64,000 nt of DNA from Achatina immaculata (taxonomy: Eukaryota > Mollusca > Gastropoda > Stylommatophora > Achatinidae): positions 29,992,314-30,056,313 of the forward strand of contig CM019691.1 of assembly GCA_009760885.1 (NCBI GenBank), given 5' to 3'. Shown in pieces: positions 1 through 64,000 of the stretch. The translations under genes and the position numbers were made by a program. Each line of letters begins with the position of its first letter. Within the stretch, counting starts at the first letter, position 1. Under the pieces are notes generated by a model. It was not told the DNA's origin. It saw nothing but the letters and a program-made list of their open reading frames with translations, and did no database searches.

Positions 1-2405
1 TTCTTTTGATTATGTAGCCATTTCTTCGCTGCACGAATCACTCCTTCGTCATCTTCAAATCTTACCCCTCGGAATGCATCTTTAAATGGAGCAAATAGAT
101 GGAAATTAGTGGGTGCCAAATCGGGACTATAGGGTGGATGGGGTAGTACAGTCCAGCCCAGTTTGGTGATTGCTTCTTGTGTTGCCAGACTTGTGTGAGT
201 GTGCTCATTGTCGTGAAGGAGAAGCAGGTCTGCGAAAACCATGAGTTTTTTCAGTGTCTTAATGTAAGCTTGCGAATTGATTATCTCTCCTCTTGGCATA
301 ACATCTACAAGAATCACACCTTCAGTCGCTGTTGGCGAGATCTTCAGCTGCCGTGCGTGGAGCGGTGCTCCTCCCGGTCAATGAAGAAATTTGCAAATGA
401 GGTTGCCGCGAAGCATCACTGCGGAAAAGGTGGTAGAAAGGATAAAGCGAAGCAAACAGTCAAATCACGGCACCTCTGGACTGGAGGTCGGCCACGTCCT
501 GAGTGCAGTCATATCGGGTGAAATGCATGAACCGGCTTGTCCCAGAGGTTAAGTCACTGCTGGCTTGACTCTTCAAATGCCGCGCGTGGAGTGAAGCTCC
601 TCCCGGTTAAGGAAGTAAATGCGGAAAAGAAATAAAGGTTGCTGTGCGGCGCCGATGGGAAAAGGTGGTGGAAAGTGAAGTTTAACCGGTATGTCCAGTA
701 ATATCGCTACGAGAGATATACCACGGCACCTGTGCTCTAGAGGCCGGCCACGTCCGAAATACACCTACACTGGTGAAATATGCCTAAACCGGCACACACC
801 AGGGGTGGAACTCGATGGCTAGACATGTCATGCCACCTCCGCTCTAGAGGTCGGTAACGCCTGATAAACACCCATACTGGTGAGTTTTGCCTAAACCGGC
901 TCATACCAGGGGTGAATCTTGAAGGCTATGCATGTCACAGTACCTCTGCCCTAGAAGTCGGTCCCGTCCCAAACACGCCCATACTGGGATAATGCCTAAA
1001 CCGGCTCAACCCAGGGGTAGAAGTCACTAGTGGCGAGGATTCGTCCTCCTGGACAAAAGCTCCATCCTGGTCACAACTAGGAAGGGTAGCGGCCACGACC
1101 GCAGAATGCTGAAGTCGGAGACACTGGACCAGGGAAGTCTAGATAGGCAACCACCTCTCACCCGGCGGGGATGTTTGCGTATCCTAATCACGCTGAGGTA
1201 TTCCGGTGAGAAAGTCCAACCCTGGACTGGATGGGCAACCACCTCTCACCCGGTGGTGATACACGTCGAGGTTTTCCGGTGAGAAAGTCCAACTCTGGCC
1301 TGGGTGGGCTACCGCCTCTCACCCAGCGGGGATGCACTGATATCCTAAACACATCGAGGTCTTCCGGTGAGAAAGTCCAACCCTAGACTAAACTGGTGCA
1401 ATGAAAACCACGGTGTCACGCAATCCCGCTTCCGAGACCCACCAAGAATACAGGCTAAAGCACTGTGATACTCTGAACCCCTTGTGGTCCTTTCGTGGAT
1501 CTCGTGCGGCCTATTTTGGGCCACACAGGGGACCACGGGACCTAAAGAGGACCACAGGCGTTAATTCAGTAGGTTCACAGTGCGGTTTTTGGTGGTAGAA
1601 GTGAACGAAGAAGAAGAAGACACCTTCAGTGTCCCAAAAGACAGTGATCATGACCATTCCAGCTGAAGGAGTTGTCATGAATTTGTTTCTTTGTAATGAT
1701 TGCGGATGATGCAACTCCATTGACTGTCTTTTTGTCTCAGGTTCAAAATGATCTGCCCACGGTTTCGTCACCTGTTACTATCTTAGCCAAAGCGTTCTCT
1801 CACTCAGCATTGAAACGCTCCAACAGTTCGGAAGAAATTGCTGTCCTTTGCAATCGATGGTCATTTGTGAGACTTCGAGGAACCCATCTTGCGCAGACCT
1901 TAGAAAATCCGAGAGCTTTTATAACTGCATTTGCACTACCATTGCTGACTGACAGCTTTAAGGCCAACTGTTACATACGCCTATCAGTAAGAATAATGCC
2001 CTCAGCGCATTTCAACATTTTGCTATGGTGGCTGTGGCAGGACGTCCACAGCTTGGCCGATCATGCAGCTTCTTATCTCCAGTTATTGATTCATTGATTC
2101 TCTGAACCCAACGACTGACTGTACTCCTGTCGACTGCAAAACTTCCATACACATCACATGTGAATGTTCACAACAGTTTCCTTCTCTGCAACGAGAAATT
2201 CTATCACAATTCGTTGCTTATACCGCAAGTTGCTAACACTCTCCATTTAAACGGTTAGGGCAGGCATATTCTTTGACCACATGCTGTGCAATTTGGTTCA
2301 CACAATCGGCACATGCCATATTTAAAGTATGCACAATTTCATGCTTCTTTCTTCATTATTAGCAGGAAAAAAAAACAATGTGATGCATTACTTTCTGAAC
2401 GCCCC
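1..2405 (-). mobile_element. mariner-superfamily relic, interrupted, left end outside window
   Basis: Minus-strand remnant of a Tc1/mariner transposase. The C-terminal part at 2-240 shows LLLHDNEHTHTSLATQEAI and HPPYSPDLAPTNFHLF. The second catalytic Asp (HDN) is present, but the third, expected in LAPxDF, reads Asn, so this copy is catalytically dead. The N-terminal part at about 1640-2290 carries frameshifts. The terminal repeat is at 2384-2405 (revcomp ggggcgttcagaaagtaatg), flanked by TA. A GC-rich element is inserted at 327-1619. A second copy lies at 18566-19560. Confidence 0.85.
327..1619 (+). mobile_element. GC-rich insertion with two tandem arrays and a (GAA)n tail
   Basis: A 1.29-kb insertion in the mariner relic, flanked by an 11-bp target-site duplication acaccttcagt (316-326 and 1620-1630). 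The other mariner copy shows the uninterrupted sequence near 19350. Inside are about four degenerate ~105-bp units (around 484, 741, 846, 953; marker cggccacgtcc... aaaccggc) and three ~80-bp units (around 1157, 1231, 1313; marker acctctcacccggcgggg... ggtgagaaagtccaa). It ends in gaagaagaagaag. No transposase or reverse transcriptase frame is seen. Probably a retroposed, nonautonomous element; class unknown. Confidence 0.7.
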
Positions 2406-2410
2406 TAGTA

Positions 2411-4430
2411 CATTCACAGAATAGGTAGCTGTGTCTCAGAAATGGTTAATCTTTTCGCGTGTGAAGAGAGTTTTGATGCAGGTAATGCTAGCACTTTGTG
2501 GGAGCTGCCATGCAAAATTTATTGTTGAGCAGCTAATCGCACTGCTAACTCTACCAATATTTCAGTGATGTGATCCACCACGGTTTAACAGAAACGCAAT
2601 ATTTATTTCACAGGGACTAATCTATTTTAATCTTGGTTCTTTTGTTTTTAGTTATGATTCTTGTCACCTTCCTCGTCAGATATCGCAGTGCCCCTTCGCA
2701 GTCTTTTCTTCGTTTAGCTGGAAGGGAGAGAATACCATGGCATACATAAGTGATGCTTCAAGTTTTCTGACATGGCCTCTGAAAACAATTGCGATACAAA
2801 ATTTGTGCGGAGAGACAATTACCACACGCCCCGGCCACCCTAGGTTTCTGTTGGTGAGCATTGTGGTTATGGCCGGAAGCTCAACACACTGCAGTAACTT
2901 GGTCACCGTGCCCTGCCACTTGATGTTTTTTCGTCGTCCCTCTCGTGTTTTGAACATGTTGCCCGGGTCTCACTTCAGCAAAGAACTTCCGGGGCAAAGC
3001 GTCCTGTTTATTATTACCCATTTCGCGCTCTTCTGCTACTACAGTACCGGGTTGATGTTTACTTAAAATTAATTAAAAATACCGTTCCTTCGATAAAAAC
3101 ATTTTTTGTGTAGTAGTTTCTCCCGAAGCTTTCTGTTTCCTGTTCTTGAGTATACCGCCCACTGACATCGACACTTGATATATGGTATGTATCTTTTCAT
3201 AATCGGAGACAGTGGTTTATGTTATGAAATTGGGTCGTCGTTGATTCTTGGCTTATCTCGCCTTGATGTTCTCAGGTCGTGTACCCTTTCGTCTTCCCTA
3301 CCGCTGATGTTACTGCGCTATTTCATGCATGGCTTTAAACAGCTACCAGCATCAGAATTTTGTACCACAGCCTTATGGAAAGATCTCTGCTTTCCTCGTT
3401 TCGTTAACCTTTATTTTCTGACCGGGTATGACACAGGGGAGACTATCATGCATTCGCGATATGTAAGTGGAATGTTGAACTGGACCGTAAAAGTGTTTTA
3501 GTTTGAATGTTGGCTTATCTTATCAGTCAGCGCATGTTTTAACTGCCGTTCTTTTGGCCGGAATCCTGAATCCGGGGTTTTGTAAAATAACATTACACGA
3601 ATGTTCGGTGTTTTTAGAGTAGGAATTATTACCACTTGTATTATCAACGTTTTATTGATGTGGCTTATGAAGATTTGAACCAAGTTTGTATGGTAGTTTC
3701 CATTCTTTAATGTGGTGTATATGTTATGGTACACTAGTAATATTTTTCCTGTTTTTTTTTCTCCTCCCTCCCTCTTTTCTTCTTATTTTTTCGGTTCTTT
3801 TTTTAAATTTTCCTCTTCCTATTTTCTTGTTTTTCTCCTTCGTTATTATTCTCGCCTTCTATTTGTTCATATTTTCGCTCACCTACTTCTTTCTCTTTTT
3901 TTATCTGTTGTCATTTCCATTAATTCCGCCCCCCCCCCCCCCCCCCCCACGGCCGACCAAGCGCTGTAGTCAAACAACCGCACATGTATCTCTCATTTCA
4001 CGCAGTCTCTCTGGAGACTTAATATGGTCGTCTTCCCCAGGTTTTCTTCCAGTTTAAACACACCCATACACTCTTAGACATACGCACATCTTAAACACAT
4101 ACACGCATCTTAGACACATACACCAACATATCCGCCTGTACTTTTTAATTTGATGGGGAAGATAACTGTGAGCTCTGGCACAGAGGCTAGACATTATCAT
4201 TTGGCCACTCCTTGGTATGCATGATACATCAGTTGGTTATGATCCCTGGCGTTCGTTCATTGAGCTCTGCTGTCGGTAATTTTCTTCTATGGAATTTAGT
4301 TTTCCTCCCACCTTAAACATGGTATTATCAAACTACTGCATTATACACAGTGCATGTGTCCTTGCTGGCAGATATGTCTCACATGCCGAACGTTCCACCT
4401 CACAGTTCGGAAACTCTTCAGTGGCTAAAA
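2411..4430. other. no gene seen; pyrimidine-rich and poly-C tract
   Basis: Unique-looking noncoding DNA. 3740-3930 is strongly pyrimidine-rich and is followed by a long C run at about 3929-3948. Open frames here are low-complexity (Phe/Leu/Ser-rich) and not credible genes. 4040-4130 holds short acacatacac-like repeats. Confidence 0.6.
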
Positions 4431-4439
4431 CTTCGCCGA

Positions 4440-4545
4440 AAGAGCCAGAGTTTGGAGGAAAAATCCAGACCACAAGTGGATCATAAACTTGGGCCTTTTT
4501 GCTCAGTAGGAGGGCTCTAACCACTGAACCACACTCTGCCTGCTT
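4440..4545 (-). repeat. degenerate tRNA-derived SINE head
   Basis: The reverse complement reads tggttcagtggttagagccc, a tRNA A-box-like segment, followed about 35 bp on by a weak B-box-like gtttatgatcc. Probably a decayed SINE head. No tail or target duplication was recognised. Confidence 0.4.
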
Positions 4546-4691
4546 TTTATTTTTCTTAACTTACTTCTGGTGCACCTCTCGCTGGGAGACCAAGTCTTCA
4601 GGGAGGCGTTCCGTACACAAACTTCGCCATCATTTATCATTACATTTGCATGATTGTAATCAGTGCATCGGTAAGAACGTTAGTCCTAGAA

Positions 4692-4981
4692 CAGTGGTTC
4701 CCAATTAACAAAAGTTCGCGAACCCCCTGCTGCATCAAAATTCGGGTCACGGACACCCCCCCCCCATACTTTGGAAAAGTTTCATATTTGTATGGTAGCT
4801 ATGTGATTTAAATGCGAAAAAATCCTAATGAGTAAATGCTACACTAACCTAAAAACAAAGCAAAACAAAACAAAACCTGGATTCGCCGAAACATTTGTTT
4901 CGCTGAAACGGTTGTTAAAACACATCACTGTGAAGGGGACGCCCACAGCAGGTTCCGCGGACCACCAGTCGGGAACCACTG
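4692..4981. mobile_element. hAT-type MITE
   Basis: A 290-bp element with terminal inverted repeats cagtggttccc (left) and gggaaccactg (right). It is flanked by 8-bp repeats tcctagaa (4684-4691) and tcctagag (4982-4989), 7 of 8 identical. CAGTGGTTCCC ends and 8-bp duplications are the hAT superfamily pattern. It contains a C run at 4757-4765 and no transposase, so it is nonautonomous. Confidence 0.8.
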
Positions 4982-4989
4982 TCCTAGAG

Positions 4990-7008
4990 AAGCGCTTTTT
5001 TGATGACGGGAAGAAACTATTTTCGATATTGTAAGCTTCTTTCCCCTGTCAGGTTCCACTGATTTATTTTCTAAACTTAAGGACATAGAAATGGCATGTT
5101 TCTTTCCTGTCACACACAAAAGACTTCCCCCCCCCCCCCCCTTTGACAGGAGGGAGAACAAATTATTGGCACTTTTCATCAGAGACGACGGTTTTAAAGC
5201 AGGAAGATATCGCCTCTTGTGGATTTTTGTTTGTTTGTTTGTTGTTGCCGAGCATCATCTGGCCGAATCTGGAATACCTTCATGACTGGCTTTATCTATG
5301 CTGGATTTGCATAATCATCCACAGTGACAGCAAGTAATGTTTGTGTTGCAAGATTCGGTTTCCTTGTGCTTGCATATCTTCAATTTTTGGTCTCTGTTTT
5401 CGCGTAAAATGACGTTGCGCTTTTACACAGAGCTGCTGTTCACATGGCTCGGTGTCTGACAAGTGCTTCCCAGACCTGATGGCCGATAGAAACATGTAGT
5501 ATTAATGCCTTGCACTAGCTTTGTATATCGGTTTTGATCTACCTGTGGCCCTCCTTCCATCAATTCACCATACAGCATGCCCCAACCATCGTTATCTTCT
5601 GCTGCTTAGAATTGTCAGCATGGATGGAGGGTTAGCACAGTGTAGAAGCTAAAAAGTTCGTTACTTTGTCTCGCTACTTGAGATTCATTATTCTGAGAAG
5701 GTAACGAAGATTAATTCCCCTCCCCCGACCCTATCCTTGCCTTGAATGTGTTGCCTGCGTTTGAGATCCAGCAAGGGAGTGCTAATCACAGATGCCACGG
5801 TGGTATAGCGGTTAATGCACTCACCTATCGATCAGAAGGTCCCTGCTTCGATTTCGCACTGTAACAGAATTCTTTAATTCTGTTATTTATTCTATCTAAG
5901 GGATTTATTCATGATAAAAGTTAGTAATTTGTCCAAATTTTAACGCCCTTGATTGACGTAGTTATGGTTCGATTAAAAGTCAGTCTTGACTCTTTAAAAA
6001 TCCCGAGATTTATAATCGTGTTTGATTAACTTTACCTTGACATGTTTTTTTACTCAAGCTTAGTTAAGACCTTGGAAAATCTCGGGGAGTAGCGAACTTT
6101 ATCCTGGTCACTAGTATTCTTAACTAATGTCTTAGTACCTGCACATTTAGAGTCTGAGAATTTAAGTTCGTTGAATATCTATACTAGTAAGGTAACATTA
6201 GTTAAGACTACTAGTATAGTACTCGGAAGGAGTTTTTTCGAACCTACCGGCACCGGGGTCAACCCAGCCTTAAAAAAATGAATACCTGGAGTTTTTCTAA
6301 GAAAATGAAGGCAGCGAGTACAGGTGCTGGCATCACCACCTCAAAAGCTGTAGTATCCTAGTAATGTGAAGACACTGACATTTCACGCTGAATCGGCTTG
6401 AGAGCGCTACGAAATATAGATTTTTAAAAATTGTTTTTTAATCATACGACTATGATAAACCAGAAACTTTTTTTTGTCTTAAATGTTATCTTCTAATGTT
6501 CCATGCCCCTTTTTCTTTAATTTATCAAAAGTAGTGGCTGTCTTTTCTGTTCGTGTATTGATTTCTTTACCAATAATAATAGAGAGAATAAGAGGAAAAA
6601 AATAAGAAAGGAAATTATAAGATGAACAGAAGGTAACATTTGGCCTGCCACTAGTTTGTTCCTGAGCCATAAAGGCCGAAGTCGTTAGCGCTGGCCAGAC
6701 CGAAGCAGACAGGATGGGGAATGTTTGCCAAAATATCAGGCATCTTAAAACGGATTGGCCAATCTGGTTGCTGGTTGGCTGCGTGGACTGGTGTCGTAAA
6801 TCTAGCAGCTCACCTTAATTCTCCCACCTGCTCTATTTGTTTTCTCTTCCTCCAGTGCTGATTTCTTAGTTATCCTACTTATAAATCTCTCCATCTTCCT
6901 TACCCCCCCCCCCCCCCAAAAAAAAAAACCCTTTCATCACTGGAATCCCTTATATATAAAGAAACCTCCCCGCCCTACTCCAGTAATATAACAATTTCTC
7001 TTATTACG
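4990..7008. other. no gene seen; C run, tRNA-like SINE head, inverted repeat
   Basis: Noncoding. It has a C run at 5127-5140 and one at 6902-6917 that passes straight into an A run. A tRNA-like head at 5790-5860 (ggtggtatagcggttaatgc, then gcttcgatttc) suggests a SINE. Imperfect inverted arms cactagtattcttaactaatg (6110-6130) and cattagttaagactactagta (6196-6216) could form a hairpin. Confidence 0.5.
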
Positions 7009-7017
7009 CAGACATTG

Positions 7018-7272
7018 GGCGTCTGAGTTGCGAAGTGGTTAGTGTACTAGGCTCTCATGGCAAAGGTCAAGGGATTCGAATCCGGCAGGAGGCGCTGAGG
7101 AGCGGTCACCCAGGCTGTAGAAATGGACACCCAGCTTCTTCTGTAGCTGGGGAAGGAAAGGCGGCCTGGGCGTGATGCTGACCACATCATTGTGCTGACA
7201 AGTCAAGGAAAATATTGGCACTAACACCACATCCTCTGTGTGCTTCTAAGGCATGACAGGGTTACCTTTACA
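7018..7272 (+). mobile_element. SINE-1, full copy with target-site duplication
   Basis: tRNA-derived head with A-box-like gcgaagtggttagtgtac and B-box ggattcgaatccgg. The body contains cacccaggctgtagaa and cttctgtagctgg. The tail domain is gatgctgaccacatca ... gtcaaggaaaatattggcac, ending in a pyrimidine-rich gttacctttac. It is flanked by cagacattg at 7009-7017 and 7273-7281. The same tail domain occurs at 37052-37337 (-), 38110-38222 (-) and 46225-46350 (+), which defines the family. Confidence 0.82.
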
Positions 7273-7281
7273 CAGACATTG

Positions 7282-10244
7282 ACGTGTAACGTGATCACAT
7301 AGCCATGTGTGTTTTTTAATTTTGCCCCACGGGGGGGGGGGGGGGGGGCGGGGTTTCCCCGCATCACACAGTTTCGCTTAAACCACGTCTTCAAGCCAGA
7401 ATTAACCATCCAGCCAGCAACCTGCTCCTTCTTGTTGGACGAGCTGGTTGTCTGTCACCAGGATTACCAACCATTTCCAGCTCGCGGCACACTCGGCGTA
7501 AACAAGAAATTCCAAGGACACATCGCCAGTTTGTTTTGTTTTGTTTTGTTTTTAAGGGGAGAGTTTAGTCATTTAAAACCGAGAAGAAACCCTTCTTTTC
7601 GACACCTCCCCCCCCCCCAAAAAAAAAAAAAACAAACTTACGCACGCCTGAGGACCATTCCTGGCAGCCTTGTTGACAGTCGCATCTCCTTCGAATGAAC
7701 TGCTCCCGCCCTGTAACCTACTTGTAATTTAGTTGTATCCTGTTTTTTTATGTGATATTTATGTGTAGACCTCACAGTGCAGTGCTGCCAACTTTTTGTC
7801 CACAAAAATATCTAGAATGGTCTATATTTTTTAAAGCAATTATCCAGAAACTATCTAGGAAATATTTTATTCTTTAAAACTATGTAAAAGTGAAAATTAA
7901 TATGATAAAAGTTATTGAAAGTATTGCTAATATGTTATTAATGCTAATATGTCAGGTAGATTAATGCTAATATGTTGTTAATGTTAATACCTACCATAAC
8001 ACTGTCATAAAAAATGATCATCATCATTGTCTGCTTGGCAAGATGATATAGAAGCCCCATTTCTTGCAGAAGTTTTTTTTTTCTTATATGCTGCCATTAC
8101 TAAGTTATTCCTATAGCTTATGAAACTTTAGGAGGAAGTTGATAAATGCCAAAATGGTGTCTTGATCAGCTGAATTTGAGCATTAAAGTGGAATGAAGAG
8201 GTTCCAGCGTCATTTTATTGCGGTTTAACCGTCGACAATGTTGGGCTTGCACAGATCAACAAGATGGTCACAGTTTACAACAGCACAATGGCAACTCATA
8301 AACATGGTAACTGATCAAGACCAGAGGATTCATTATAGGCTTGTATAAAAATCAAAGATGCTTGAGTTTTAAAGGGCGCTGGACTTGTGTGTTTTCTTAG
8401 ATTTTCCATGCATTTTCAAATCTTGGCATTTTGCTTGAATGTCAGACTTGCAGAACTTAAGTGAGCTTTGGCACCATTCCCAGCAACCATCATTATTAAT
8501 TTTCCAAACAGTTTATCATTTAACTATTCTTTTCTACTATTCTTTTCTAAATTTTTGATCGTATGTCTTGAATTTTAACGTTTTCAGAGAGATGTAAGGA
8601 AGAAATAATTCCAGTAAATATATTCCCACACTTGAACACATTTTGGACTGAGAGCTATGGAACTGTTGAACAAAGTTTCCAGAATGTTGGGTTATCGTAA
8701 CTAGAATAACTTTTGTGTGGCTGTACTTCACCGATTTGTTCTCTAAAATACTAACAGGACAATGGAAGGTTAAGACTGGTATACATATAATAGAATGGGG
8801 GTGGGGGGGCCCAACTCAAACTAAATGTCACCTGAATGTCTGGTGATTTAATTATAGATCAAAACAAAGCTGACCTCACTAGCAGAGATGACATTCATCC
8901 CATAAAACCCTGTGGCCCTTAATTTGTGGTCCTTCTTCTGTCCTGCTTATATACTAACATCTCTCACTGGGCTGATATTTTGACTGCTATTGCAGGGCTA
9001 GGCAGTTCACAGGCGACTCCATTTAGTAGCCTAATTTGTTTTTACCTGTTATCTACCACAGCTAACCTCCACTGTTACAAACAAATCCAGCTTACAAAAC
9101 TTTAAACATTGAAACATAGATTCCATATACTGAGAAAGGACTGATTATAGGTTTACCCAAAAATTGTGCTTTTTAAAAATTATCTAAAATCTACATTTAA
9201 TTTTAAACTATCTAGATTCATAGCTGACATCTAGATAAGTATTTTCATTATCGAAGCAGGATCAAAATTATCTAGATCTAGATTTTTAAAAATATCAAAA
9301 TTGTGAACCCCTATCTCAGTGTGTCCAAAATGTTTCAGTTCTTTTGCTTTTTAAAAATTTCTTAAGTATTTCTGCTTCACTCTCGTCCTACTTTTGTCCA
9401 CAAAGTAGGCCATTTTTTTCTGGAAATATTTTATGTATATTGTGATTTTAAAAAAAAAGACAAAATTTATGATGAAGCGCGAAGCTCCCCTTCAGATTAT
9501 ACTAGGGCTTGTAACGGGCTATGGACATCGACTCCAAAATTTGAAAGCATGCGAGAAAAAATTAGAGACACAAAATAGGGTATTCAGCTCTCTCCAAAGT
9601 TCTATTTTCCTCTCCTGTATTTCCTCTTCATCATGTCGTTCAGGCCGCTTGATTTTGTCTTGTATCTTTCAAATAAGAAAGGAGGCGGGTGCCCGTCTTC
9701 ATTCTAGAAGGTTCGAGTAGAGTCTTTCCGCTGAGAGTCCCCAGCTCATGTTTGGTAAAGTCCCCGAAATTATTTTCCTGTTGTTCGTTAAAGGATTATT
9801 GAGGGCGGACGCTGTTTTGTCTCAGTGGCCTCCGGTTGTGTGCTGTTTGCTCTCCCTGCAGTGCAGGATGGTCACAAAGAGACTCGTGTAATCATTTCTT
9901 TCCAAAATGGGCATGTGGATGCTCTCATCAGTGGCTTTATTTAGAAACACCAGTTATTGTTGTCAGATTTTGTAGAAGAAACAGCGGTTTGGGGGGGGGG
10001 GGTGTTGTTGTTCATAGATTCATGCTTCTTCTTCTTCTTCTTCTCTGTCGCTCTCTCTCACCCAATTTAAAAAAAAAATCTGGGCTAATTTTTAAACTTT
10101 GCTTTTATCAGTGTTACCACCATTGTCCCTGGCATTTCCACTATCATCATCGTCACGACAGCGAAAGTTGCTTCATTGGACATTACATTGTCTTTTGCCG
10201 TACAGCACTTTATTCGCCCTTTAATGTTATACTATACACCTTAT
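7282..10244. other. no gene seen; poly-G/C tracts and an A-T rich block
   Basis: Noncoding. G run at about 7330-7347, C-then-A run at 7607-7632, G run at 9990-10001 and a (CTT)n run at 10027-10043. 7780-9320 is AT-rich with clusters of atctaga near both ends (7810-7860 and 9180-9300) and begins cagtgctgccaac, which resembles a hAT end. A matching right end is not convincing. Confidence 0.45.
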
Positions 10245-10254
10245 AATGTTATAC

Positions 10255-10475
10255 AACTGAGTCCCAAAACAAGCTATCAAGTGGAACACAATAGGACAAA
10301 GAAAAAGAGGCAGACCGCGTGAAACTCTGAAGAGGACATTGTTAAGAGAGGCCAAATTAACAGGCATAAAATCTTTGATGAGGTTGAAAGACTTGCCAAA
10401 GATAGGAAAAATTGGCCAACTACTTTGCGAGCCCTATGTGACGTTTAACGGCACGGGAAGGATATAAGATATAAG
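10255..10475 (+). mobile_element. LINE-B 3' fragment with target-site duplication
   Basis: 5'-truncated non-LTR retrotransposon end encoding a degraded PKQAIKWNT...[14 protein letters not shown]...LRALCDV tail, ending in a (ATAAG)n repeat. Flanked by aatgttatac at 10245-10254 and 10476-10485. Same family as 15838-17470, 20708-22585, 53719-53975, 60070-60482 and 62256-62415. Confidence 0.85.
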
Positions 10476-10485
10476 AATGTTATAC

Positions 10486-11883
10486 TCCCCATCCTTGTCT
10501 CTCACCCCCCCCCCCCCCCCCCACATAGCTACTTTTAGCAAATTACGCCCACTGATAATTCTAAATACTTTAGTTGCCTGGTTGTCTTGTTTCTCTTTTA
10601 TTATCTCCAATCTCATTTTCGTTGATTTCGTTACTTACAAATTCTTCTCTTTGACCCCCCCCCCCCTTTTTATTCCTAGTCTTTAATTTTAGTTAGGTCA
10701 GTGGGTTTTGAAAACTCTTTGTTTTCCCGTGTAAATATCCCCAGTACTTGCCCAACTTTACACAGATCATAGCAGTAGGCATCAACAGCGATCTCTGGTT
10801 TATAAAGTATTCTAGCAGACAACATTCGTTACATCCTCGTGCTGCTGTTTTGGCCCTGGTATATATCTCGTGATGGTCTCGATCGCAACGTTACAGTGTT
10901 GAGTATTAATGTTTAATGCAGTGTTTATCTTGCCGGAGGCAGATTGATGGTCGAACAACCCGACAAAGTAAATGACAGGTATGGTGTTTAATAGAGTGAC
11001 GATGATTCAAAGTGTGGCAGTGTAGGCAGATGAAGGTTGGTGTACACGGGTAACTGACTGGTTGACAGGAGAGAGAGAGAGAGAGAACGAACTTTTATCA
11101 GTGTATAACAAAAGGAGGTTGTTAAAATTGATGGGTGACACATGCACTTTTAATTAAGAAACACTGTACCTTTCCACGTTCACACATGAGGGAATTCTCC
11201 ACAATCACAACTCACCTACTTTCTTATCTTCTGCAGCTGTTTTACAAATCCTCAACCCTAATCACGTTTATTTGTTCCACCCACCCATCTTAGTTTAACA
11301 ACACACACACACTCTCTCTTCTTCGTCTTCTTCTTCCCTCTCTCCCCCCCCCGCCCCCTCTTTACTACCAACGAGTCAGATTTGGCATCACACCTCACAA
11401 ATCTTCATTTAAACATTCACACTACTTCACCACACGCATTCTCGGGTCGAGCTTCTTCTTTCAGGTCACAGCTAAGGGATTTTTTTGTTTTTAAAACTAC
11501 TTTTCCAATTCCTGTTTGTTGCACATCATCGATGTGAATTTATATTTTCTGTTCCTTTCCTATTTCTTTGTGCTGCATGTTTTTGTAAGATGAAGGTGTA
11601 AATCGAAACGTAACAGCTGCGTGATGATGAATTAATAAAGCTGTCCCTTTTTTTTTCTTTTAAAGTCATAACATTATGTTCTTTCTACAGTACATCTATT
11701 GTTATGCGAGGTTTTGTCAGTTTGGACTAAATGCGGTGCAGTAACAACCCCATTGCCCTAAAAGAAATTAAGACCCCTGATAATGTGGAATCTGTACTTG
11801 ACATTCTCCACAAAGGAGCGTCAGTAGATTGTTTTACGGGCGAAGGAGGAGGCGAAGACGATGTCCGATTTGGCAGTCAGCGA
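10486..11883. other. no gene seen; C runs and simple repeats
   Basis: Noncoding. Long C runs at about 10505-10522 and 10655-10666, (GA)n near 11070-11086 and (CTT)n near 11316-11336. A taataaag at 11633-11640 followed by a T run resembles an old polyadenylated end on neither a clear gene nor a clear repeat. Confidence 0.45.
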
Positions 11884-12510
11884 CTATAGTTGACAAGCTA
11901 GCGTTAGGTTAGTGAACCATAGTTGACAAGCTAGCGTTAGGGTTAGCGAACCATAGCTGACAAGCTAGCATTAGGGTTAGCGAACCATAGCTGACAAGCT
12001 AGCGTTAGGGTTAGTGAACCATAGTTGGCAAGCTAGCGTTAGGGTTAGCGAACCATAGCTGACAAGCTAGCGTTAGGGTTAGTGAACCATAGTTGGCAAG
12101 CTAGCATTAGGGTTAGTGAACCATAGTTGGCAAGCTAGCATTAGGGTTAGCGAACCATAGCTGACAAGCTAGCGTTAGGGTTAGTGAACCATAGCTGACA
12201 AGCTAGCGTTAGGGTTAGTGAACCATAGCTGACAAGCTAGCGTTAGGGTTAGTGAACCATAGCTGAAAAGCTAGCGTTAGGGTTAGTGAACCATAGCTGA
12301 CAAGCTAGCATTAGGGTTAGTGAACCATAGCTGACAAGCTAGCGTTAGGGTTAGTGAACCATAGCTGACAAGCTAGCGTTAGGGTTAGTGAACCATAGCT
12401 GACAAGCTAGCGTTAGGGTTAGTGAACCATAGCTGACAGGCTAACGTTAGGCTTTGTGAACATAGCTGACAAGCTAGCGTTAGTGTTTGCGAATCATAGC
12501 TGACCATGAC
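11884..12510 (+). repeat. 34-bp minisatellite, 18 units
   Basis: Eighteen near-identical 34-bp units (core ccatagctgacaagctagc then gttagggttagtgaa). Variation is mostly single bases (agctga/agttgg, gcg/gca). Each unit contains ttagggttag, which looks telomere-like but is simply part of the unit. A diverged version of the same unit in reverse orientation forms the array at 62701-62945. Confidence 0.92.
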
Positions 12511-12765
12511 CTTATCCCATCTCTTCGTTGGTTCCCACAGGAACAGGTCTAGCCTGGCTATCGCCATAGTTCCCGTGGTCGTGGAGTCTTGTTTAAAAAG
12601 CGTTGCACACCCGCTGCTTTTTAGCCAAGACTGCTTTTTGGCATCACCTGGCGACCGAAAAAACCCGCCGTAACGCGCTATCAGTCCGACACCATGCTTT
12701 GCCTCAACATCTTCACCGCATCGGCTGCAAAGAACACCACCTCGCAGTTCCGGGGGCATTGAAGA
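12511..12765 (+). repeat. dispersed repeat body attached to the 34-bp unit
   Basis: The sequence downstream of the minisatellite (markers tagcctggctatcgccatag, gtggtcgtggagtc, ttgcacacc, gcaaagaacaccacctc) is shared with 62455-62700 (-) and 23770-24008 (+), and partly with 13375-13470 (-). In all three longer copies the 34-bp unit is at the same end. So minisatellite and body form one mobile or dispersed unit, of unknown class. Confidence 0.7.
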
Positions 12766-12976
12766 TGATTATGTACTTGACAGTAGCTGTCGAAAGTACC
12801 TGGTACATCATGTCATTTTTTAAAACCATCTACACTATTTTTATGTATATAAAGAGTGAGTCACCATCACATCCGTCTGCATATCCATCACAGATGGCAG
12901 AACGCTTTGAGTTCTCCCGCCCATGTGTCGCCTTTTATTCACTACAAACATAAGTATATTTTCCCCTCAGTAAAGT

Positions 12977-13160
12977 ATTTGTTCACACAGTTACAAAGAT
13001 ATCACCTATTTGTTCACACAGTTACAAAGATATCGCCTATTTGTTTACACATTTACAAAGATATCGCCTATTTGTTCACACAGTTACAAAGATATCGCCT
13101 ATTTGTTCACACATTACAAAGATATCCCCTATTTGTTCACACGGTTACAAAGATATCACA
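12977..13160 (+). repeat. 31-bp minisatellite, 6 units
   Basis: Six copies of a unit around ttacaaagatatcgcc and tatttgttcacaca, with period 30-31 bp (one unit lacks a base). Open frames across it are artefacts of the repeat. Confidence 0.88.
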
Positions 13161-13374
13161 GTCAGTTGTGGTTGTTGTGGATTCTTTTGAAAACGGAAAG
13201 TTGTCGACGATGATAGTATCTAAAACAATTATGAGATGAGATATGTGGGCGTCTTTACAGCCGATGCTGTGATGATGTTGAGCATGGTGTCCATTTGGGA
13301 GTGGGTTAAGGCGGCTACTTTCTCAGTCTCCGAGTGGAGCTGAAACAAAGCAAACTTCTTTAGAGATCCACCAT

Positions 13375-13540
13375 CATGGGGACGGACCATGGCGATCCTA
13401 ATCCCTGTTAGCCAGGCTGTCCCTGTTACCATATCAGCGGAAAATTAGGTCAAGGTCTTTTGTCAGATGTGCTTCGTCAGCCCTGACGCTAGCATGTTAG
13501 CTGTGAGTCGACGATTGTCAAATCAGACAGTGTCTTCACT
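13375..13540 (-). repeat. partial copy of the 34-bp-unit repeat family
   Basis: The + strand reads gatcctaatccctgttagcc and later ccctgacgctagcatg followed by ttagctgtgagtcgacgatt, matching the antisense copy at 62620-62830. About one diverged 34-bp unit is present. Confidence 0.5.
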
Positions 13541-13546
13541 TCATCA

Positions 13547-13870
13547 GTGGAGAACGTAGTCTTGGGGATGAGAGCCAACAGAGAACTTCATTCTGTGTAC
13601 AAACAATCACCAATCACTTTTGCCGTAAAAGCTAACAGATTACGAAGATTTGGCCATGGAAAAAAAACAAACAAAGAGGAGAGTTGTCAGACCAAACTTG
13701 TGTATTATACAAGTGATAAAAGGGACAAGGTTGGAGGGCCAGCCAAGGCAAACTTGCGAACAGACCTAATAGAGCTTGGAATAAACAACTGGAGTGAGAA
13801 GCCATTGGAGAGAGACAGAGAGAGTAGAGAGAATGAATGGATGAATGACCTTTTTTTTTGAAAGGATGAA
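13547..13870 (+). mobile_element. LINE-G 3' fragment
   Basis: The conceptual peptide shows a LRRFGH motif and, after a frame lesion, DKVGGPAKANLRTDLIELGI then NNWSEKPLERDRE. This is the C-terminal end typical of RTE-like LINE polyproteins (WxGHxxR, GRPxxxW, LGIxNWxxxAxDR). 5'-truncated; it ends in (GAATG)n. Confidence 0.65.
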
Positions 13871-14234
13871 GAATTGGGCGCGCAGGCCCGTCTTACATTC
13901 TGCCCTTCATCATTCCACCTTTCATTCTTCCCACACCCTTGATTTAATATAGGTATACAAATTACATGAAAACAAAGTATAAATGAATGCAGAATGAAAC
14001 TATTATATTCACAAATATAAGACTGAACTGTTACATTCACAGGTATAAAATGAGAGGTGACTAATCTAACAATATAGTGCTAGCACATACATGCAAACAC
14101 GCATACATACATAAATACATTTTCAGTGAAATTCTTTTACAGTTAACTCTTACACATTCATTAAGGTAATTTCTAACAAGTTACGTTTAGAACTATTTTT
14201 ATAAATAGGAAACAACGAGGCTTTCATACAGTGC

Positions 14235-14500
14235 AGTAACAGAACACAGTTTTTTTTAAATATTAAACATCGAAAAACATCGTAGACAAAGCACTTTAGT
14301 GAGATGTGAGAGAAAGGAAAATCACAGGAGGATTACCTGGGATTTGAACCACGGACTCCGGTAGCCACGAGAGAACAGCGTACCAACGAACTACACTATC
14401 TAGCACCCCCTCACTTCTAAAGGTACTTTGTCTACGATTTTTTTCGAGGTATAATCCTACAAAACTGTGTTCTATTACATCACGTTTAGTACTATGTTCT
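14235..14500. mobile_element. SINE-2 copy with an inverted tail piece
   Basis: On the minus strand a tRNA-like head (revcomp tagtgtagttcgttggtac ... gtggttcaaatccc) is followed by a tail ending ctttgtctacgatg ... aaactgtgttctgttac (left arm 14235-14305). On the plus strand a second copy of the same tail piece starts at about 14425 (ctttgtctacgattttttt ... ctgtgttctattac). The two tails face outward, making an inverted repeat of about 70 bp per arm. The uninverted form is at 20338-20520. Confidence 0.65.
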
Positions 14501-14505
14501 TTCAG

Positions 14506-14576
14506 AGTCTTAGGATGGCTGGCGAGTCATTGGATGAGAGGCTGTTAGATATTTCTATGGAGGCATATAGTTACGA
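14506..14576 (+). CDS. possible 5' exon with start codon (uncertain)
   Basis: A 71-nt stretch lies between a good acceptor (gttctttcag) and a good donor (gtaagt). It has an ATG at 14515 with A at -3 and G at +4, open for 20 codons (MAGESLDER...). It could be a first coding exon of the flippase gene, but its exit phase does not fit exon 1 at 22638 directly, so another small exon would be needed between them. No family resemblance is visible. This is a guess from splice-like signals only. Confidence 0.2.
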
Positions 14577-14579
14577 GTA

Positions 14580-15837
14580 AGTAAATATTGAAAGAGGCTT
14601 GAAGTTAAAGCATAATGTATTACTAATGGATTTTTAGATGGTAGGGAAGCGAGTTTCAGAACTGTGCTGCAGAATATGCAAGGCTTTTCTTGTACAGATT
14701 AAGCCTGGGTTCAGGAAGAAGACAGCTTTTAAAACATTGACTGTGTGTGTGTGTGTGTGAGAGAGAGAGATTGTGTGTGTGTTTTTAGAACTTTTTAACA
14801 AAAATTTATCGGCTGGCACGTCCTACTAGCATCAGTTTTTTTTTTTTTTGTCCGTTGAAGCTCAGCAAACACAGTGTCCTCTAGTTCCACTGTTTACGTC
14901 AGTCCCATGTCTTATTGACCCCCCAACCACCACTACCAACAACTGTGTTTCAGTTTTGTTTTGCCCATCAATCTGTCCGTGGCACAATAAATTCACCATT
15001 AAACATTTACATTCTGACTGTAAACCAGGACAGAGTCGATGGCATATCTTTGTTGTCTGCGGCTGACAGTGTTATTTGATAATGGAATTTTTGATACCGT
15101 TCCTTCCGGTGCGTCACCAAACATGATATTTGCAGTGTTCGTGTGTCTGTACGTGAGTGCCTAGACTTTTAAGATGCTGTATTATACATTAGTTCGTGGT
15201 TTTTTGTTTTGAGATTTAAGCCAGAAACTTTTGAATACGGCAAGGAGAGGTCAAGGACGGCTTCTTTTGTGGATCCAAAATAGCCCGTCAGAATAGTCCT
15301 TAAAGAGTGTGCGACACTTGAGAAAGTTTAGCCAGCAAGTGTGTTTCTCTTAAACTCGTCACCAACAACTGATATGATAAGACACGCCCGCGTTAGACAT
15401 CCGGGATTACGCGTATTTTAATCTTCTTGCCTCGTGAAACAAATATTGAGGATATTCATGACTGGTATCATTTCAGTGCTTCCATTAGCTATAATACTGT
15501 CTTGAAAGCTGTTTTCATAGACAGTTTCTGTTACGCGAAGGATTTAAAACATTTTTTCCGGAACTTCCAGTGACTGTGCTTTCAGTTAAAAGTATTCAAC
15601 TATCTTGTTTTCAGTTCAAAGTATTCAATTGTCCATGTGTTTTCATTTAAAAGTATTCATCTGTCTTCCACATTGCTTCCAGGACTGCCACAGAACATTA
15701 GATATTTTGTAAATATGTATATGGATTCTGTCAGTTGTTGCGGAGATCAGATGTGACTCCCATAGAGCTTTTTTTTCCTGTTGCAATATCCTCTTATATT
15801 TTTTGCATAAGAGCCTGTATGCATACATATACATCTT
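14580..15837. other. no gene seen; GT/GA microsatellite
   Basis: Noncoding. (GT)n(GA)n at 14740-14782 and a T run at 14836-14850. The motif attcaac/tttcagtt...aaagtattca recurs three times at 15580-15660. The open frames lack any family resemblance. Confidence 0.5.
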
Positions 15838-17470
15838 ACATCTTTCCCGTGCCTCTAACTGTCATATAGGGCCCGCATGATAGTTCGCCAAGATTTCCTG
15901 TCTTCAGCGACTTTTTTCAATCTCATCAAGGGATATTATGCCCACTGAACTGGCCTCTCGTAACAGTGTCCTCTTTAGAGGTTCATGTGGTCGACCTATT
16001 TTTCTTTGGCCTGTGGTGTTCCACTTGATAGCTTGTTTGGGGATCCTCTGATTGTTTCTTCTCATCACATGACCGACATATGTCTATCTTCTTTTTCTGA
16101 TCACCCATGAGACTGGTTGTTGTTTGCTCGTCTGTTTTATCTCTGCATTGTTCTTGAATTCGTTCCACTTGATGCCGAGTATTTTCCTTTAAGCGTTTGT
16201 TTTCAGAAGAGTCTTAATTTCTTGTCTGTTTCTTTAGTTGTTTTCCAGCTTTCACATGCAAAAATAGGATGGATATTACATCTGAATTGAATAACCTTAA
16301 CTTGGTTTTTGTGCTTATAACTTTAGAGTGCCATATGTTCTTAAAATTCTTGAAGATCAATCCTGCTTTTGCAATTCGAATTCTAACTTCCTTTCTAGTG
16401 TCACCATCCTGGTCTATGCAGCTGCCGAGATATGCAAACTGATTGACATCTTCAACAGCTGTTCCTTCTACGTATATTTGTCCTTCGTGGTTAATGAGAA
16501 GTTTCATGATTTTTGTTTTATCCTTGTTAATTTCAAGTTCTGTTTTACTAGCAATTGAAGACAGGGTATCTGTTTTTCTTGCATTGATTTCACATTGTCA
16601 CTGATAAGAGTTATGTCATCTGCAAAATGATCTTCCATTTGGGTCTCATGTACTCAATCAACGCCTGTTTTCATCATCGTCATCATCGCCTTTCACTCCC
16701 TTGAGAGCATAGGTCACGTATAAAGGCTCTCCAGTCATTCCTGTTCTTGGAATTATTCTCTGCTTCCTTCCATGTGCATCTCGTGTCTCTGGGCACTGTC
16801 ATAGTTTCTCTTCTCCAAGTAAGTCTAGGTATTCCTTGTTTTCTATTTAATGCCCGTTTTACCTGTTCAGTATTTTTTCATTATGAAGTCTATGACAATT
16901 CCAGAAAGCAAAGGCGATACTATACATCCTTGTTTCACGCCTGTTTCAGTCTGGAACCATTCTGGTATTCCATATATTCTTAAAATTCCCCACAATGAAC
17001 CTCTAAAGTGTATGTTACCAAATGTCTTTTTAAAAGTCTATGAAGTTCAGTATTAATGGTTTCTGCTTTTCAATATGTTCTTTAAGTATTATTCTTAGAG
17101 TCAAGATCTGGTCGAGACAGCTTCTCCCTTTTAGAAATCCTGCTTGTTCTTCTCTCATTGCACCATCCACTATATCTTTAATTCTATTCAGAATAACTTT
17201 GCAAAATACTTTAGACATAACTGATACTAAGGTTTATTGCAATCTCTAAGGTTGCTTTTTTTCAGTATTTTAACGATGATTCTTTTTTTCCATTTAGAAG
17301 GAACCTTTTCTTCTTTCCAAATTTTAGTAAACATTCTCTGTAGATGGTTCATGTTTTCAGTGTTAATAGCTTTTAACATTTCTACTATTTCACCTTCACC
17401 TGCAGCTTTTGTTGTTAGCTTTAGATTCACTGCTGTTTCAATTTCATGCAATGTAATTTCATCTAGGTTG
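15838..17470 (-). mobile_element. LINE-B relic (reverse transcriptase), interrupted
   Basis: Antisense non-LTR retrotransposon. From right to left: pre-RT region with KWKKRIIVKILKK (about 17290), RT block EEQAGFLKGRSCLDQILTLR (about 17120), C-terminal VNQFAYLGSCIDQDGDTRKE (about 16430) and the conserved 3' tail ending in cttacatcttt at 15838. Many frame lesions and stops. It is interrupted at about 16668-16840 by a LINE-E end. Clade not fixed; RTE/CR1-like architecture. Confidence 0.85.
16662..16845 (-). mobile_element. LINE-E 3' fragment nested in LINE-B
   Basis: The reverse complement of catcatcgcctttcactccc and the following bases matches the end of the + strand LINE-E at 38339-38968 (tail peptide W-R-A-F-I ... 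C-x-Q-G-S). The second LINE-B copy (near 21225) lacks it. Short flanks acgcctgtttt (about 16651) and atgcccgtttt (about 16851) look like an aged target duplication with two mismatches. Confidence 0.65.
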
Positions 17471-18265
17471 ATATTTATATAAGTTTATATATAGAAAGAA
17501 GATATACTATATGCACACAAATAGCGGGTGTAATAACATTCTAAAATGTCCTTTGAGCATGTTTTAATGATGGCCTTTAGTGAAAAAATACATCAGAGAA
17601 TTTTGAATTTATAAAATAACCAGCATTCCATAAAATGATAGTAGAAGAACTGAAAAAAAAATTTTTTTTTTCTTTTACTTAAAACTACATTGCTTAAGTG
17701 ACCCATGAATGGTGAATTGTGAATTTTTTTAGAGCATTTCCAGAATGTTATGATTTTATTTCACTGTCATCATCATCATCTGCCCACTGTTCATATCTTG
17801 CTTGCAGTGGTCTTCCAATTTGCCCTGCTTTCTTCATTTTTACAGTGCACCCTGCCAAGATCAGTCCACGTGTGTTTGTGTGTGTGTGTGTGTGTGTGAG
17901 TGAGAGAGAGAGAGTGTGTTGTTCTCTTGCTCTTTTTCCTTCTACCCTTTCCTCTAGTATGGTTATTATTATTAATATGACTGTCAGGTTCTAAATTCTC
18001 TCTCTCTCTCTCTCTCTCTCACACACTCACTTGCTCTCTCTCTCTCACTTACTCTCTCTCTCTCTCACTTACTCGCTCTCTCTCTTCCTCCAGCTTCAGT
18101 TGATTTAGTACTTCTTTGTTTTCTTTTATTGGAATTTGTCCTATTTTTCAATGTATCATATTTCAAGTGCCTCGGTTTACTTTTCCTCACCCTGTACAAT
18201 CCCACAGTTATTTTCAACATCTCTGTACCTTGTTTGGCTTCAGAGCTAATCTTTTATCTAATTTT
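17471..18265. other. no gene seen; GT/GA and CT microsatellites
   Basis: Noncoding. (GT)n(GA)n at 17874-17916; (CT)n with interspersed ACACACTCACTT at 17998-18085. The remainder is AT-rich without recognisable coding pattern. Confidence 0.55.
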
Positions 18266-18270
18266 ATTAC

Positions 18271-18560
18271 CACGAGGGTGATTCAAAAAGTTGATTATAA
18301 AATTCAATTAGAGATACAAGTCATATGCCAGATTTCTTCACCGGTTCACCTGCTTCTCGAGAGATGCGCCAATTATCATGAATAATGGGGTCAGCACGAC
18401 ACACATTCTCATCATTAAGGGCCATGCTGGGACGACCGGAACATTCCTTTTTACGGATTGAAGTTCGCCTATTTTTCGCTCATATACATATTGAAAATGA
18501 CGACCTTCCGATTAAGCGCACAACGCCATCTATCGGATGGTGTCAGTATCTTCACTATTA
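18271..18560 (+). mobile_element. possible mariner-type terminal fragment
   Basis: Begins with acgagggtgattcaaaaagt, which resembles mariner-family terminal repeats. It is followed by moderately GC-rich sequence unlike its surroundings, up to the next mariner start. No second terminal repeat or transposase motif was found, so it is a truncated piece or an unrelated repeat. Confidence 0.4.
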
Positions 18561-18565
18561 ATATA

Positions 18566-19560
18566 CAAGGGGCGTTCAGAAAGTAATGCACCACATCTTT
18601 CTTTTTTTCATATAATAATGAAGATAGAAGTGTGAAATTTTGCACACTTTAAATACGGCATGTGCCGATTGTGTGAACCAAATTGCACCACAGTCGGCCA
18701 AAGAATATGGCTGCCCTTACCGTTGAAGTAGGCCGTGTTATCAACTTGCGATATAAGCAGCGAATTGTGATAGAATTTCTCGTTGCAGAGAAGGAAACTG
18801 TTGTGAACATTCACAAGCCTCTATGTGATGTGTATGGAAGTTTTGCAGTCAACAGGAGTACAGTCAGTCGCTGGGTCCAGAGAATCAAAGAATCAACAAG
18901 TGGAGATAAGGAGTTGCATGATCGGCCGCGCTGTGGACGTCCTGCCACAGCCATCAAGGCAGAAATGCTGAAATGCGCTGAGGGCATTATTCTTACTGAT
19001 AGGCGTATGTAACAGTTGGCCTTAAAGCTGTCAGTCAGCAATGGTAGTGCAAATGCAGTTATAAAAGCTCTCGGATGATCTAAGGTTTGCGCAAGATGAG
19101 TTCCTTGAAGTCTCACAAATGGACATTGATTGCAAAGGACAGCAATTTCTTCTGAATTGTTGGAGCATTTCAGTGCTGAGGGAGAGAACTTTTTGATTAA
19201 GATCCAGGTGACAAAATCTGGGCGCATCATTTTGAACCTGAGACAAAAAAAAAAAAGACAGTCATTGGAGTGGCATCATCCGCAGTCATTACAAAGAAAG
19301 AAATTCAAGACAGCTCCTTCAGCTGGAAAGGTCATGATCACTGTCTTTTTGGGACATTGAAGGTGTGATTCTTGTGGATGTTATGCCAAGAGGAGAGACA
19401 ATCAATTCATAAGCCTACATTAAGACATTGAAAAAACTCAATCAGCTTTTTTTTGCAGAGTTCGGCCGCACAAGAATCCAGCAGACCTGCTTCTCATTCA
19501 CAACATTGCGCGCCTTCACACGAGTCTGGCAACGCAGGAAACAATCACCAAATTTAATAC
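18566..19560 (+). mobile_element. mariner-superfamily relic, second copy
   Basis: Starts with terminal repeat aggggcgttcagaaagtaat, identical in core to the inverted copy at 2384-2405. The transposase N-terminus at 18704-19012 encodes the helix-turn-helix region, including TVSRWVQRIKESTSGDKELH and RPRCGRPATA. A stop at 19010 and frame changes follow, then remnants of the catalytic part near 19350-19540 (LLIHNIA...TSLATQE, where the HDN Asp has become Asn). The 3' end is lost. No functional product. Confidence 0.85.
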
Positions 19561-20335
19561 AGTGCTGGATTATTCATTAGGCTGAAGCTTAGAGGGGCCC
19601 ATCTTCAAGGAAACAGAAGAACTGCAGATACAGAGTAAAGCATTGGTTTACATGAAAATAATTGAAGAACCAAGTAATAAGTTTGGTGAAAAGTGAAGAG
19701 CTGAAGGTGACGTATCAGTTAGTTTGATCTGTGCAACAGAAAGCCAGAGACTTGTAGTAATAGTAGAGACCGTAACTAAAGAGGGGAGGGGTGGGACTTC
19801 AGGTCATAAATCTGGAGATTGACAATGTAGGAAGCTTACTAAGTTTAGCCTAGGAAGATACATGATGATTAATCCAATGTTAATTAATTATAAGCTTCAG
19901 ATATATTTTCAGCACCACTGGATAATGCAAGTATAAGCATTCTTTTTCTTAGACTTTGTATGCATTCAGTCTGTCTGCACAGCAATAGGTGATTCGTTGC
20001 TTGGCTGTATTCAACCTGTCTGTTTCTGTGTAATCATCATCTGGTGAATTCAGCCTCTCAGCAGGTACCAACCTTTTCAGACACAAACATACACACACGA
20101 TCGTGTCTGGTGCATATTGGACAACAACAACATCAACATATGAATAAATACTGTTACATACAGTTAGTTTCAGGTTATGGTTACAGCAACAAATACCTGC
20201 TAGGAGACTGAATCTAAGCCACTGAATTTCTATGTCATGGCCTCGTTTCTTTCTGGGTGTCACTATCTTCATTTCGACTAAACAGGTACTGATGAGTTCG
20301 CTTTCAAAACACCTTTTTTTTAGAAGGGGGGGGGG
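19561..20335. other. no gene seen
   Basis: Noncoding, mildly AT-rich. A G run at about 20325-20336 sits directly before SINE-2. The antisense open frame at 19949-20272 has no family pattern. Confidence 0.5.
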
Positions 20336-20337
20336 GT

Positions 20338-20525
20338 GTGAGATAGTGTAGTTTGTTGGTACACTGTTCTCTCGTGGCTAGACAACTGCTCGTCCTACTG
20401 GAGTCCATGGTTTGAATCCCAGGTAATTCTTTTGTGATTTTTCTTTCTCTCACATCTCACTAAAGTGCTTTGTCTACGATTTTTTCGAGGTCTAATCCTA
20501 CAAAACTGTGTTCTGTTACTTTATT
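20338..20525 (+). mobile_element. SINE-2
   Basis: tRNA-like head: A-box tagtgtagtttgttggtac and B-box ggtttgaatcccagg, separated by a longer than usual spacer. The body is ctttctctcacatctcacta, and the tail is gctttgtctacgatttttt ... ctgtgttctgttac. A copy with an inverted second tail is at 14235-14500. Confidence 0.75.
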
Positions 20526-20624
20526 GTTGGAAATGCGTGAGATTTTTTTTTCATTGCGGTAACTCAGATGTAGAAGTGAGGGACATGATGCTAAAACATT
20601 TATTTGTCAATCTCACATTTCTCT

Positions 20625-20697
20625 CTCCGAACCCTTAAGTGCCCTTGGCACATGGGGCTTCCCCAAGTGTTTTCCCACAAACACCTGTCCTTCACTT
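20625..20697 (-). mobile_element. LINE-A 3' end fragment
   Basis: The revcomp of gaacccttaagtgcccttgg and the sequence up to cacctgtccttc matches the last ~70 bp of LINE-A (53375-53450), including the start of the (AG)n tail. It abuts the LINE-B relic at 20708. Confidence 0.75.
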
Positions 20698-20707
20698 GTA
20701 AGTACAT

Positions 20708-22585
20708 CTTATGCATTGTTCTTGAATTCGTTCCACTTGATGTTGAGTATTTTCCTTAGGCATTTGTTTTAAAAAGAGTCTTAATTTCTTGTCTATTTTT
20801 TTAGTTTATTTCCTGCTTTCACATGCATAAATGAGGGTAGATATTACATTTGAATTGAATAGTCTTAACTTGGTTTATAACTTTAGAATGCCGTATGTTC
20901 TCAAGATTCTTGAAGGTCGATGCTGCTTTTGCAGTTCTAATTCTGACTTCCTTTCTAATGTCACCATCCTGGTCTATGTAGCTGTCTAGGTATGCAAATT
21001 GATTGACTTCTTCAGCATCTGTCCCCTCTACATGTATTTTTTCATTTTGATTAATGGGAAGTTTCATTATTTTTGTTTTGTCCTTGTTAATATCAAGTCC
21101 TATTTTACTGGCCAGTGAAGATAGGATATCTGTTTATTCTTTCATTGGAATTGTTACTGATAGGAGTTATGTCATCAGCAAAATCAAGATCTCCTAGTTG
21201 GGTCCCATGTACTCAATCAATACTTGTGTTAACTATGCAGCATTTTTTCATTGTGAAGTCTATTGTAATTCCAAAAAGCAAAGGAGACAGTATACATCCT
21301 TGCTTCATGCCTGTTTCAATCTGGAACCATTCACTCATTCCTTCTTCTGTTTTACTGCACAAATATATCCATTGTAGAAGTCCTTAATGATGTTGACAGT
21401 TTTAGATAGTATTCCATATAGACTTAAAATTCCCCACAATGAACCTCTAAAGTGTATGTTACCAAATGCCTTGTCTATGAAGTTCGGTATTAATGGTTTC
21501 TGCTTTTCAATATGTTCTTCAAGTATTATTCTTAGAGTCAAGATCTGGTCAAGACAGCTTCTCCTTTTTCAAAATCCTGCTTGTTCTTCTCTCATTGCAA
21601 AATACTTTAGACATAACTGATACTAAGGTTACTCCTCTCCAGTTATTGCAATTGCTAAGGTTGCCTTTTTTCAGTATTTTAACAATGATTCCTTTTTTCC
21701 ATTTAGAAGGGACCTTTTCTTCTTTCCAAATCTTATTAAACATTCTCTGTAGTTGTCTCATGTTGTCACTATTGATAGCTTTTAACATTTCGGGTGTTAT
21801 TTCATTATCACCTGCAGCTTTTGTTGTTAGCCATTAAATTCACTGCTGTTTCAATTTCATGCAATGTAATTTCATCTAGGTTGACATTTAGTTGTGGGGC
21901 TGGTAAGTCGGTAATAGGATTCTAGTTTTGCTAAGGATTGGTCTTTCTTTAGATGTAATAGCACCTGTTAGCCTCTTTTGTATGTTATATAAAGTTTTGC
22001 TGTCTCCTGTTTTTGCTGCTTTCTCTGCCTCTTTTGCCATATTGTCTATGTATTCTCTTTTATCCCTTCAAGCTGAACTTTTTTACTTTCTTGTCTATTT
22101 CTTTGTATGTTGCTTTTGCCAGGTCTTTTCCAAGATCTGTCTTTACATTCAGCATGTCTAATTTGACTACTCGTCTTTCATGTATGTACTTCCATGTGTT
22201 TTCTAATATCCATGCTTTTCTATTTGGTTTTTTTCAGTCCAGCGCTTGCTTTTGCTGCTGTGATTATGGCTGTGCTGTAAGAATTCCATCATCTATACCT
22301 ATATCGAGTGTTGTGGTATGATTGGCAAATTCCCGATTGAAATTACTGTTAGTACTCTCTTCTTGTAGGCTGTGACTTCTTTCTGTGTATTGATTTCTTG
22401 TGTTGGCTTTTCAGTTTTAGTTTTATTTTCCCTATACACAGATTGTGATCACTGTTGACATCTGCACCCCTATATGCCCTTACATCTGTCAGAGATGTTT
22501 TGTGTTGCTTTCCAATACAAAAGTGATCTATCTGGTTTCTAGTTCTGTCATCATAAGTACATAGATAAGTAAAAGAAATGCTGAA
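20708..22585 (-). mobile_element. LINE-B relic with endonuclease and reverse transcriptase parts
   Basis: Antisense and longer than the 15838 copy. From right to left: the endonuclease end (around 22430-22560, peptide pattern RTRNQIDHFCIGK...GADVNSDH), the linker, RT 5' part with KWKKGIIVKILKKGNLSNC (about 21680), QAGF remnants, and the C-terminal VNQFAYLDSYIDQDGDIRKE (about 20970). It is interrupted by frameshifts and stops. It lies about 50 bp from the acceptor of flippase exon 1. Confidence 0.85.
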
Positions 22586-22637
22586 GAGTTTATTTATTTA
22601 GCACTTTTAACCCTTGATATGTCTTATTTTCTTCCAG

Positions 22638-22696
22638 AAGTTGAACGCATAATCAAAGTTAACAACCCAGCGTTCAATGCCCAGTTTGAATATGCA
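22638..22696 (+). CDS. ATP8B: ATP8B-like exon 1 (first secure exon)
   Basis: Begins after a cttccag acceptor and ends at a gtaagt donor; 59 nt, entry phase needs one base from upstream, exit phase 0. Encodes the conserved pre-TM1 stretch [19 protein letters not shown], the class-1 P4 pattern R-x-x-K-x-N-x-x-x-[FY]-N-x-x-F. It has no start codon, so at least one 5' coding exon lies upstream. An antisense LINE-B relic ends about 50 bp before the acceptor. Confidence 0.93.
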
Positions 22697-25600
22697 GTAA
22701 GTAGTGTTTTGTTTTTGTTGTATGGAACAAGTGTTACTCACTGTGACAGTGATAGTGTAAAAAAAAAAAATGTTTACTTTGTTTGTTTAAGAAATTAGGA
22801 ACTATTAACCACTTAAGAAAAATTATGAGTAAAAGTGTATTATCTTTACATTCCGTATTTGTCAATTAAAAAAACAAAACAAAAGAGAGTAGGAGATTAA
22901 GAAGACACTTTGTAATGTAAAAGAATCGAAAATTTATCCATCTTAAAAAATGTCAGCATAAGAAATATTCTCCCACAGAATAACTACATTTCCACATCCA
23001 AGTACAACATTGTTACATTCCTGCCCAAGAATTTGTTTGAGCAGTTCCAGAGGCTGGCCAATGCCTATTTCTTGGGCCTCCTTGTATTGCAGGTAAGATA
23101 TCTTTGTTTTGTTTCCTTTTTTAAAAAAAAACGTCCTTAGTTTATAAAAATTTACAAAAGACATTGAAAATGCAGATAACTGACCATGTAACAGATTGAA
23201 GCACTTGATAAAGACAGTTTCAGAGAAAAATGTTGACAGTGTTAACATACATTTTTTTAACATTTGTTTATGAGTATGACAGCAAATGGAGTAAATATTT
23301 CAGTTGGATAAATCAATGGAAAGTAGTGTAAAACAAACTCTCATATGTTTCATAGACACAAGAATTCAGCAAAAACAGTTGGTTTTTCTTCATGAAGAAT
23401 TCTTGTATAGGTAATCTAGCTAATTTATGTGATCAGTGACAAGAAAAAGTGGTTGCTAATTTAGCCCCTAAAAACTAAGGTGCAAGATTAAATTTCTAAA
23501 TGACACAGGTTTATGGTATCTAGAATTTATCCAAGCCATCTTCGGATATAAAGGAAAACTAGGTTAAATTTTTTTTTATCCAAGCCATCTTCAGATATAA
23601 AGGAAAGTTAGGTTAAACTTTTTATCCAAGCCATCTTCAGATATAAAGGAAGCTAGGTTAAACCTTTGTCTTATTGATAGAAAAATGCTGTCCACTTTGG
23701 CATTTTGTGACCCATTACTAATGTCAGAGTTGGCAAATCATAGCCAACAAAAACCCTGATCCACTCTTCTCTTTAGTAACACCCCCCCCCCCAGTAACAG
23801 ACCTGGATAGCGGGGCAGGAATCATCATAGTCCCCCTGGTGGTGGAGTCTGCTAAAGAAGTATTGCACACCTCTTGCTGTTTAGCTCCAGTCAGAGACTG
23901 AAAGAATGATCACTGTAACTTGCTTTCAGTCTGATGCGATTCTGTACTTCAACACGTTCAGTGTCAACTGCAAAGAACATCAAGCTCAAAGAAGAAGAAG
24001 AAGAAAAGGGTCAATTACCAAAAAAAAAAAAAAAACTTCCTGGTCAGCAATTGTGGGTAAAATCTTGTTTTATTTAGGCATGATGATGCCCCAAGGAGAT
24101 TTCGCTGATGTCTTATGATTCTCACAGGACAGGGTACAAATAGCTGTGGCCTTACAGTCAGATCAAGCATATGAGTTTTGTATCCGCTCCCTTTGGTTAT
24201 ATGAAATGATCGTTTTGTTGTGCTGCAGTTCTTGTGTCCTTTCTTGGTGGTGAAATTCTGTGACTCCATCAACTGCTGATGAGGAAAGTAATGTCCCGTA
24301 CTCTCTGTTGACATGAAGTAACATGGCAGTGGTTCCTGGTCAGCAGATAATGGCCACCAAGACAAAAACAAAACCAGCTTATAGGCAGATCATGGCTTCG
24401 GTTTGCTGAGGCCCTGGTTAGCTTGCCATGTTGCCAGAGCTGTAAAAGCGGGCACAAGATGACACCAGGCCTTGTTAAATCATGCAGGGTCGTGAGATTC
24501 TTAATGAAAGAGCAACAACAAGCCAACGTTTTTCTTCTTTCTTCTCAATATTACACAGCTGTAGGAGTATAGAGTATTACATGGGCATTATTGTGATTGG
24601 TGGAACCCATGTGCTTCTGCAGATTATTGAAGTGTATCATTCTATCAGGCCCAGTGGTGTGTGTGTGTGGGGGAATGGGAGGTGGGGTTGGGTCCAGATG
24701 GTGCATTGTTTTGTGGCCTGGAGGGTTTTCCTTGTTTTAAGGGTGACTTCAGAGGGCTTTGGGTGGTGGGGGGTGGGCTAAAGCAGATGAAAGGAAGGAG
24801 GGAAAGGAGTTCTGCATCAGCTTACAAAATTTCTTTCCGAGACCCTGTATTCTTCTGTTAAGCAGTGTTGTTCAGGACAACAACATTAACTGACTGGAGA
24901 ATTAGTTACAGTTGTCTGTGTGTGAGTGGGTGGAGGGAGGGAAGGAGGGAGGGAAGGAAGGAGGGAGAGAGAGAGAGTGAGTGAGTGAATGAACTGGAAT
25001 ATCAGTCTACTTATGATGATGGATTTGATATTCATGCAAATGTATTTAAGTAGATTAACTTTAAATGCAAGAAATTATATGCCCTATATAGATACTACCT
25101 ATTAAAATAAAAAATATAAAAAAAACTGATTGTAAGCTAAAATGATCCTGTCATAAAATAAGGGAGGGAATTCCATTTAAGAAGTTAATGAGTGAGAATT
25201 TTGTCTCAATTTCCTTTATTAAAAATGAGAATCTGATCAGGTGTAAACTGTCTTCAGAATTTTCAAGACCCAGCATTTGATGTTGTTTGGTACATTAGAC
25301 GCAGTCTTTTTGTTCTCATTCAGTATGTACAGTAATAGAAACTGAGATTTACAGAAACCAGCAAGTCATCATTGTCTTGGGGGGGGGGGGGGGGGGTGCG
25401 GGGTCTTTACATGTTTCCTCAAGTTTTGAAAGGAAAAGGGTGGAGGGGAAGAGAAATTTATAACCGAGATTGTCACAAATCATAATATGTACCGTAGTAG
25501 CGTTAGTCATCAGTCAGTGACTGACAGTACAAGAGCTTTCATTTGAGGTTAGGTTTAAATATGATGGCTGGGTTGACTGTTGAGATGCCCGCAACTCAGT

Positions 25601-28600
25601 AGTCAGTACTGTCCCATTGTGTGTGATGCTTGGTATTTGCAGTTCAGATAGGTCACTTTCCTTGTTCCTTGTTACTAGGATTCAGATGTTTTCCTCTTGA
25701 TGTTCTCCCCCCCCCCCCTTTTTTTAAAGTTTTTTTCAGTGATTGTCAAGTTCTTTAACTTCTATCTTCTCATGACATAAACAAAGAGTGAAGAATTTTG
25801 TTTTTTTGTTTTTGTGTATGCCTTTTCCATAGTTTTAATTGATGTTATACAACTTCTTTATTTGTTTTTATGGCTCCTCTTTGTTTATATTGCATCATTC
25901 TTTCTTGGAGTTTATTTCTTTCTTGTAAAATATATTCCCATTTGGAGTTGAGAGTTCTGCTGTTTTTCTTCAACATGCACAAATAGAATTTATTTCTTTT
26001 TAAATGTGTGTAAAACACATTCAGTGAAATGGTCAGAACTTTGTTCTGTCCTCTAGTGTAGGAATGAACTTTTATTTATTTATTTTTTTAAATTATGAAG
26101 TATTTATTGATTTTGACAACTGGTTTTTTTTTTGGGGGGGGGGGGATATGTTGAGTTGTTGAACTTAATTTATATCATATCCACAGCTGTCATTCCTATT
26201 GTCAAATCTGTTTATTCTGATAATATGTAATATTAATGTCAGATGATCTAACATTGAGCTGTTAAAGTGTTCTCTGCTTTTAGCCATGCAGTGTCCTTAG
26301 TTTTTAGAGAAACTTTGATATTTTAGGTTTTGTGGAAGGATTAAATGTGAGGAATTGGATGATGCGCATGAAGTTATTTGCATTCACGAAATATGCCAGC
26401 TTTATTGTCATTTTTTTTTCCTTTTATTTATCAATGTTTAAAAGTTTGAATCCCTGAAATTTGGAGTGAAATTTTTTTTTTTATTATTTTAAAACTCTGC
26501 CCAGTTGTGATTGTTTTGCACTTTGCCCTCTTTAGAAGCAGGTTTTTGTGGCTCTCCAGTGTTCATCAGACATTGTTACTGAGTATTTATTGGTTTTTCA
26601 AAATTTGGGTTGTAAAATTTTAAGTCCAGTTTTTGTTTTTTAGTAGGAGATACAGAGCTAATGTAAGCTAATGGCCGCCAAGAGACATAGAAAGTTACCA
26701 TGATGTCATTTCCTTAGAAAGAAATAACAGCAATAATAAACACAAGCCAAAAGAGATTTTTTTTTCTTCTTTTTTTTTCCCTTCTGTGTTCGGTAAGCTG
26801 AATTCTTTTAGGGTTGGAACTGCTTCAGTAGTTTGAATGGCACAGTCATCATTTGAGGTCTATGGTATATTCATCAGTAGTTATACTGAGTGGATATTCA
26901 CTGCATAGTGTAGGAGAAGTATTAGTGATATCATCAGGAGAACAACATTTATTCATATGAATCTGTGTATATAGATAATTCAGTTTTGATGAAGGAAAAA
27001 AAAAAAACCCAGATTTGCTGGTATGGACACATTTGGAGGATAGTGTCTGGTAACTTGCAGTTGAAGCATATAATAATGGGATCATAAGATTGAGAGAAGA
27101 AATTGCTGAAAAAGATAAAGATCAAAGGTAAGGAGGTAACAGAAATGTAAGGAAGCTCAACATAACATCTTGCCATTCTTCTGTGCCACTGCTTTTCTTG
27201 GTGAGAGAGTAAGGAGAGAGAGAAAGAAAATATTGAACTAACAACTGCAGATTAAGATAACATTGGGAGAGTAGAGAGTTAATGGAGGGAGTCTGTGTAG
27301 TTCAGTATTTAAAGCAAACACCCGCAAAGCACATGGCTCCAATGTCAGCTCTGATCAGATGCTTCGGATTTCATGAGATTGTATTATTCTTATAAAGATA
27401 TTGTGGACTTTGGATGGTGAGATTGACAGTCCAGCCATTGAAAACTGAAAATATCTTCCTGCAAGATGGTTTACACTAAAGAACTCTGTACACACGGATG
27501 TATTCAAGGAAAAATATGCTATTTATTTTTAAAAATTAGTTCCTTATGTGGAGTTACACTAAATTTTAAAATAGTTGAATGTAGAAATGAAAAATAAAGA
27601 AAAAGCAAGTCACCTAGTATCTTATAATGTTGGAACAGATTAATAGTATGATGATAAAAAGAAGTGCAAGTTTGTAATATTACAGTGACACGCGGAAATA
27701 CGAGTAGTAGCCAAGCATAACAAGAGCAGTATCTTATCACGACTTCTTTGCTCAAAACACAGTTTCTTTCTTTTTGCATATTTTTGTCCATAGTTGGCAG
27801 TCAGGTTATTTATGCAGTCGCTTCTCTGTCTGCCATAGAAATTTCTGACAGGTTGTAAACTGCTGCAAGTGTTAAAAATGCTGAAATGTGGTATTAAAGC
27901 AGGTATTTGAAGGGAATCTCCTCAGTCCTATTTGTTTTTTTTTGTTGTGAAGTGTGTAAGGAGATTCAGAAACAAGATAAAATATGTGACCTAACTAGTG
28001 TTAGTTTACCAGACAAACAGCACCAGATGTTTGGATTTCTATAGCAAGGACTTGTTATCACATGAGATATGCTAATGCAGGGAAAAGGTGAGGAGTCCAG
28101 AAGTTCAAGCTAGACTTTGGTCCCTTTCTTTAATGTTGAATAAATGAGCAGGAGAAACACAAAGCACACACACACTTTAAACATCTGATGATGGAGAGAG
28201 ATCATTGTTCAGTCTCTGCAGTTTTCCTGATTTTATTTTTTTCCCCTCCCCTATATTTGTTTTACATGCACAGCCATGCATGCTTTAGGTCTTAGCTGCT
28301 GTATGATGCACTAACTTTCTTTATTTTTTTTTTTTTATATGTATGTTGCAACAATAGTTGATTCCAGCCGTATCTTCCTTGGAACCACTGGCAACAGTAA
28401 TTCCGTTGGTATTTGTGCTCAGCATATCTGCCATTAAGGAAGCCATAGATGATTTTGTAAGTCCGTCTACACTCACACGGCATATCGCTATTGTTTCTCA
28501 GAGTGGAGCACTTTCTGCATGTGTTCCATGGTGGAGTTTTCCTTGCCATATTGCTAACCCATTTTTCGCAGATATCACGCTAGTACCCATATTATAGCTC

Positions 28601-31600
28601 TACACCCAGTTGCTTTTTTTTTTTATTCCACATCTGTAGTTTAGATTCATGTACTCACACTGTAGGCAATAAATGTGATATAAAAATGATATAGGTGATC
28701 TATATAATGTAGCATTGTTAGAGCATAACAGTAAAGACTATATATAGCAAAGCAGTTTTAGAACAAAATTATATGTAGCCTTTAGAGACTTTATGCATGT
28801 ATGCAGTAAATGTATTATTAAAAATAATATAAACTGTATATAACATAGTGTTGATAGAGCATAATGATATATATTCTAGTAGCATTAGTTGTATACAGTA
28901 TATAGCACAAAGCTTTTAGAATGTAATGCTATGAATTGTATAAAGCTTAACATTTGAGAACAGAAATGCACAACATAACATAACAGTAGAGACAATATAT
29001 AGTTGTGTGCAGTAAATGTGATGTTAAAAATTATATTGATATATAGCATAGCATTATAACATAATATAGACTATATTAGCATTATTAGAACAAAATTTTA
29101 TATATAGAGACTAAAATATAGCGATGTTAGAGTATAGCACTATTGGAACATAACACTATGGACAAAATGATAGCAGTGTAACAAAGTGATAGGGTCTACA
29201 TGTAGCATCTGTGCAGTAAATGTAATATTAAAAATGATATATACCCTATATAACATAGTGTTATTATAACTTGATATAAACTATATATAGCATAACATAA
29301 CAATATGGACTTTATATAGCAGAGTAATATGATATAGACTTGCTATAGCGCACCAGTATTAGAGCAGCCTTTTAATGTCAGATTTATAGAGCAGATAGAA
29401 CATTTACATATAATAAGTAAAAAAGAAAACACTTTTATTTTTAAAAAAAATTAGAAATATGATATGTTTTATATATTTTATATTACTTAAACACCGTTTT
29501 ATATATTTTATATTACTTAAACACTGAGATTACAAAAACCAGTACTGAATACTAAAATAAAATTAAATTTCATACAATGTTATTTTTAGTAAGGTTCTGT
29601 CATGGGATAGTAGTTGGTCTAGAAGAGAGAATTTGTTACTATTGTTTGGTCATGATTGTTTAGAAATTTTTTTTTTTTCCAACAACAAAGAAAAAGATCA
29701 TGGAATGAGTAGAATCATTTGACAAACACAACTAACAGTAACACTAATAGTCTCTTCAAGGTGTGTTATAAACACAGCACATTTGTCAGTCTTGCACTGA
29801 AATTGGCTTGTTGTCATTTCTGCACCTTATTTGGCTCATTCGTATATCTTAACAGGTTTGAAAACAAAACAAACAAAAATGTATCACTTCTTTCATGATG
29901 GTCTGTGCAACAGTAGTAACTCTGTAGTTAAGGCATCTACTCACTGTGTGAAAAGTCTTGGGTTGAAAAGTTACAAGTGGCTGAGATTTTGTGAGCCCCT
30001 GGTAACATTATTGGTGTCAAATTTGTCTCTGGATTGCTTAAACTGGATACCAGCCTATGTAAATGGATGATATCCACTTGAAAGGAAAGCACACAAGAAT
30101 TCATTTTACGGAAGGCTGGAGTGGATTGAGTTTAAATTGATATTCACATAAAAATGTTCGTAAAGCAGGTAATGGAAAAAAAACATTGTTTATGGGGAGT
30201 CCAGATGTTACTGGCTTATTCTTTTATTCTGCTTTCAGGAACCAAATTCGTACATGTATTTACTTGTTTCATGTTTCACATTTGCCAACTCCTTTTGCTA
30301 GAAAAATGGAAAGAAGGGAGGATGTGGTCTCCATAATTACTACTCCTTTATGTATTTCCATCATATATTCTTGGCATTGAGAAATGTTTATTTTTCCACC
30401 ATATATTATGTTTCTAAAATTTTTCTTGTTTTCTGTAGTAGCCATTATTCGAGAGCTTATTTCTTCCAGCTTTGTTTTTTTTTTATAGTACATCTAATAC
30501 ATGCTAGTTTTTTTATAATACAATTACCTTCCTTTTTTTTTTTTTTTCGTTCACCTTGGTCTCCCATATTTAAGTTATATTACCACTGTGCATGTTAAAG
30601 TTTGTAATGGAGCACTGTTTGTTATATCTTGTAATGATCAAAATAACACTCACAGCTTCAGTTTGGTTTTTTTTGCCCCACATTTCATGAACAATGTATT
30701 TTCCTCCATTGGCAGCCAGGATGGTTGAGCAAGTGAACATGGGACGCTATTGTCTGCTGAAGCCCGGGGGTTCCATTTCCAAGAAATTAACAGAGCTGTC
30801 ATATTCTTTTTTTTTTTTTTTTTTAAATATTAATCTATTTATATATGTATTTTTTTTTCCTCTACCCCTCCACCTTTTCGATGGAGTTCAGATGTTGCCG
30901 GTAGTTTCGTCTCTGACACCGTTCACCACACTTATACCTCTTTTGGCCGTGCTAATGCTCTCGGCATTCAAAGATGCGTGTGATGACTATGTGAGTCCCA
31001 CAAGATGGCCACTTGGTGTAACAAAACAGATTTTCTTTGAGCTGCGTTCCTTAATTTTTCTTTCCTTTTTTTTTTTTTTTAGAACTATGGAAAGCATCTA
31101 ATTTTATGCTTTTCCCATTATTCAGTGTTGTTTTAAAGGTTGGGGCATGAACGTTTTGTTTTGTTTTTTTTTAATGGGAGGAGAATCTCCCAGAGCCCCA
31201 TGTTTTGTTGTGTACTAACATCCAGTGTATGACATCTGCATGTCTGGCCTGCAGCATTGTGCTATAATGACAACTAACATACATTGTCAGAGACAAAAAT
31301 TGCCTGGGTAATTACTATTAATAAATTCACATACATAGTTACAGGTCATAAAATGCCATAGATTCAACCCTAAACTTGAAAAATACATGCAATCAGCTAT
31401 TTAAGAATAACACTTTTTTTTCAAACCACATAAATATATGAAGTTTTCTGTTGGACATATTTCTTGGATATGCTTCTGTTAATTGTAGCTGTCAGCACTG
31501 TTGGCTGCAGAAATTCATCTTTTCTGGATTGTTATGTAGAATCCTGTAATTGCTGGTCAGTTTTTACTAAAACAAATTTTAAATGTTAAAGAAGCATAAA

Positions 31601-34600
31601 TTCTCATTTAAACATTGCAGGTCTTTTTTTAATAGCTATTTTAAATAAAAAATATTTTCATTTTACTGAAGATCTTCACTAATTGTTCATAAAGCCAAAA
31701 TGTCTCTAAAACTGGCTTATGAATGTCCTTCAGTAACTGAATAGATTTATAAACAACATGTTTTAAAATACACATGGTAATAGGATTAGGAGTTTTTGGC
31801 TGTCAGCTTTATGTACATCAGTCACGTGTATCATTAACGTTATTGTTTGATCTGCATAAGTTCCTGATCATCATCATCATGTTCTGCAAACACTAACATC
31901 TGCTTCTTAATCTGTGGTTCTGGGAATGCTTGTGGCTTGATAACATGGATCGGATGGCTTGATAATGCGGATTGGATGGCTTACTCTTGCTCACATGAAG
32001 TGTTACTTATTTTGATTCTTTGAAAAAAGTTTTCAATTTATGTTCGGCTACACAAGTTGTTTATTTCAAGTGCCTACAGTGGTGTATAGCAGATGGGAAA
32101 TGTTTACAGTGGTCTTGTTGCCCAGAGTGGATATATGGTTTTATTTGTAGACTCTGGCGGTGTTAGAGCTACATCATTATCACAGCATCAGCCAGACTGA
32201 AGTGGTGAAAAGCCATGCCAGAGATGAGCAAAATGGGGTTGGATCACACTACATGAGAATTCGCAATACTGTTGATGGCAAGACTCCTAGTTGTAAACTT
32301 GCACGTGCAGTGGACTTACGGGGGCTTCGCTGGTAAGCTTCTCTAACAATATTCACAGTTTTTTTAGTTGGTTCTGGACAGAGGATCTGTGCACAGACTG
32401 CCTTCATCCTGGAGTTTTGCAGACCACTTCTTGATACTGTTGAAAGCAGCTGCTGCCTTCTGGAATTCCTCGAAATCGTTGCTGCACTATCACAATGGAC
32501 GAGGTTCTTGCCTATTCCAAAACAAAAAATGACTGCTCACATTTGCTGAATGCCATTTTTGCTACTGCTGCCTCCTTGCGGAAAACCACGGGTGCTCTGC
32601 GTGCAGGGTTTATTTTTTTTTAAAAAAAAAACTTGGAAGAGTTTCTCTCTCTCTCTCTCTTGGCATAAGAATTATGATCCATTACTTAGTTTCTTTGTTG
32701 CGAAGTTTTGAAATGTTTCATGGACTTGTGAATAACCTTGTATATCTGAGGGAAATGAGAGAAAAGGGTCTTAATCTGTATTTATAGAATTGTGCTTGCA
32801 TCAGCAGACAAGCCTTGGCTGGGTTTAATGAGTGAGTATTAGATGACTATGGCTGGTTGCAAACAAGATTTTTCTCTACAGTTTTTCAGACTCTTCATCA
32901 GGTGCTTTAGTAAGTGTATTTTTTTTTAAAGTTCAAGAATGAAAGCAGAAAGTAGACAAGTTAAACTCGTTGATTTAGTTTCTGGACAGGGTAGTGGTAA
33001 CAAGCCTGTGCTTAAGTACAGATTGCATAGTGTATCTGAGGAGGCTGATGCATCCTTGTCTGGGAGGAAAATTGATCTGACACACCTCTTTCTAGAGAAA
33101 ACCATTCAGACAGATCTCTGTCAAGAAGAAAAAAAAAAACTCTTCTGGCACACCTTTTTCTGGAAGAAAATTCATACACATCTCTATCTAGGCGAAGAGT
33201 TGTTCAGGCACATCTCTTTCCAGATAAAACATTCACATCCATATCTAGAAGGTAAACATATTGACAAGTGAAAACTGACAACTCATGGTGCTCTTTTGAC
33301 TCAGGTCATAGTATTGTTTCTACCATAATGAAGCTTCTATCTCCAGTGGTGCTACACTAACGCAGAACCTTTTGTTCTTGGTAAATAGTACCACTCATGT
33401 TTTGTAACATGGATTTGTGTATAAATTTTGATGAAAGTGGTGAAAAAAAAAAGCATCCTTTCATAATGAAAAATGAGTTAGAATTTATGATTAACAAGAG
33501 TTAAATTGATCTTCAGAGACTTTAACATTTGCTAACACTTAACATGTTTTAGAAGTCATCACTGTAGCATATTGGTTACTACTGCATGTCTGTAAAGAAG
33601 TTGCATGTTTTTATTTTACAACTTCCCAGAATAATTTAATCCAGTCAGCCCTTGGCTTTATCTATAGTAAGCATTTTTTGTATTTAAAAAAACAAATCTA
33701 TAGTAAGCATTTTTTGTATTTAAAAACAAAATGTTGTCTTATAATTTTCTTGAATTGTGTTACTTTGGACATTTCCCTATTCATATGTGTTCTTATTTTG
33801 TATAGCATTACATAATACCTAAAGCATATGCCAACTGTAACATTAAGTAATACCCTCAACATTATACAATAATCTACTGTATACATCTACATGTAGAAGA
33901 TACATCTACAGTAGTGTAAAATTTCACATATTATCTGTATTTGGTAGAGGTTATATAATAATGTGCATTTCTGTATTGCTTCACCTACCACATGTTTAAG
34001 GTTTCAGTTCGGCATTTGAGAGTGTGCAAATAATGGAAAAGTGAAATAATTGCAGTTAATAGTTTTTAAAAAAGCAGTACTAATTATTTGTAACAACTGC
34101 AAGGTTTATTTAATTAACCAGTTCACAGAAATTTTTTTTTTTAAAAATAACAATTGCAAGGTTTATTAAATTAACTAATTCACAAGAGTAATTATTTATA
34201 ACAGTAAGTATAATAATATGTCAGTCATAAAATTCATTTACTTATTTCATTGATTATTTATTCATAGCTGCTTGAGTGATGCAGGGGTGTGGATACCTTG
34301 CTAACAGCCAGTTAATTCACTTCACCATTAACAGCGTTATTGTTCTGTTATACATGTTATGATTAACATTCCTTTTATTATTTTTCATCTTCATGACCAT
34401 GTTGTGCTGAATGAGTAGAGGTTTTAACATTTTAGCATGTGTAATATTGTGACTAACACTGTTAATGTTTAATTATATTTTTATTTATTATTTATATATA
34501 ATACTATATTTATTGCATTTCTGCAGTGGTTTTCTTAATTATACAAACCTGCAAGTGAAATGTTACTGTGTTACAAACATTTCATTGTTGTAGTCACAGA

Positions 34601-36706
34601 TTTAATGGTGTAATAATAATGCAGAAGAATCATTAAAACCTGTACAATAATAATAGAGTACAAAAGAGTTGAAGATCACCCAAAACATAATGAATGACCA
34701 CATGTAAAAGAGATCTCTTTAAATGAAGAGAGAATGAATATTAAATTCAAATGAATGTTATTAAAGGCTAGGGAACTAACTGAATGCGTCCCACTCTTAC
34801 TACAAAGAAGTGTCACAGCATTTGAATATCCAGGAGAATTTTCTAGCAACTTAACAACTGTGAGAAAATCGTTCTTGATATCTAGGCATGCTAGAATATG
34901 GAAGTGAGAGTTTATAGAACACTAGATATTCTTTCTCTGCTTGATTTCATAAATAGTATATAGACAAGGAAGGACAAAGGGAAGGCATTGGACTAATAGG
35001 TGGATCTGGGAGAAAAATAGATTTTTTGCAGAGAATAAAGATTGCAACAGGTTTAATGTTGAGATTAGGCAGCAGTACTGGCAGTGTGATCACACAACAT
35101 TCCTAAGTATTAACAAAACAATAGCTGTATATTAATGGATGCTAGATTAGTACTTCAAGTATTACAATATAGTCTGCCAAATCCTTCAGCCTCCTATACA
35201 GACACAGGACCGCAGCACTAGTTGTGGTATCTGATCCCAGCATTGGTGGAAATGAAAAGCAAATTGCCTGGCAGTCTCAGATGCGCTTTACCCACTACAG
35301 GCTACAGTGGCAGAAAATCAATTACTAGATAAACACTACAAAGATTATGGCATAAAGATGGCCTTGGCTTATCAAGAGTTATAACCAGCAACAAGAAGTT
35401 ATTACCAAACAAATTGTGTTATTTAGAATTGATGAATTGGAGCCAAAGATTCGAGTGCTACCTACGTAATAAGCTTAGAGGAAGAAATTACCCAGTTTTC
35501 CAGTTGAGCAAATGGAAATGGCAGCAAGATTTATATTAGCAACTTAGAACCAAAAGAAGTTCCTGCATGTTACCATTTCTAGAATTTGTAGAAAGTAAAT
35601 GAGTGGTTATCACTTATAAATTGGAATAGGAGTGATCTAATTATGTTACTCCAGCCATTTTATGAATCAGCAATATTAAAATATTGTTAGGTTCTGTTTC
35701 TCGTTGGCTCTTCAGTATTCCCTTGCAATCCAGTAATTTGTTTATTCTGTAGTTTTTTTTTTTTTGTTTTCTTTTTAACTAGATTTAAAACAAGAATGAT
35801 TTTTTTTGTAACTTGAGATGCATGAATCATAAATTATTTACTTAATACTGGGTTATGCATGTTAGCTTTCTGTTAATTGCTGTAAGGTTTTCAGCTGAAA
35901 TAAATATTGTGGTTACAATTCTCCTTGAAAACTAGAGTAGACAATGCAGTATAGTACAGGTCTTCATCAGATTATCAGCAGTCGCATTATTAATGTATTA
36001 CAAAGTTTCTCAGATTTTCATTAAATGTTACCTTACGTACATGACCTCGATGCAGACGTATACATGGAATGAATTACCTCCTTTCATAATTTTAAAAGTA
36101 AATAGAACAGAGATCATTTTATTGAACAAAAAGAAATAATGCCAGTGTAATTGTAATGAAGTTCTATGAATTGTTCACTGTTATGGTACCTTTTATTAGA
36201 CAAAAACAAATGATTACAATTTCTTAACAAATAACACTTATGGTTTTTTTTAAAAAAATATTTGCTAGTTTACCTTCCAGTCACATTCTTCTAATCTTAT
36301 TCTTAAATTTATTCCTGCTTTTAATAACCAACACTTTTAATCGGAAACTATAACAAACTTGTTCTGACATTCAAGCTTGCAACACAGTAATCTTTTCATC
36401 AAGTTAAGATTTAATGTATGAGCTTAAGAAGGATCCATTATAAAAGAAATACTCCTTTAATGATGAAATGTTTTTTTTTTTTATTACTGCATGTACTCTA
36501 ACATAGACCACATTGCTCAACAGCAACGACACAGAAGTGACGATCAAGTCAACAATCGGTTATCATATGTTTTACGTAATGGAGAGATTGTGGAGGAAAG
36601 ATGGCACAAGGTCACAGTGGGGGATATCATACTGCTTAAAAACAATGACTATGTCGCAGTGAGTAAATTTTTAAAAAAAAAATGATTTCAGAAATCTTAG
36701 TTACAG

Positions 36707-36737
<31 letters not shown>

Positions 36738-39700
36738 GTTTTTTGTTGTTTTTTGTGACTGTGACAAGTGCTGTTGACTGACTGCGTGAGAAGGAGATTA
36801 TTTCTGTGAACGGAGGCTCTCACCTGGAATCCCCGGGGTGAGAGGAAACAAGGAAGATCTAGGAACACCTGGCTGAGAGGCTAGAAACAGAGATCAAAAA
36901 GATGGACTACACCTGGAGATGGATAGAAGTAGCAGCCCAGGACAGAAATAAACAGAGAGCCCTTGTTGATGGCCTACCCACAGATGGATGTAAAGAAAAC
37001 AAGGAAGGAAGGAAAGAAACATGCTGGATTTGGATTGGTTTTTAAATGGATAAAAGGTCAAAGGTAAAATTCCAGTTTCCATGCCATTAAGGCATATCGG
37101 GCAGTATGGTGTTAGGCCTGTATTTTCCATGACCTTTGGCACATGAAAGTGTGATGTGGTCAGTATCATACCTGGCCGCTTTACCTTCCTAGATTTCTCT
37201 GGTACCCATTTTTAGAGGCTGGGTGAACCCCGGGGTCTTTTTTAGTGTGTACCATAAAAAAATCCCACTGCTGGGACTGAACCTGATACCACCTGATTAG
37301 TAAACCAAGCGCCTAACCACTCAGCTAAACAGGCCACTTTTTAAATGGATGAAACTTCCAAATGTGAAGTGAGTAGTTTCGACACTTGACAGAGGTGTTA
37401 ATGAGTGAATGGTCAATAGATCATGTTGGAGAGATAATGAGGTCATTAATCTCAGTAGTCTGTAGTCAGTGAAGATCTTATTGTCTTCAGAGTTTCAGCT
37501 GAAGAGGCTGTTAGTATGATACACTTTGAAGGTAACAGCGGTCGAGCTTGATGAGGCTTCTTCTACTTCTTAAGAAATAATGAAGAAAGCACTCGCAGGT
37601 CACTCCCCATCTCTTGTGATATCTTTTCATTATGTGCAAGTTTTAAACTACAGCGGAGTTATAGCAGTACATTACATGGCACAAAATTGTGCACAGAAAT
37701 ATACGATAACACAAAATAGTGCACAAATAACAGTAGACAGAGAAGATAATGTACAGTAACAAATATTACAAAACAGTACTCATCAGCATTAGATGGCATA
37801 AAATGCACAATGACATTAGATGGCACAGAATAGTACATGTCAACATTACATGACACAAAGCAGTGCACTAAGTATTTAAGGGGGAAAAAAAAACAAACTA
37901 CACAGCTCTCTTGTGAGAATTAATGTAACAAATTCTCTCAGACAGAGCACCAGGACCTTAAGTTTGTTGTCTTTGCCAATCTTGTGTTCTCAGGCTGACT
38001 TGCTTCTGCTGTCCACAAGTGAGCCCCACAGTTTGTGCTACATCGAAACAGCTGAGCTGGATGGGTAAAATTGAATACTTAAAAACTTTAATTTTGCTTT
38101 TTTTTTCTTTTTTCCCCGTTTCCATGCCTTTAAAGAATATTGGGCTGTATTTCCAGGAGCATTGGCACAAGAAAGTGTGATATGGTCAGTATCACACCTG
38201 GCCGCCTATACCTTCCTAGATTTCTCTGGTTTTAAATGCTTTGTCTTAAACCACAAGTGTCAGAATTGGGTTTATTGAAATTTTAGTAGCATAATGTAAT
38301 CCATTGTTTGCATAAATTTGCTGCTGACACTGATATGTAGAGAATGAGTTTAGAATTTTTCATGACTGGAGAAAGTGTGAGGAGAATGCAGGCAGTTAAG
38401 CAGTTAATAAACTGCCTACTAGGTGTTGCTAGTGTTAAAGCTGGAACAACCAAGTCCAGGACAGCATTTATCCAACTTAACAAAATATGCTCATCTAAGA
38501 ACTTCAAAACAAGAACCAAACTTAGGCTTTTCAATACAAATGTAAAGACTGTCCTGCTATGTGGTTCAGAGACATGGGTTATGACAAAGGCAATACAACA
38601 GAGGATACATTCATGAATTACTTGAGGAGGATTTTAAACATTTTAAATGGCAGGACAAGATCAGGAAACGTATGAGGTCTTGGAAAGGGCAGGACAAGAA
38701 GCTATGAACCTACAAATCATGTCTAGGAAGTGGAGGTGGATTGGCCACACTCTGAGAAAAACCAACACCAACATAGCGAGACAGGCACTGACACGGAATC
38801 CTCAGGGAAATCGAAAACAAGGAAAACCTCGACTTACTTGGAGAAGAGAAATTATGACAGTGCTCAGAGACAAGGGATACACATGGAAGGAAGAAGAGAA
38901 TAATTCCATGAACAGGGATGACTGGAGAGCCTTTATCTGTGGCCTATGCTGTCAAGGGAGCGAAAAGCGATGATGATGATGATGACGACGACGACGACAA
39001 TTTTTTTTTCAGTACATTTATGTGGGTTTCTCATGGCATAAGATGATTGAGACAAAAGTTTTGTCCAACTACAACAACCAGGATCCCCATCATGGGAAAG
39101 GGGGAGGTGTAGATTTTAAAATGGAATTCAAATAGAATGATCATTTTTATTTAGAGCAGCCTTTAAAAAAAATTATTTATTTTGACAAGATTGTTAGATA
39201 AGACTGATACATTTGTCAGATGACCTGTTTTTTGTTGTTTTCTTTTCAGTTTTTATCAATCATATCATAACCAACATAGACAAAAGAGTAAGTGATTGCT
39301 CTGTTTAATCAATAAATTCATTTCCTTGTTCTGTAGTGAGACTAACTTGAAGGTACGCCAGGCCTTGGAGGAAACATCTGAACTAGGAGATGATTTACAG
39401 AAACTGGCACAGTTTGATGGTATGCGTGATTAGCAATCATGTTACTGCTGAGAATATAATGAGCTTACTTCGTGTGTATAGGTTAATTGCCTTGTAACTT
39501 TAACATTGAACGAGTCAGTTTTTAACCCTTTCACTACCAGTGGGACAATACATCCCACTGATAGTTTGAAAAATACCAAGAGACATTTTTTATATTGCAT
39601 TTTATATGACAATAATTAACTTTTCATACACCAACAGAAGATAAGAGGATGAAATCAAAGAAGAATTTTACAACAGATTCTAGATAATATTTTCATCTGA

Positions 39701-40939
39701 TTTGCGCACGTTAACATTGGAAATAGAGATTAATTCAGTGTTATTCCAGTTTACTCATGTTTTTAGTATTGCAATTATGTTTTACAATGGGTGAGGTATA
39801 TTGCAGTGGTATGGGACAAATATGACCCACTGGTATTCTAGTGCACATGGCTGCATTTTTTCCCCCTCTTCTGTTTTAGGATGACCAGAAGACTGATTAT
39901 CTCCAACTTTTAGAAGAGAGCATAACTGTGATTGTCAGCCAGATATGTCATTTTAGATGTTTGTTTTTTTATATGAGGACCACTTTGGCATTTTATATGT
40001 TTGTTTTTTATATGAGGACCACTTTGTCATTTCAGATGTTTGTTTTTGATATGAGGACCACTTTGTCATTTTAGATGTTTGTTTTTTATATGAGGAGCAC
40101 TGTCTCATTTCAGGTGTTTGTTTTTGATATGAGGACCAATTTGTCATTTTAAATGTTTGTTTTTGATATGAGGACCACTTTGTCATTTTAGATGTTTGTT
40201 TTTGATATGAGAACCACTTTGGTCATTTTAGATGTTTGTTTTTGATATGAGGACCACTTTGTCATTTTAGATGTTTGTTTTTGATATGAGGACCAATTTG
40301 TCATTTTAGATGTTTGTTTTTGATATGAGGACCACTTTGGTCATTTTAGATGTTTGTTTTTGATATGAGGACCACTTTGGATATGTTTTTTTTTTCTTTA
40401 CAACACAGCCATCAGGACACATGATCCCACTATAAAATACCAGTGGGATATATATTCCAACATATTATTTCATATCTAATTAGTCTGAAAATTTAAAACT
40501 ATATTTTTTATGATTTTTTCTTGTATGAGGTAGCATTTTATCAAATTTGTAGGAACATTTTTTTTTTCCTCCAGAAATGAGAGAAATGCTGAATTTGATT
40601 TCTTTTTTCCTAACATTCATGAAATTTTTATTTTACTTATCAGCTGAAATTGTGACAGAGCCACCTAACAACAGATTAAGCAAGTTTGAGGGCAAAATGC
40701 AGTGGAAAGACAAAACATTTTCTTTGGACAATGAGAAAATTATGTTGAGGGGGTGTATTTTGCGGAACACCCAGTGGTGCTGCGGACTAGTGGTGTTTGC
40801 TGGCAGAGATACAAAGCTTATGATGAACAGTGGCAAGTCTACCTTCAAGCGGACCAATATAGACCGTTTGATGAATATCCTTATCATTGGTGTGAGTAGG
40901 CAGGAGGCATCCATAGATTTAATAAACCTCTTGTATATC

Positions 40940-40978
<39 letters not shown>

Positions 40979-43900
40979 TTTGTTGTGTTGTTGACTGTCA
41001 TCAATGTATAAGGCCGGATAAACAAATACACAAATTAATTTCCATTTTTTTTAAAAAATTGTCTCCATCTTAGTTTTATGTACTTCACCCCCTTCCTTTT
41101 CACAGATTTGTGCATACTTTTATTTACTTCCTTCTCCAAGATAAGAAACTTTGGTCATTGTAACAAATTTTTTTTTTTTTTTTTTTAGTGGCTGAATAGA
41201 AAGATAACTGAGGTTGAGGGAGTGATCTGTTATCAGATGGTGTGAAGAAAGATTCCATTAAGACCACATCAGAGTTTTTAGCTGTGTTCCTTAGTAGTAG
41301 GTTCACTGGGCTCATTTAGCTTGTCAGATGAGTTTGCAATCAGCATGTTTATAGTGTTTGGTGGAACTTGGCAAGAAGCTTGCTTTATGAATCTTCTCTA
41401 GGAATTCAGGCAAACCACAGAAGTCTAATCCCCATCTAACGTATGTTTATTGCTCGATCACATCCAGGGGGAGGCTGTACAACAAAAACATTTATCCTGG
41501 AGGTTGCTTATTGTACCAGTCTGTCATCGGGTAGAAAATCATTGCAAATGCTCACAGATCTTGGGTGTTTGAGGTTAATGCTTCTTGCCCCAGGCCTGCA
41601 CTGCTGAGAAGGAAAGAAGAGAGAGGCATTTTAAAACATCAAAATACCACTGGCTGTAGAAGTTATTCCCTTTCCTTATATGTCTGGAGATTAAAGGACA
41701 TTTGCATTTGTCTGAACTAGGTAGTTTTTTTCAGTGATGATCCTGGAAGGTGTTTCATGTCTGTTGTTTGAATGTGCTTAGAAGAAGGTAGGAACTCTTT
41801 TTGTTCAGGACTTATGTTTGCTTTAAGGCAGATATAAGAATCAAGAAGAATTTATGTAAATTACCCTCAAGAAGGTTATTAACCATAATCAGTGCACAAA
41901 CTTTTTTTTTTTTTGAAGTTTTTTTTTTTTTCTTAAACAAGCCATAAATGCAAACTAAAGTTTGTATGCTCATCAGCATAAATAAATAAATGTAATATTT
42001 TCTGTTTAGCACAGAGAAGGAAAGCAGTGGCATTTTACCAAAGCTGGCCAAGAACCATTCATATTGCACAGTGAGTTCCTGGCTTCAATTTGGCAAACTG
42101 TATATGTTCCTGGAGGTGGTAGAGCCTGTTTCTTGTGTCCATTACAGAAGTAACAGAGAGCCAATGTAGCATCCCATTCTCTGATTTGATATTTGTGCTT
42201 CAAGATCTTCACTGAGTTTCAAAATCTTCACTAAGATCATACGGTCTCAAGAACTTCACTAAGTTTCAGGATTTTCACTAAGATCATAAGGTTTCAAGAA
42301 CTTCACTGAGTTTCAAGGTTTTCACTAAGATCATAAGGTTTGAAGATCTTCAGTAAGGTGACAGCTACTGAAGTTTCAGTTGTGGTAAGATAACCACCCA
42401 TTTCATTTTAACCCAGTGTTGTTGTATCCTCCACAGATATTCCTTTTCCTTGTGGGAATGTGTCTAATCTGTACAATAGCCTGTGCCATCTGGGAAGTGA
42501 TGACAGGCTATGATTTTCAAGTCTACCTCCCTTGGGAGTCATTTGTTTATGAAGGAAAAGACCGGGGTGCAGTCACAATTGCCGTCCTTGTTTTTCTCTC
42601 TTACATCATCATCTTGAACACTGTAGTGCCTATATCTCTCTATGTCAGGTACTGCAGAGCTTTTTTATTACTAGCAACTTAGTTTTCCATCTAAAGATTA
42701 GAAATTTCAGAGGCCTTTTTATTTTTTTTTCCCCAATTTTAGCCTCAATATGTAGTGCTTAGCTGTTTTTACCATATAGCACTGATACTTATATGTATCA
42801 TGTACATTAGTGTGCATCACTATGCAGTAGGTTTTACATAGTGTTAGATGTTTGGACACTTAACAAAACAGCTGAGAAACACATAAATGCCTTTGAATGT
42901 AAATGCTGCTACAGAAGACTTCTTCAAATACCATGGATACAAAAAAGAAAAAATATATCCATACTATAAGAACTTAATATCGAAGAAGGCTGGCTAGTAA
43001 AGAGGATTAAAGAGAGAAAACTTAAATATTTTGGACACATTAAATGTCATGATAATCTAGAGAAAACTGTCTTGGAAGGGTGCATAATGGGAAAAAGAAA
43101 GAGAGGAAGACCAAGGCGAAAATGGATGCATCAGCAGCAGGCCATCTTGCTCACAATCCTATAGGAGTGCTATTAGGGAGGCAAAGTTCCACAAGGGACA
43201 TGAAAATGAATGAATGGGTAGATGCATTGTCCACAACACAGATGTGGCTGGTTCCAGTTTTTATAGTTAGTTTGACTGGAACTCACTTATATGGGATATC
43301 TACCCCGGTCATTAAGCATGAGGAAGAGATCACTGAGATCTGGTAGCAGTCCAGAATGTTGTGAGGAATCTCTGGAATCTGTTACAAGTTCTTGTGCATT
43401 AACTCTTCCCCTGCCAGTGGGGGAAAAAACACGCGTTGGTGCAAAGCAAAATGTGCTGGTGTTGCGATATTTTTGGGCTATAGTTGAAAAAGTGAATGTA
43501 GCAATTATTTCCATGTGAAAAAATATACTTTTTATACATTCAAAAGAAATAAAAATGAATGAAGATTCCATAAATGCGGAGTTTTCTTAGGAAAAAATAA
43601 CTAGTGAGAAAACAAGACAACATTTTTAGCGCCCCCCCCCCCCCCCCCCCCAAAAAAAAATTTATGACACACAAATAAAATTGGTTTCTACTTACCATTA
43701 GAGCTGTAAATATCCATGTGTAAATCAAAAATCAATGATAAATGGAATTCCTCACATGAAATGTAATCACTTTTTGCACAAATTACAGAAAGAAAAGCAC
43801 AAACACAACAGAAAACATTCAGAAATCCTTTTGCAGATCCACCAAGTGGCTGGAAATTAGGAAAAATATTCACACCAGATCGAACAGAAACTGAAAAAAT

Positions 43901-46900
43901 GGCCACACACTGCCCACGCTAAGTTAAAATGATGCTGGGTAATTCTGACAAATACAGATAACTTGTGAACCAGAATTTGAGTATGGTTTTTCACCGAAAT
44001 GGACCAAACATTAATATAGTGATTTTGGTCCAGAAGTGAAATAACCGGAAGGCCGCACTATAATGCTGTCAGCTTGGGAAGAGTTAAGATATTAAATTAT
44101 TGAAGTTTGAAACAGTAAGTTTTGAGTGACAACACCATTTGTAAGTTTAGCTTCTCATTTCATGTTGAACGAGTTGTGAAGTATATAACTTCTTTTGCAT
44201 ATATATTTACAGCTCTAATGGTATATAAGTTTGATATTTGTGTGTTTTATGAGATTTAAGTTGTTTGTGATGATACAGTTTTGAAACGTTGTTCTTACAC
44301 ATCTCTGTCTGTGGTTTTGAATAAATTTAATTATTATTTACAGTTTCTGTATAATTTAGCACAGCTTAACTTTTTTTTTTTTGTTTAGATATTTCACTAA
44401 GTCAGTGGAGCCTGACAGTGGAGGAGAGAAGAAACACTTTATCTAACCATCTAGTAAAATTGGCATTGATGTCCTTCTCATGACAGATTTATTGACTGAG
44501 AATCAAATGTCTTTTCTTTCCCCAGTGTTGAAATTATCCGTCTTGCACATAGCCTTTGGATAAACTGGGATGTCAAAATGTACTATGACAAAAAGGACAC
44601 CCCGGCAAAAGCACGCACAACCACACTAAATGAGGAGCTGGGGCAGATAGAGTATATATTCTCGGACAAAACAGGAACATTAACTCAGGTGTGGTTGCTG
44701 TCTGTCTGCTCTCCCTTAGAGGGGAGGGGTGTGTTTACAGATAATGCACTGTTGCTAGAAGGCTGGGGAAAGACCCAGCTTATTTAAGTACATGTGCAAA
44801 TTTATAGGCAGTTTAATTTTCTGATTAAGGTTTTCACACTTTGATGTTGGAAATTAATTAAAACAGATTAGAATTAAGATTTAATAGGAATTTCAGACAA
44901 AACAAAAAGTGACTATTGTAGAGACTTAACATTTCAACCTTAGGGTCTTCATCTGGGAAGAAATGATACACACCAAGTGATATCACCTTAAAGTTCACAA
45001 AATGATGACTTGAACAAAATGGTCATACTATCTTACTGAGTATTTTAGTTCAGTAAAAAGTTCAGGACTCATTTTTCTCTCTCTCTCTCTGAACCTTAAG
45101 TGCCCAGGGCACATGGGGCTTCCACAAGGGTTTTCCACAAATGCCTGTCCTTCGCATTTTTTTCTGCTCTTGCCCAGGTGAGCCCTCTATTGCTCAACAT
45201 CCTTTCTGTTGTTCTTCTCCATGTCTCTTTTGGTCTACCCTTACTTCTGTTCCCCTGTGGTGTCCATCTTAGTGGTATTTTTGGTAGTGAGTTGTCAGTC
45301 ATTCGGAGCACATGTCCCAACCATCGCCAGCGTCTTTCCTCAATAATTGTTGTCAGTGGCTTCATCTGCATTTCTGCCAACAAGATGTTATTTCAGGACT
45401 CATTTTTAACCTGATGAACAGGTTATTAGTTATTGGTTTAAATTTTGAATTATTTTTTTTTTTCTTTTCATCAAAACTCCATCTTACTTTATGTTTAAAT
45501 TTTTTTTTTTTCCATTCAGCATCTCAGTTTTGTTGATGTTGTTCATCGTACCTATTTCGTATAAATTGAGGTTATTTTTTTTTTTAAAGAAGGTTCTGAT
45601 TAACTTTTGTGTCATATATAACCTACAGAACATCATGACCTTCAACAAGTGTTCAATAAATGGGAGATCATATGGTGACCCTGTGGACGCTGATGGGAAT
45701 CCTATAGAAGCAACGGAGGTTAGAGGATGAGATTTATCTCAGTTTTTTTTTTTTCAGAAACCTTACTTCCCACTGTCTGATTTTTAGCCTTAATTAGATA
45801 TCTAGATTATCAACAGTGTTTTTCTTATATACTGCATGCTGTGTTTTTGAAGAAGTGGTGGGGGGGGGGGTTTGAATCACCCAGCTGTAGAAGTGGATGG
45901 GGGGGGGGGTGTTGAGTCACCCAGCTGTAGAAGTTGGGGGGGGGGGTTGAGTCACCCAGCTGTAGAAGTTGGGGGGGGGGGTGGTGTTGAGCCACCCAGC
46001 TGTAGAAGTTGGGGGGGGGGGTTGAGTCACCCAGCTGTAAAAGTGGGGGGGGGGGGGTGGAGGAGTCACCCAGCTGTAGAAGTGGGGGGGGGGGTTTTTG
46101 AATCACCCAGCTGTAGAAGTTGGGTGGGGGGTTTGAGTCACCCAGCTGTAGAAGTTGGGGGGGGGGGTGTTGAGCCACCCAGCTGTAGAAGTTTGGGGGG
46201 GGGGGGTTGAGTCACCCAGCTGTAGAAGTGGCTACCTGGCTTTTTCTGGAGAGAGAAAGGTGGCCAGGCATGATGCTGACCACATCAATCTCTAGTGTGC
46301 CCTCAGGTCAAAGAAAGTATTGACACTAAGGCATAACAGGGTTGCTTTTACCTTCACCTTTTTTTTACTACGTTTGTGCATATGTTTTATGCTTCTGTGA
46401 TAATCTGGTATAACATTCCTAATAAATGTATGAAGAAAAGTTTTTAGCATTGAATACTGAAGATAAATTTACATACAGTAATGCACTGATTTGCAGAAGA
46501 GTGTTTATGTATACAGAGATGGTGAACAATATGTTACAGATTAAAATTATATTTTAAGGTGGTAAATGCAATTTGTTTATATGCACTGGCTGAGGACTAC
46601 GTTATTGATGAATAGGAAAATGAAAGGACAGGTTGAAAATGATTTGATTATCCATTTGACAGACTCCTGTTTGCTCATTTCTTTGTTTTCTGGGAAATTA
46701 ATTATATTCGCATGTTGCAGTGTTATGTGGAATTAAAATTAGTTATATTCACACGTTGCAGTGTTATGTGGAATTAAAATTAGTTATATTCACATGTTGC
46801 AGTGTTATGTGGAATTAAAATTAGTTATATTCATGTTATTATGTTACACTGAGTTAATGAATTTTTTGATAAAATAACACCATGCAAATGTGTTATAGGT

Positions 46901-49900
46901 TTAGTGCTTATTATTTATATTTGATAGTACTGTAATCCATACTACTGATAAATATGTGTGAGATGAAACAGAATGAAAGTTTTAAAAAAAAAAAAAAGGA
47001 TAAAAGGTTCATTCATTCATTTGCATGTCCCTTGCGGAACTTTACCTCCCAAACAGCACTCCTGTAGGCCTCTTGGTTGTGAGCAAGATGGCCTGCTGCT
47101 GCTGCATCCATTTGCAGATCATCAACGATGTCTTGCAGCCATCTTCGTTTTGGTCTTCCTCTTTTTCTTTTTCCCATTATGTATCCTTCCAATACAGTCT
47201 TCTCTAAATTATCATGACGTTTAACTCTTTCCGTGCCGGGCGTCAAATTTTTTACGCTTCCTGTACCCCCATTGCTTACCAGGCATCAATTTTTTTACGC
47301 TTGGTTTGTTTTAATAAAACAAACGGTGTAACATTTAGATTGTACATATTTCGTCAACACATATTGACCAACACATCCTTATCAATGAATGTTAGAAAAT
47401 GAGTCCTAAAATGCTATATGGAAGTGAATCATGGACAATAGGCAAGTCTGCACAAAAATCATTGGAAGCAGCAGAAATGTGGTTTATTAGAAGAATGTTG
47501 CAAATCCCCTGGACAGCAAAAATAGTAGGAGAAGAGCTGGAGAGACAAAAAACCTTGTCAAAAAGATAAGAGAGAGACAATGTACTTTCATAGGACATGC
47601 AATGAGAAGAGGGGGCATTGAAAATATTATAACAACAGGAAAAATAGAAGGAAGAAGATCAAGAGGAAGACCAAGAGAAATGATACTGGACAGTCTGACA
47701 GGATGGTGTGAGAGGAGATCACCAAATGAGCTGATGGCCTGCATGAAGGATCGTGTACTCTGGAGAAGCATAATAGCCAACGCCAGTCGGCACGGCACAT
47801 GATGATGATGATGATATTTCGTCAGCGATTCCGGTGACACTTTTCAAAATGGTGAAAGAGTGCCTAGTTACGAGCGATGCTGAGCGAGAAAAAGGACGAG
47901 AAGCATGGAAATTTTTCAATTTTTGACGATGTAGATAGGGGTATGGACATAGCCTATGGCCACCCCGCTGCTCTTGAATGTTTTCTAAGTAGATCTAAAC
48001 ATATTAGACGACTGGAGAAGTAGTTAGGAGTAGTTAGGAGGTTAGTTCAGACATTCATTCAGCGAGAACGCAACACAGAATCACAATACGAGATCAACAA
48101 GTAGATCTACACATCTCAGATGGTAAGTAGTGGTAAGTAGTGCAGATCTAGACCTCGCCGATGGTGAGCTGGCCACAATCAGTGTCTAAAAACATCACAT
48201 TACTTCTTTTTTCCTAAAAAACTCTGCATTTATGAAATTTTCATTCATTTAGCTATACTTTGAAACATATTAAGTATACGGAAGTACATGGAAATACTGT
48301 TTTCCATTCCATTTTACTACTATACCCCCTTACAGACCAAGAACCGCGTTTTTAGTCTGCACACAACTATACGTCCGCTTTTCTTCCTCCGGCACTGAAA
48401 GAGTTAATGTGTCCAAAATATTTAAGTTTTCTCTGTTTAATCCTCTTTACTAGCCAGCCTTCTTCAATATTAAGCTCTTGTAGTATAGATATATTTGTTC
48501 TTTTTTGTGTCCACGATATTTGGAGAACTCTTCTGTAGCATTTACATTCAAAGGCATTTATGTGTTTCTCAGCTGTTTTGTTAAGTGTCTAGGTCTCACA
48601 GGCATATATTGGATGGGAAAGATGCATGCCCTTAAAAATCTTATTTTTGTAATTCTGTCTGCTCCTCTCCACAGATTCTTTATTTGTTTTCCTTTCTGAA
48701 GAGCGATAGATGTCCTCCTTTTAATTTCCCTCATTGTATCTCCATTATTAGTTAGTAGTGATCCAAGATATTCAAAACTCTCCACTTCTTCCAGTTTTTC
48801 CTCATTGATATATATTTCAGCCGCCTTGTTTGTTTTGTCAGTTGTCATCAATTTAGTTTTCTTTGCGTTAAGATAGAGGTTCTGCTCTTCGGTAAAATTG
48901 TGAAATGAGACTTTCATACCTAATTTTCTAGGAAGTAAGATGAGCACAAATATATGAAGAACATGGAACAGTCCAATAATTTTGGCAAAAGTCTTTTTCA
49001 AAAGATCACATACAAAAACATTTACATATGCTCATCTTCTACCATTCTTGTTTCAGCCCTCTTTCCTCACTGTTTCTATCTTTTTTTTGTAAAACAACCA
49101 TACAACTCTTGACTACATTCATTGCTAGAACAGATTTTTACTGCAGTCATCATTTTAAAAAAAGAAACATGTACTCATGTGAGAATACATAATTTGCCAC
49201 GTGGTTTAATTGGAAACTGTTTCTCGTGTTTCCCTGTGGAAAGAGAACGCTGAAAGTGGATTTGTCCTGGAACCCATATGCAGAAAAGGACTTTGACTTT
49301 TATGATTCAAATCTTGTGGATGAAGTGACCAACAACAATGAAATGACTCACCAGTTCTTCAAGCTCCTGGCTCTTTGTCACACGATTATGCCCGAGGTCA
49401 AAGAAGATGGTAAGTTATGTTCATGGTCACGGAAACTTCAGGTTGGCTGTTGATGTGCTGTTTTATCAGGCAGGCCTGCGAGCCTTGCTTCCTCACCCTT
49501 TGGAAATAAGTTTGTTCGTTGATAACACTGTTGAGGTTAACATATTCGAACTAAATCTAGAAACCTGTGGATGGCGGTGACAGAGGGATTGGGGCTATCC
49601 TGGTAAATCAGAGCTGGAAGCACAATTTCCTCACCAGGGATGCTAGAAGTATGCACTGCTGACTATTGGGGTATGGATATCCTGATATACTTAGTGGTTT
49701 TACTGAAAGCCATTCTTGGATTTACTCTGGGATTTCAATAAAACCACTGTGAGGCATTTTGCATCCAGCACAATACTTGTACTTCAAGCTGTCACCATGC
49801 AAAGAAAAGCTCAAGTTAGAAGTTGAGGGAGATCAGTTATGGTTTGAAAAAAAGAAAAAAAAAGAAAATTCGTGGACGGCAAACATGCATGCCAGTTTAA

Positions 49901-52900
49901 TAGCTTAATAAAAAAAAATAGAATTCCATCTTAGAACTTAGATGTGTATCTGCTAATTTTGTATTCTGAACTGATTTTTTTTTCCTATTAGATATTTCTG
50001 CAGCGCCCCTTTGACCCTCAGGATATGTCCCTAGTGTCCCTTTTTTTTGGTTTAATTAGTTCTGATGTCCCCGAGTGCTCCTTTTTTCATCTCTCTCACA
50101 CACACACACACACACCCACCCACCCACCCACCGGATTTTCCAACTGTTAACATTGTGAACCACTGATGTAGAGATAGTGTCCATTTCCAAATGTCCAGAA
50201 GTGGAGGACATTGAATGTGTATATTATGATCATAAGTTACCATATTTTATAGATATATATATAAAAGCCCACCCGTGTGGTACCAAGGATCTGCAAAGAG
50301 TAGGACCACTGTACCCTACCACGCATGATCGTAAAAGGTGACTAAGAAGGGTTCGGCATAAGGCCAGCAACCCTATCTGGTAAAAAAAACTATCAGACTG
50401 CTACAGAAACGGAAGCAAGGGAAAAAACAAATGCAGGTGGAAGGAGAAATGCATATCAGGAAACTGAGCCCATGAAGGTTGTGGATGAAAGCCAGCCACT
50501 GGAAGTCCCCAGCCTGACTGCAGACCTCCTGGAACCTAAACACAAGATGCAAATAGGCAGCTGGAATGTAAGAACACTTAACCAGACTGGAAAACTAGCA
50601 CAAACCATCAAGGAAATGCACAGATACAAACTAGACATACTAGGAATACAAGAAGCAAGATGGACAGGACAAGGCAGAAGGAAATTAACAACACAGCACA
50701 CAGAAGATACAATAATATGGTCAGGTAAAGAAGATCTTCATGAAGGAGGAGTAGCATTGATTATAACAAAAGAAGCATCAAGAGCATTGCTGAAATGGAC
50801 CCCAATAAATGAGAGATTATTATATGCACGCTTCAACTCAAGATTCACGAAGCTGTCTATTATAGTTTGTTATGCACCAACAGAAGCAGCTGAAGAGGAA
50901 TTAAAAGAAGATTTTTACAACAGCCTCCAAGCCACAGTAGAAACAATACCCAAGCATGATATGCTACTCATCTTGGGCGACTTCAATGCAAAAGTAGGTG
51001 AAGGAAATGAAAATAGAAGAAGAATCATGGGAAGAGAAGGAATCGGAGAAATAAATGAAAATGGAGAAAGACTGTGCAGTTTCTGTGAAGATAATATGAT
51101 GACCATCGGAGGGACAATTTTCCAACATGAAAACATCCATAAGGTGACTTGGAGGTCGCCAGATAAAAACACAGAAAACCAAATCGATCACATACTAATA
51201 AACAACAAGTGGAAACGGTCACTACAAGATGTGCGAGCAAAGAAAGGAGCAGATGTAGGAAGCGATCACAACCTTCTGGTAGCAAAAATAAAACTAAAAT
51301 TAAGGAAAGCCAAAATAGGAGAACACAGAAAGATACATTTTGATACAAGAAAACTGAAAGACCAGCAAACAAGAAATGAATTCTCAATAGTACTTAAGAA
51401 CCACTTCAGTGTCCTACAAGACAAAGCAGAAATGTCCATACTAGAATTCAATAAAACACTACAAGAAACAGCAAAAGAGGTGCTGGGATATTGGAAATGA
51501 AAAAAAGAGGAATGGATAAGCAAGACCACATGGGAAAAGATAGAGCAAAGAAAAGAAATTAAGAAAAAATTACTGAACACCAAATCACAACGACTTAAAG
51601 AACAAGTTTTAAGTAATTATGCACAAAAAGACAAAGAAGTGAAGGAATCATGCCGTCAAGATAAATGTCAATACTATGATAACTTAGCAGAAGCAGCTGA
51701 GAAAGCAGCATACACAAATGACATGAAAACCATATATAAAATCACAAAGCAGATGACAGGTAACTTCAACACAAGATGTGAAAGTGCAGTACGGACACAA
51801 AATGGACAACTGGTCAGTGGAGAAAGAGAAAAAATTGAAAGATGGAGGGAACACTTTAACACCCTACTACAGAACACAAGCAGCACAAACAATAGACATA
51901 CCTGAAGCAAAAACGGAACTAAACATCAATACAGGACCAATAACAATAAGTGAAGTAAAGGAGGCGATAAAGAAGCTAAAATCAGACAGGGCATCAGGTG
52001 AAGATGAAGTGACTGCTGAGATATTGAAAGCAGAAGAAACAGAAACACCTAAACAACTTTGCCGGATATTACAACAAATTTAGGATCTAGAAAAAGCCCC
52101 AGAGGAGTGGAAAACTGGTCTTATAGTAAAACTACCAAAGAAGGGTGACCTCAGAGATTGCGGGAACTGGAGAGGCATTACCCTACTGCCACTCACCAGT
52201 AAAGTATTTTGCAGAATAATCATCAACAGAATTGTACCAACACTTGAGGAAAAACTTCGGAAAGAGCAGGCAGGATTTAGGAAAGGAAGATCATGCATAG
52301 ATCACATATTTGTACTTAGACAAATATTAGAACAGGCAAATGAGTGGCATAGCACAACATATGCACTATTCATAGATTTTGAGAAAGCCTTTGACAGTGT
52401 CAACAGAGATGCACTGTGGAAAATCCTAAGATGGCATGACCTCCCCCACAAGATAGTAAATGTAATCAATATGAGGGTTTTCAGTGCAAAGTTATCTGTG
52501 GAGAACATACCTCCAGCAGCTTTAGGGTACAAACAGGAGTGAAACAGGGACGTGTACTATCACCAACATTATTTATCTTGGCAGTAGACTGGTTAATGAA
52601 GGAGGCAACATCAGACAAACGCAGAGGATTACAATGGACCCTTGACACAGTGCTGGAGGACCTTGACTTTGTGGACGACATTTGTCTATTATCAAGCAGT
52701 CACAAAGATATGCAAGATAAAATAAACAAGCTAACTCAGAATGCGAACAACATAGGACTAAAGATCAACGTAGGAAAGACAAAGTTAATGAAGCAAAATG
52801 TGAACAACAGAAATGTACTCAGAGTAGATAACAAGTTAGTGGAGGAGGTCAACGAATTTGTATACCTTGGCAGCAGAGTAGTAGAAAATGGAGACAGCAC

Positions 52901-55900
52901 AGAGGACATCAACAGTAGACTTACTAGAGCAAACCAGGCTTTTGCAGTGCTGCAGACTATATGGAAATCAAAAAAACTAAGCATAAATATGAAAATCAGG
53001 ATATTTAAGAGTAATGTTCTAAGTGTACTACTCTATGGAAGTGAGTGCTGGAAAATCACCAAAACCATAGAAAACAAGTTGAATTCTTTCCAGACTAAAT
53101 GTTTACGAAGAATTAGGATAATATTCTGGCCAAACACAAATAACATCTTATTGGCAGAAATGCAGATGAAGCCACTGACAACAATTATTGAGGAAAGATG
53201 CTGGCGATGGTTGGGACATGTGCTCCGAATGACTGACAACTCACTACCAAAAATAGCACTAAGATGGACACCACAGGGGAACAGAAGTAAGGGTAGACCA
53301 AAAGAGACATGGAGAAGAACAATAGAAAGGATGTTGAGCAATAGAGGGCTCACCTGGGCAAGAGCAGAAAAAAAGGCAAAGGACAGACATTTGTGGAAAA
53401 CCCTTGCGGAAGCCCCATGTGCCCTGGGCACTTAAGGTTCAGAGAGAGAGAGAGATATAAAAGCCAAAACTGAAGAAAGTAGCCTATTTTTCCATGGACC
53501 GTCAGGTTTCATTTTATGTGCATCTGTCCATTACTTGTCATTTCCAGGAGTTCTCTCTATTTTAACAAGTAGCTGATTTGTTATGGCCTCAAGTGCTCAA
53601 GTAATTCACGCCTTTTTAAAAATGAAACTATCACAATACCAGTGACAAGATTTTATTATCTTGAGAAAAATGATCAGTGTACCAGCACTGTGAATACATG
53701 TGTGGCAGTATGTCATTCGCATATGTCAGTCACATGATGAGAAGAAATACTCAGACAATCCCAAAACAAGCTGTCAAGTGAAACACAACAGGCAAAAAAA
53801 AAAAAATGGGTCGACCACGTGAAACTCTGAAGAGGACACTGTTAAGAGAGGCCAAATTAGTCAGCATAAAATCCCTTGATGAGGTTGAAAAGCTTGCCGA
53901 AAACAGGAAAACTTGGCGAACGTACCATGCAAGCCCTATGTGACGTATAATGGCACAGAAAGGATGTAAGATGTAAGTATGTCATTCACTTGAACCTTTT
54001 CCTTTACTGCCAGCCTCCACATCACAGCAGCAGCGTATAAAAAAATTCAGTCATCTAATCTGCATTTAACAATAAATCAAATTTTTAAACCAATTCATGT
54101 TAAAATGTTTTTCAATTTGGTATTTCTTTAAGGTGGAAGGCTGTGATTAACAGACTTGTGGCATATGTGCCAACAAAACTTTACTCAGCCTTACTTGAAC
54201 ACATCAATAAAAAAAAAAAAAAAACCAAGCTATTTTGCTTAGTTCCTGGAATCCTGCCAAGCCCCCAAAAAGGAGGACAAATCAGTGACCAGCTCCAGGC
54301 CTGATTGAGGACAGAGTGCTAAAAAGATGTGCTGCTAGACACCCTGGACGTGCTGCTGGACACCCTAGATGTGCTGCTGGACACCCTAGATGTGCTGCTG
54401 GGCACCCTGGACGTGCTGCTGGACACCCTAGATGTGCTGCTGGACACCCTAGATGTGCTGCTGGACACCCTAGACGTGCTGCTGGACACCCTAGATGTGC
54501 TGCTGGACACCCTAGACGTGCTGCTGGACACCCTAGACGTGCTGCTGGACACCCTAGACGTGCTGCTGGACACCCTAGACGTGCTGCTGGACACCCTAGA
54601 CGTGCTGCTGGACACCCTAGACGTGCTGCTGGACACCCTAGATGTAGACAATGAATGAAATTGAGCAATATCAGCTTAATTGAAGGCGCACAAGTTTCTA
54701 ATTGTATCAGATGGAAAACAGTGTGGCTTGCAGTATAGCACAATGTGTACTGTTTGAAGGCTAACTAAACACACTGTGCTCTATCACTTTACTAGTTTAT
54801 AACAGGTTTGTCTGGCTATAATAAGTGTTCTGAAAATTTTGATGAAATGTTGATTAGTGGTAGCATTTTGTTCACTTTTGTTACCTTTTGAAGTGTTCAG
54901 TTTTTACAGTCTCTCTGTTTTTTTTTCCCTAATTCTTCCAGGCTACCTTGAGTACCAAGCACAATCTCCAGATGAGGGAGCATTGGTTTCAGCAGCCAGG
55001 AATTTTGGCTTTGTATTCAAGGTAAAAATGCAAGATAAGATGCTGTCCATACTGTTCACATAATGGAAATGGAAATTAGAATCTAGAACTGTGCTGTTAC
55101 TAAAGAGGCTCTTTCCAGATTCTCATATCATATGTGAGTGCCAGTGCTGAAATACAAAGATGCCTTAATTTGTAAAATGTGAACAGGAATCTAAGAGTTG
55201 AAATTTGGCACATGTAAGTGGAGAAAAGAGATAAGCCCAGACCAACACTCCAAAAAATGTTCATCTGTACCTACTTCACAGTAAAAGCTCCATCTCATTC
55301 TATCATAATGTACCTGACCAAGATACCTCTTTTTTCCACTCGTTGTGGCCCTCTTCTTCTTTTTTCCTTATTTGTGCTTTGCAGTATTTTAATATACATC
55401 TTAACGTTTAACCTAGACAGTTTGTCTTGTTTTAATTCTTTTCATTAACTTAAAAATGCCTGTTATATGAAAGCGTAGTTCTTTGTGAAACTTAACAAGG
55501 ATTGATTCTCTGCAGAACATCACATGAGTTTTGTGCTATGTTATTGGACTAAAACGTAGTTCCAAATTATTAGAACTGATAAACTTATTGAAATAATAAT
55601 AGTGATAAAGTGACGCTTTTTTTTAAAAAAAAAATATTTAATGATTTGCTCATCAATTGCCAGTTTGTAAGTTGTGTTGTTTTTTTTTTTAAAACAGTTT
55701 GGTTTTTATTTTCTTTTGTATTTCAGTCACGAACACCCAGTACCATTACTATATCAGTGCATGGTCAAGAGGAAACATACGAGTTGCTAAGCATTCTCGA
55801 CTTCAACAATGTCCGGAAGAGGATGTCTGTAAGAATACATTCCTGCTCACCCCGTTCAAAATAACATATATTGTGTCAGTGTCAAGGTTTTCTCTGACCA

Positions 55901-57287
55901 AAAAAAAAAAAAAATTCAGTTTTACTGTGATCATTTTGGCAGTGGAAACTGAATAGTGGAATCATTGTTGTCATGGATTCTCATATTTTGACTGAAGGTT
56001 GTGGTAGTGATGGTGATGGTAGTTTAGGATAGGTCATTTGTGGAAAACAGCTTCAGCAGTGTATTCTTAGAGTTGGTAACACTGAAAATTTGGGATTCGT
56101 TTATAGTTAATTTGACACTTCAAATTACAAGTACTAATTCTTTGCTTATTTATGGAAATTACAAGTAATCATTCAGGCATGGATAGGGAATTACTTGTTT
56201 TGTTTTTTTTTTTTACTTTTTTTTTGTGTGTGTCATTTATTGTTTTCTGTTACTTCTGTTATTATTGTTGAGTTTTACAGTAATTATAATTCCATATGTT
56301 TTGTGTTACTTCTATTATTATTATAGGTAGTTTTAGTATAATATCATTATATCCTTCTTCACTTCCCATTCATGTAACCACTGATATATGTCATAACAAG
56401 AGTGCAGAAGGGAAATTTGACCACTACTGAAAGATTCAAGGGGAAAAAAAAAATAAAAGAGAATGACCACATCTTTGTTCTTTCACATATGATTTTGGCC
56501 CTCTTGTTTCCAGAAATATGGTGTTTCTAGAGAACAGTTCCTTTACTTGGAATGCCAAGAGCTACAGTTGTTTTCTGAAACTGCAGTATTGTACAGTATA
56601 TTCCATTGTCATTTCTTGTTCACAGTAGATCAGGTTGGACCATTTCTTATTTTTTAAAAATTTATTATATAGGTGGTTTCTTGGTCTGTGGCATCATGTT
56701 CTTAGTCTGAATAAGATTATTTGTTGTGCAAGGAGATTGAGGGAGGAACACTAGCACAGTCTGGTCAGATGGCATGGGGAAATGGAAGCAGTGGACTTCA
56801 TTAATGTCACCAAAATCTGTATGGCCTGCTTCTGTGTGCCTGCATTGGCTTCTTAAAGGTGATGACCAAGAAGTTATGTGAAGCTAAAGAATAATACTGC
56901 AGCATTGCTATGTTGTATATGATGTTATCACTTATTTGATAACAGACATGAAACTGTTGAGCTTTAGTAGGCACGGTTAGCTGTTGATGAAATAAATGCT
57001 GTTTTATCAAATCCTGTACACCTTATCCTGTAGGTCATTGTCAAGAAGGATGGCAAGATCCAGCTGCTGTGTAAGGGTGCTGACACAATTATGTTTGGAC
57101 TTCTGGACAGCAAGTGTGATGAACTGAAGGAACTGACTACACATCATCTGAATGTTAGTTCCTTTCCTTTAGTTAGTTACCTTTCTTAAGAATATTTATG
57201 AGATGATGTTTAAACTTTGGAAAGACTTGTTTTTCTAGTATTGTTCTCTGTTTCTTCTGTTATTTCTTATGCAGTTTTTGTGTGTAT

Positions 57288-57335
<48 letters not shown>

Positions 57336-60300
57336 GTCTCCCTGCAGCTAAGCTGGAAAATATAAAATATATTTGTTTTAAAATTTTTAAAAAGGGAGAG
57401 AACTTTGCGTGTTAACAAAACCATTAGTAGTAATGTAGCCATTGATCCTCTGCATTGCTTGGCGACATAAAACTGCACTTGAACAGTGGCTGATAAATGA
57501 TGATGATTTTTTGGTGTTTCAGGACTTTGCACAGACGGGCCTGAGGACTCTGGTTCTAGCATACAAATATATTGATGAGGATGAGTTTACCGAGTGGCGC
57601 AAGAGGCATCATGAAGCAAGGTAGGGATCACAAGCTTTTTCTGTTGAAATTGACCTCATCTTTTCTTGCATTTTAAAACAGTGTTTGAGCAGGTAATTTT
57701 ATATTTTATTATATAAGAGCATTTGTTTTTATTATTTATTATATAATATCAGCACCAACTACAGGGAGATCAGAGTCCAGGGATGGCCCCAAGAGAGAAA
57801 CACAGTTCCCAATCTTTCATGTATTGTGCCTCTCTCTTGCTATTCTGATTTCCAGTATATATTCTTACAAATTCTAATATCTTTACCATCTGTTATTAAG
57901 TTTTTCCAACATTTCTGTTATATCTTCATGTCTAACTTTGTCAAAAGCTTTCATGTAATCAGTAAAGCACAAGTGTAAATTTTTTTTTTTTTACCTCTAG
58001 AGATCATTGTGTTGTAGTTCTCAATATAAAAATTGCATCACTCATGCTTTTTTCTTCAACAAAACCACATTGTTCTTCTGTGATTTCAGTTTTTATTTTA
58101 TTTGAATATTCTCAGGTTATTCTTGCGATGTTAATCACATTCAGTTATGCCAGCTTTCTGCAGAATTGTGATGAAAACTGATTTGGACAAATCTGATGGT
58201 ACATGTCTTGTGTCATAGATCATATTTAGGAGATTTGTTACTTTTTTCTGTGTAGACATCTATCCCATGATCATTTCTCTTGTGATATTATCAGGTCTTA
58301 GTGGCTACCTTGCCTGCATTTATTTGAATGTGTTTCTTACTTCTGTTTCCAGTATAGGTGGTCCGTTATTATTCATGCTTAACTGAACCACTCATTTCTC
58401 TGGTCATCTCTCCATGCTCTTTTTTCCATAATTACTTTGCCCTCCTTTTGTTTTCAAGCAGCCTGTTGCTTTGATTGTTCTTTTCCCACAAAGTTCTTTT
58501 GTCTTTTTTATGAAATTTTTTGTCATTATAAAACTGTTTTTCAATCTCATTACACTCCACTGAAAGCCACCTCTCTCTCTCTCTTCCTTGCACCGCCTTC
58601 TTATTTCTTTGTTATTCTTTTCATACACTGGTTATTTTTGTTCTTCCTTCTCTTCTTTATCAACTCTAGAATGTCATCAGCCATCTACCTTTTCTTAGCT
58701 TGTGTCTATGCCTTTGGTACTGAGGCTTTTAATGCCTGATGGAATGATTCTTTTAAGATTTCTCATTTATCATTTACATCTTGAAATAATAATCTGATAA
58801 TGCCTTGTTTTTAAATTCTATGTTGAATTTCTCTTTTATTTCTTTGTCTTTTCCTGATACATCTGTATTTAGTTTAACATTTCTGGTCATTATTTTAACA
58901 GTCTTCAATTTTAACCTTAACTTTGCTATTACTAATCTGTAGTTGGTGTGACAGTCTGTTTCAGGGGTTACTTTAGCTACCTGGAGAGTATTTCTGAAAC
59001 TTCTATTAAAAAGATAAATCTCTCTGGTTTTGGGTCTTATTGTCTGGGCTTTTCCAGGTGTATAACCTTCTTAGGTGTTGCTGGTACCAGCTCCAACCAA
59101 TGATTGTATTGTGGATTTTTGCCCATCCAGCCATTATATCTCCTCTGTTATTACACTTTCCAAGACCATAACTTCCTACTGCATACTCTTCTTATCAGTT
59201 CCCTACTTTGGCATTGAAATCCCCCATTTTTGCAGTTAATTCAGATTGTTTTCATTGTTTTATTGCACTGTCCATGTGGTCACAAAATTCCTCTACCTCC
59301 TCTTCTGAGCTGTTTGCTGTTGGGATGTCAGCCTGTATGATGTTAATGTCCATAAGTGTACCCTATAATTTGACCAGTAGTACCCTGTATGACATTTCCT
59401 AGTGTCCTGAAATTTTCTTGTATGTGATCATTGTCACACATTTTTTCCCTAGACTTCCCCTCCCGAACAGAAAATTTTATGACCTAGCAACTCCTTTTCT
59501 CCAGAACATGTTCTTCTCATCATCATCATGTGCCGTGCCGACTGGCGTTGGCTATTATGCTTCTCCAGAGTACGCGATCCTTCATGCATGCCATCAGCTC
59601 AGTTGGTGATCTCCTCTCACACCATCCCGTCAGACTGTCCAGTATCATTTCTCTTGGTCTTCCTCTTGATCTTCTTCCTTCTATTTTTCCTGTTGTTATA
59701 ATATTTTCAATGCCCCCTCTTCTCATTGCATGTCCTATGAAAGTACATTGTCTCTCTCTTATCTTTTTGACAAGGTTTTTTGTCTCTCCAGCTCTTCTCC
59801 TACATTCTTCATTAGTTATTTTTGCTGTCCAGGGAATTCGCAACATTCTTCTAATAAACCACATTTCTGCTGCTTCCAATGATTTTTGTGCAGACTTGCC
59901 TATTGTCCATGATTCACTTCCATATAACAAGATAGGTTCAATATAGCATTTTAGGACTCGTTTTCTAACATTCATTGATAAGGATGTGTTGGTCAATATG
60001 TTTCTCATTCTCTGAAATGCAGTCTTTGCTTGGCCTATTCTGTTCCTAATTTCTGTTCTGCATTTCCCAACTAAAGAAATAGAAAAGAAATTAGACTCTT
60101 TTGAAAACAAATGCCTAAGGAAAATACTCGGCATCAAGTGGAATGAATTCAAGAACAATGCAGAGATAAGACAGATGACTGAACAACAACCAGTCTCACG
60201 GGTGATCAGGAAAAGGAGATGGACATATGTTGGCCACTTGATGAGAAGAAATGAGCAGAGAATCCCAAAACAAGCTATCAAGTGGAACACAACAGGCCGA

Positions 60301-63300
60301 AGAAAAAGGGGCAGACCACGTGAAACTCTGAAGAGAACATTATTAAGAGAGGCCAAGTTAACAGGCATAAAATCCTTTGATGAGGTTGAAAGACTCGCCG
60401 AAGACAGGAAAAATTGGCGAACTACTTTGCGAGCCCTATGTGACGTCTAACGGTACGGGAAGGATATAAGATAAGATATAAGATTTCCCATCTGAAGTTA
60501 TTACTGCTCCAAGGTATTTGAATTTCTGCACCTGCTTTAGAACAGTTCCGTTTAATTTAATACTGCATGCTGGTGGATTCTGTTTCTTAGATATAACTAT
60601 AGTCTCTGTCTTTTTGATGTTCAAAGTAAGGCCTTTCTGTTCACTTTCTTTGGCGACTTTATCCAAGAGATTTTGCAGGTCTTGTTGGTTCTCTGCTATC
60701 AGTACTGTGTCGTCAGCATACCGAAGGTTGTTAATATTGTATCCTCCAATTTTTATGCCTGGTTCTGTGATGATTGTTCTTAGAATAAGAGAAAAAAGGT
60801 CTGGAGATAGTACACATCCTTGTCGCACCCCTTGTTTTATAGGTTGATATTTTCCAATTCTATTTTCAACACGAACTGCTGCTTCTTGCTGCCAGTATAG
60901 ATGTTTTACAATCCTCAGGTCTTTGCCATCTATATTGATGTCTTCAAGCATTTTAATAATTTCATTATGTTTCACCTTGTCAAATGCCTTGGTGTAATCA
61001 ATGAAGCATAAGTAGAGATCTTTCTGTACTTCTAAAGCTCTTTCTGTTAGTGTTCGTAAAGCATAAATGGCATTGTGTGTTCCCTTTCCTTCAACAAATC
61101 CAAACTGTTCATCTGCTATTTCCATTTTTATCTTTTTCCTTGTTCTTCTCATAATGATTCTCAGAAGTAGCTTCGTTATGTGACATGAGAGGCTGATAGT
61201 CCGGTGGTCGTCACATTCCTTTGCACCTGACATGTTCTTCTGGAACTATATATTAATGCTTGTTGTATAAACTGTTTTATTTCTAGCACCTCTATGGATG
61301 ACAGAGATGGCAAGCTAGACAGGGTTTATGAGGAAATTGAGCAGAACATGATACTGGTTGGGGCCACAGCCATTGAAGATAAGCTTCAGGATGGAGTTCC
61401 CGAGACCATAGCTAATCTAGCCCTTGCTGGTATCAAGATCTGGGTTTTGACCGGTGATAAGCAAGGTGAGATGACTTGTATTCTTCTGATAAGCGGGGAA
61501 ATATTGCACTTTTTATGGCTTCATGTTATCTCCTTACATGAAGCAAATCACTGATACCCTATCCAAAAAAAAAAAAGTCTTGTCTCCTCATGGTACCGGA
61601 GGAAGGAGATGGACATCATCTTTTCCCTGATGCTACACACCGAGTTTTTACAGAAGAGAGCATGAAGTGGTTATGAAAAACAAAACAGTATTTTGGCAAA
61701 ATATGCTTTTATCAAGGACAGCAGAGAAGATAAAATACACACAAAAAAACTATGTATATCCAAGTTCCACTCATAAGATTGAGTACAGACAGGAGAGCAG
61801 GAAGAGCTTGCTCCTACTGTATTTTACAATCAAGTAAGCTACCATGGTAGCAGACAGAGCAATCTCTTCCTCCCTACCACCCTCACTCACTCTTCACAAT
61901 TTTGTGACACAGGATATTGCTAGGAAACATATCTGTGATGTGAAGTGTAGTTCATTAGAATCTGACCACAGAAGGTAGTGTAAAAAATCAGTGATAGTTC
62001 TATACATCCTCCTAATGGGATACAGTGTTAGTACCCATATTTTCCTTGGCCTTTTGGCACACTAGATGGTGATGGCAGCATCATGCTTACCATCTTTACT
62101 TCCATAGCTCCAAGAGGATCTTGGTACCCTTTAATACAACTAGAGACTGGGAGGGACATTGATATCTGCATCCATGAGAGTGATATAAGAGAAGTAGAAA
62201 GTTCTGGAGTTGCTGTTAAAATATTTATATTGTTCTAAACAGTAAACTAATTCTTACATCCTTCCTGTGCTGTTAAGTGTCACATAGAGCTCGCATGGTA
62301 GTTTGCCAAGTTTTCCTGTTTTCAGTGAGCTTTTCAACCTCATCAAGGGATTTTATGTCTACTAATTTGGCCTCTCTTAACAATGTTCATTTTAGAGTTT
62401 CATGTGGTCGACTGATTAAGGCATAATAAATCCACACCTGGCATCTCAGTAAAAATGTCTTGTTATAGCACACACCTTCTTCCTTAGTGTCCCTGGAACC
62501 ATGAGCTGGTGTTCTTTGCTGCTGATGCAGTGAAGACGTCAAGGCACAGCATTGTGTAAGCTTTGGAGCAGATCTTGACGCGGTGTGCAATACTTCTTTA
62601 GCAGTCTCCACCACTGTTGGAACTATGGTGATCCCCGCCTTATTAGCCAGGCCTGGCTTGTTACAGGGAATGTTGATGAAGAGGTGGGACAGTCTTAGTC
62701 AAGCTATGATTTGCCAACCCTGACACTAACATGTCAGCTATGATTTGCCAACCCTGACACTAACATGTCATCTGCAATTTGCCAACCCTGACACTAACAT
62801 GTCAGCTGCGATTTGCCAACCCTGACGCTAGCATGTCAGCTATGATTTGCCAACCCTGATGCTAACATGTCAGCTATGATTTGCCAACCCTGACACAGCA
62901 TGTCAGCTATGATTTGCCAACCCTGACACTAACATGTCAGCTATGGGTTACTGATTGCTAAATTGGACAGCATTACTGCAATGCCTCATGTATAGTTGTA
63001 TACATGCACTAATTATTGTGTAAATTGGACAGCATCTTTACCCTCCGTACTTCACGTCTGTCCTACTGTATCATGTAACCCACCAATCACGAAAAGTTCA
63101 GGAGTCCAGTTTTGATATTGTTCTGAGCTGCTTAGTGTTTGCCTTACTCAGCCTTCCTAAATGCATTTCAGAAACTGCTATCAACATTGGTTACTCCTGC
63201 CGCCTGCTGACAGACGAGATGGAGGAACCTTTCATCATTGATGGAGAGACTGAGGAAGAAGTGGAAAGTCAAATGAAGAAAGCGTTAGAGGACATCGATG

Positions 63301-63455
63301 CTGGCAAGAACAGTAAGAACAGATATGGACCCGATGTTGCCTTTCGCAATGGGGCCACCAAAATTGAGAACACATATAGTGCTGAGAACGGGGATGTGGC
63401 TGTAGCAGATGATGAGTTTGGAGAGTTTGCTCTAGTCATCAATGGACATAGTTTG
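22638..63455 (+). CDS. ATP8B: P4-ATPase (phospholipid flippase), ATP8B-like, partial gene overview
   Basis: Multi-exon gene for a class-1 P4-ATPase, the ATP-driven pump that moves phospholipids from the outer to the cytosolic leaflet, normally with a CDC50 (TMEM30) beta subunit. Exons: 22638-22696, 22979-23092, 28358-28456 or 30892-30990, 36524-36658, 37994-38064, 39337-39419, 40644-40891, 42437-42648, 44526-44688, 45629-45718, 49244-49409, 54942-55021, 55727-55828, 57034-57153, 57523-57620, 61287-61465, 63172-63455. All junctions are GT/AG and the phases agree throughout, giving about 767 codons of a family usually near 1200. Motifs in order: NLFEQF before TM1, DGET (actuator), PISL (TM4), DKTGT (phosphorylated Asp), [19 protein letters not shown] and TGDK. 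The start codon is not found; TM5-10 and the GDGxND hinge lie beyond the window. Resemblance is closest to ATP8B2/ATP8B4-type proteins from memory of the family; the paralogue is not assigned. Confidence 0.95.
22979..23092 (+). CDS. ATP8B: ATP8B-like exon 2: TM1
   Basis: Acceptor cccacag, donor gtaaga, 114 nt, phase 0 to 0 (38 codons). Contains [23 protein letters not shown] and most of transmembrane helix 1 (LGLLVLQ). The final Gln sits just before the TM1-TM2 loop, a position linked to lipid choice in yeast flippases. The next residue comes from one of two alternative exons. Confidence 0.96.
23093..28357. other. intron 2 of the flippase gene
   Basis: About 5.3 kb. Contains a ~56-bp tandem (atccaagccatcttcagata, three copies, 23528-23650), a copy of the 34-bp-unit repeat at 23725-24008, a G run at 25380-25397, further G/C runs at 23779-23791, 25708-25718 and 26135-26144, and GA-rich 24925-24980. 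A possible tRNA-like SINE head at 27298-27360 (tgtagttcagtatttaaagc). No additional exon was recognised. Confidence 0.6.
23725..24008 (+). repeat. 34-bp-unit repeat family, single-unit copy with (AAG)n tail
   Basis: Starts with one 34-bp unit (aatgtcagagttggcaaatc, then atagcc), then the shared body (tagtccccctggtggtggag, aagtattgcacacctc, aactgcaaagaacatcaagc), and ends in (AAG)n. It shows that the family has a fixed body and a variable number of 34-bp units: 1 here, 7 at 62701-62945, 18 at 11884-12510. Confidence 0.7.
28358..28456 (+). CDS. ATP8B: ATP8B-like exon 3a: TM1-TM2 loop and TM2, alternative version
   Basis: Acceptor acaatag, donor gtaagt, 99 nt, phase 0 to 0 (33 codons). The encoded segment runs [10 protein letters not shown] through a hydrophobic helix to KEAIDDF, matching the end of TM1, the lumenal loop and TM2. 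It is one of two homologous, equal-length exons in tandem with 30892-30990. This version departs more from the family pattern (E-P-L-A-T in the loop, KEAIDDF for the usual KDAxDDY). It is open with consensus splice sites, so it is probably functional. Confidence 0.9.
28457..30891. other. intron between alternative exons 3a and 3b
   Basis: About 2.4 kb. 28690-29390 is a very AT-rich block of degenerate repeats around tatatagcat and ataacaatatggact, with no fixed period. A direct repeat attttatattacttaaacac occurs at 29473 and 29507. A weak tRNA-like segment is at 29910-29985 (ctctgtagttaaggcatcta). The pyrimidine tracts before exon 3b are long. Confidence 0.6.
30892..30990 (+). CDS. ATP8B: ATP8B-like exon 3b: TM1-TM2 loop and TM2, alternative version
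   Basis: Acceptor gttcag behind a long pyrimidine tract, donor gtgagt, 99 nt, phase 0 to 0. Encodes [16 protein letters not shown], a TM2 helix and KDACDDY, closer to the family pattern than exon 3a. By eye 18 of 33 residues equal those of exon 3a. Using both exons would keep frame but add a second TM2 and wreck the topology, so mutually exclusive use is expected. Confidence 0.9.
32151..32332 (+). other. open 182-nt stretch with splice-like ends
   Basis: Preceded by atttgtag and followed by gtaagc. One frame is open for all 60 codons while the other two have stops. Codons are not low-complexity. The peptide (for example [13 protein letters not shown]) resembles nothing I recognise. The length is not a multiple of three, so including it between flippase exons 3 and 4 would break the frame. 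It may be a cryptic or poison exon, part of an unknown element, or chance. Confidence 0.25.
33060..33255 (+). repeat. degenerate ~57-bp tandem repeat, open reading
   Basis: Three to four diverged units share ctggcacacctttttct, agaaaa and ttca...cacatctctatct. They make a 110-codon open frame (32939-33268) with a repetitive peptide ([22 protein letters not shown]). I judge it a repeat rather than a gene. Confidence 0.55.
36524..36658 (+). CDS. ATP8B: ATP8B-like exon 4: start of actuator domain
   Basis: Acceptor chosen at caacag (not the earlier acatag at 36506) because phase 0 entry then gives DDF/DDY followed by [12 protein letters not shown], as in the family. 135 nt, phase 0 to 0, donor gtgagt. 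Contains [14 protein letters not shown], the conserved start of the actuator beta structure. Confidence 0.93.
36700..37035 (+). mobile_element. (TTG)n microsatellite and LINE-E-like 3' fragment
   Basis: (TTG)n at 36709-36740. 36780-37010 then carries a degraded LINE C-terminal end: [46 protein letters not shown], similar in pattern to LINE-E at 38800-38960. Confidence 0.55.
37052..37337 (-). mobile_element. SINE-1 (antisense), with target-site duplication
   Basis: The reverse complement has tRNA head tagctgagtggttaggcgc and B-box ggttcagtccc, a body with cacccagcctctaaaaatgg, and the tail domain gatactgaccacatcaca ... gtcatggaaaatac. Flanked by 13-bp direct repeats tttttaaatggat (37039-37051 and 37338-37350). 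Inserted in the intron after flippase exon 4. Confidence 0.85.
37650..37880 (+). repeat. degenerate ~37-bp tandem repeat
   Basis: Repeated acattacatggcacaaaat, agtgcaca and agtacat blocks with loose spacing over about 230 bp, diverged. No coding sense. Confidence 0.55.
37994..38064 (+). CDS. ATP8B: ATP8B-like exon 5: actuator domain
   Basis: Acceptor ttctcag, donor gtaaaa, 71 nt, phase 0 to 2. Encodes [20 protein letters not shown] and then ELDG; the glycine codon of the DGET dephosphorylation motif is split by the following intron. The intron after it begins with a truncated antisense SINE-1. Confidence 0.93.
38110..38222 (-). mobile_element. SINE-1 tail fragment (antisense)
   Basis: The + strand cctggccgcctataccttcc and gatatggtcagtatcaca match the antisense tail domain of the copy at 37052-37337 in order. 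The tRNA head is absent, so this piece is truncated. It starts about 45 bp after flippase exon 5. Confidence 0.75.
38339..38999 (+). mobile_element. LINE-E 3' portion with (GAT/GAC)n tail
   Basis: Degraded C-terminal region: [32 protein letters not shown], then [27 protein letters not shown] and WRAFICGLC. This is the common RTE-like LINE end. It ends in a trinucleotide run gatgatgatgatgacgacga. Several frameshifts, 5'-truncated. Confidence 0.78.
39337..39419 (+). CDS. ATP8B: ATP8B-like exon 6: actuator domain, DGET completed
   Basis: Acceptor tctgtag, donor gtatgc, 83 nt, phase 2 to 1. Completes [12 protein letters not shown]; the Glu of DGET drives dephosphorylation in P4-ATPases. It then runs through [13 protein letters not shown]. 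Too short and ATG-free to show as a long open frame, but phase and family match are exact. Confidence 0.93.
39532..40440 (+). repeat. possible TTAA element end plus 39-bp minisatellite
   Basis: At 39532 ttaaccctttcactaccagt begins like a TTAA-type (piggyBac-like) end, and taccagtgggacaatacatc has an inverted counterpart near 39806-39830. From about 39940 to 40385 there are eleven copies of a 39-bp unit (gatatgaggaccactttgtc, then attttagatgtttgttttt). No right-hand TTAA end was found, so element status is unsure; the minisatellite is certain. Confidence 0.65.
40644..40891 (+). CDS. ATP8B: ATP8B-like exon 7: actuator domain to TM3
   Basis: Acceptor tatcag, donor gtgagt, 248 nt, phase 1 to 0. 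Contains [52 protein letters not shown] and the start of TM3. The join to exon 6 gives Ala where the family usually has Gly (FDA for FDG), a mild change. Confidence 0.95.
40892..42436. other. intron 7 of the flippase gene
   Basis: About 1.5 kb. An (AT)n run at 40948-40975, T runs at 41168-41188, and a tandem of about 57 bp in three copies around cttcactaagatcataaggt at 42205-42345. No other feature seen. Confidence 0.6.
42437..42648 (+). CDS. ATP8B: ATP8B-like exon 8: TM3-TM4 with PISL
   Basis: Acceptor ccacag, donor gtactg, 212 nt, phase 0 to 2. Begins with the hydrophobic [19 protein letters not shown] (TM3), a lumenal loop with a QVYLPWE segment, then [15 protein letters not shown] (TM4). 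The PISL proline-isoleucine kink is the conserved P4 feature at the centre of the lipid path. Confidence 0.96.
42850..43220 (+). mobile_element. LINE-D 3' fragment
   Basis: Degraded end of a non-LTR element: KQLRNT-like start, [17 protein letters not shown] then GKRKRGRPR, ending in (TGAA)n (gaaaatgaatgaatgg). It is uninterrupted at the position where the antisense copy at 47010-49000 carries a TTAA element, so it serves as that insertion's empty site (acatttaatgtgtcc in antisense). Confidence 0.8.
43399..44087 (+). mobile_element. TTAA-flanked nonautonomous DNA element (piggyBac-like), copy 2
   Basis: 689 bp from TTAA to TTAA. The left end is ttaactcttcccctgccagt; the right end in revcomp is ttaactcttcccaagctgac. 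The internal part taaatgcggagttttcttag with flanks is the reverse complement of a stretch in the 47221-48407 element, so both belong to one family in opposite orientation. It has a C run of about 22 at 43631-43652 and no transposase. TTAA duplication and short inverted ends are the piggyBac pattern. Confidence 0.72.
44526..44688 (+). CDS. ATP8B: ATP8B-like exon 9: phosphorylation domain, DKTGT
   Basis: Acceptor ccccag, donor gtgtgg, 163 nt, phase 2 to 0. Encodes [35 protein letters not shown] and then TGTLTQ. The Asp of DKTGT (codon 44665-44667) is the catalytic residue phosphorylated by ATP and is intact, so the gene is not a visible pseudogene. Confidence 0.97.
45077..45391 (-). mobile_element. 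LINE-A 3' fragment with 16-bp target-site duplication
   Basis: Antisense, 5'-truncated copy ending in (AG)n. It encodes [19 protein letters not shown], a WLGHVLR motif, [12 protein letters not shown] and EAPCALGT, nearly identical to the end of LINE-A at 53130-53440. Flanked by ttcaggactcattttt at 45061-45076 and 45392-45407. High identity and a perfect duplication make it a recent insertion in flippase intron 9. Confidence 0.92.
45629..45718 (+). CDS. ATP8B: ATP8B-like exon 10: start of nucleotide-binding domain
   Basis: Acceptor cctacag, donor gttaga (weak), 90 nt, phase 0 to 0. Encodes [17 protein letters not shown] and an acidic linker ending IEATE, which leads into the N domain as in other ATP8B proteins. 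The next intron holds the 34-bp poly-G array. Confidence 0.93.
45855..46225 (+). repeat. SINE-1-derived minisatellite with poly-G spacers
   Basis: About ten units, each cacccagctgtagaagt followed by 8-13 G and a gttgag(t/c) link, with period 31-38 bp. The non-G part equals an internal SINE-1 segment, and the array runs directly into the rest of a SINE-1 at 46225-46350. Six-frame open stretches across it are artefacts. Confidence 0.9.
46225..46350 (+). mobile_element. SINE-1 tail domain downstream of the array
   Basis: Contains ctggctttttctggagagag, gatgctgaccacatcaat, gtcaaagaaagtattgacac and a gcataacagggttgctttta end, collinear with 7120-7272. The tRNA head is not recognised upstream of the array. 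Confidence 0.75.
46695..46835 (+). repeat. 46-bp tandem repeat, 3 units
   Basis: Three near-perfect copies of a unit with gttgcagtgttatgtggaat and taaaattagttatattcaca. It lies in flippase intron 10. Confidence 0.85.
47221..48407 (+). mobile_element. TTAA-flanked nonautonomous DNA element (piggyBac-like), copy 1
   Basis: The left end is ttaactctttccgtgccggg; the right end in revcomp is ttaactctttcagtgccgga. TTAA is duplicated at 47221-47224 and 48404-48407, inside LINE-D. The LINE-D copy at 43040 shows the single TTAA of the empty site. Shares ends and interior (ctctgcatttatgaaatttt near 48222) with copy 2. A LINE-C fragment is inserted at 47357-47813. No transposase seen. Confidence 0.85.
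47357..47813 (+). mobile_element. LINE-C 3' fragment with 11-bp target-site duplication
   Basis: 5'-truncated LINE end encoding [60 protein letters not shown] and [13 protein letters not shown], ending in (GAT)n. Flanked by atatttcgtca at 47346-47356 and 47814-47824. Nearly identical to 59518-60060 (antisense). Confidence 0.9.
49244..49409 (+). CDS. ATP8B: ATP8B-like exon 11: nucleotide-binding domain
   Basis: Acceptor ggaaag or the agag two bases on; 49244 keeps phase 0. Donor gtaagt, 166 nt, phase 0 to 1. Encodes [20 protein letters not shown], then [16 protein letters not shown], the class-1 P4 pattern LLxLCHTVM. The acceptor has a poor pyrimidine tract, so the exact first residues are the least certain of the chain. 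Confidence 0.88.
49410..50258. other. first part of flippase intron 11
   Basis: No gene or recognised mobile element. A/T-rich, with (CA)n and ccac repeats at 50096-50132. Confidence 0.55.
50270..53454 (+). mobile_element. LINE-A, near full-length non-LTR retrotransposon, inactive
   Basis: 3.2-kb element with 11-bp duplications atataaaagcc (50259-50269 and 53455-53465) and an (AG)n tail. 50472-51500 encodes an APE-type endonuclease ([51 protein letters not shown]). The reverse transcriptase follows ([39 protein letters not shown] for the usual FADD), then the end domain WLGHVLR and GRPKETWRR. Lesions: stop at 51498, frameshift near 51870, stop at 52081, frameshift near 52475. No separate ORF1 or RNase H seen. 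RTE/CR1-like; clade not assigned. Confidence 0.92.
50472..53435 (+). pseudogene. LINE-A endonuclease/reverse transcriptase pseudogene
   Basis: Single polyprotein frame broken at four places. Segment 1 (50472-51497, 342 codons) is an intact endonuclease domain. Segment 2 (51501-51870) is in the same frame after one stop. Segment 3 (about 51870-52475) is in another frame, with one stop at 52081 in the pre-RT region. Segment 4 (about 52475-53433) holds the RT catalytic core and end domain. The catalytic pair Asp-Asp is kept, but the preceding Ala is Val, and Cys of QGC is Arg. No longer autonomous. Confidence 0.88.
53719..53975 (+). mobile_element. LINE-B 3' fragment with 12-bp target-site duplication
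   Basis: Matches the LINE-B end (ccaaaacaagctgtcaagtg, cacgtgaaactctgaagagg, gccctatgtgacgtataatg) with an A-run inside and (GTAAGAT)n-type tail. Flanked by agtatgtcattc at 53707-53718 and 53976-53987. Confidence 0.88.
54329..54648 (+). repeat. 21-bp minisatellite, 15 units
   Basis: Fifteen units of gtgctgctggacaccctaga plus c or t. Because the unit is 7 codons long, several frames on both strands are open across it (LLDTLDV, or GCPAARL and SSSTSRV on other frames). It lies in flippase intron 11 with no splice support, so it is not counted as coding. Confidence 0.9.
54942..55021 (+). CDS. ATP8B: ATP8B-like exon 12: QSPDEGALV
   Basis: Acceptor cttccag, donor gtaaaa, 80 nt, phase 1 to 0. Encodes [20 protein letters not shown] and FGFVFK, a signature block of P4-ATPase nucleotide-binding domains. 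The intron before it (about 5.5 kb) carries LINE-A, a LINE-B fragment and a 21-bp minisatellite. Confidence 0.96.
55727..55828 (+). CDS. ATP8B: ATP8B-like exon 13: nucleotide-binding domain
   Basis: Acceptor atttcag, donor gtaaga, 102 nt, phase 0 to 0. Encodes [20 protein letters not shown] then [12 protein letters not shown], the conserved N-domain core that contacts nucleotide. Confidence 0.95.
55829..57033. other. intron 13 of the flippase gene
   Basis: Noncoding, T-rich, with A and T runs (55901-55914, 56198-56228). No mobile element recognised. Confidence 0.55.
57034..57153 (+). CDS. ATP8B: ATP8B-like exon 14: KGAD nucleotide-binding motif
   Basis: Acceptor ctgtag, donor gttagt, 120 nt, phase 0 to 0. 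Encodes [20 protein letters not shown] and then a helix ending HHLN. The KGAD lysine is the ATP-site lysine of P-type pumps. Confidence 0.96.
57523..57620 (+). CDS. ATP8B: ATP8B-like exon 15: LRTLVLAYK block
   Basis: Acceptor tttcag, donor gtaggg, 98 nt, phase 0 to 2. Encodes [20 protein letters not shown] and [11 protein letters not shown], the conserved hinge region between N and P domains. It is followed by the largest nested retrotransposon block of the window. Confidence 0.95.
57850..59505 (-). mobile_element. LINE-F relic (endonuclease to reverse transcriptase)
   Basis: Antisense, heavily decayed. The right part near 59205-59250 shows the reverse complement of a GDFNAK endonuclease motif. 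58404-58628 is a basic linker. The left part near 57890-58110 shows RT remnants (pattern ...[10 protein letters not shown]). LINE-C is inserted at its right-hand (5') side. A (CT)n microsatellite at 57293-57331 lies in the preceding intron. Confidence 0.7.
59518..61229 (-). mobile_element. LINE-C, 5'-truncated, with 12-bp target-site duplication
   Basis: Antisense non-LTR element with duplications acatgttcttct at 59506-59517 and 61230-61241, and a (ATG)n tail at 59518-59529. The RT domain at 60490-61233 is open: [56 protein letters not shown] (codons 60709-60720), [12 protein letters not shown]. The C-terminal domain continues at 59526-60060 ([50 protein letters not shown]). Interrupted by LINE-B at 60070-60482. 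The RT catalytic motif is intact, but the 5' end is missing. Confidence 0.93.
60070..60482 (+). mobile_element. LINE-B 3' fragment nested in LINE-C
   Basis: Sense-strand insertion between two 8-bp copies of atttccca (60062-60069 and 60483-60490). Encodes the LINE-B end without obvious lesions: [67 protein letters not shown], then a (ATAAG)n tail. Removing it restores a continuous LINE-C coding frame across the [11 protein letters not shown] junction. Confidence 0.92.
61287..61465 (+). CDS. ATP8B: ATP8B-like exon 16: TGDK, phosphorylation domain
   Basis: Acceptor tttctag, donor gtgaga, 179 nt, phase 2 to 1. Encodes [30 protein letters not shown] and [14 protein letters not shown] is the conserved P-domain motif around the catalytic Asp. 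The acceptor lies only about 45 bp past the end of the LINE-C insertion and its target-site repeat. Confidence 0.96.
61466..62255. other. intron 16 of the flippase gene, first part
   Basis: No gene seen. An A run at 61565-61577 and ordinary AT-rich intron sequence. Confidence 0.55.
62256..62415 (-). mobile_element. LINE-B 3' end fragment
   Basis: The + strand reads cttacatccttcctgtgctg and tcatcaagggattttatgtc, the antisense of the LINE-B tail. About 160 bp, 5'-truncated. No clear target-site duplication. Confidence 0.78.
62455..62945 (-). repeat. 34-bp-unit repeat family, body plus 7-unit array
   Basis: Array of seven 34-bp units at 62701-62945 (gtcagctatgatttgccaac then cctgacactaacat). 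It is the antisense, diverged form of the 11884-12510 unit. The adjoining body at 62455-62700 matches 12511-12765 in reverse. It is the last repeat before flippase exon 17. Confidence 0.82.
63172..63455 (+). CDS. ATP8B: ATP8B-like exon 17: P domain, last exon in window
   Basis: Acceptor atttcag, donor gtatga, 284 nt, phase 1 to 0. Completes [12 protein letters not shown], then LLTDEM, an acidic variable linker (about residues 20-75 of the exon) and [10 protein letters not shown]. The following exons, with the GDGxND hinge and TM5-10, are not in the window. Confidence 0.95.
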
Positions 63456-64000
63456 GTATGACATATTCATCATAACTAGTGCATTTTAGGGGGGATACAT
63501 CTGGTTTAAATTGAAACTGTAGCAGTGAATGTCACAACGTGGAAATGATGACATTGAGGGGGATAACAAACAAAAAATATGAAAAAAAAACAAACTAAAT
63601 GGAAAGAAAGATTATAAGAGAATGAAAGTTGAACCTTCAGAAGGGCAGGTAACCTTCTAGCTTGTCTTTCTTTGAGAGCAGTGTGCTACCTGTTTGGCCA
63701 TGAAGAATTGTTGGGATCTCAGTCTTTTTTTTTTTTTTTAACTTTTTCTTTCATTCATGTCTGCATGTTCTACATTTCTGAAAGTTTATTTGTCATCTCT
63801 TTGTCACACTTTCCCCATTAAAACACAGACATCAATGACTAGTGGCGGTTGTCACTAGTTCTATTTATTCTAGTATTGCTAACAGGTGCAAAAGTTAAAA
63901 ACAAAATGCATCAGTAAAACATAGAGCTCCACAACAGATAAATAATAGGTTATTGTTGACTTTGTCAGTTTTATAGTACCTTTGTCATTCAGGGTTAAGA
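63456..64000. other. start of the next flippase intron
   Basis: Noncoding AT-rich sequence with a T run at 63726-63740. No further exon is recognised before the window ends. Confidence 0.55.

Follow-up and report, generated by a model that had tools for sequence, protein, structure and literature searches.

A tandem-duplicated TM1/TM2 exon in an ATP8B-class flippase gene of the snail Achatina immaculata: probable mutually exclusive splicing and a possible switch of lipid handling

The substitution of one tandem duplicated exon for another is described, in the available part of PMC9741552, for the PMCA calcium pumps (P-type ATPases) of vertebrates, arthropods and nematodes, while for OGDH exons 4a and 4b, of which one of the tandem pair is used, an excerpt of PMC7969005 reports AG-free zones and set-back pyrimidine tracts. 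Among lipid flippases, a single residue of the TM1/TM2 entry pocket (ATP11C Q79E or ATP11A Q84E) alters lipid choice, according to a portion of PMC12723151. What determines flippase lipid choice is still an open question, studied largely via point mutants, and no flippase with alternative TM1/TM2 exons was found in our literature searches.

We analysed a window of 64,000 nt from Achatina immaculata (CM019691.1; coordinates below are positions in this window), which carries on its + strand an otherwise intact gene of the ATP8B class of P4-ATPases, i.e., lipid flippases. In total, 23 exons were found, with AG/GT at all of them (the start exon being excluded from this tally) and 1234 aa encoded, and the gene extends beyond the window, with its stop at the window-equivalent position 74398. 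The features of the locus are the following:

22638..22696, + strand: exon E1, N-terminal, with GTAAGT after it; further 5' exon(s) expected
22979..23092, + strand: exon E2, lead-in and first half of TM1, ending in LLVLQ
28358..28456, + strand: exon 3a (first alternative), end of TM1, loop and TM2
28457..30891, + strand: intron between 3a and 3b, 2435 nt
30892..30990, + strand: exon 3b (second alternative), segment equivalent to 3a
36524..36658, + strand: exon E4, starting with QRHRSDD, start of the A domain, common to both isoforms
37994..38064, 39337..39419 and 40644..40891, + strand: exons E5-E7, A domain, with DGET across E5/E6 (E5 ends at 38064)
42437..42648 and 44526..44688, + strand: exons E8-E9, TM3-TM4 with PISL, and DKTGTLT
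45629..45718, 49244..49409, 54942..55021 and 55727..55828, + strand: exons E10-E13, N and P domains (E10-E17)
57034..57153, 57523..57620, 61287..61465 and 63172..63455, + strand: exons E14-E17, N and P domains (E10-E17)

Spliced isoform A, with which alone this match was computed, scored 1264.8 bits against TIGR01652 (curated cut-off 431.25) and covered positions 1-1057 of the 1058 in the profile, a whole-protein match that places the product among the P4-ATPases. The spliced protein contains the phosphorylation site DKTGTLT, as well as DGET, PISL (in TM4) and GDGANDVSMI. When compared to solved structures, the top 4 of 20 matched PDB sequences were named ‘Phospholipid-transporting ATPase IC’, the ATP8B1 protein, and the database neighbours bear the name ATPase ID. 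On these matches, the predicted product belongs to the ATP8B class, with ATP8B1 as its nearest match among the solved P4-ATPases; judged by the nearest database proteins, the genome is that of a gastropod. Note that the last Gln of exon E2 aligns with ATP8B1 Q131 and is common to both isoforms.

An earlier note, made from the letters of this DNA, had described two open 99-nt exons of phase 0-0 at 28358-28456 and 30892-30990, encoding versions of one segment with 18 of 33 residues identical, between an exon 2 ending in LLVLQ (23092) and an exon 4 starting with QRHRSDD (36524); all of this was confirmed, and the two are adjacent homologous exons of equal length and phase, as is expected of tandem-duplicated exons. 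When one peptide was shuffled 200,000 times, the BLOSUM score of 3a against 3b was never reached, and the best shuffle gave 12 identities against the 18 of the real pair. Using a profile built from 120 segments of 122 database homologues (three double models each split in two, one plant match, P0124, taken in, and P0013, with its 46-residue segment, as well as P0022, P0024, P0035 and P0064, whose segment was unmappable, left out), the two exons scored 88.9 and 79.3 bits, and in a scan of 123.7 kb, which comprised ~247,000 positions over six frames, the next-best score was -13.3. Identity at codon positions 1, 2 and 3 amounts to 20, 27 and 7 of 33, a pattern that marks 3a and 3b as old coding duplicates.

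The splice sites, which the same note had called good, stood up in part: an AG precedes both exons and GTAAGT (3a) or GTGAGT (3b) follows them, but by a matrix derived from the gene itself their strength is acceptable and not strong, with middling donors (ranks 15 and 12 of 22 for 3a and 3b), a middling 3b acceptor (rank 15 of 23) and a weak 3a acceptor (rank 22 of 23). The latter rank could mean that one exon is a dying or unused copy, which we hold to be very improbable, since both exons are intact and their protein differs little between this gene (on contig C1) and its paralogue on contig C5, while synonymous sites, ~70% of which are changed, approach saturation. Indeed, the paralogue contains both exons, with 3a' ahead of 3b' as in this gene and 4 of 4 splice sites intact, and the nonsynonymous differences are 5.5 of 72.3 sites for 3a (synonymous, 19.5 of 26.7) and only 1 of 73.2 sites for 3b (synonymous, 18 of 25.8). 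This comparison shows that both exons are coding and under strong purifying selection, and relaxed constraint on one copy, which would have spoken against the earlier reading, was seen for neither. Moreover, 3a is identical to the Aplysia and Biomphalaria segments at 31 of 33 residues, and 3b to those of Physella and Lymnaea at 27 of 33. The pair is old and kept under selection. In the 3a acceptor, moreover, a long stretch is free of AG and the pyrimidine tract lies at a distance from the AG, a layout that suits a weak acceptor under regulation. When the genome was searched with the 3a peptide, five places were reached: the four C1 and C5 exons and, on C20, an ATP8A-like gene, which has one copy of the segment within the 3.1 kb examined and is the only other P4-ATPase control (genes on C4, C12, C18 and C24 lie outside the comparison).

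The proposal that the two exons are used in a mutually exclusive manner appears well supported by three lines of evidence: the isoforms of another snail, the paralogue with its ordered exons and very low nonsynonymous change, and the molluscan protein tree, on which 3a-type and 3b-type proteins neighbour each other within groups of close relatives. In Littorina saxatilis, the annotated isoforms X1 and X2, both of 1256 aa, are distinguished by 15 residues, every one of which falls within this segment, and are identical outside it. Two segment types also occur in bivalve and cephalopod proteins, in Pinctada and Argonauta both inside one model. Isoforms A and B each show two hydrophobic peaks in the region, the form with both exons three and the form with neither exon none, so that exactly one copy is needed for a two-helix hairpin. 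Both the double and the empty form stay in frame, and the reading frame therefore does not enforce exclusivity. Strict exclusivity is unproven, as it is weakened by three database models that carry both copies, i.e., Littorina P0016, Pinctada P0025 and Argonauta P0045, of which P0045 bears the name isoform X1. These models, together with the open frame, could be taken to mean that both exons are normally included and yield a longer protein with an additional helix. This seems extremely unlikely, since a single 33-residue copy is found in 114 of the 118 proteins with a mappable segment, Littorina has both single-copy isoforms, and three helices instead of two would presumably reverse the topology ahead of the A domain.

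The history of the two types was followed on trees of 44 of the 120 homologue proteins (37 of the 43 molluscan rows and 7 outgroups, with a 46-residue Pomacea segment trimmed to its first 33). The exon-3 tree is largely grouped by type, while the tree of the rest of the protein requires at least 9 changes between types. With four labels on the protein tree (39 of 45 prepared rows), 13 changes were counted against a mean of 19.1 in shuffles, none of 200 being as low; mixing of the types is lower than with random labels, so that the choice of records or a real loss of exons is not random. It is possible, though on balance doubtful, that the gastropod, bivalve and cephalopod pairs arose separately instead of from a single molluscan origin. 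Indeed, the first copies read E/N/S/A-P-x-A-T in gastropods, P-W/F/Y-Y-T/S-T in bivalves and S-P-I-F-T in Argonauta, gastropod 3a and the first bivalve type lie apart in the best tree, and no 3a type was seen among the database proteins of patellogastropods and vetigastropods. For Patella, Lottia, three Haliotis and Gigantopelta, the database proteins include the 3b type only, an observation that also counts against the main proposal. Against this, the same exon is concerned throughout, the TP-type copy stands second in all three tandem models, and a grouping of all first copies into a single clade is not rejected (p-AU 0.38). This value is compatible with a single molluscan origin without demonstrating it.

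The residues that separate the types lie partly at the lipid site. Among 10 gastropod 3a and 11 gastropod 3b segments (P0010, P0016, P0018, P0123 and the partial Nucella P0024 left out), the position of ATP8B1 T143, named as a lipid headgroup anchor in M2 in the accessible part of PMC11225554, is Ala in 10 of 10 3a rows and Thr in 11 of 11 3b rows. It is one of 7 of 33 positions without a residue common to both types; when the 3b-type Nucella P0024 is added, positions 19 and 30 are no longer fixed and 2, 4, 9, 12 and 28 remain. The Dnf1-D258 position is Glu in 3a and Asp in 3b, the D159 position, at the cytosolic end of TM2, changes from Asp to Glu between types, and Ala at the T143 position also occurs in two mite rows, in models with one copy. 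For a Thr-to-Ala change at this M2 position, the literature gave structures and statements but no measurement. We infer that the 3a and 3b pumps differ in lipid preference, a suggestion of the earlier note that is sharpened by the fact that the swap alters the headgroup-anchoring M2 threonine. However, splicing may be exclusive and the swap may tune turnover rate, coupling of the A domain and gate, autoinhibition or CDC50 pairing rather than lipid choice; TM1-TM2 is described in an excerpt of PMC7773333 as the moving part that relays A-domain motion to the transport path, and the difference at D159 would suit such a role. With so few fixed differences, one of them the named anchor, we regard tuning without a change of lipid as rather unlikely.

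How one exon would be selected is suggested by leads only. The 2435-nt intron between 3a and 3b is too long for simple steric exclusion. One further feature concerns the 3b acceptor:

30860..30878, + strand: the 3b acceptor's pyrimidine tract; its 19 nt are complementary to 25435-25453, within intron 2

This pairing, a possible lead, might hide the 3b acceptor or place 3a in a loop. Its score was reached by 1 of the 150 shuffles made for the intron pair concerned, three intron pairs having been tried, and no comparable pairing of intron 2 with the 3b acceptor was found in the C5 paralogue. The other two pairs were rejected: the best intron-2/intron-4 pairing (0 of 15 shuffles as high) is a simple GA/TC repeat, and the best intron-3/intron-4 pairing lies within chance (5 of 15 shuffles). 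An uncontrolled listing of inverted repeats gave 235 pairs, most of the longest 25 being A/T-rich or homopolymer-driven, with a few of mixed composition (e.g., 23695-23720 with 31336-31361). Introns 3 and 4 of C5 are linked by an inverted repeat of 68 nt, perhaps derived from a mobile element present twice. TGCATG was counted 11 times in the interval, a number reached in 2 of 200 shuffles, with 3 sites lying at most 300 nt from the exons (P 0.016, random windows); ranking 64 of the 623 hexamers compared, it was dropped as a splicing-factor motif.

Altogether, we propose that an ancient tandem duplication affected the exon for the TM1 end, the exoplasmic loop and TM2, and that the mature mRNA would take either 3a or 3b, giving two flippases identical save for the hairpin. 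The 3b form, which keeps T143/T144, would be canonical and the 3a form altered: in the outward-open state, the headgroup is anchored by an M2 threonine that 3a lacks, and 3a carries Glu for Asp at the exit site. Through these two changes, the forms would differ in the lipids bound or in the ease of entry-gate closure. We consider it highly probable that this is an ATP8B-class gene with an old tandem exon, one copy used at a time, and lipid handling that differs between the forms. The wider reading, a splice-controlled lipid-selectivity switch present since early mollusc evolution, with one canonical hairpin and one in which the anchor threonine is replaced, is advanced tentatively, as a conjecture about as open to doubt as to belief. 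If true, cells could retune the lipids moved through one splice choice, with the expression, catalysis and targeting of the pump unchanged, and membrane lipid asymmetry would be regulated by alternative splicing of the substrate site of a pump. In addition, nature provides matched hairpin pairs with few fixed differences, which selection has preserved in both paralogues and which have relatives across three classes of molluscs, and a hairpin swap in one enzyme would test which TM1/TM2 residues set lipid preference.

Compared to known systems, the snail gene has in common with ATP8B1 and ATP8B2, class-1 P4-ATPases, a full-length match and the DKTGTLT, DGET, PISL and GDGANDVSMI motifs, and differs from them by its two alternative TM1/TM2 exons. 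PMCA belongs to another branch of P-type ATPases and transports calcium, whereas the snail gene encodes a lipid flippase; a tandem duplicated exon, probably used alternatively in the snail, is common to both. OGDH 4a/4b resembles the snail gene in its tandem pair, of which one exon is used in OGDH and probably in the snail, and in the AG-free zones and set-back pyrimidine tracts. In OGDH, as the excerpted source has it, branch points are crowded against the upstream donor; the snail intervening intron measures 2.4 kb and the OGDH mechanism is therefore not directly applicable. Finally, the ATP11C and ATP11A variants are point mutants, whereas the snail gene offers a built-in exon choice, with the corresponding Gln in the shared exon 2.

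The window, C1:29992314-30056313 of a 1.65 Gb assembly, carries on its forward strand an intact ATP8B-class P4-ATPase gene, running from E1 at 22638 to a stop codon past the window end (window-equivalent 74398). Its model holds 23 exons, all preceded by AG and all but the last followed by GT, with zero internal stops, and encodes 1234 aa counted from the first exon located, the exon with the start codon lying outside the model. Isoform A, the spliced protein with one exon-3 copy, matches TIGR01652 over its full length (1264.8 bits, cut-off 431.25); human ATP8B1 is the best match among solved structures for the TM1-A-domain part, and snails supply the closest database proteins (Bradybaena 83%, Physella 85%, Lymnaea 85%, Biomphalaria 83%, Aplysia 84%), which marks the genome as that of a gastropod, probably a stylommatophoran land snail. 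Two alternative exons stand between the shared exons E2 and E4, and two later introns contain mobile-element sequence:

28358-28456, forward strand: exon 3a, 99 nt, phase 0-0, open, flanked by AG and GT
30892-30990, forward strand: exon 3b, 99 nt, phase 0-0, open, flanked by AG and GT
50346-53435, forward strand: non-LTR retrotransposon pieces with endonuclease and reverse transcriptase domains, E11-E12 intron
60436-61245, reverse strand (opposite to the gene): reverse transcriptase domain, E15-E16 intron

Our results demonstrate that the 3a/3b pair is real, old and constrained. By homology, each copy specifies the last part of TM1, the exoplasmic loop and TM2. The earlier note had described two open 99-nt exons of phase 0-0 with peptides identical at 18 of 33 residues, and its description held at these positions; identity per codon position (20, 27 and 7 of 33) indicates old duplicates altered mainly at silent sites. 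A homologue-built profile run over 123.7 kb (~247,000 positions) placed 3a and 3b at 88.9 and 79.3 bits, the next best reaching -13.3, and none of 200,000 shuffles attained the observed peptide similarity. Note that 24 of 143 AG-99-GT stretches in the gene's other introns are open by chance, and therefore openness alone says little; the case is carried by similarity and constraint.

The constraint was assessed against a second ATP8B gene of the same genome, on contig C5 (the window lying on C1):

C5:73683243-73766324: paralogue with the same exon pair (3a' and 3b') in C1 order, splice sites intact

Between the two genes, 3a differs at 5.5 of 72.3 nonsynonymous and 19.5 of 26.7 synonymous sites, and 3b at 1 of 73.2 and 18 of 25.8, giving ratios (~0.03 and ~0.01) that are rough since synonymous sites are near saturation. 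Constraint is relaxed in neither copy, and relaxation in one of them was part of what the earlier note had named as speaking against its proposal. Exon 3b' lies one residue from 3b, most other exons compared diverging more, and the introns of the exon 2-4 interval align nowhere except at short exon flanks. As the C5 protein clusters with Bradybaena (98/97), the gene duplication is older than the Bradybaena split, in agreement with a genome duplication reported among land snails. Searching the genome with the 3a peptide returned five places, namely all four copies of exon 3 and, on contig C20, an ATP8A-like gene with a single exon of matching boundaries within the 3.1 kb covered.

The segment matches ATP8B1 132-164 in a gap-free alignment and Dnf1 in stretches of equal length, so that by arithmetic from the alignment ranges its residue 1 is Dnf1 A231 (GA motif) and its residue 28 Dnf1 D258; the Q131 position (ATP8B1 numbering) falls on the codon that ends shared exon 2. 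At T143, the headgroup-anchoring Thr of M2 (PMC11225554), 3a has Ala and 3b Thr, as do all gastropod rows used of each type (10/10 and 11/11, respectively). Among 120 segments, 100 have Thr here and 12 have Ala (2 from mites, the other 10 gastropod 3a); Ser stands in 6, of the bivalve first type ('P-W/F/Y-Y-T/S-T'), Phe in the one Argonauta first copy and Val in one plant segment. The other fixed difference at a named site lies at the position of Dnf1 D258, a cytosolic exit site residue (PMC7773333), where 3b has Asp and 3a has Glu. T144 is Thr in both exons, and both carry Leu and Val where Dnf1 has its gate residues L247 and I250. The two types have no residue in common at 7 of 33 positions across the gastropod rows used, a number that drops to 5, T143 and D258 still among them, if the omitted partial Nucella 3b-type P0024 is included. 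Given these two changes, the unusually wide ATP8B1 headgroup cavity built by TM1 and TM2 (PMC10657443) and a single TM1 residue altering lipid choice in ATP11C (PMC12723151), the swap likely affects lipid handling, in a direction not predictable from sequence; no measured Thr-to-Ala change at T143 was found in the literature searched.

All four splice forms keep the reading frame, with two hydrophobic helices in the region for one copy, three for both and none for neither. A normal pump would thus need exactly one copy, and, as anticipated in the earlier note, no stop codon would remove wrong forms, so the choice must be controlled. Both exons have common GT/AG splice sites, and the intervening intron (2435 nt in C1, 4163 nt in C5) is too long for simple steric exclusion. 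Ranked 22 of 23, the acceptor of 3a is weak; it also has an AG-free stretch of 62 nt and a pyrimidine tract set back, features suggesting that 3a would be the regulated choice; the 3a' acceptor region is similar by eye. One candidate RNA pairing was found:

25435-25453 with 30860-30878: the latter being the 3b pyrimidine tract, score above 149 of 150 shuffles

Such pairing would mask the 3b acceptor or loop out exon 3a; it has no counterpart in C5 and hence may be chance or particular to the C1 gene. In C5, the 3b' acceptor region (C5:73698057-73698116) has short CTGACCAAC-like repeats in place of the T-rich tract and shares with C1 3b GAGTTCAG, whose AG lies 5 nt upstream of the splice site. 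A 68-nt near-perfect inverted repeat flanks exon 3b' (C5:73694994-73695061 and 73706700-73706767), perhaps two mobile-element copies, and could pair around it in the pre-mRNA. TGCATG occurs 11 times in 28277-36488 (including copies 81 nt ahead of 3a and 60 nt beyond it, and one 247 nt beyond 3b), ~2x expected and not outstanding among hexamers.

Database proteins show both exon types across molluscs. In Littorina saxatilis, isoforms X1 (3b type) and X2 (3a type), of 1256 aa each, differ at 15 residues, all inside the segment. The 3a type occurs in Bradybaena, Biomphalaria, Aplysia, Elysia, Plakobranchus, Candidula and Pomacea, and the 3b type in Physella, Lymnaea, Haliotis, Patella, Lottia and Gigantopelta, the last four having 3b only among the proteins compared; the first copy was perhaps lost, or never present, in some lineages. 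Two ATP8B genes of Babylonia areolata (P0020 and P0021, 79% identical) are one 3a-type and one 3b-type, which could reflect exon loss after gene duplication or mere model choice. In Pomacea P0013 (isoform X3), 13 additional residues follow a 3a-type segment ahead of exon 4, which may reflect misannotation or an additional splice form. Bivalve near relatives (Crassostrea/Ostrea/Saccostrea; Mercenaria and its neighbour) include both 'P-W/F/Y-Y-T/S-T' (first) and 'TPLTT' (second) types. Six bivalve first-type proteins (P0026, P0030, P0031, P0037, P0040 and P0043) look like assembled transcripts, since the longest contigs of their records are only 4.2-6.9 kb; no transcript-like record with the second type is among the molluscan rows listed. 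Counting against strict exclusivity, models from three species include both copies in tandem, namely a third Littorina saxatilis model (order 3a-3b), Pinctada and Argonauta, the Argonauta model being named isoform X1. Overall, 3a and 3b would very likely be mutually exclusive.

The exon-3 tree, weakly resolved with 4 of 43 inner branches starred, groups C1 3b with Physella and Lymnaea (100/100), unites the gastropod 3a rows (90/83) and places the bivalve first type in another group (96/86). All pairs may trace to one duplication: the AU test does not reject a single clade holding every first copy (p-AU 0.38), but the tree found lacks such a clade. The rest-of-protein tree needs at least 9 changes between first and second types, e.g., Lymnaea versus Biomphalaria, and the types are less mixed on it than shuffled labels (13 changes with four labels versus a shuffled mean of 19.1). 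The simplest reading is that many of these genomes would hold both exons, each protein record showing one.

No paper on alternative exons in flippase TM1/TM2 was found by title or abstract start in the open-licence literature, which is weak evidence of absence, and the main text of PMC9741552 has no match for ATP8, ATP10, ATP11 or flippase. Mutually exclusive exons have been described before, and so have ATP8B flippases; within the literature searched, their very likely combination here, at the lipid-binding hairpin, is new. PMCA pumps, among the tandem duplicated exon events common to vertebrates, arthropods and nematodes (PMC9741552), have a tandem duplicated exon, as does the C1 flippase gene.
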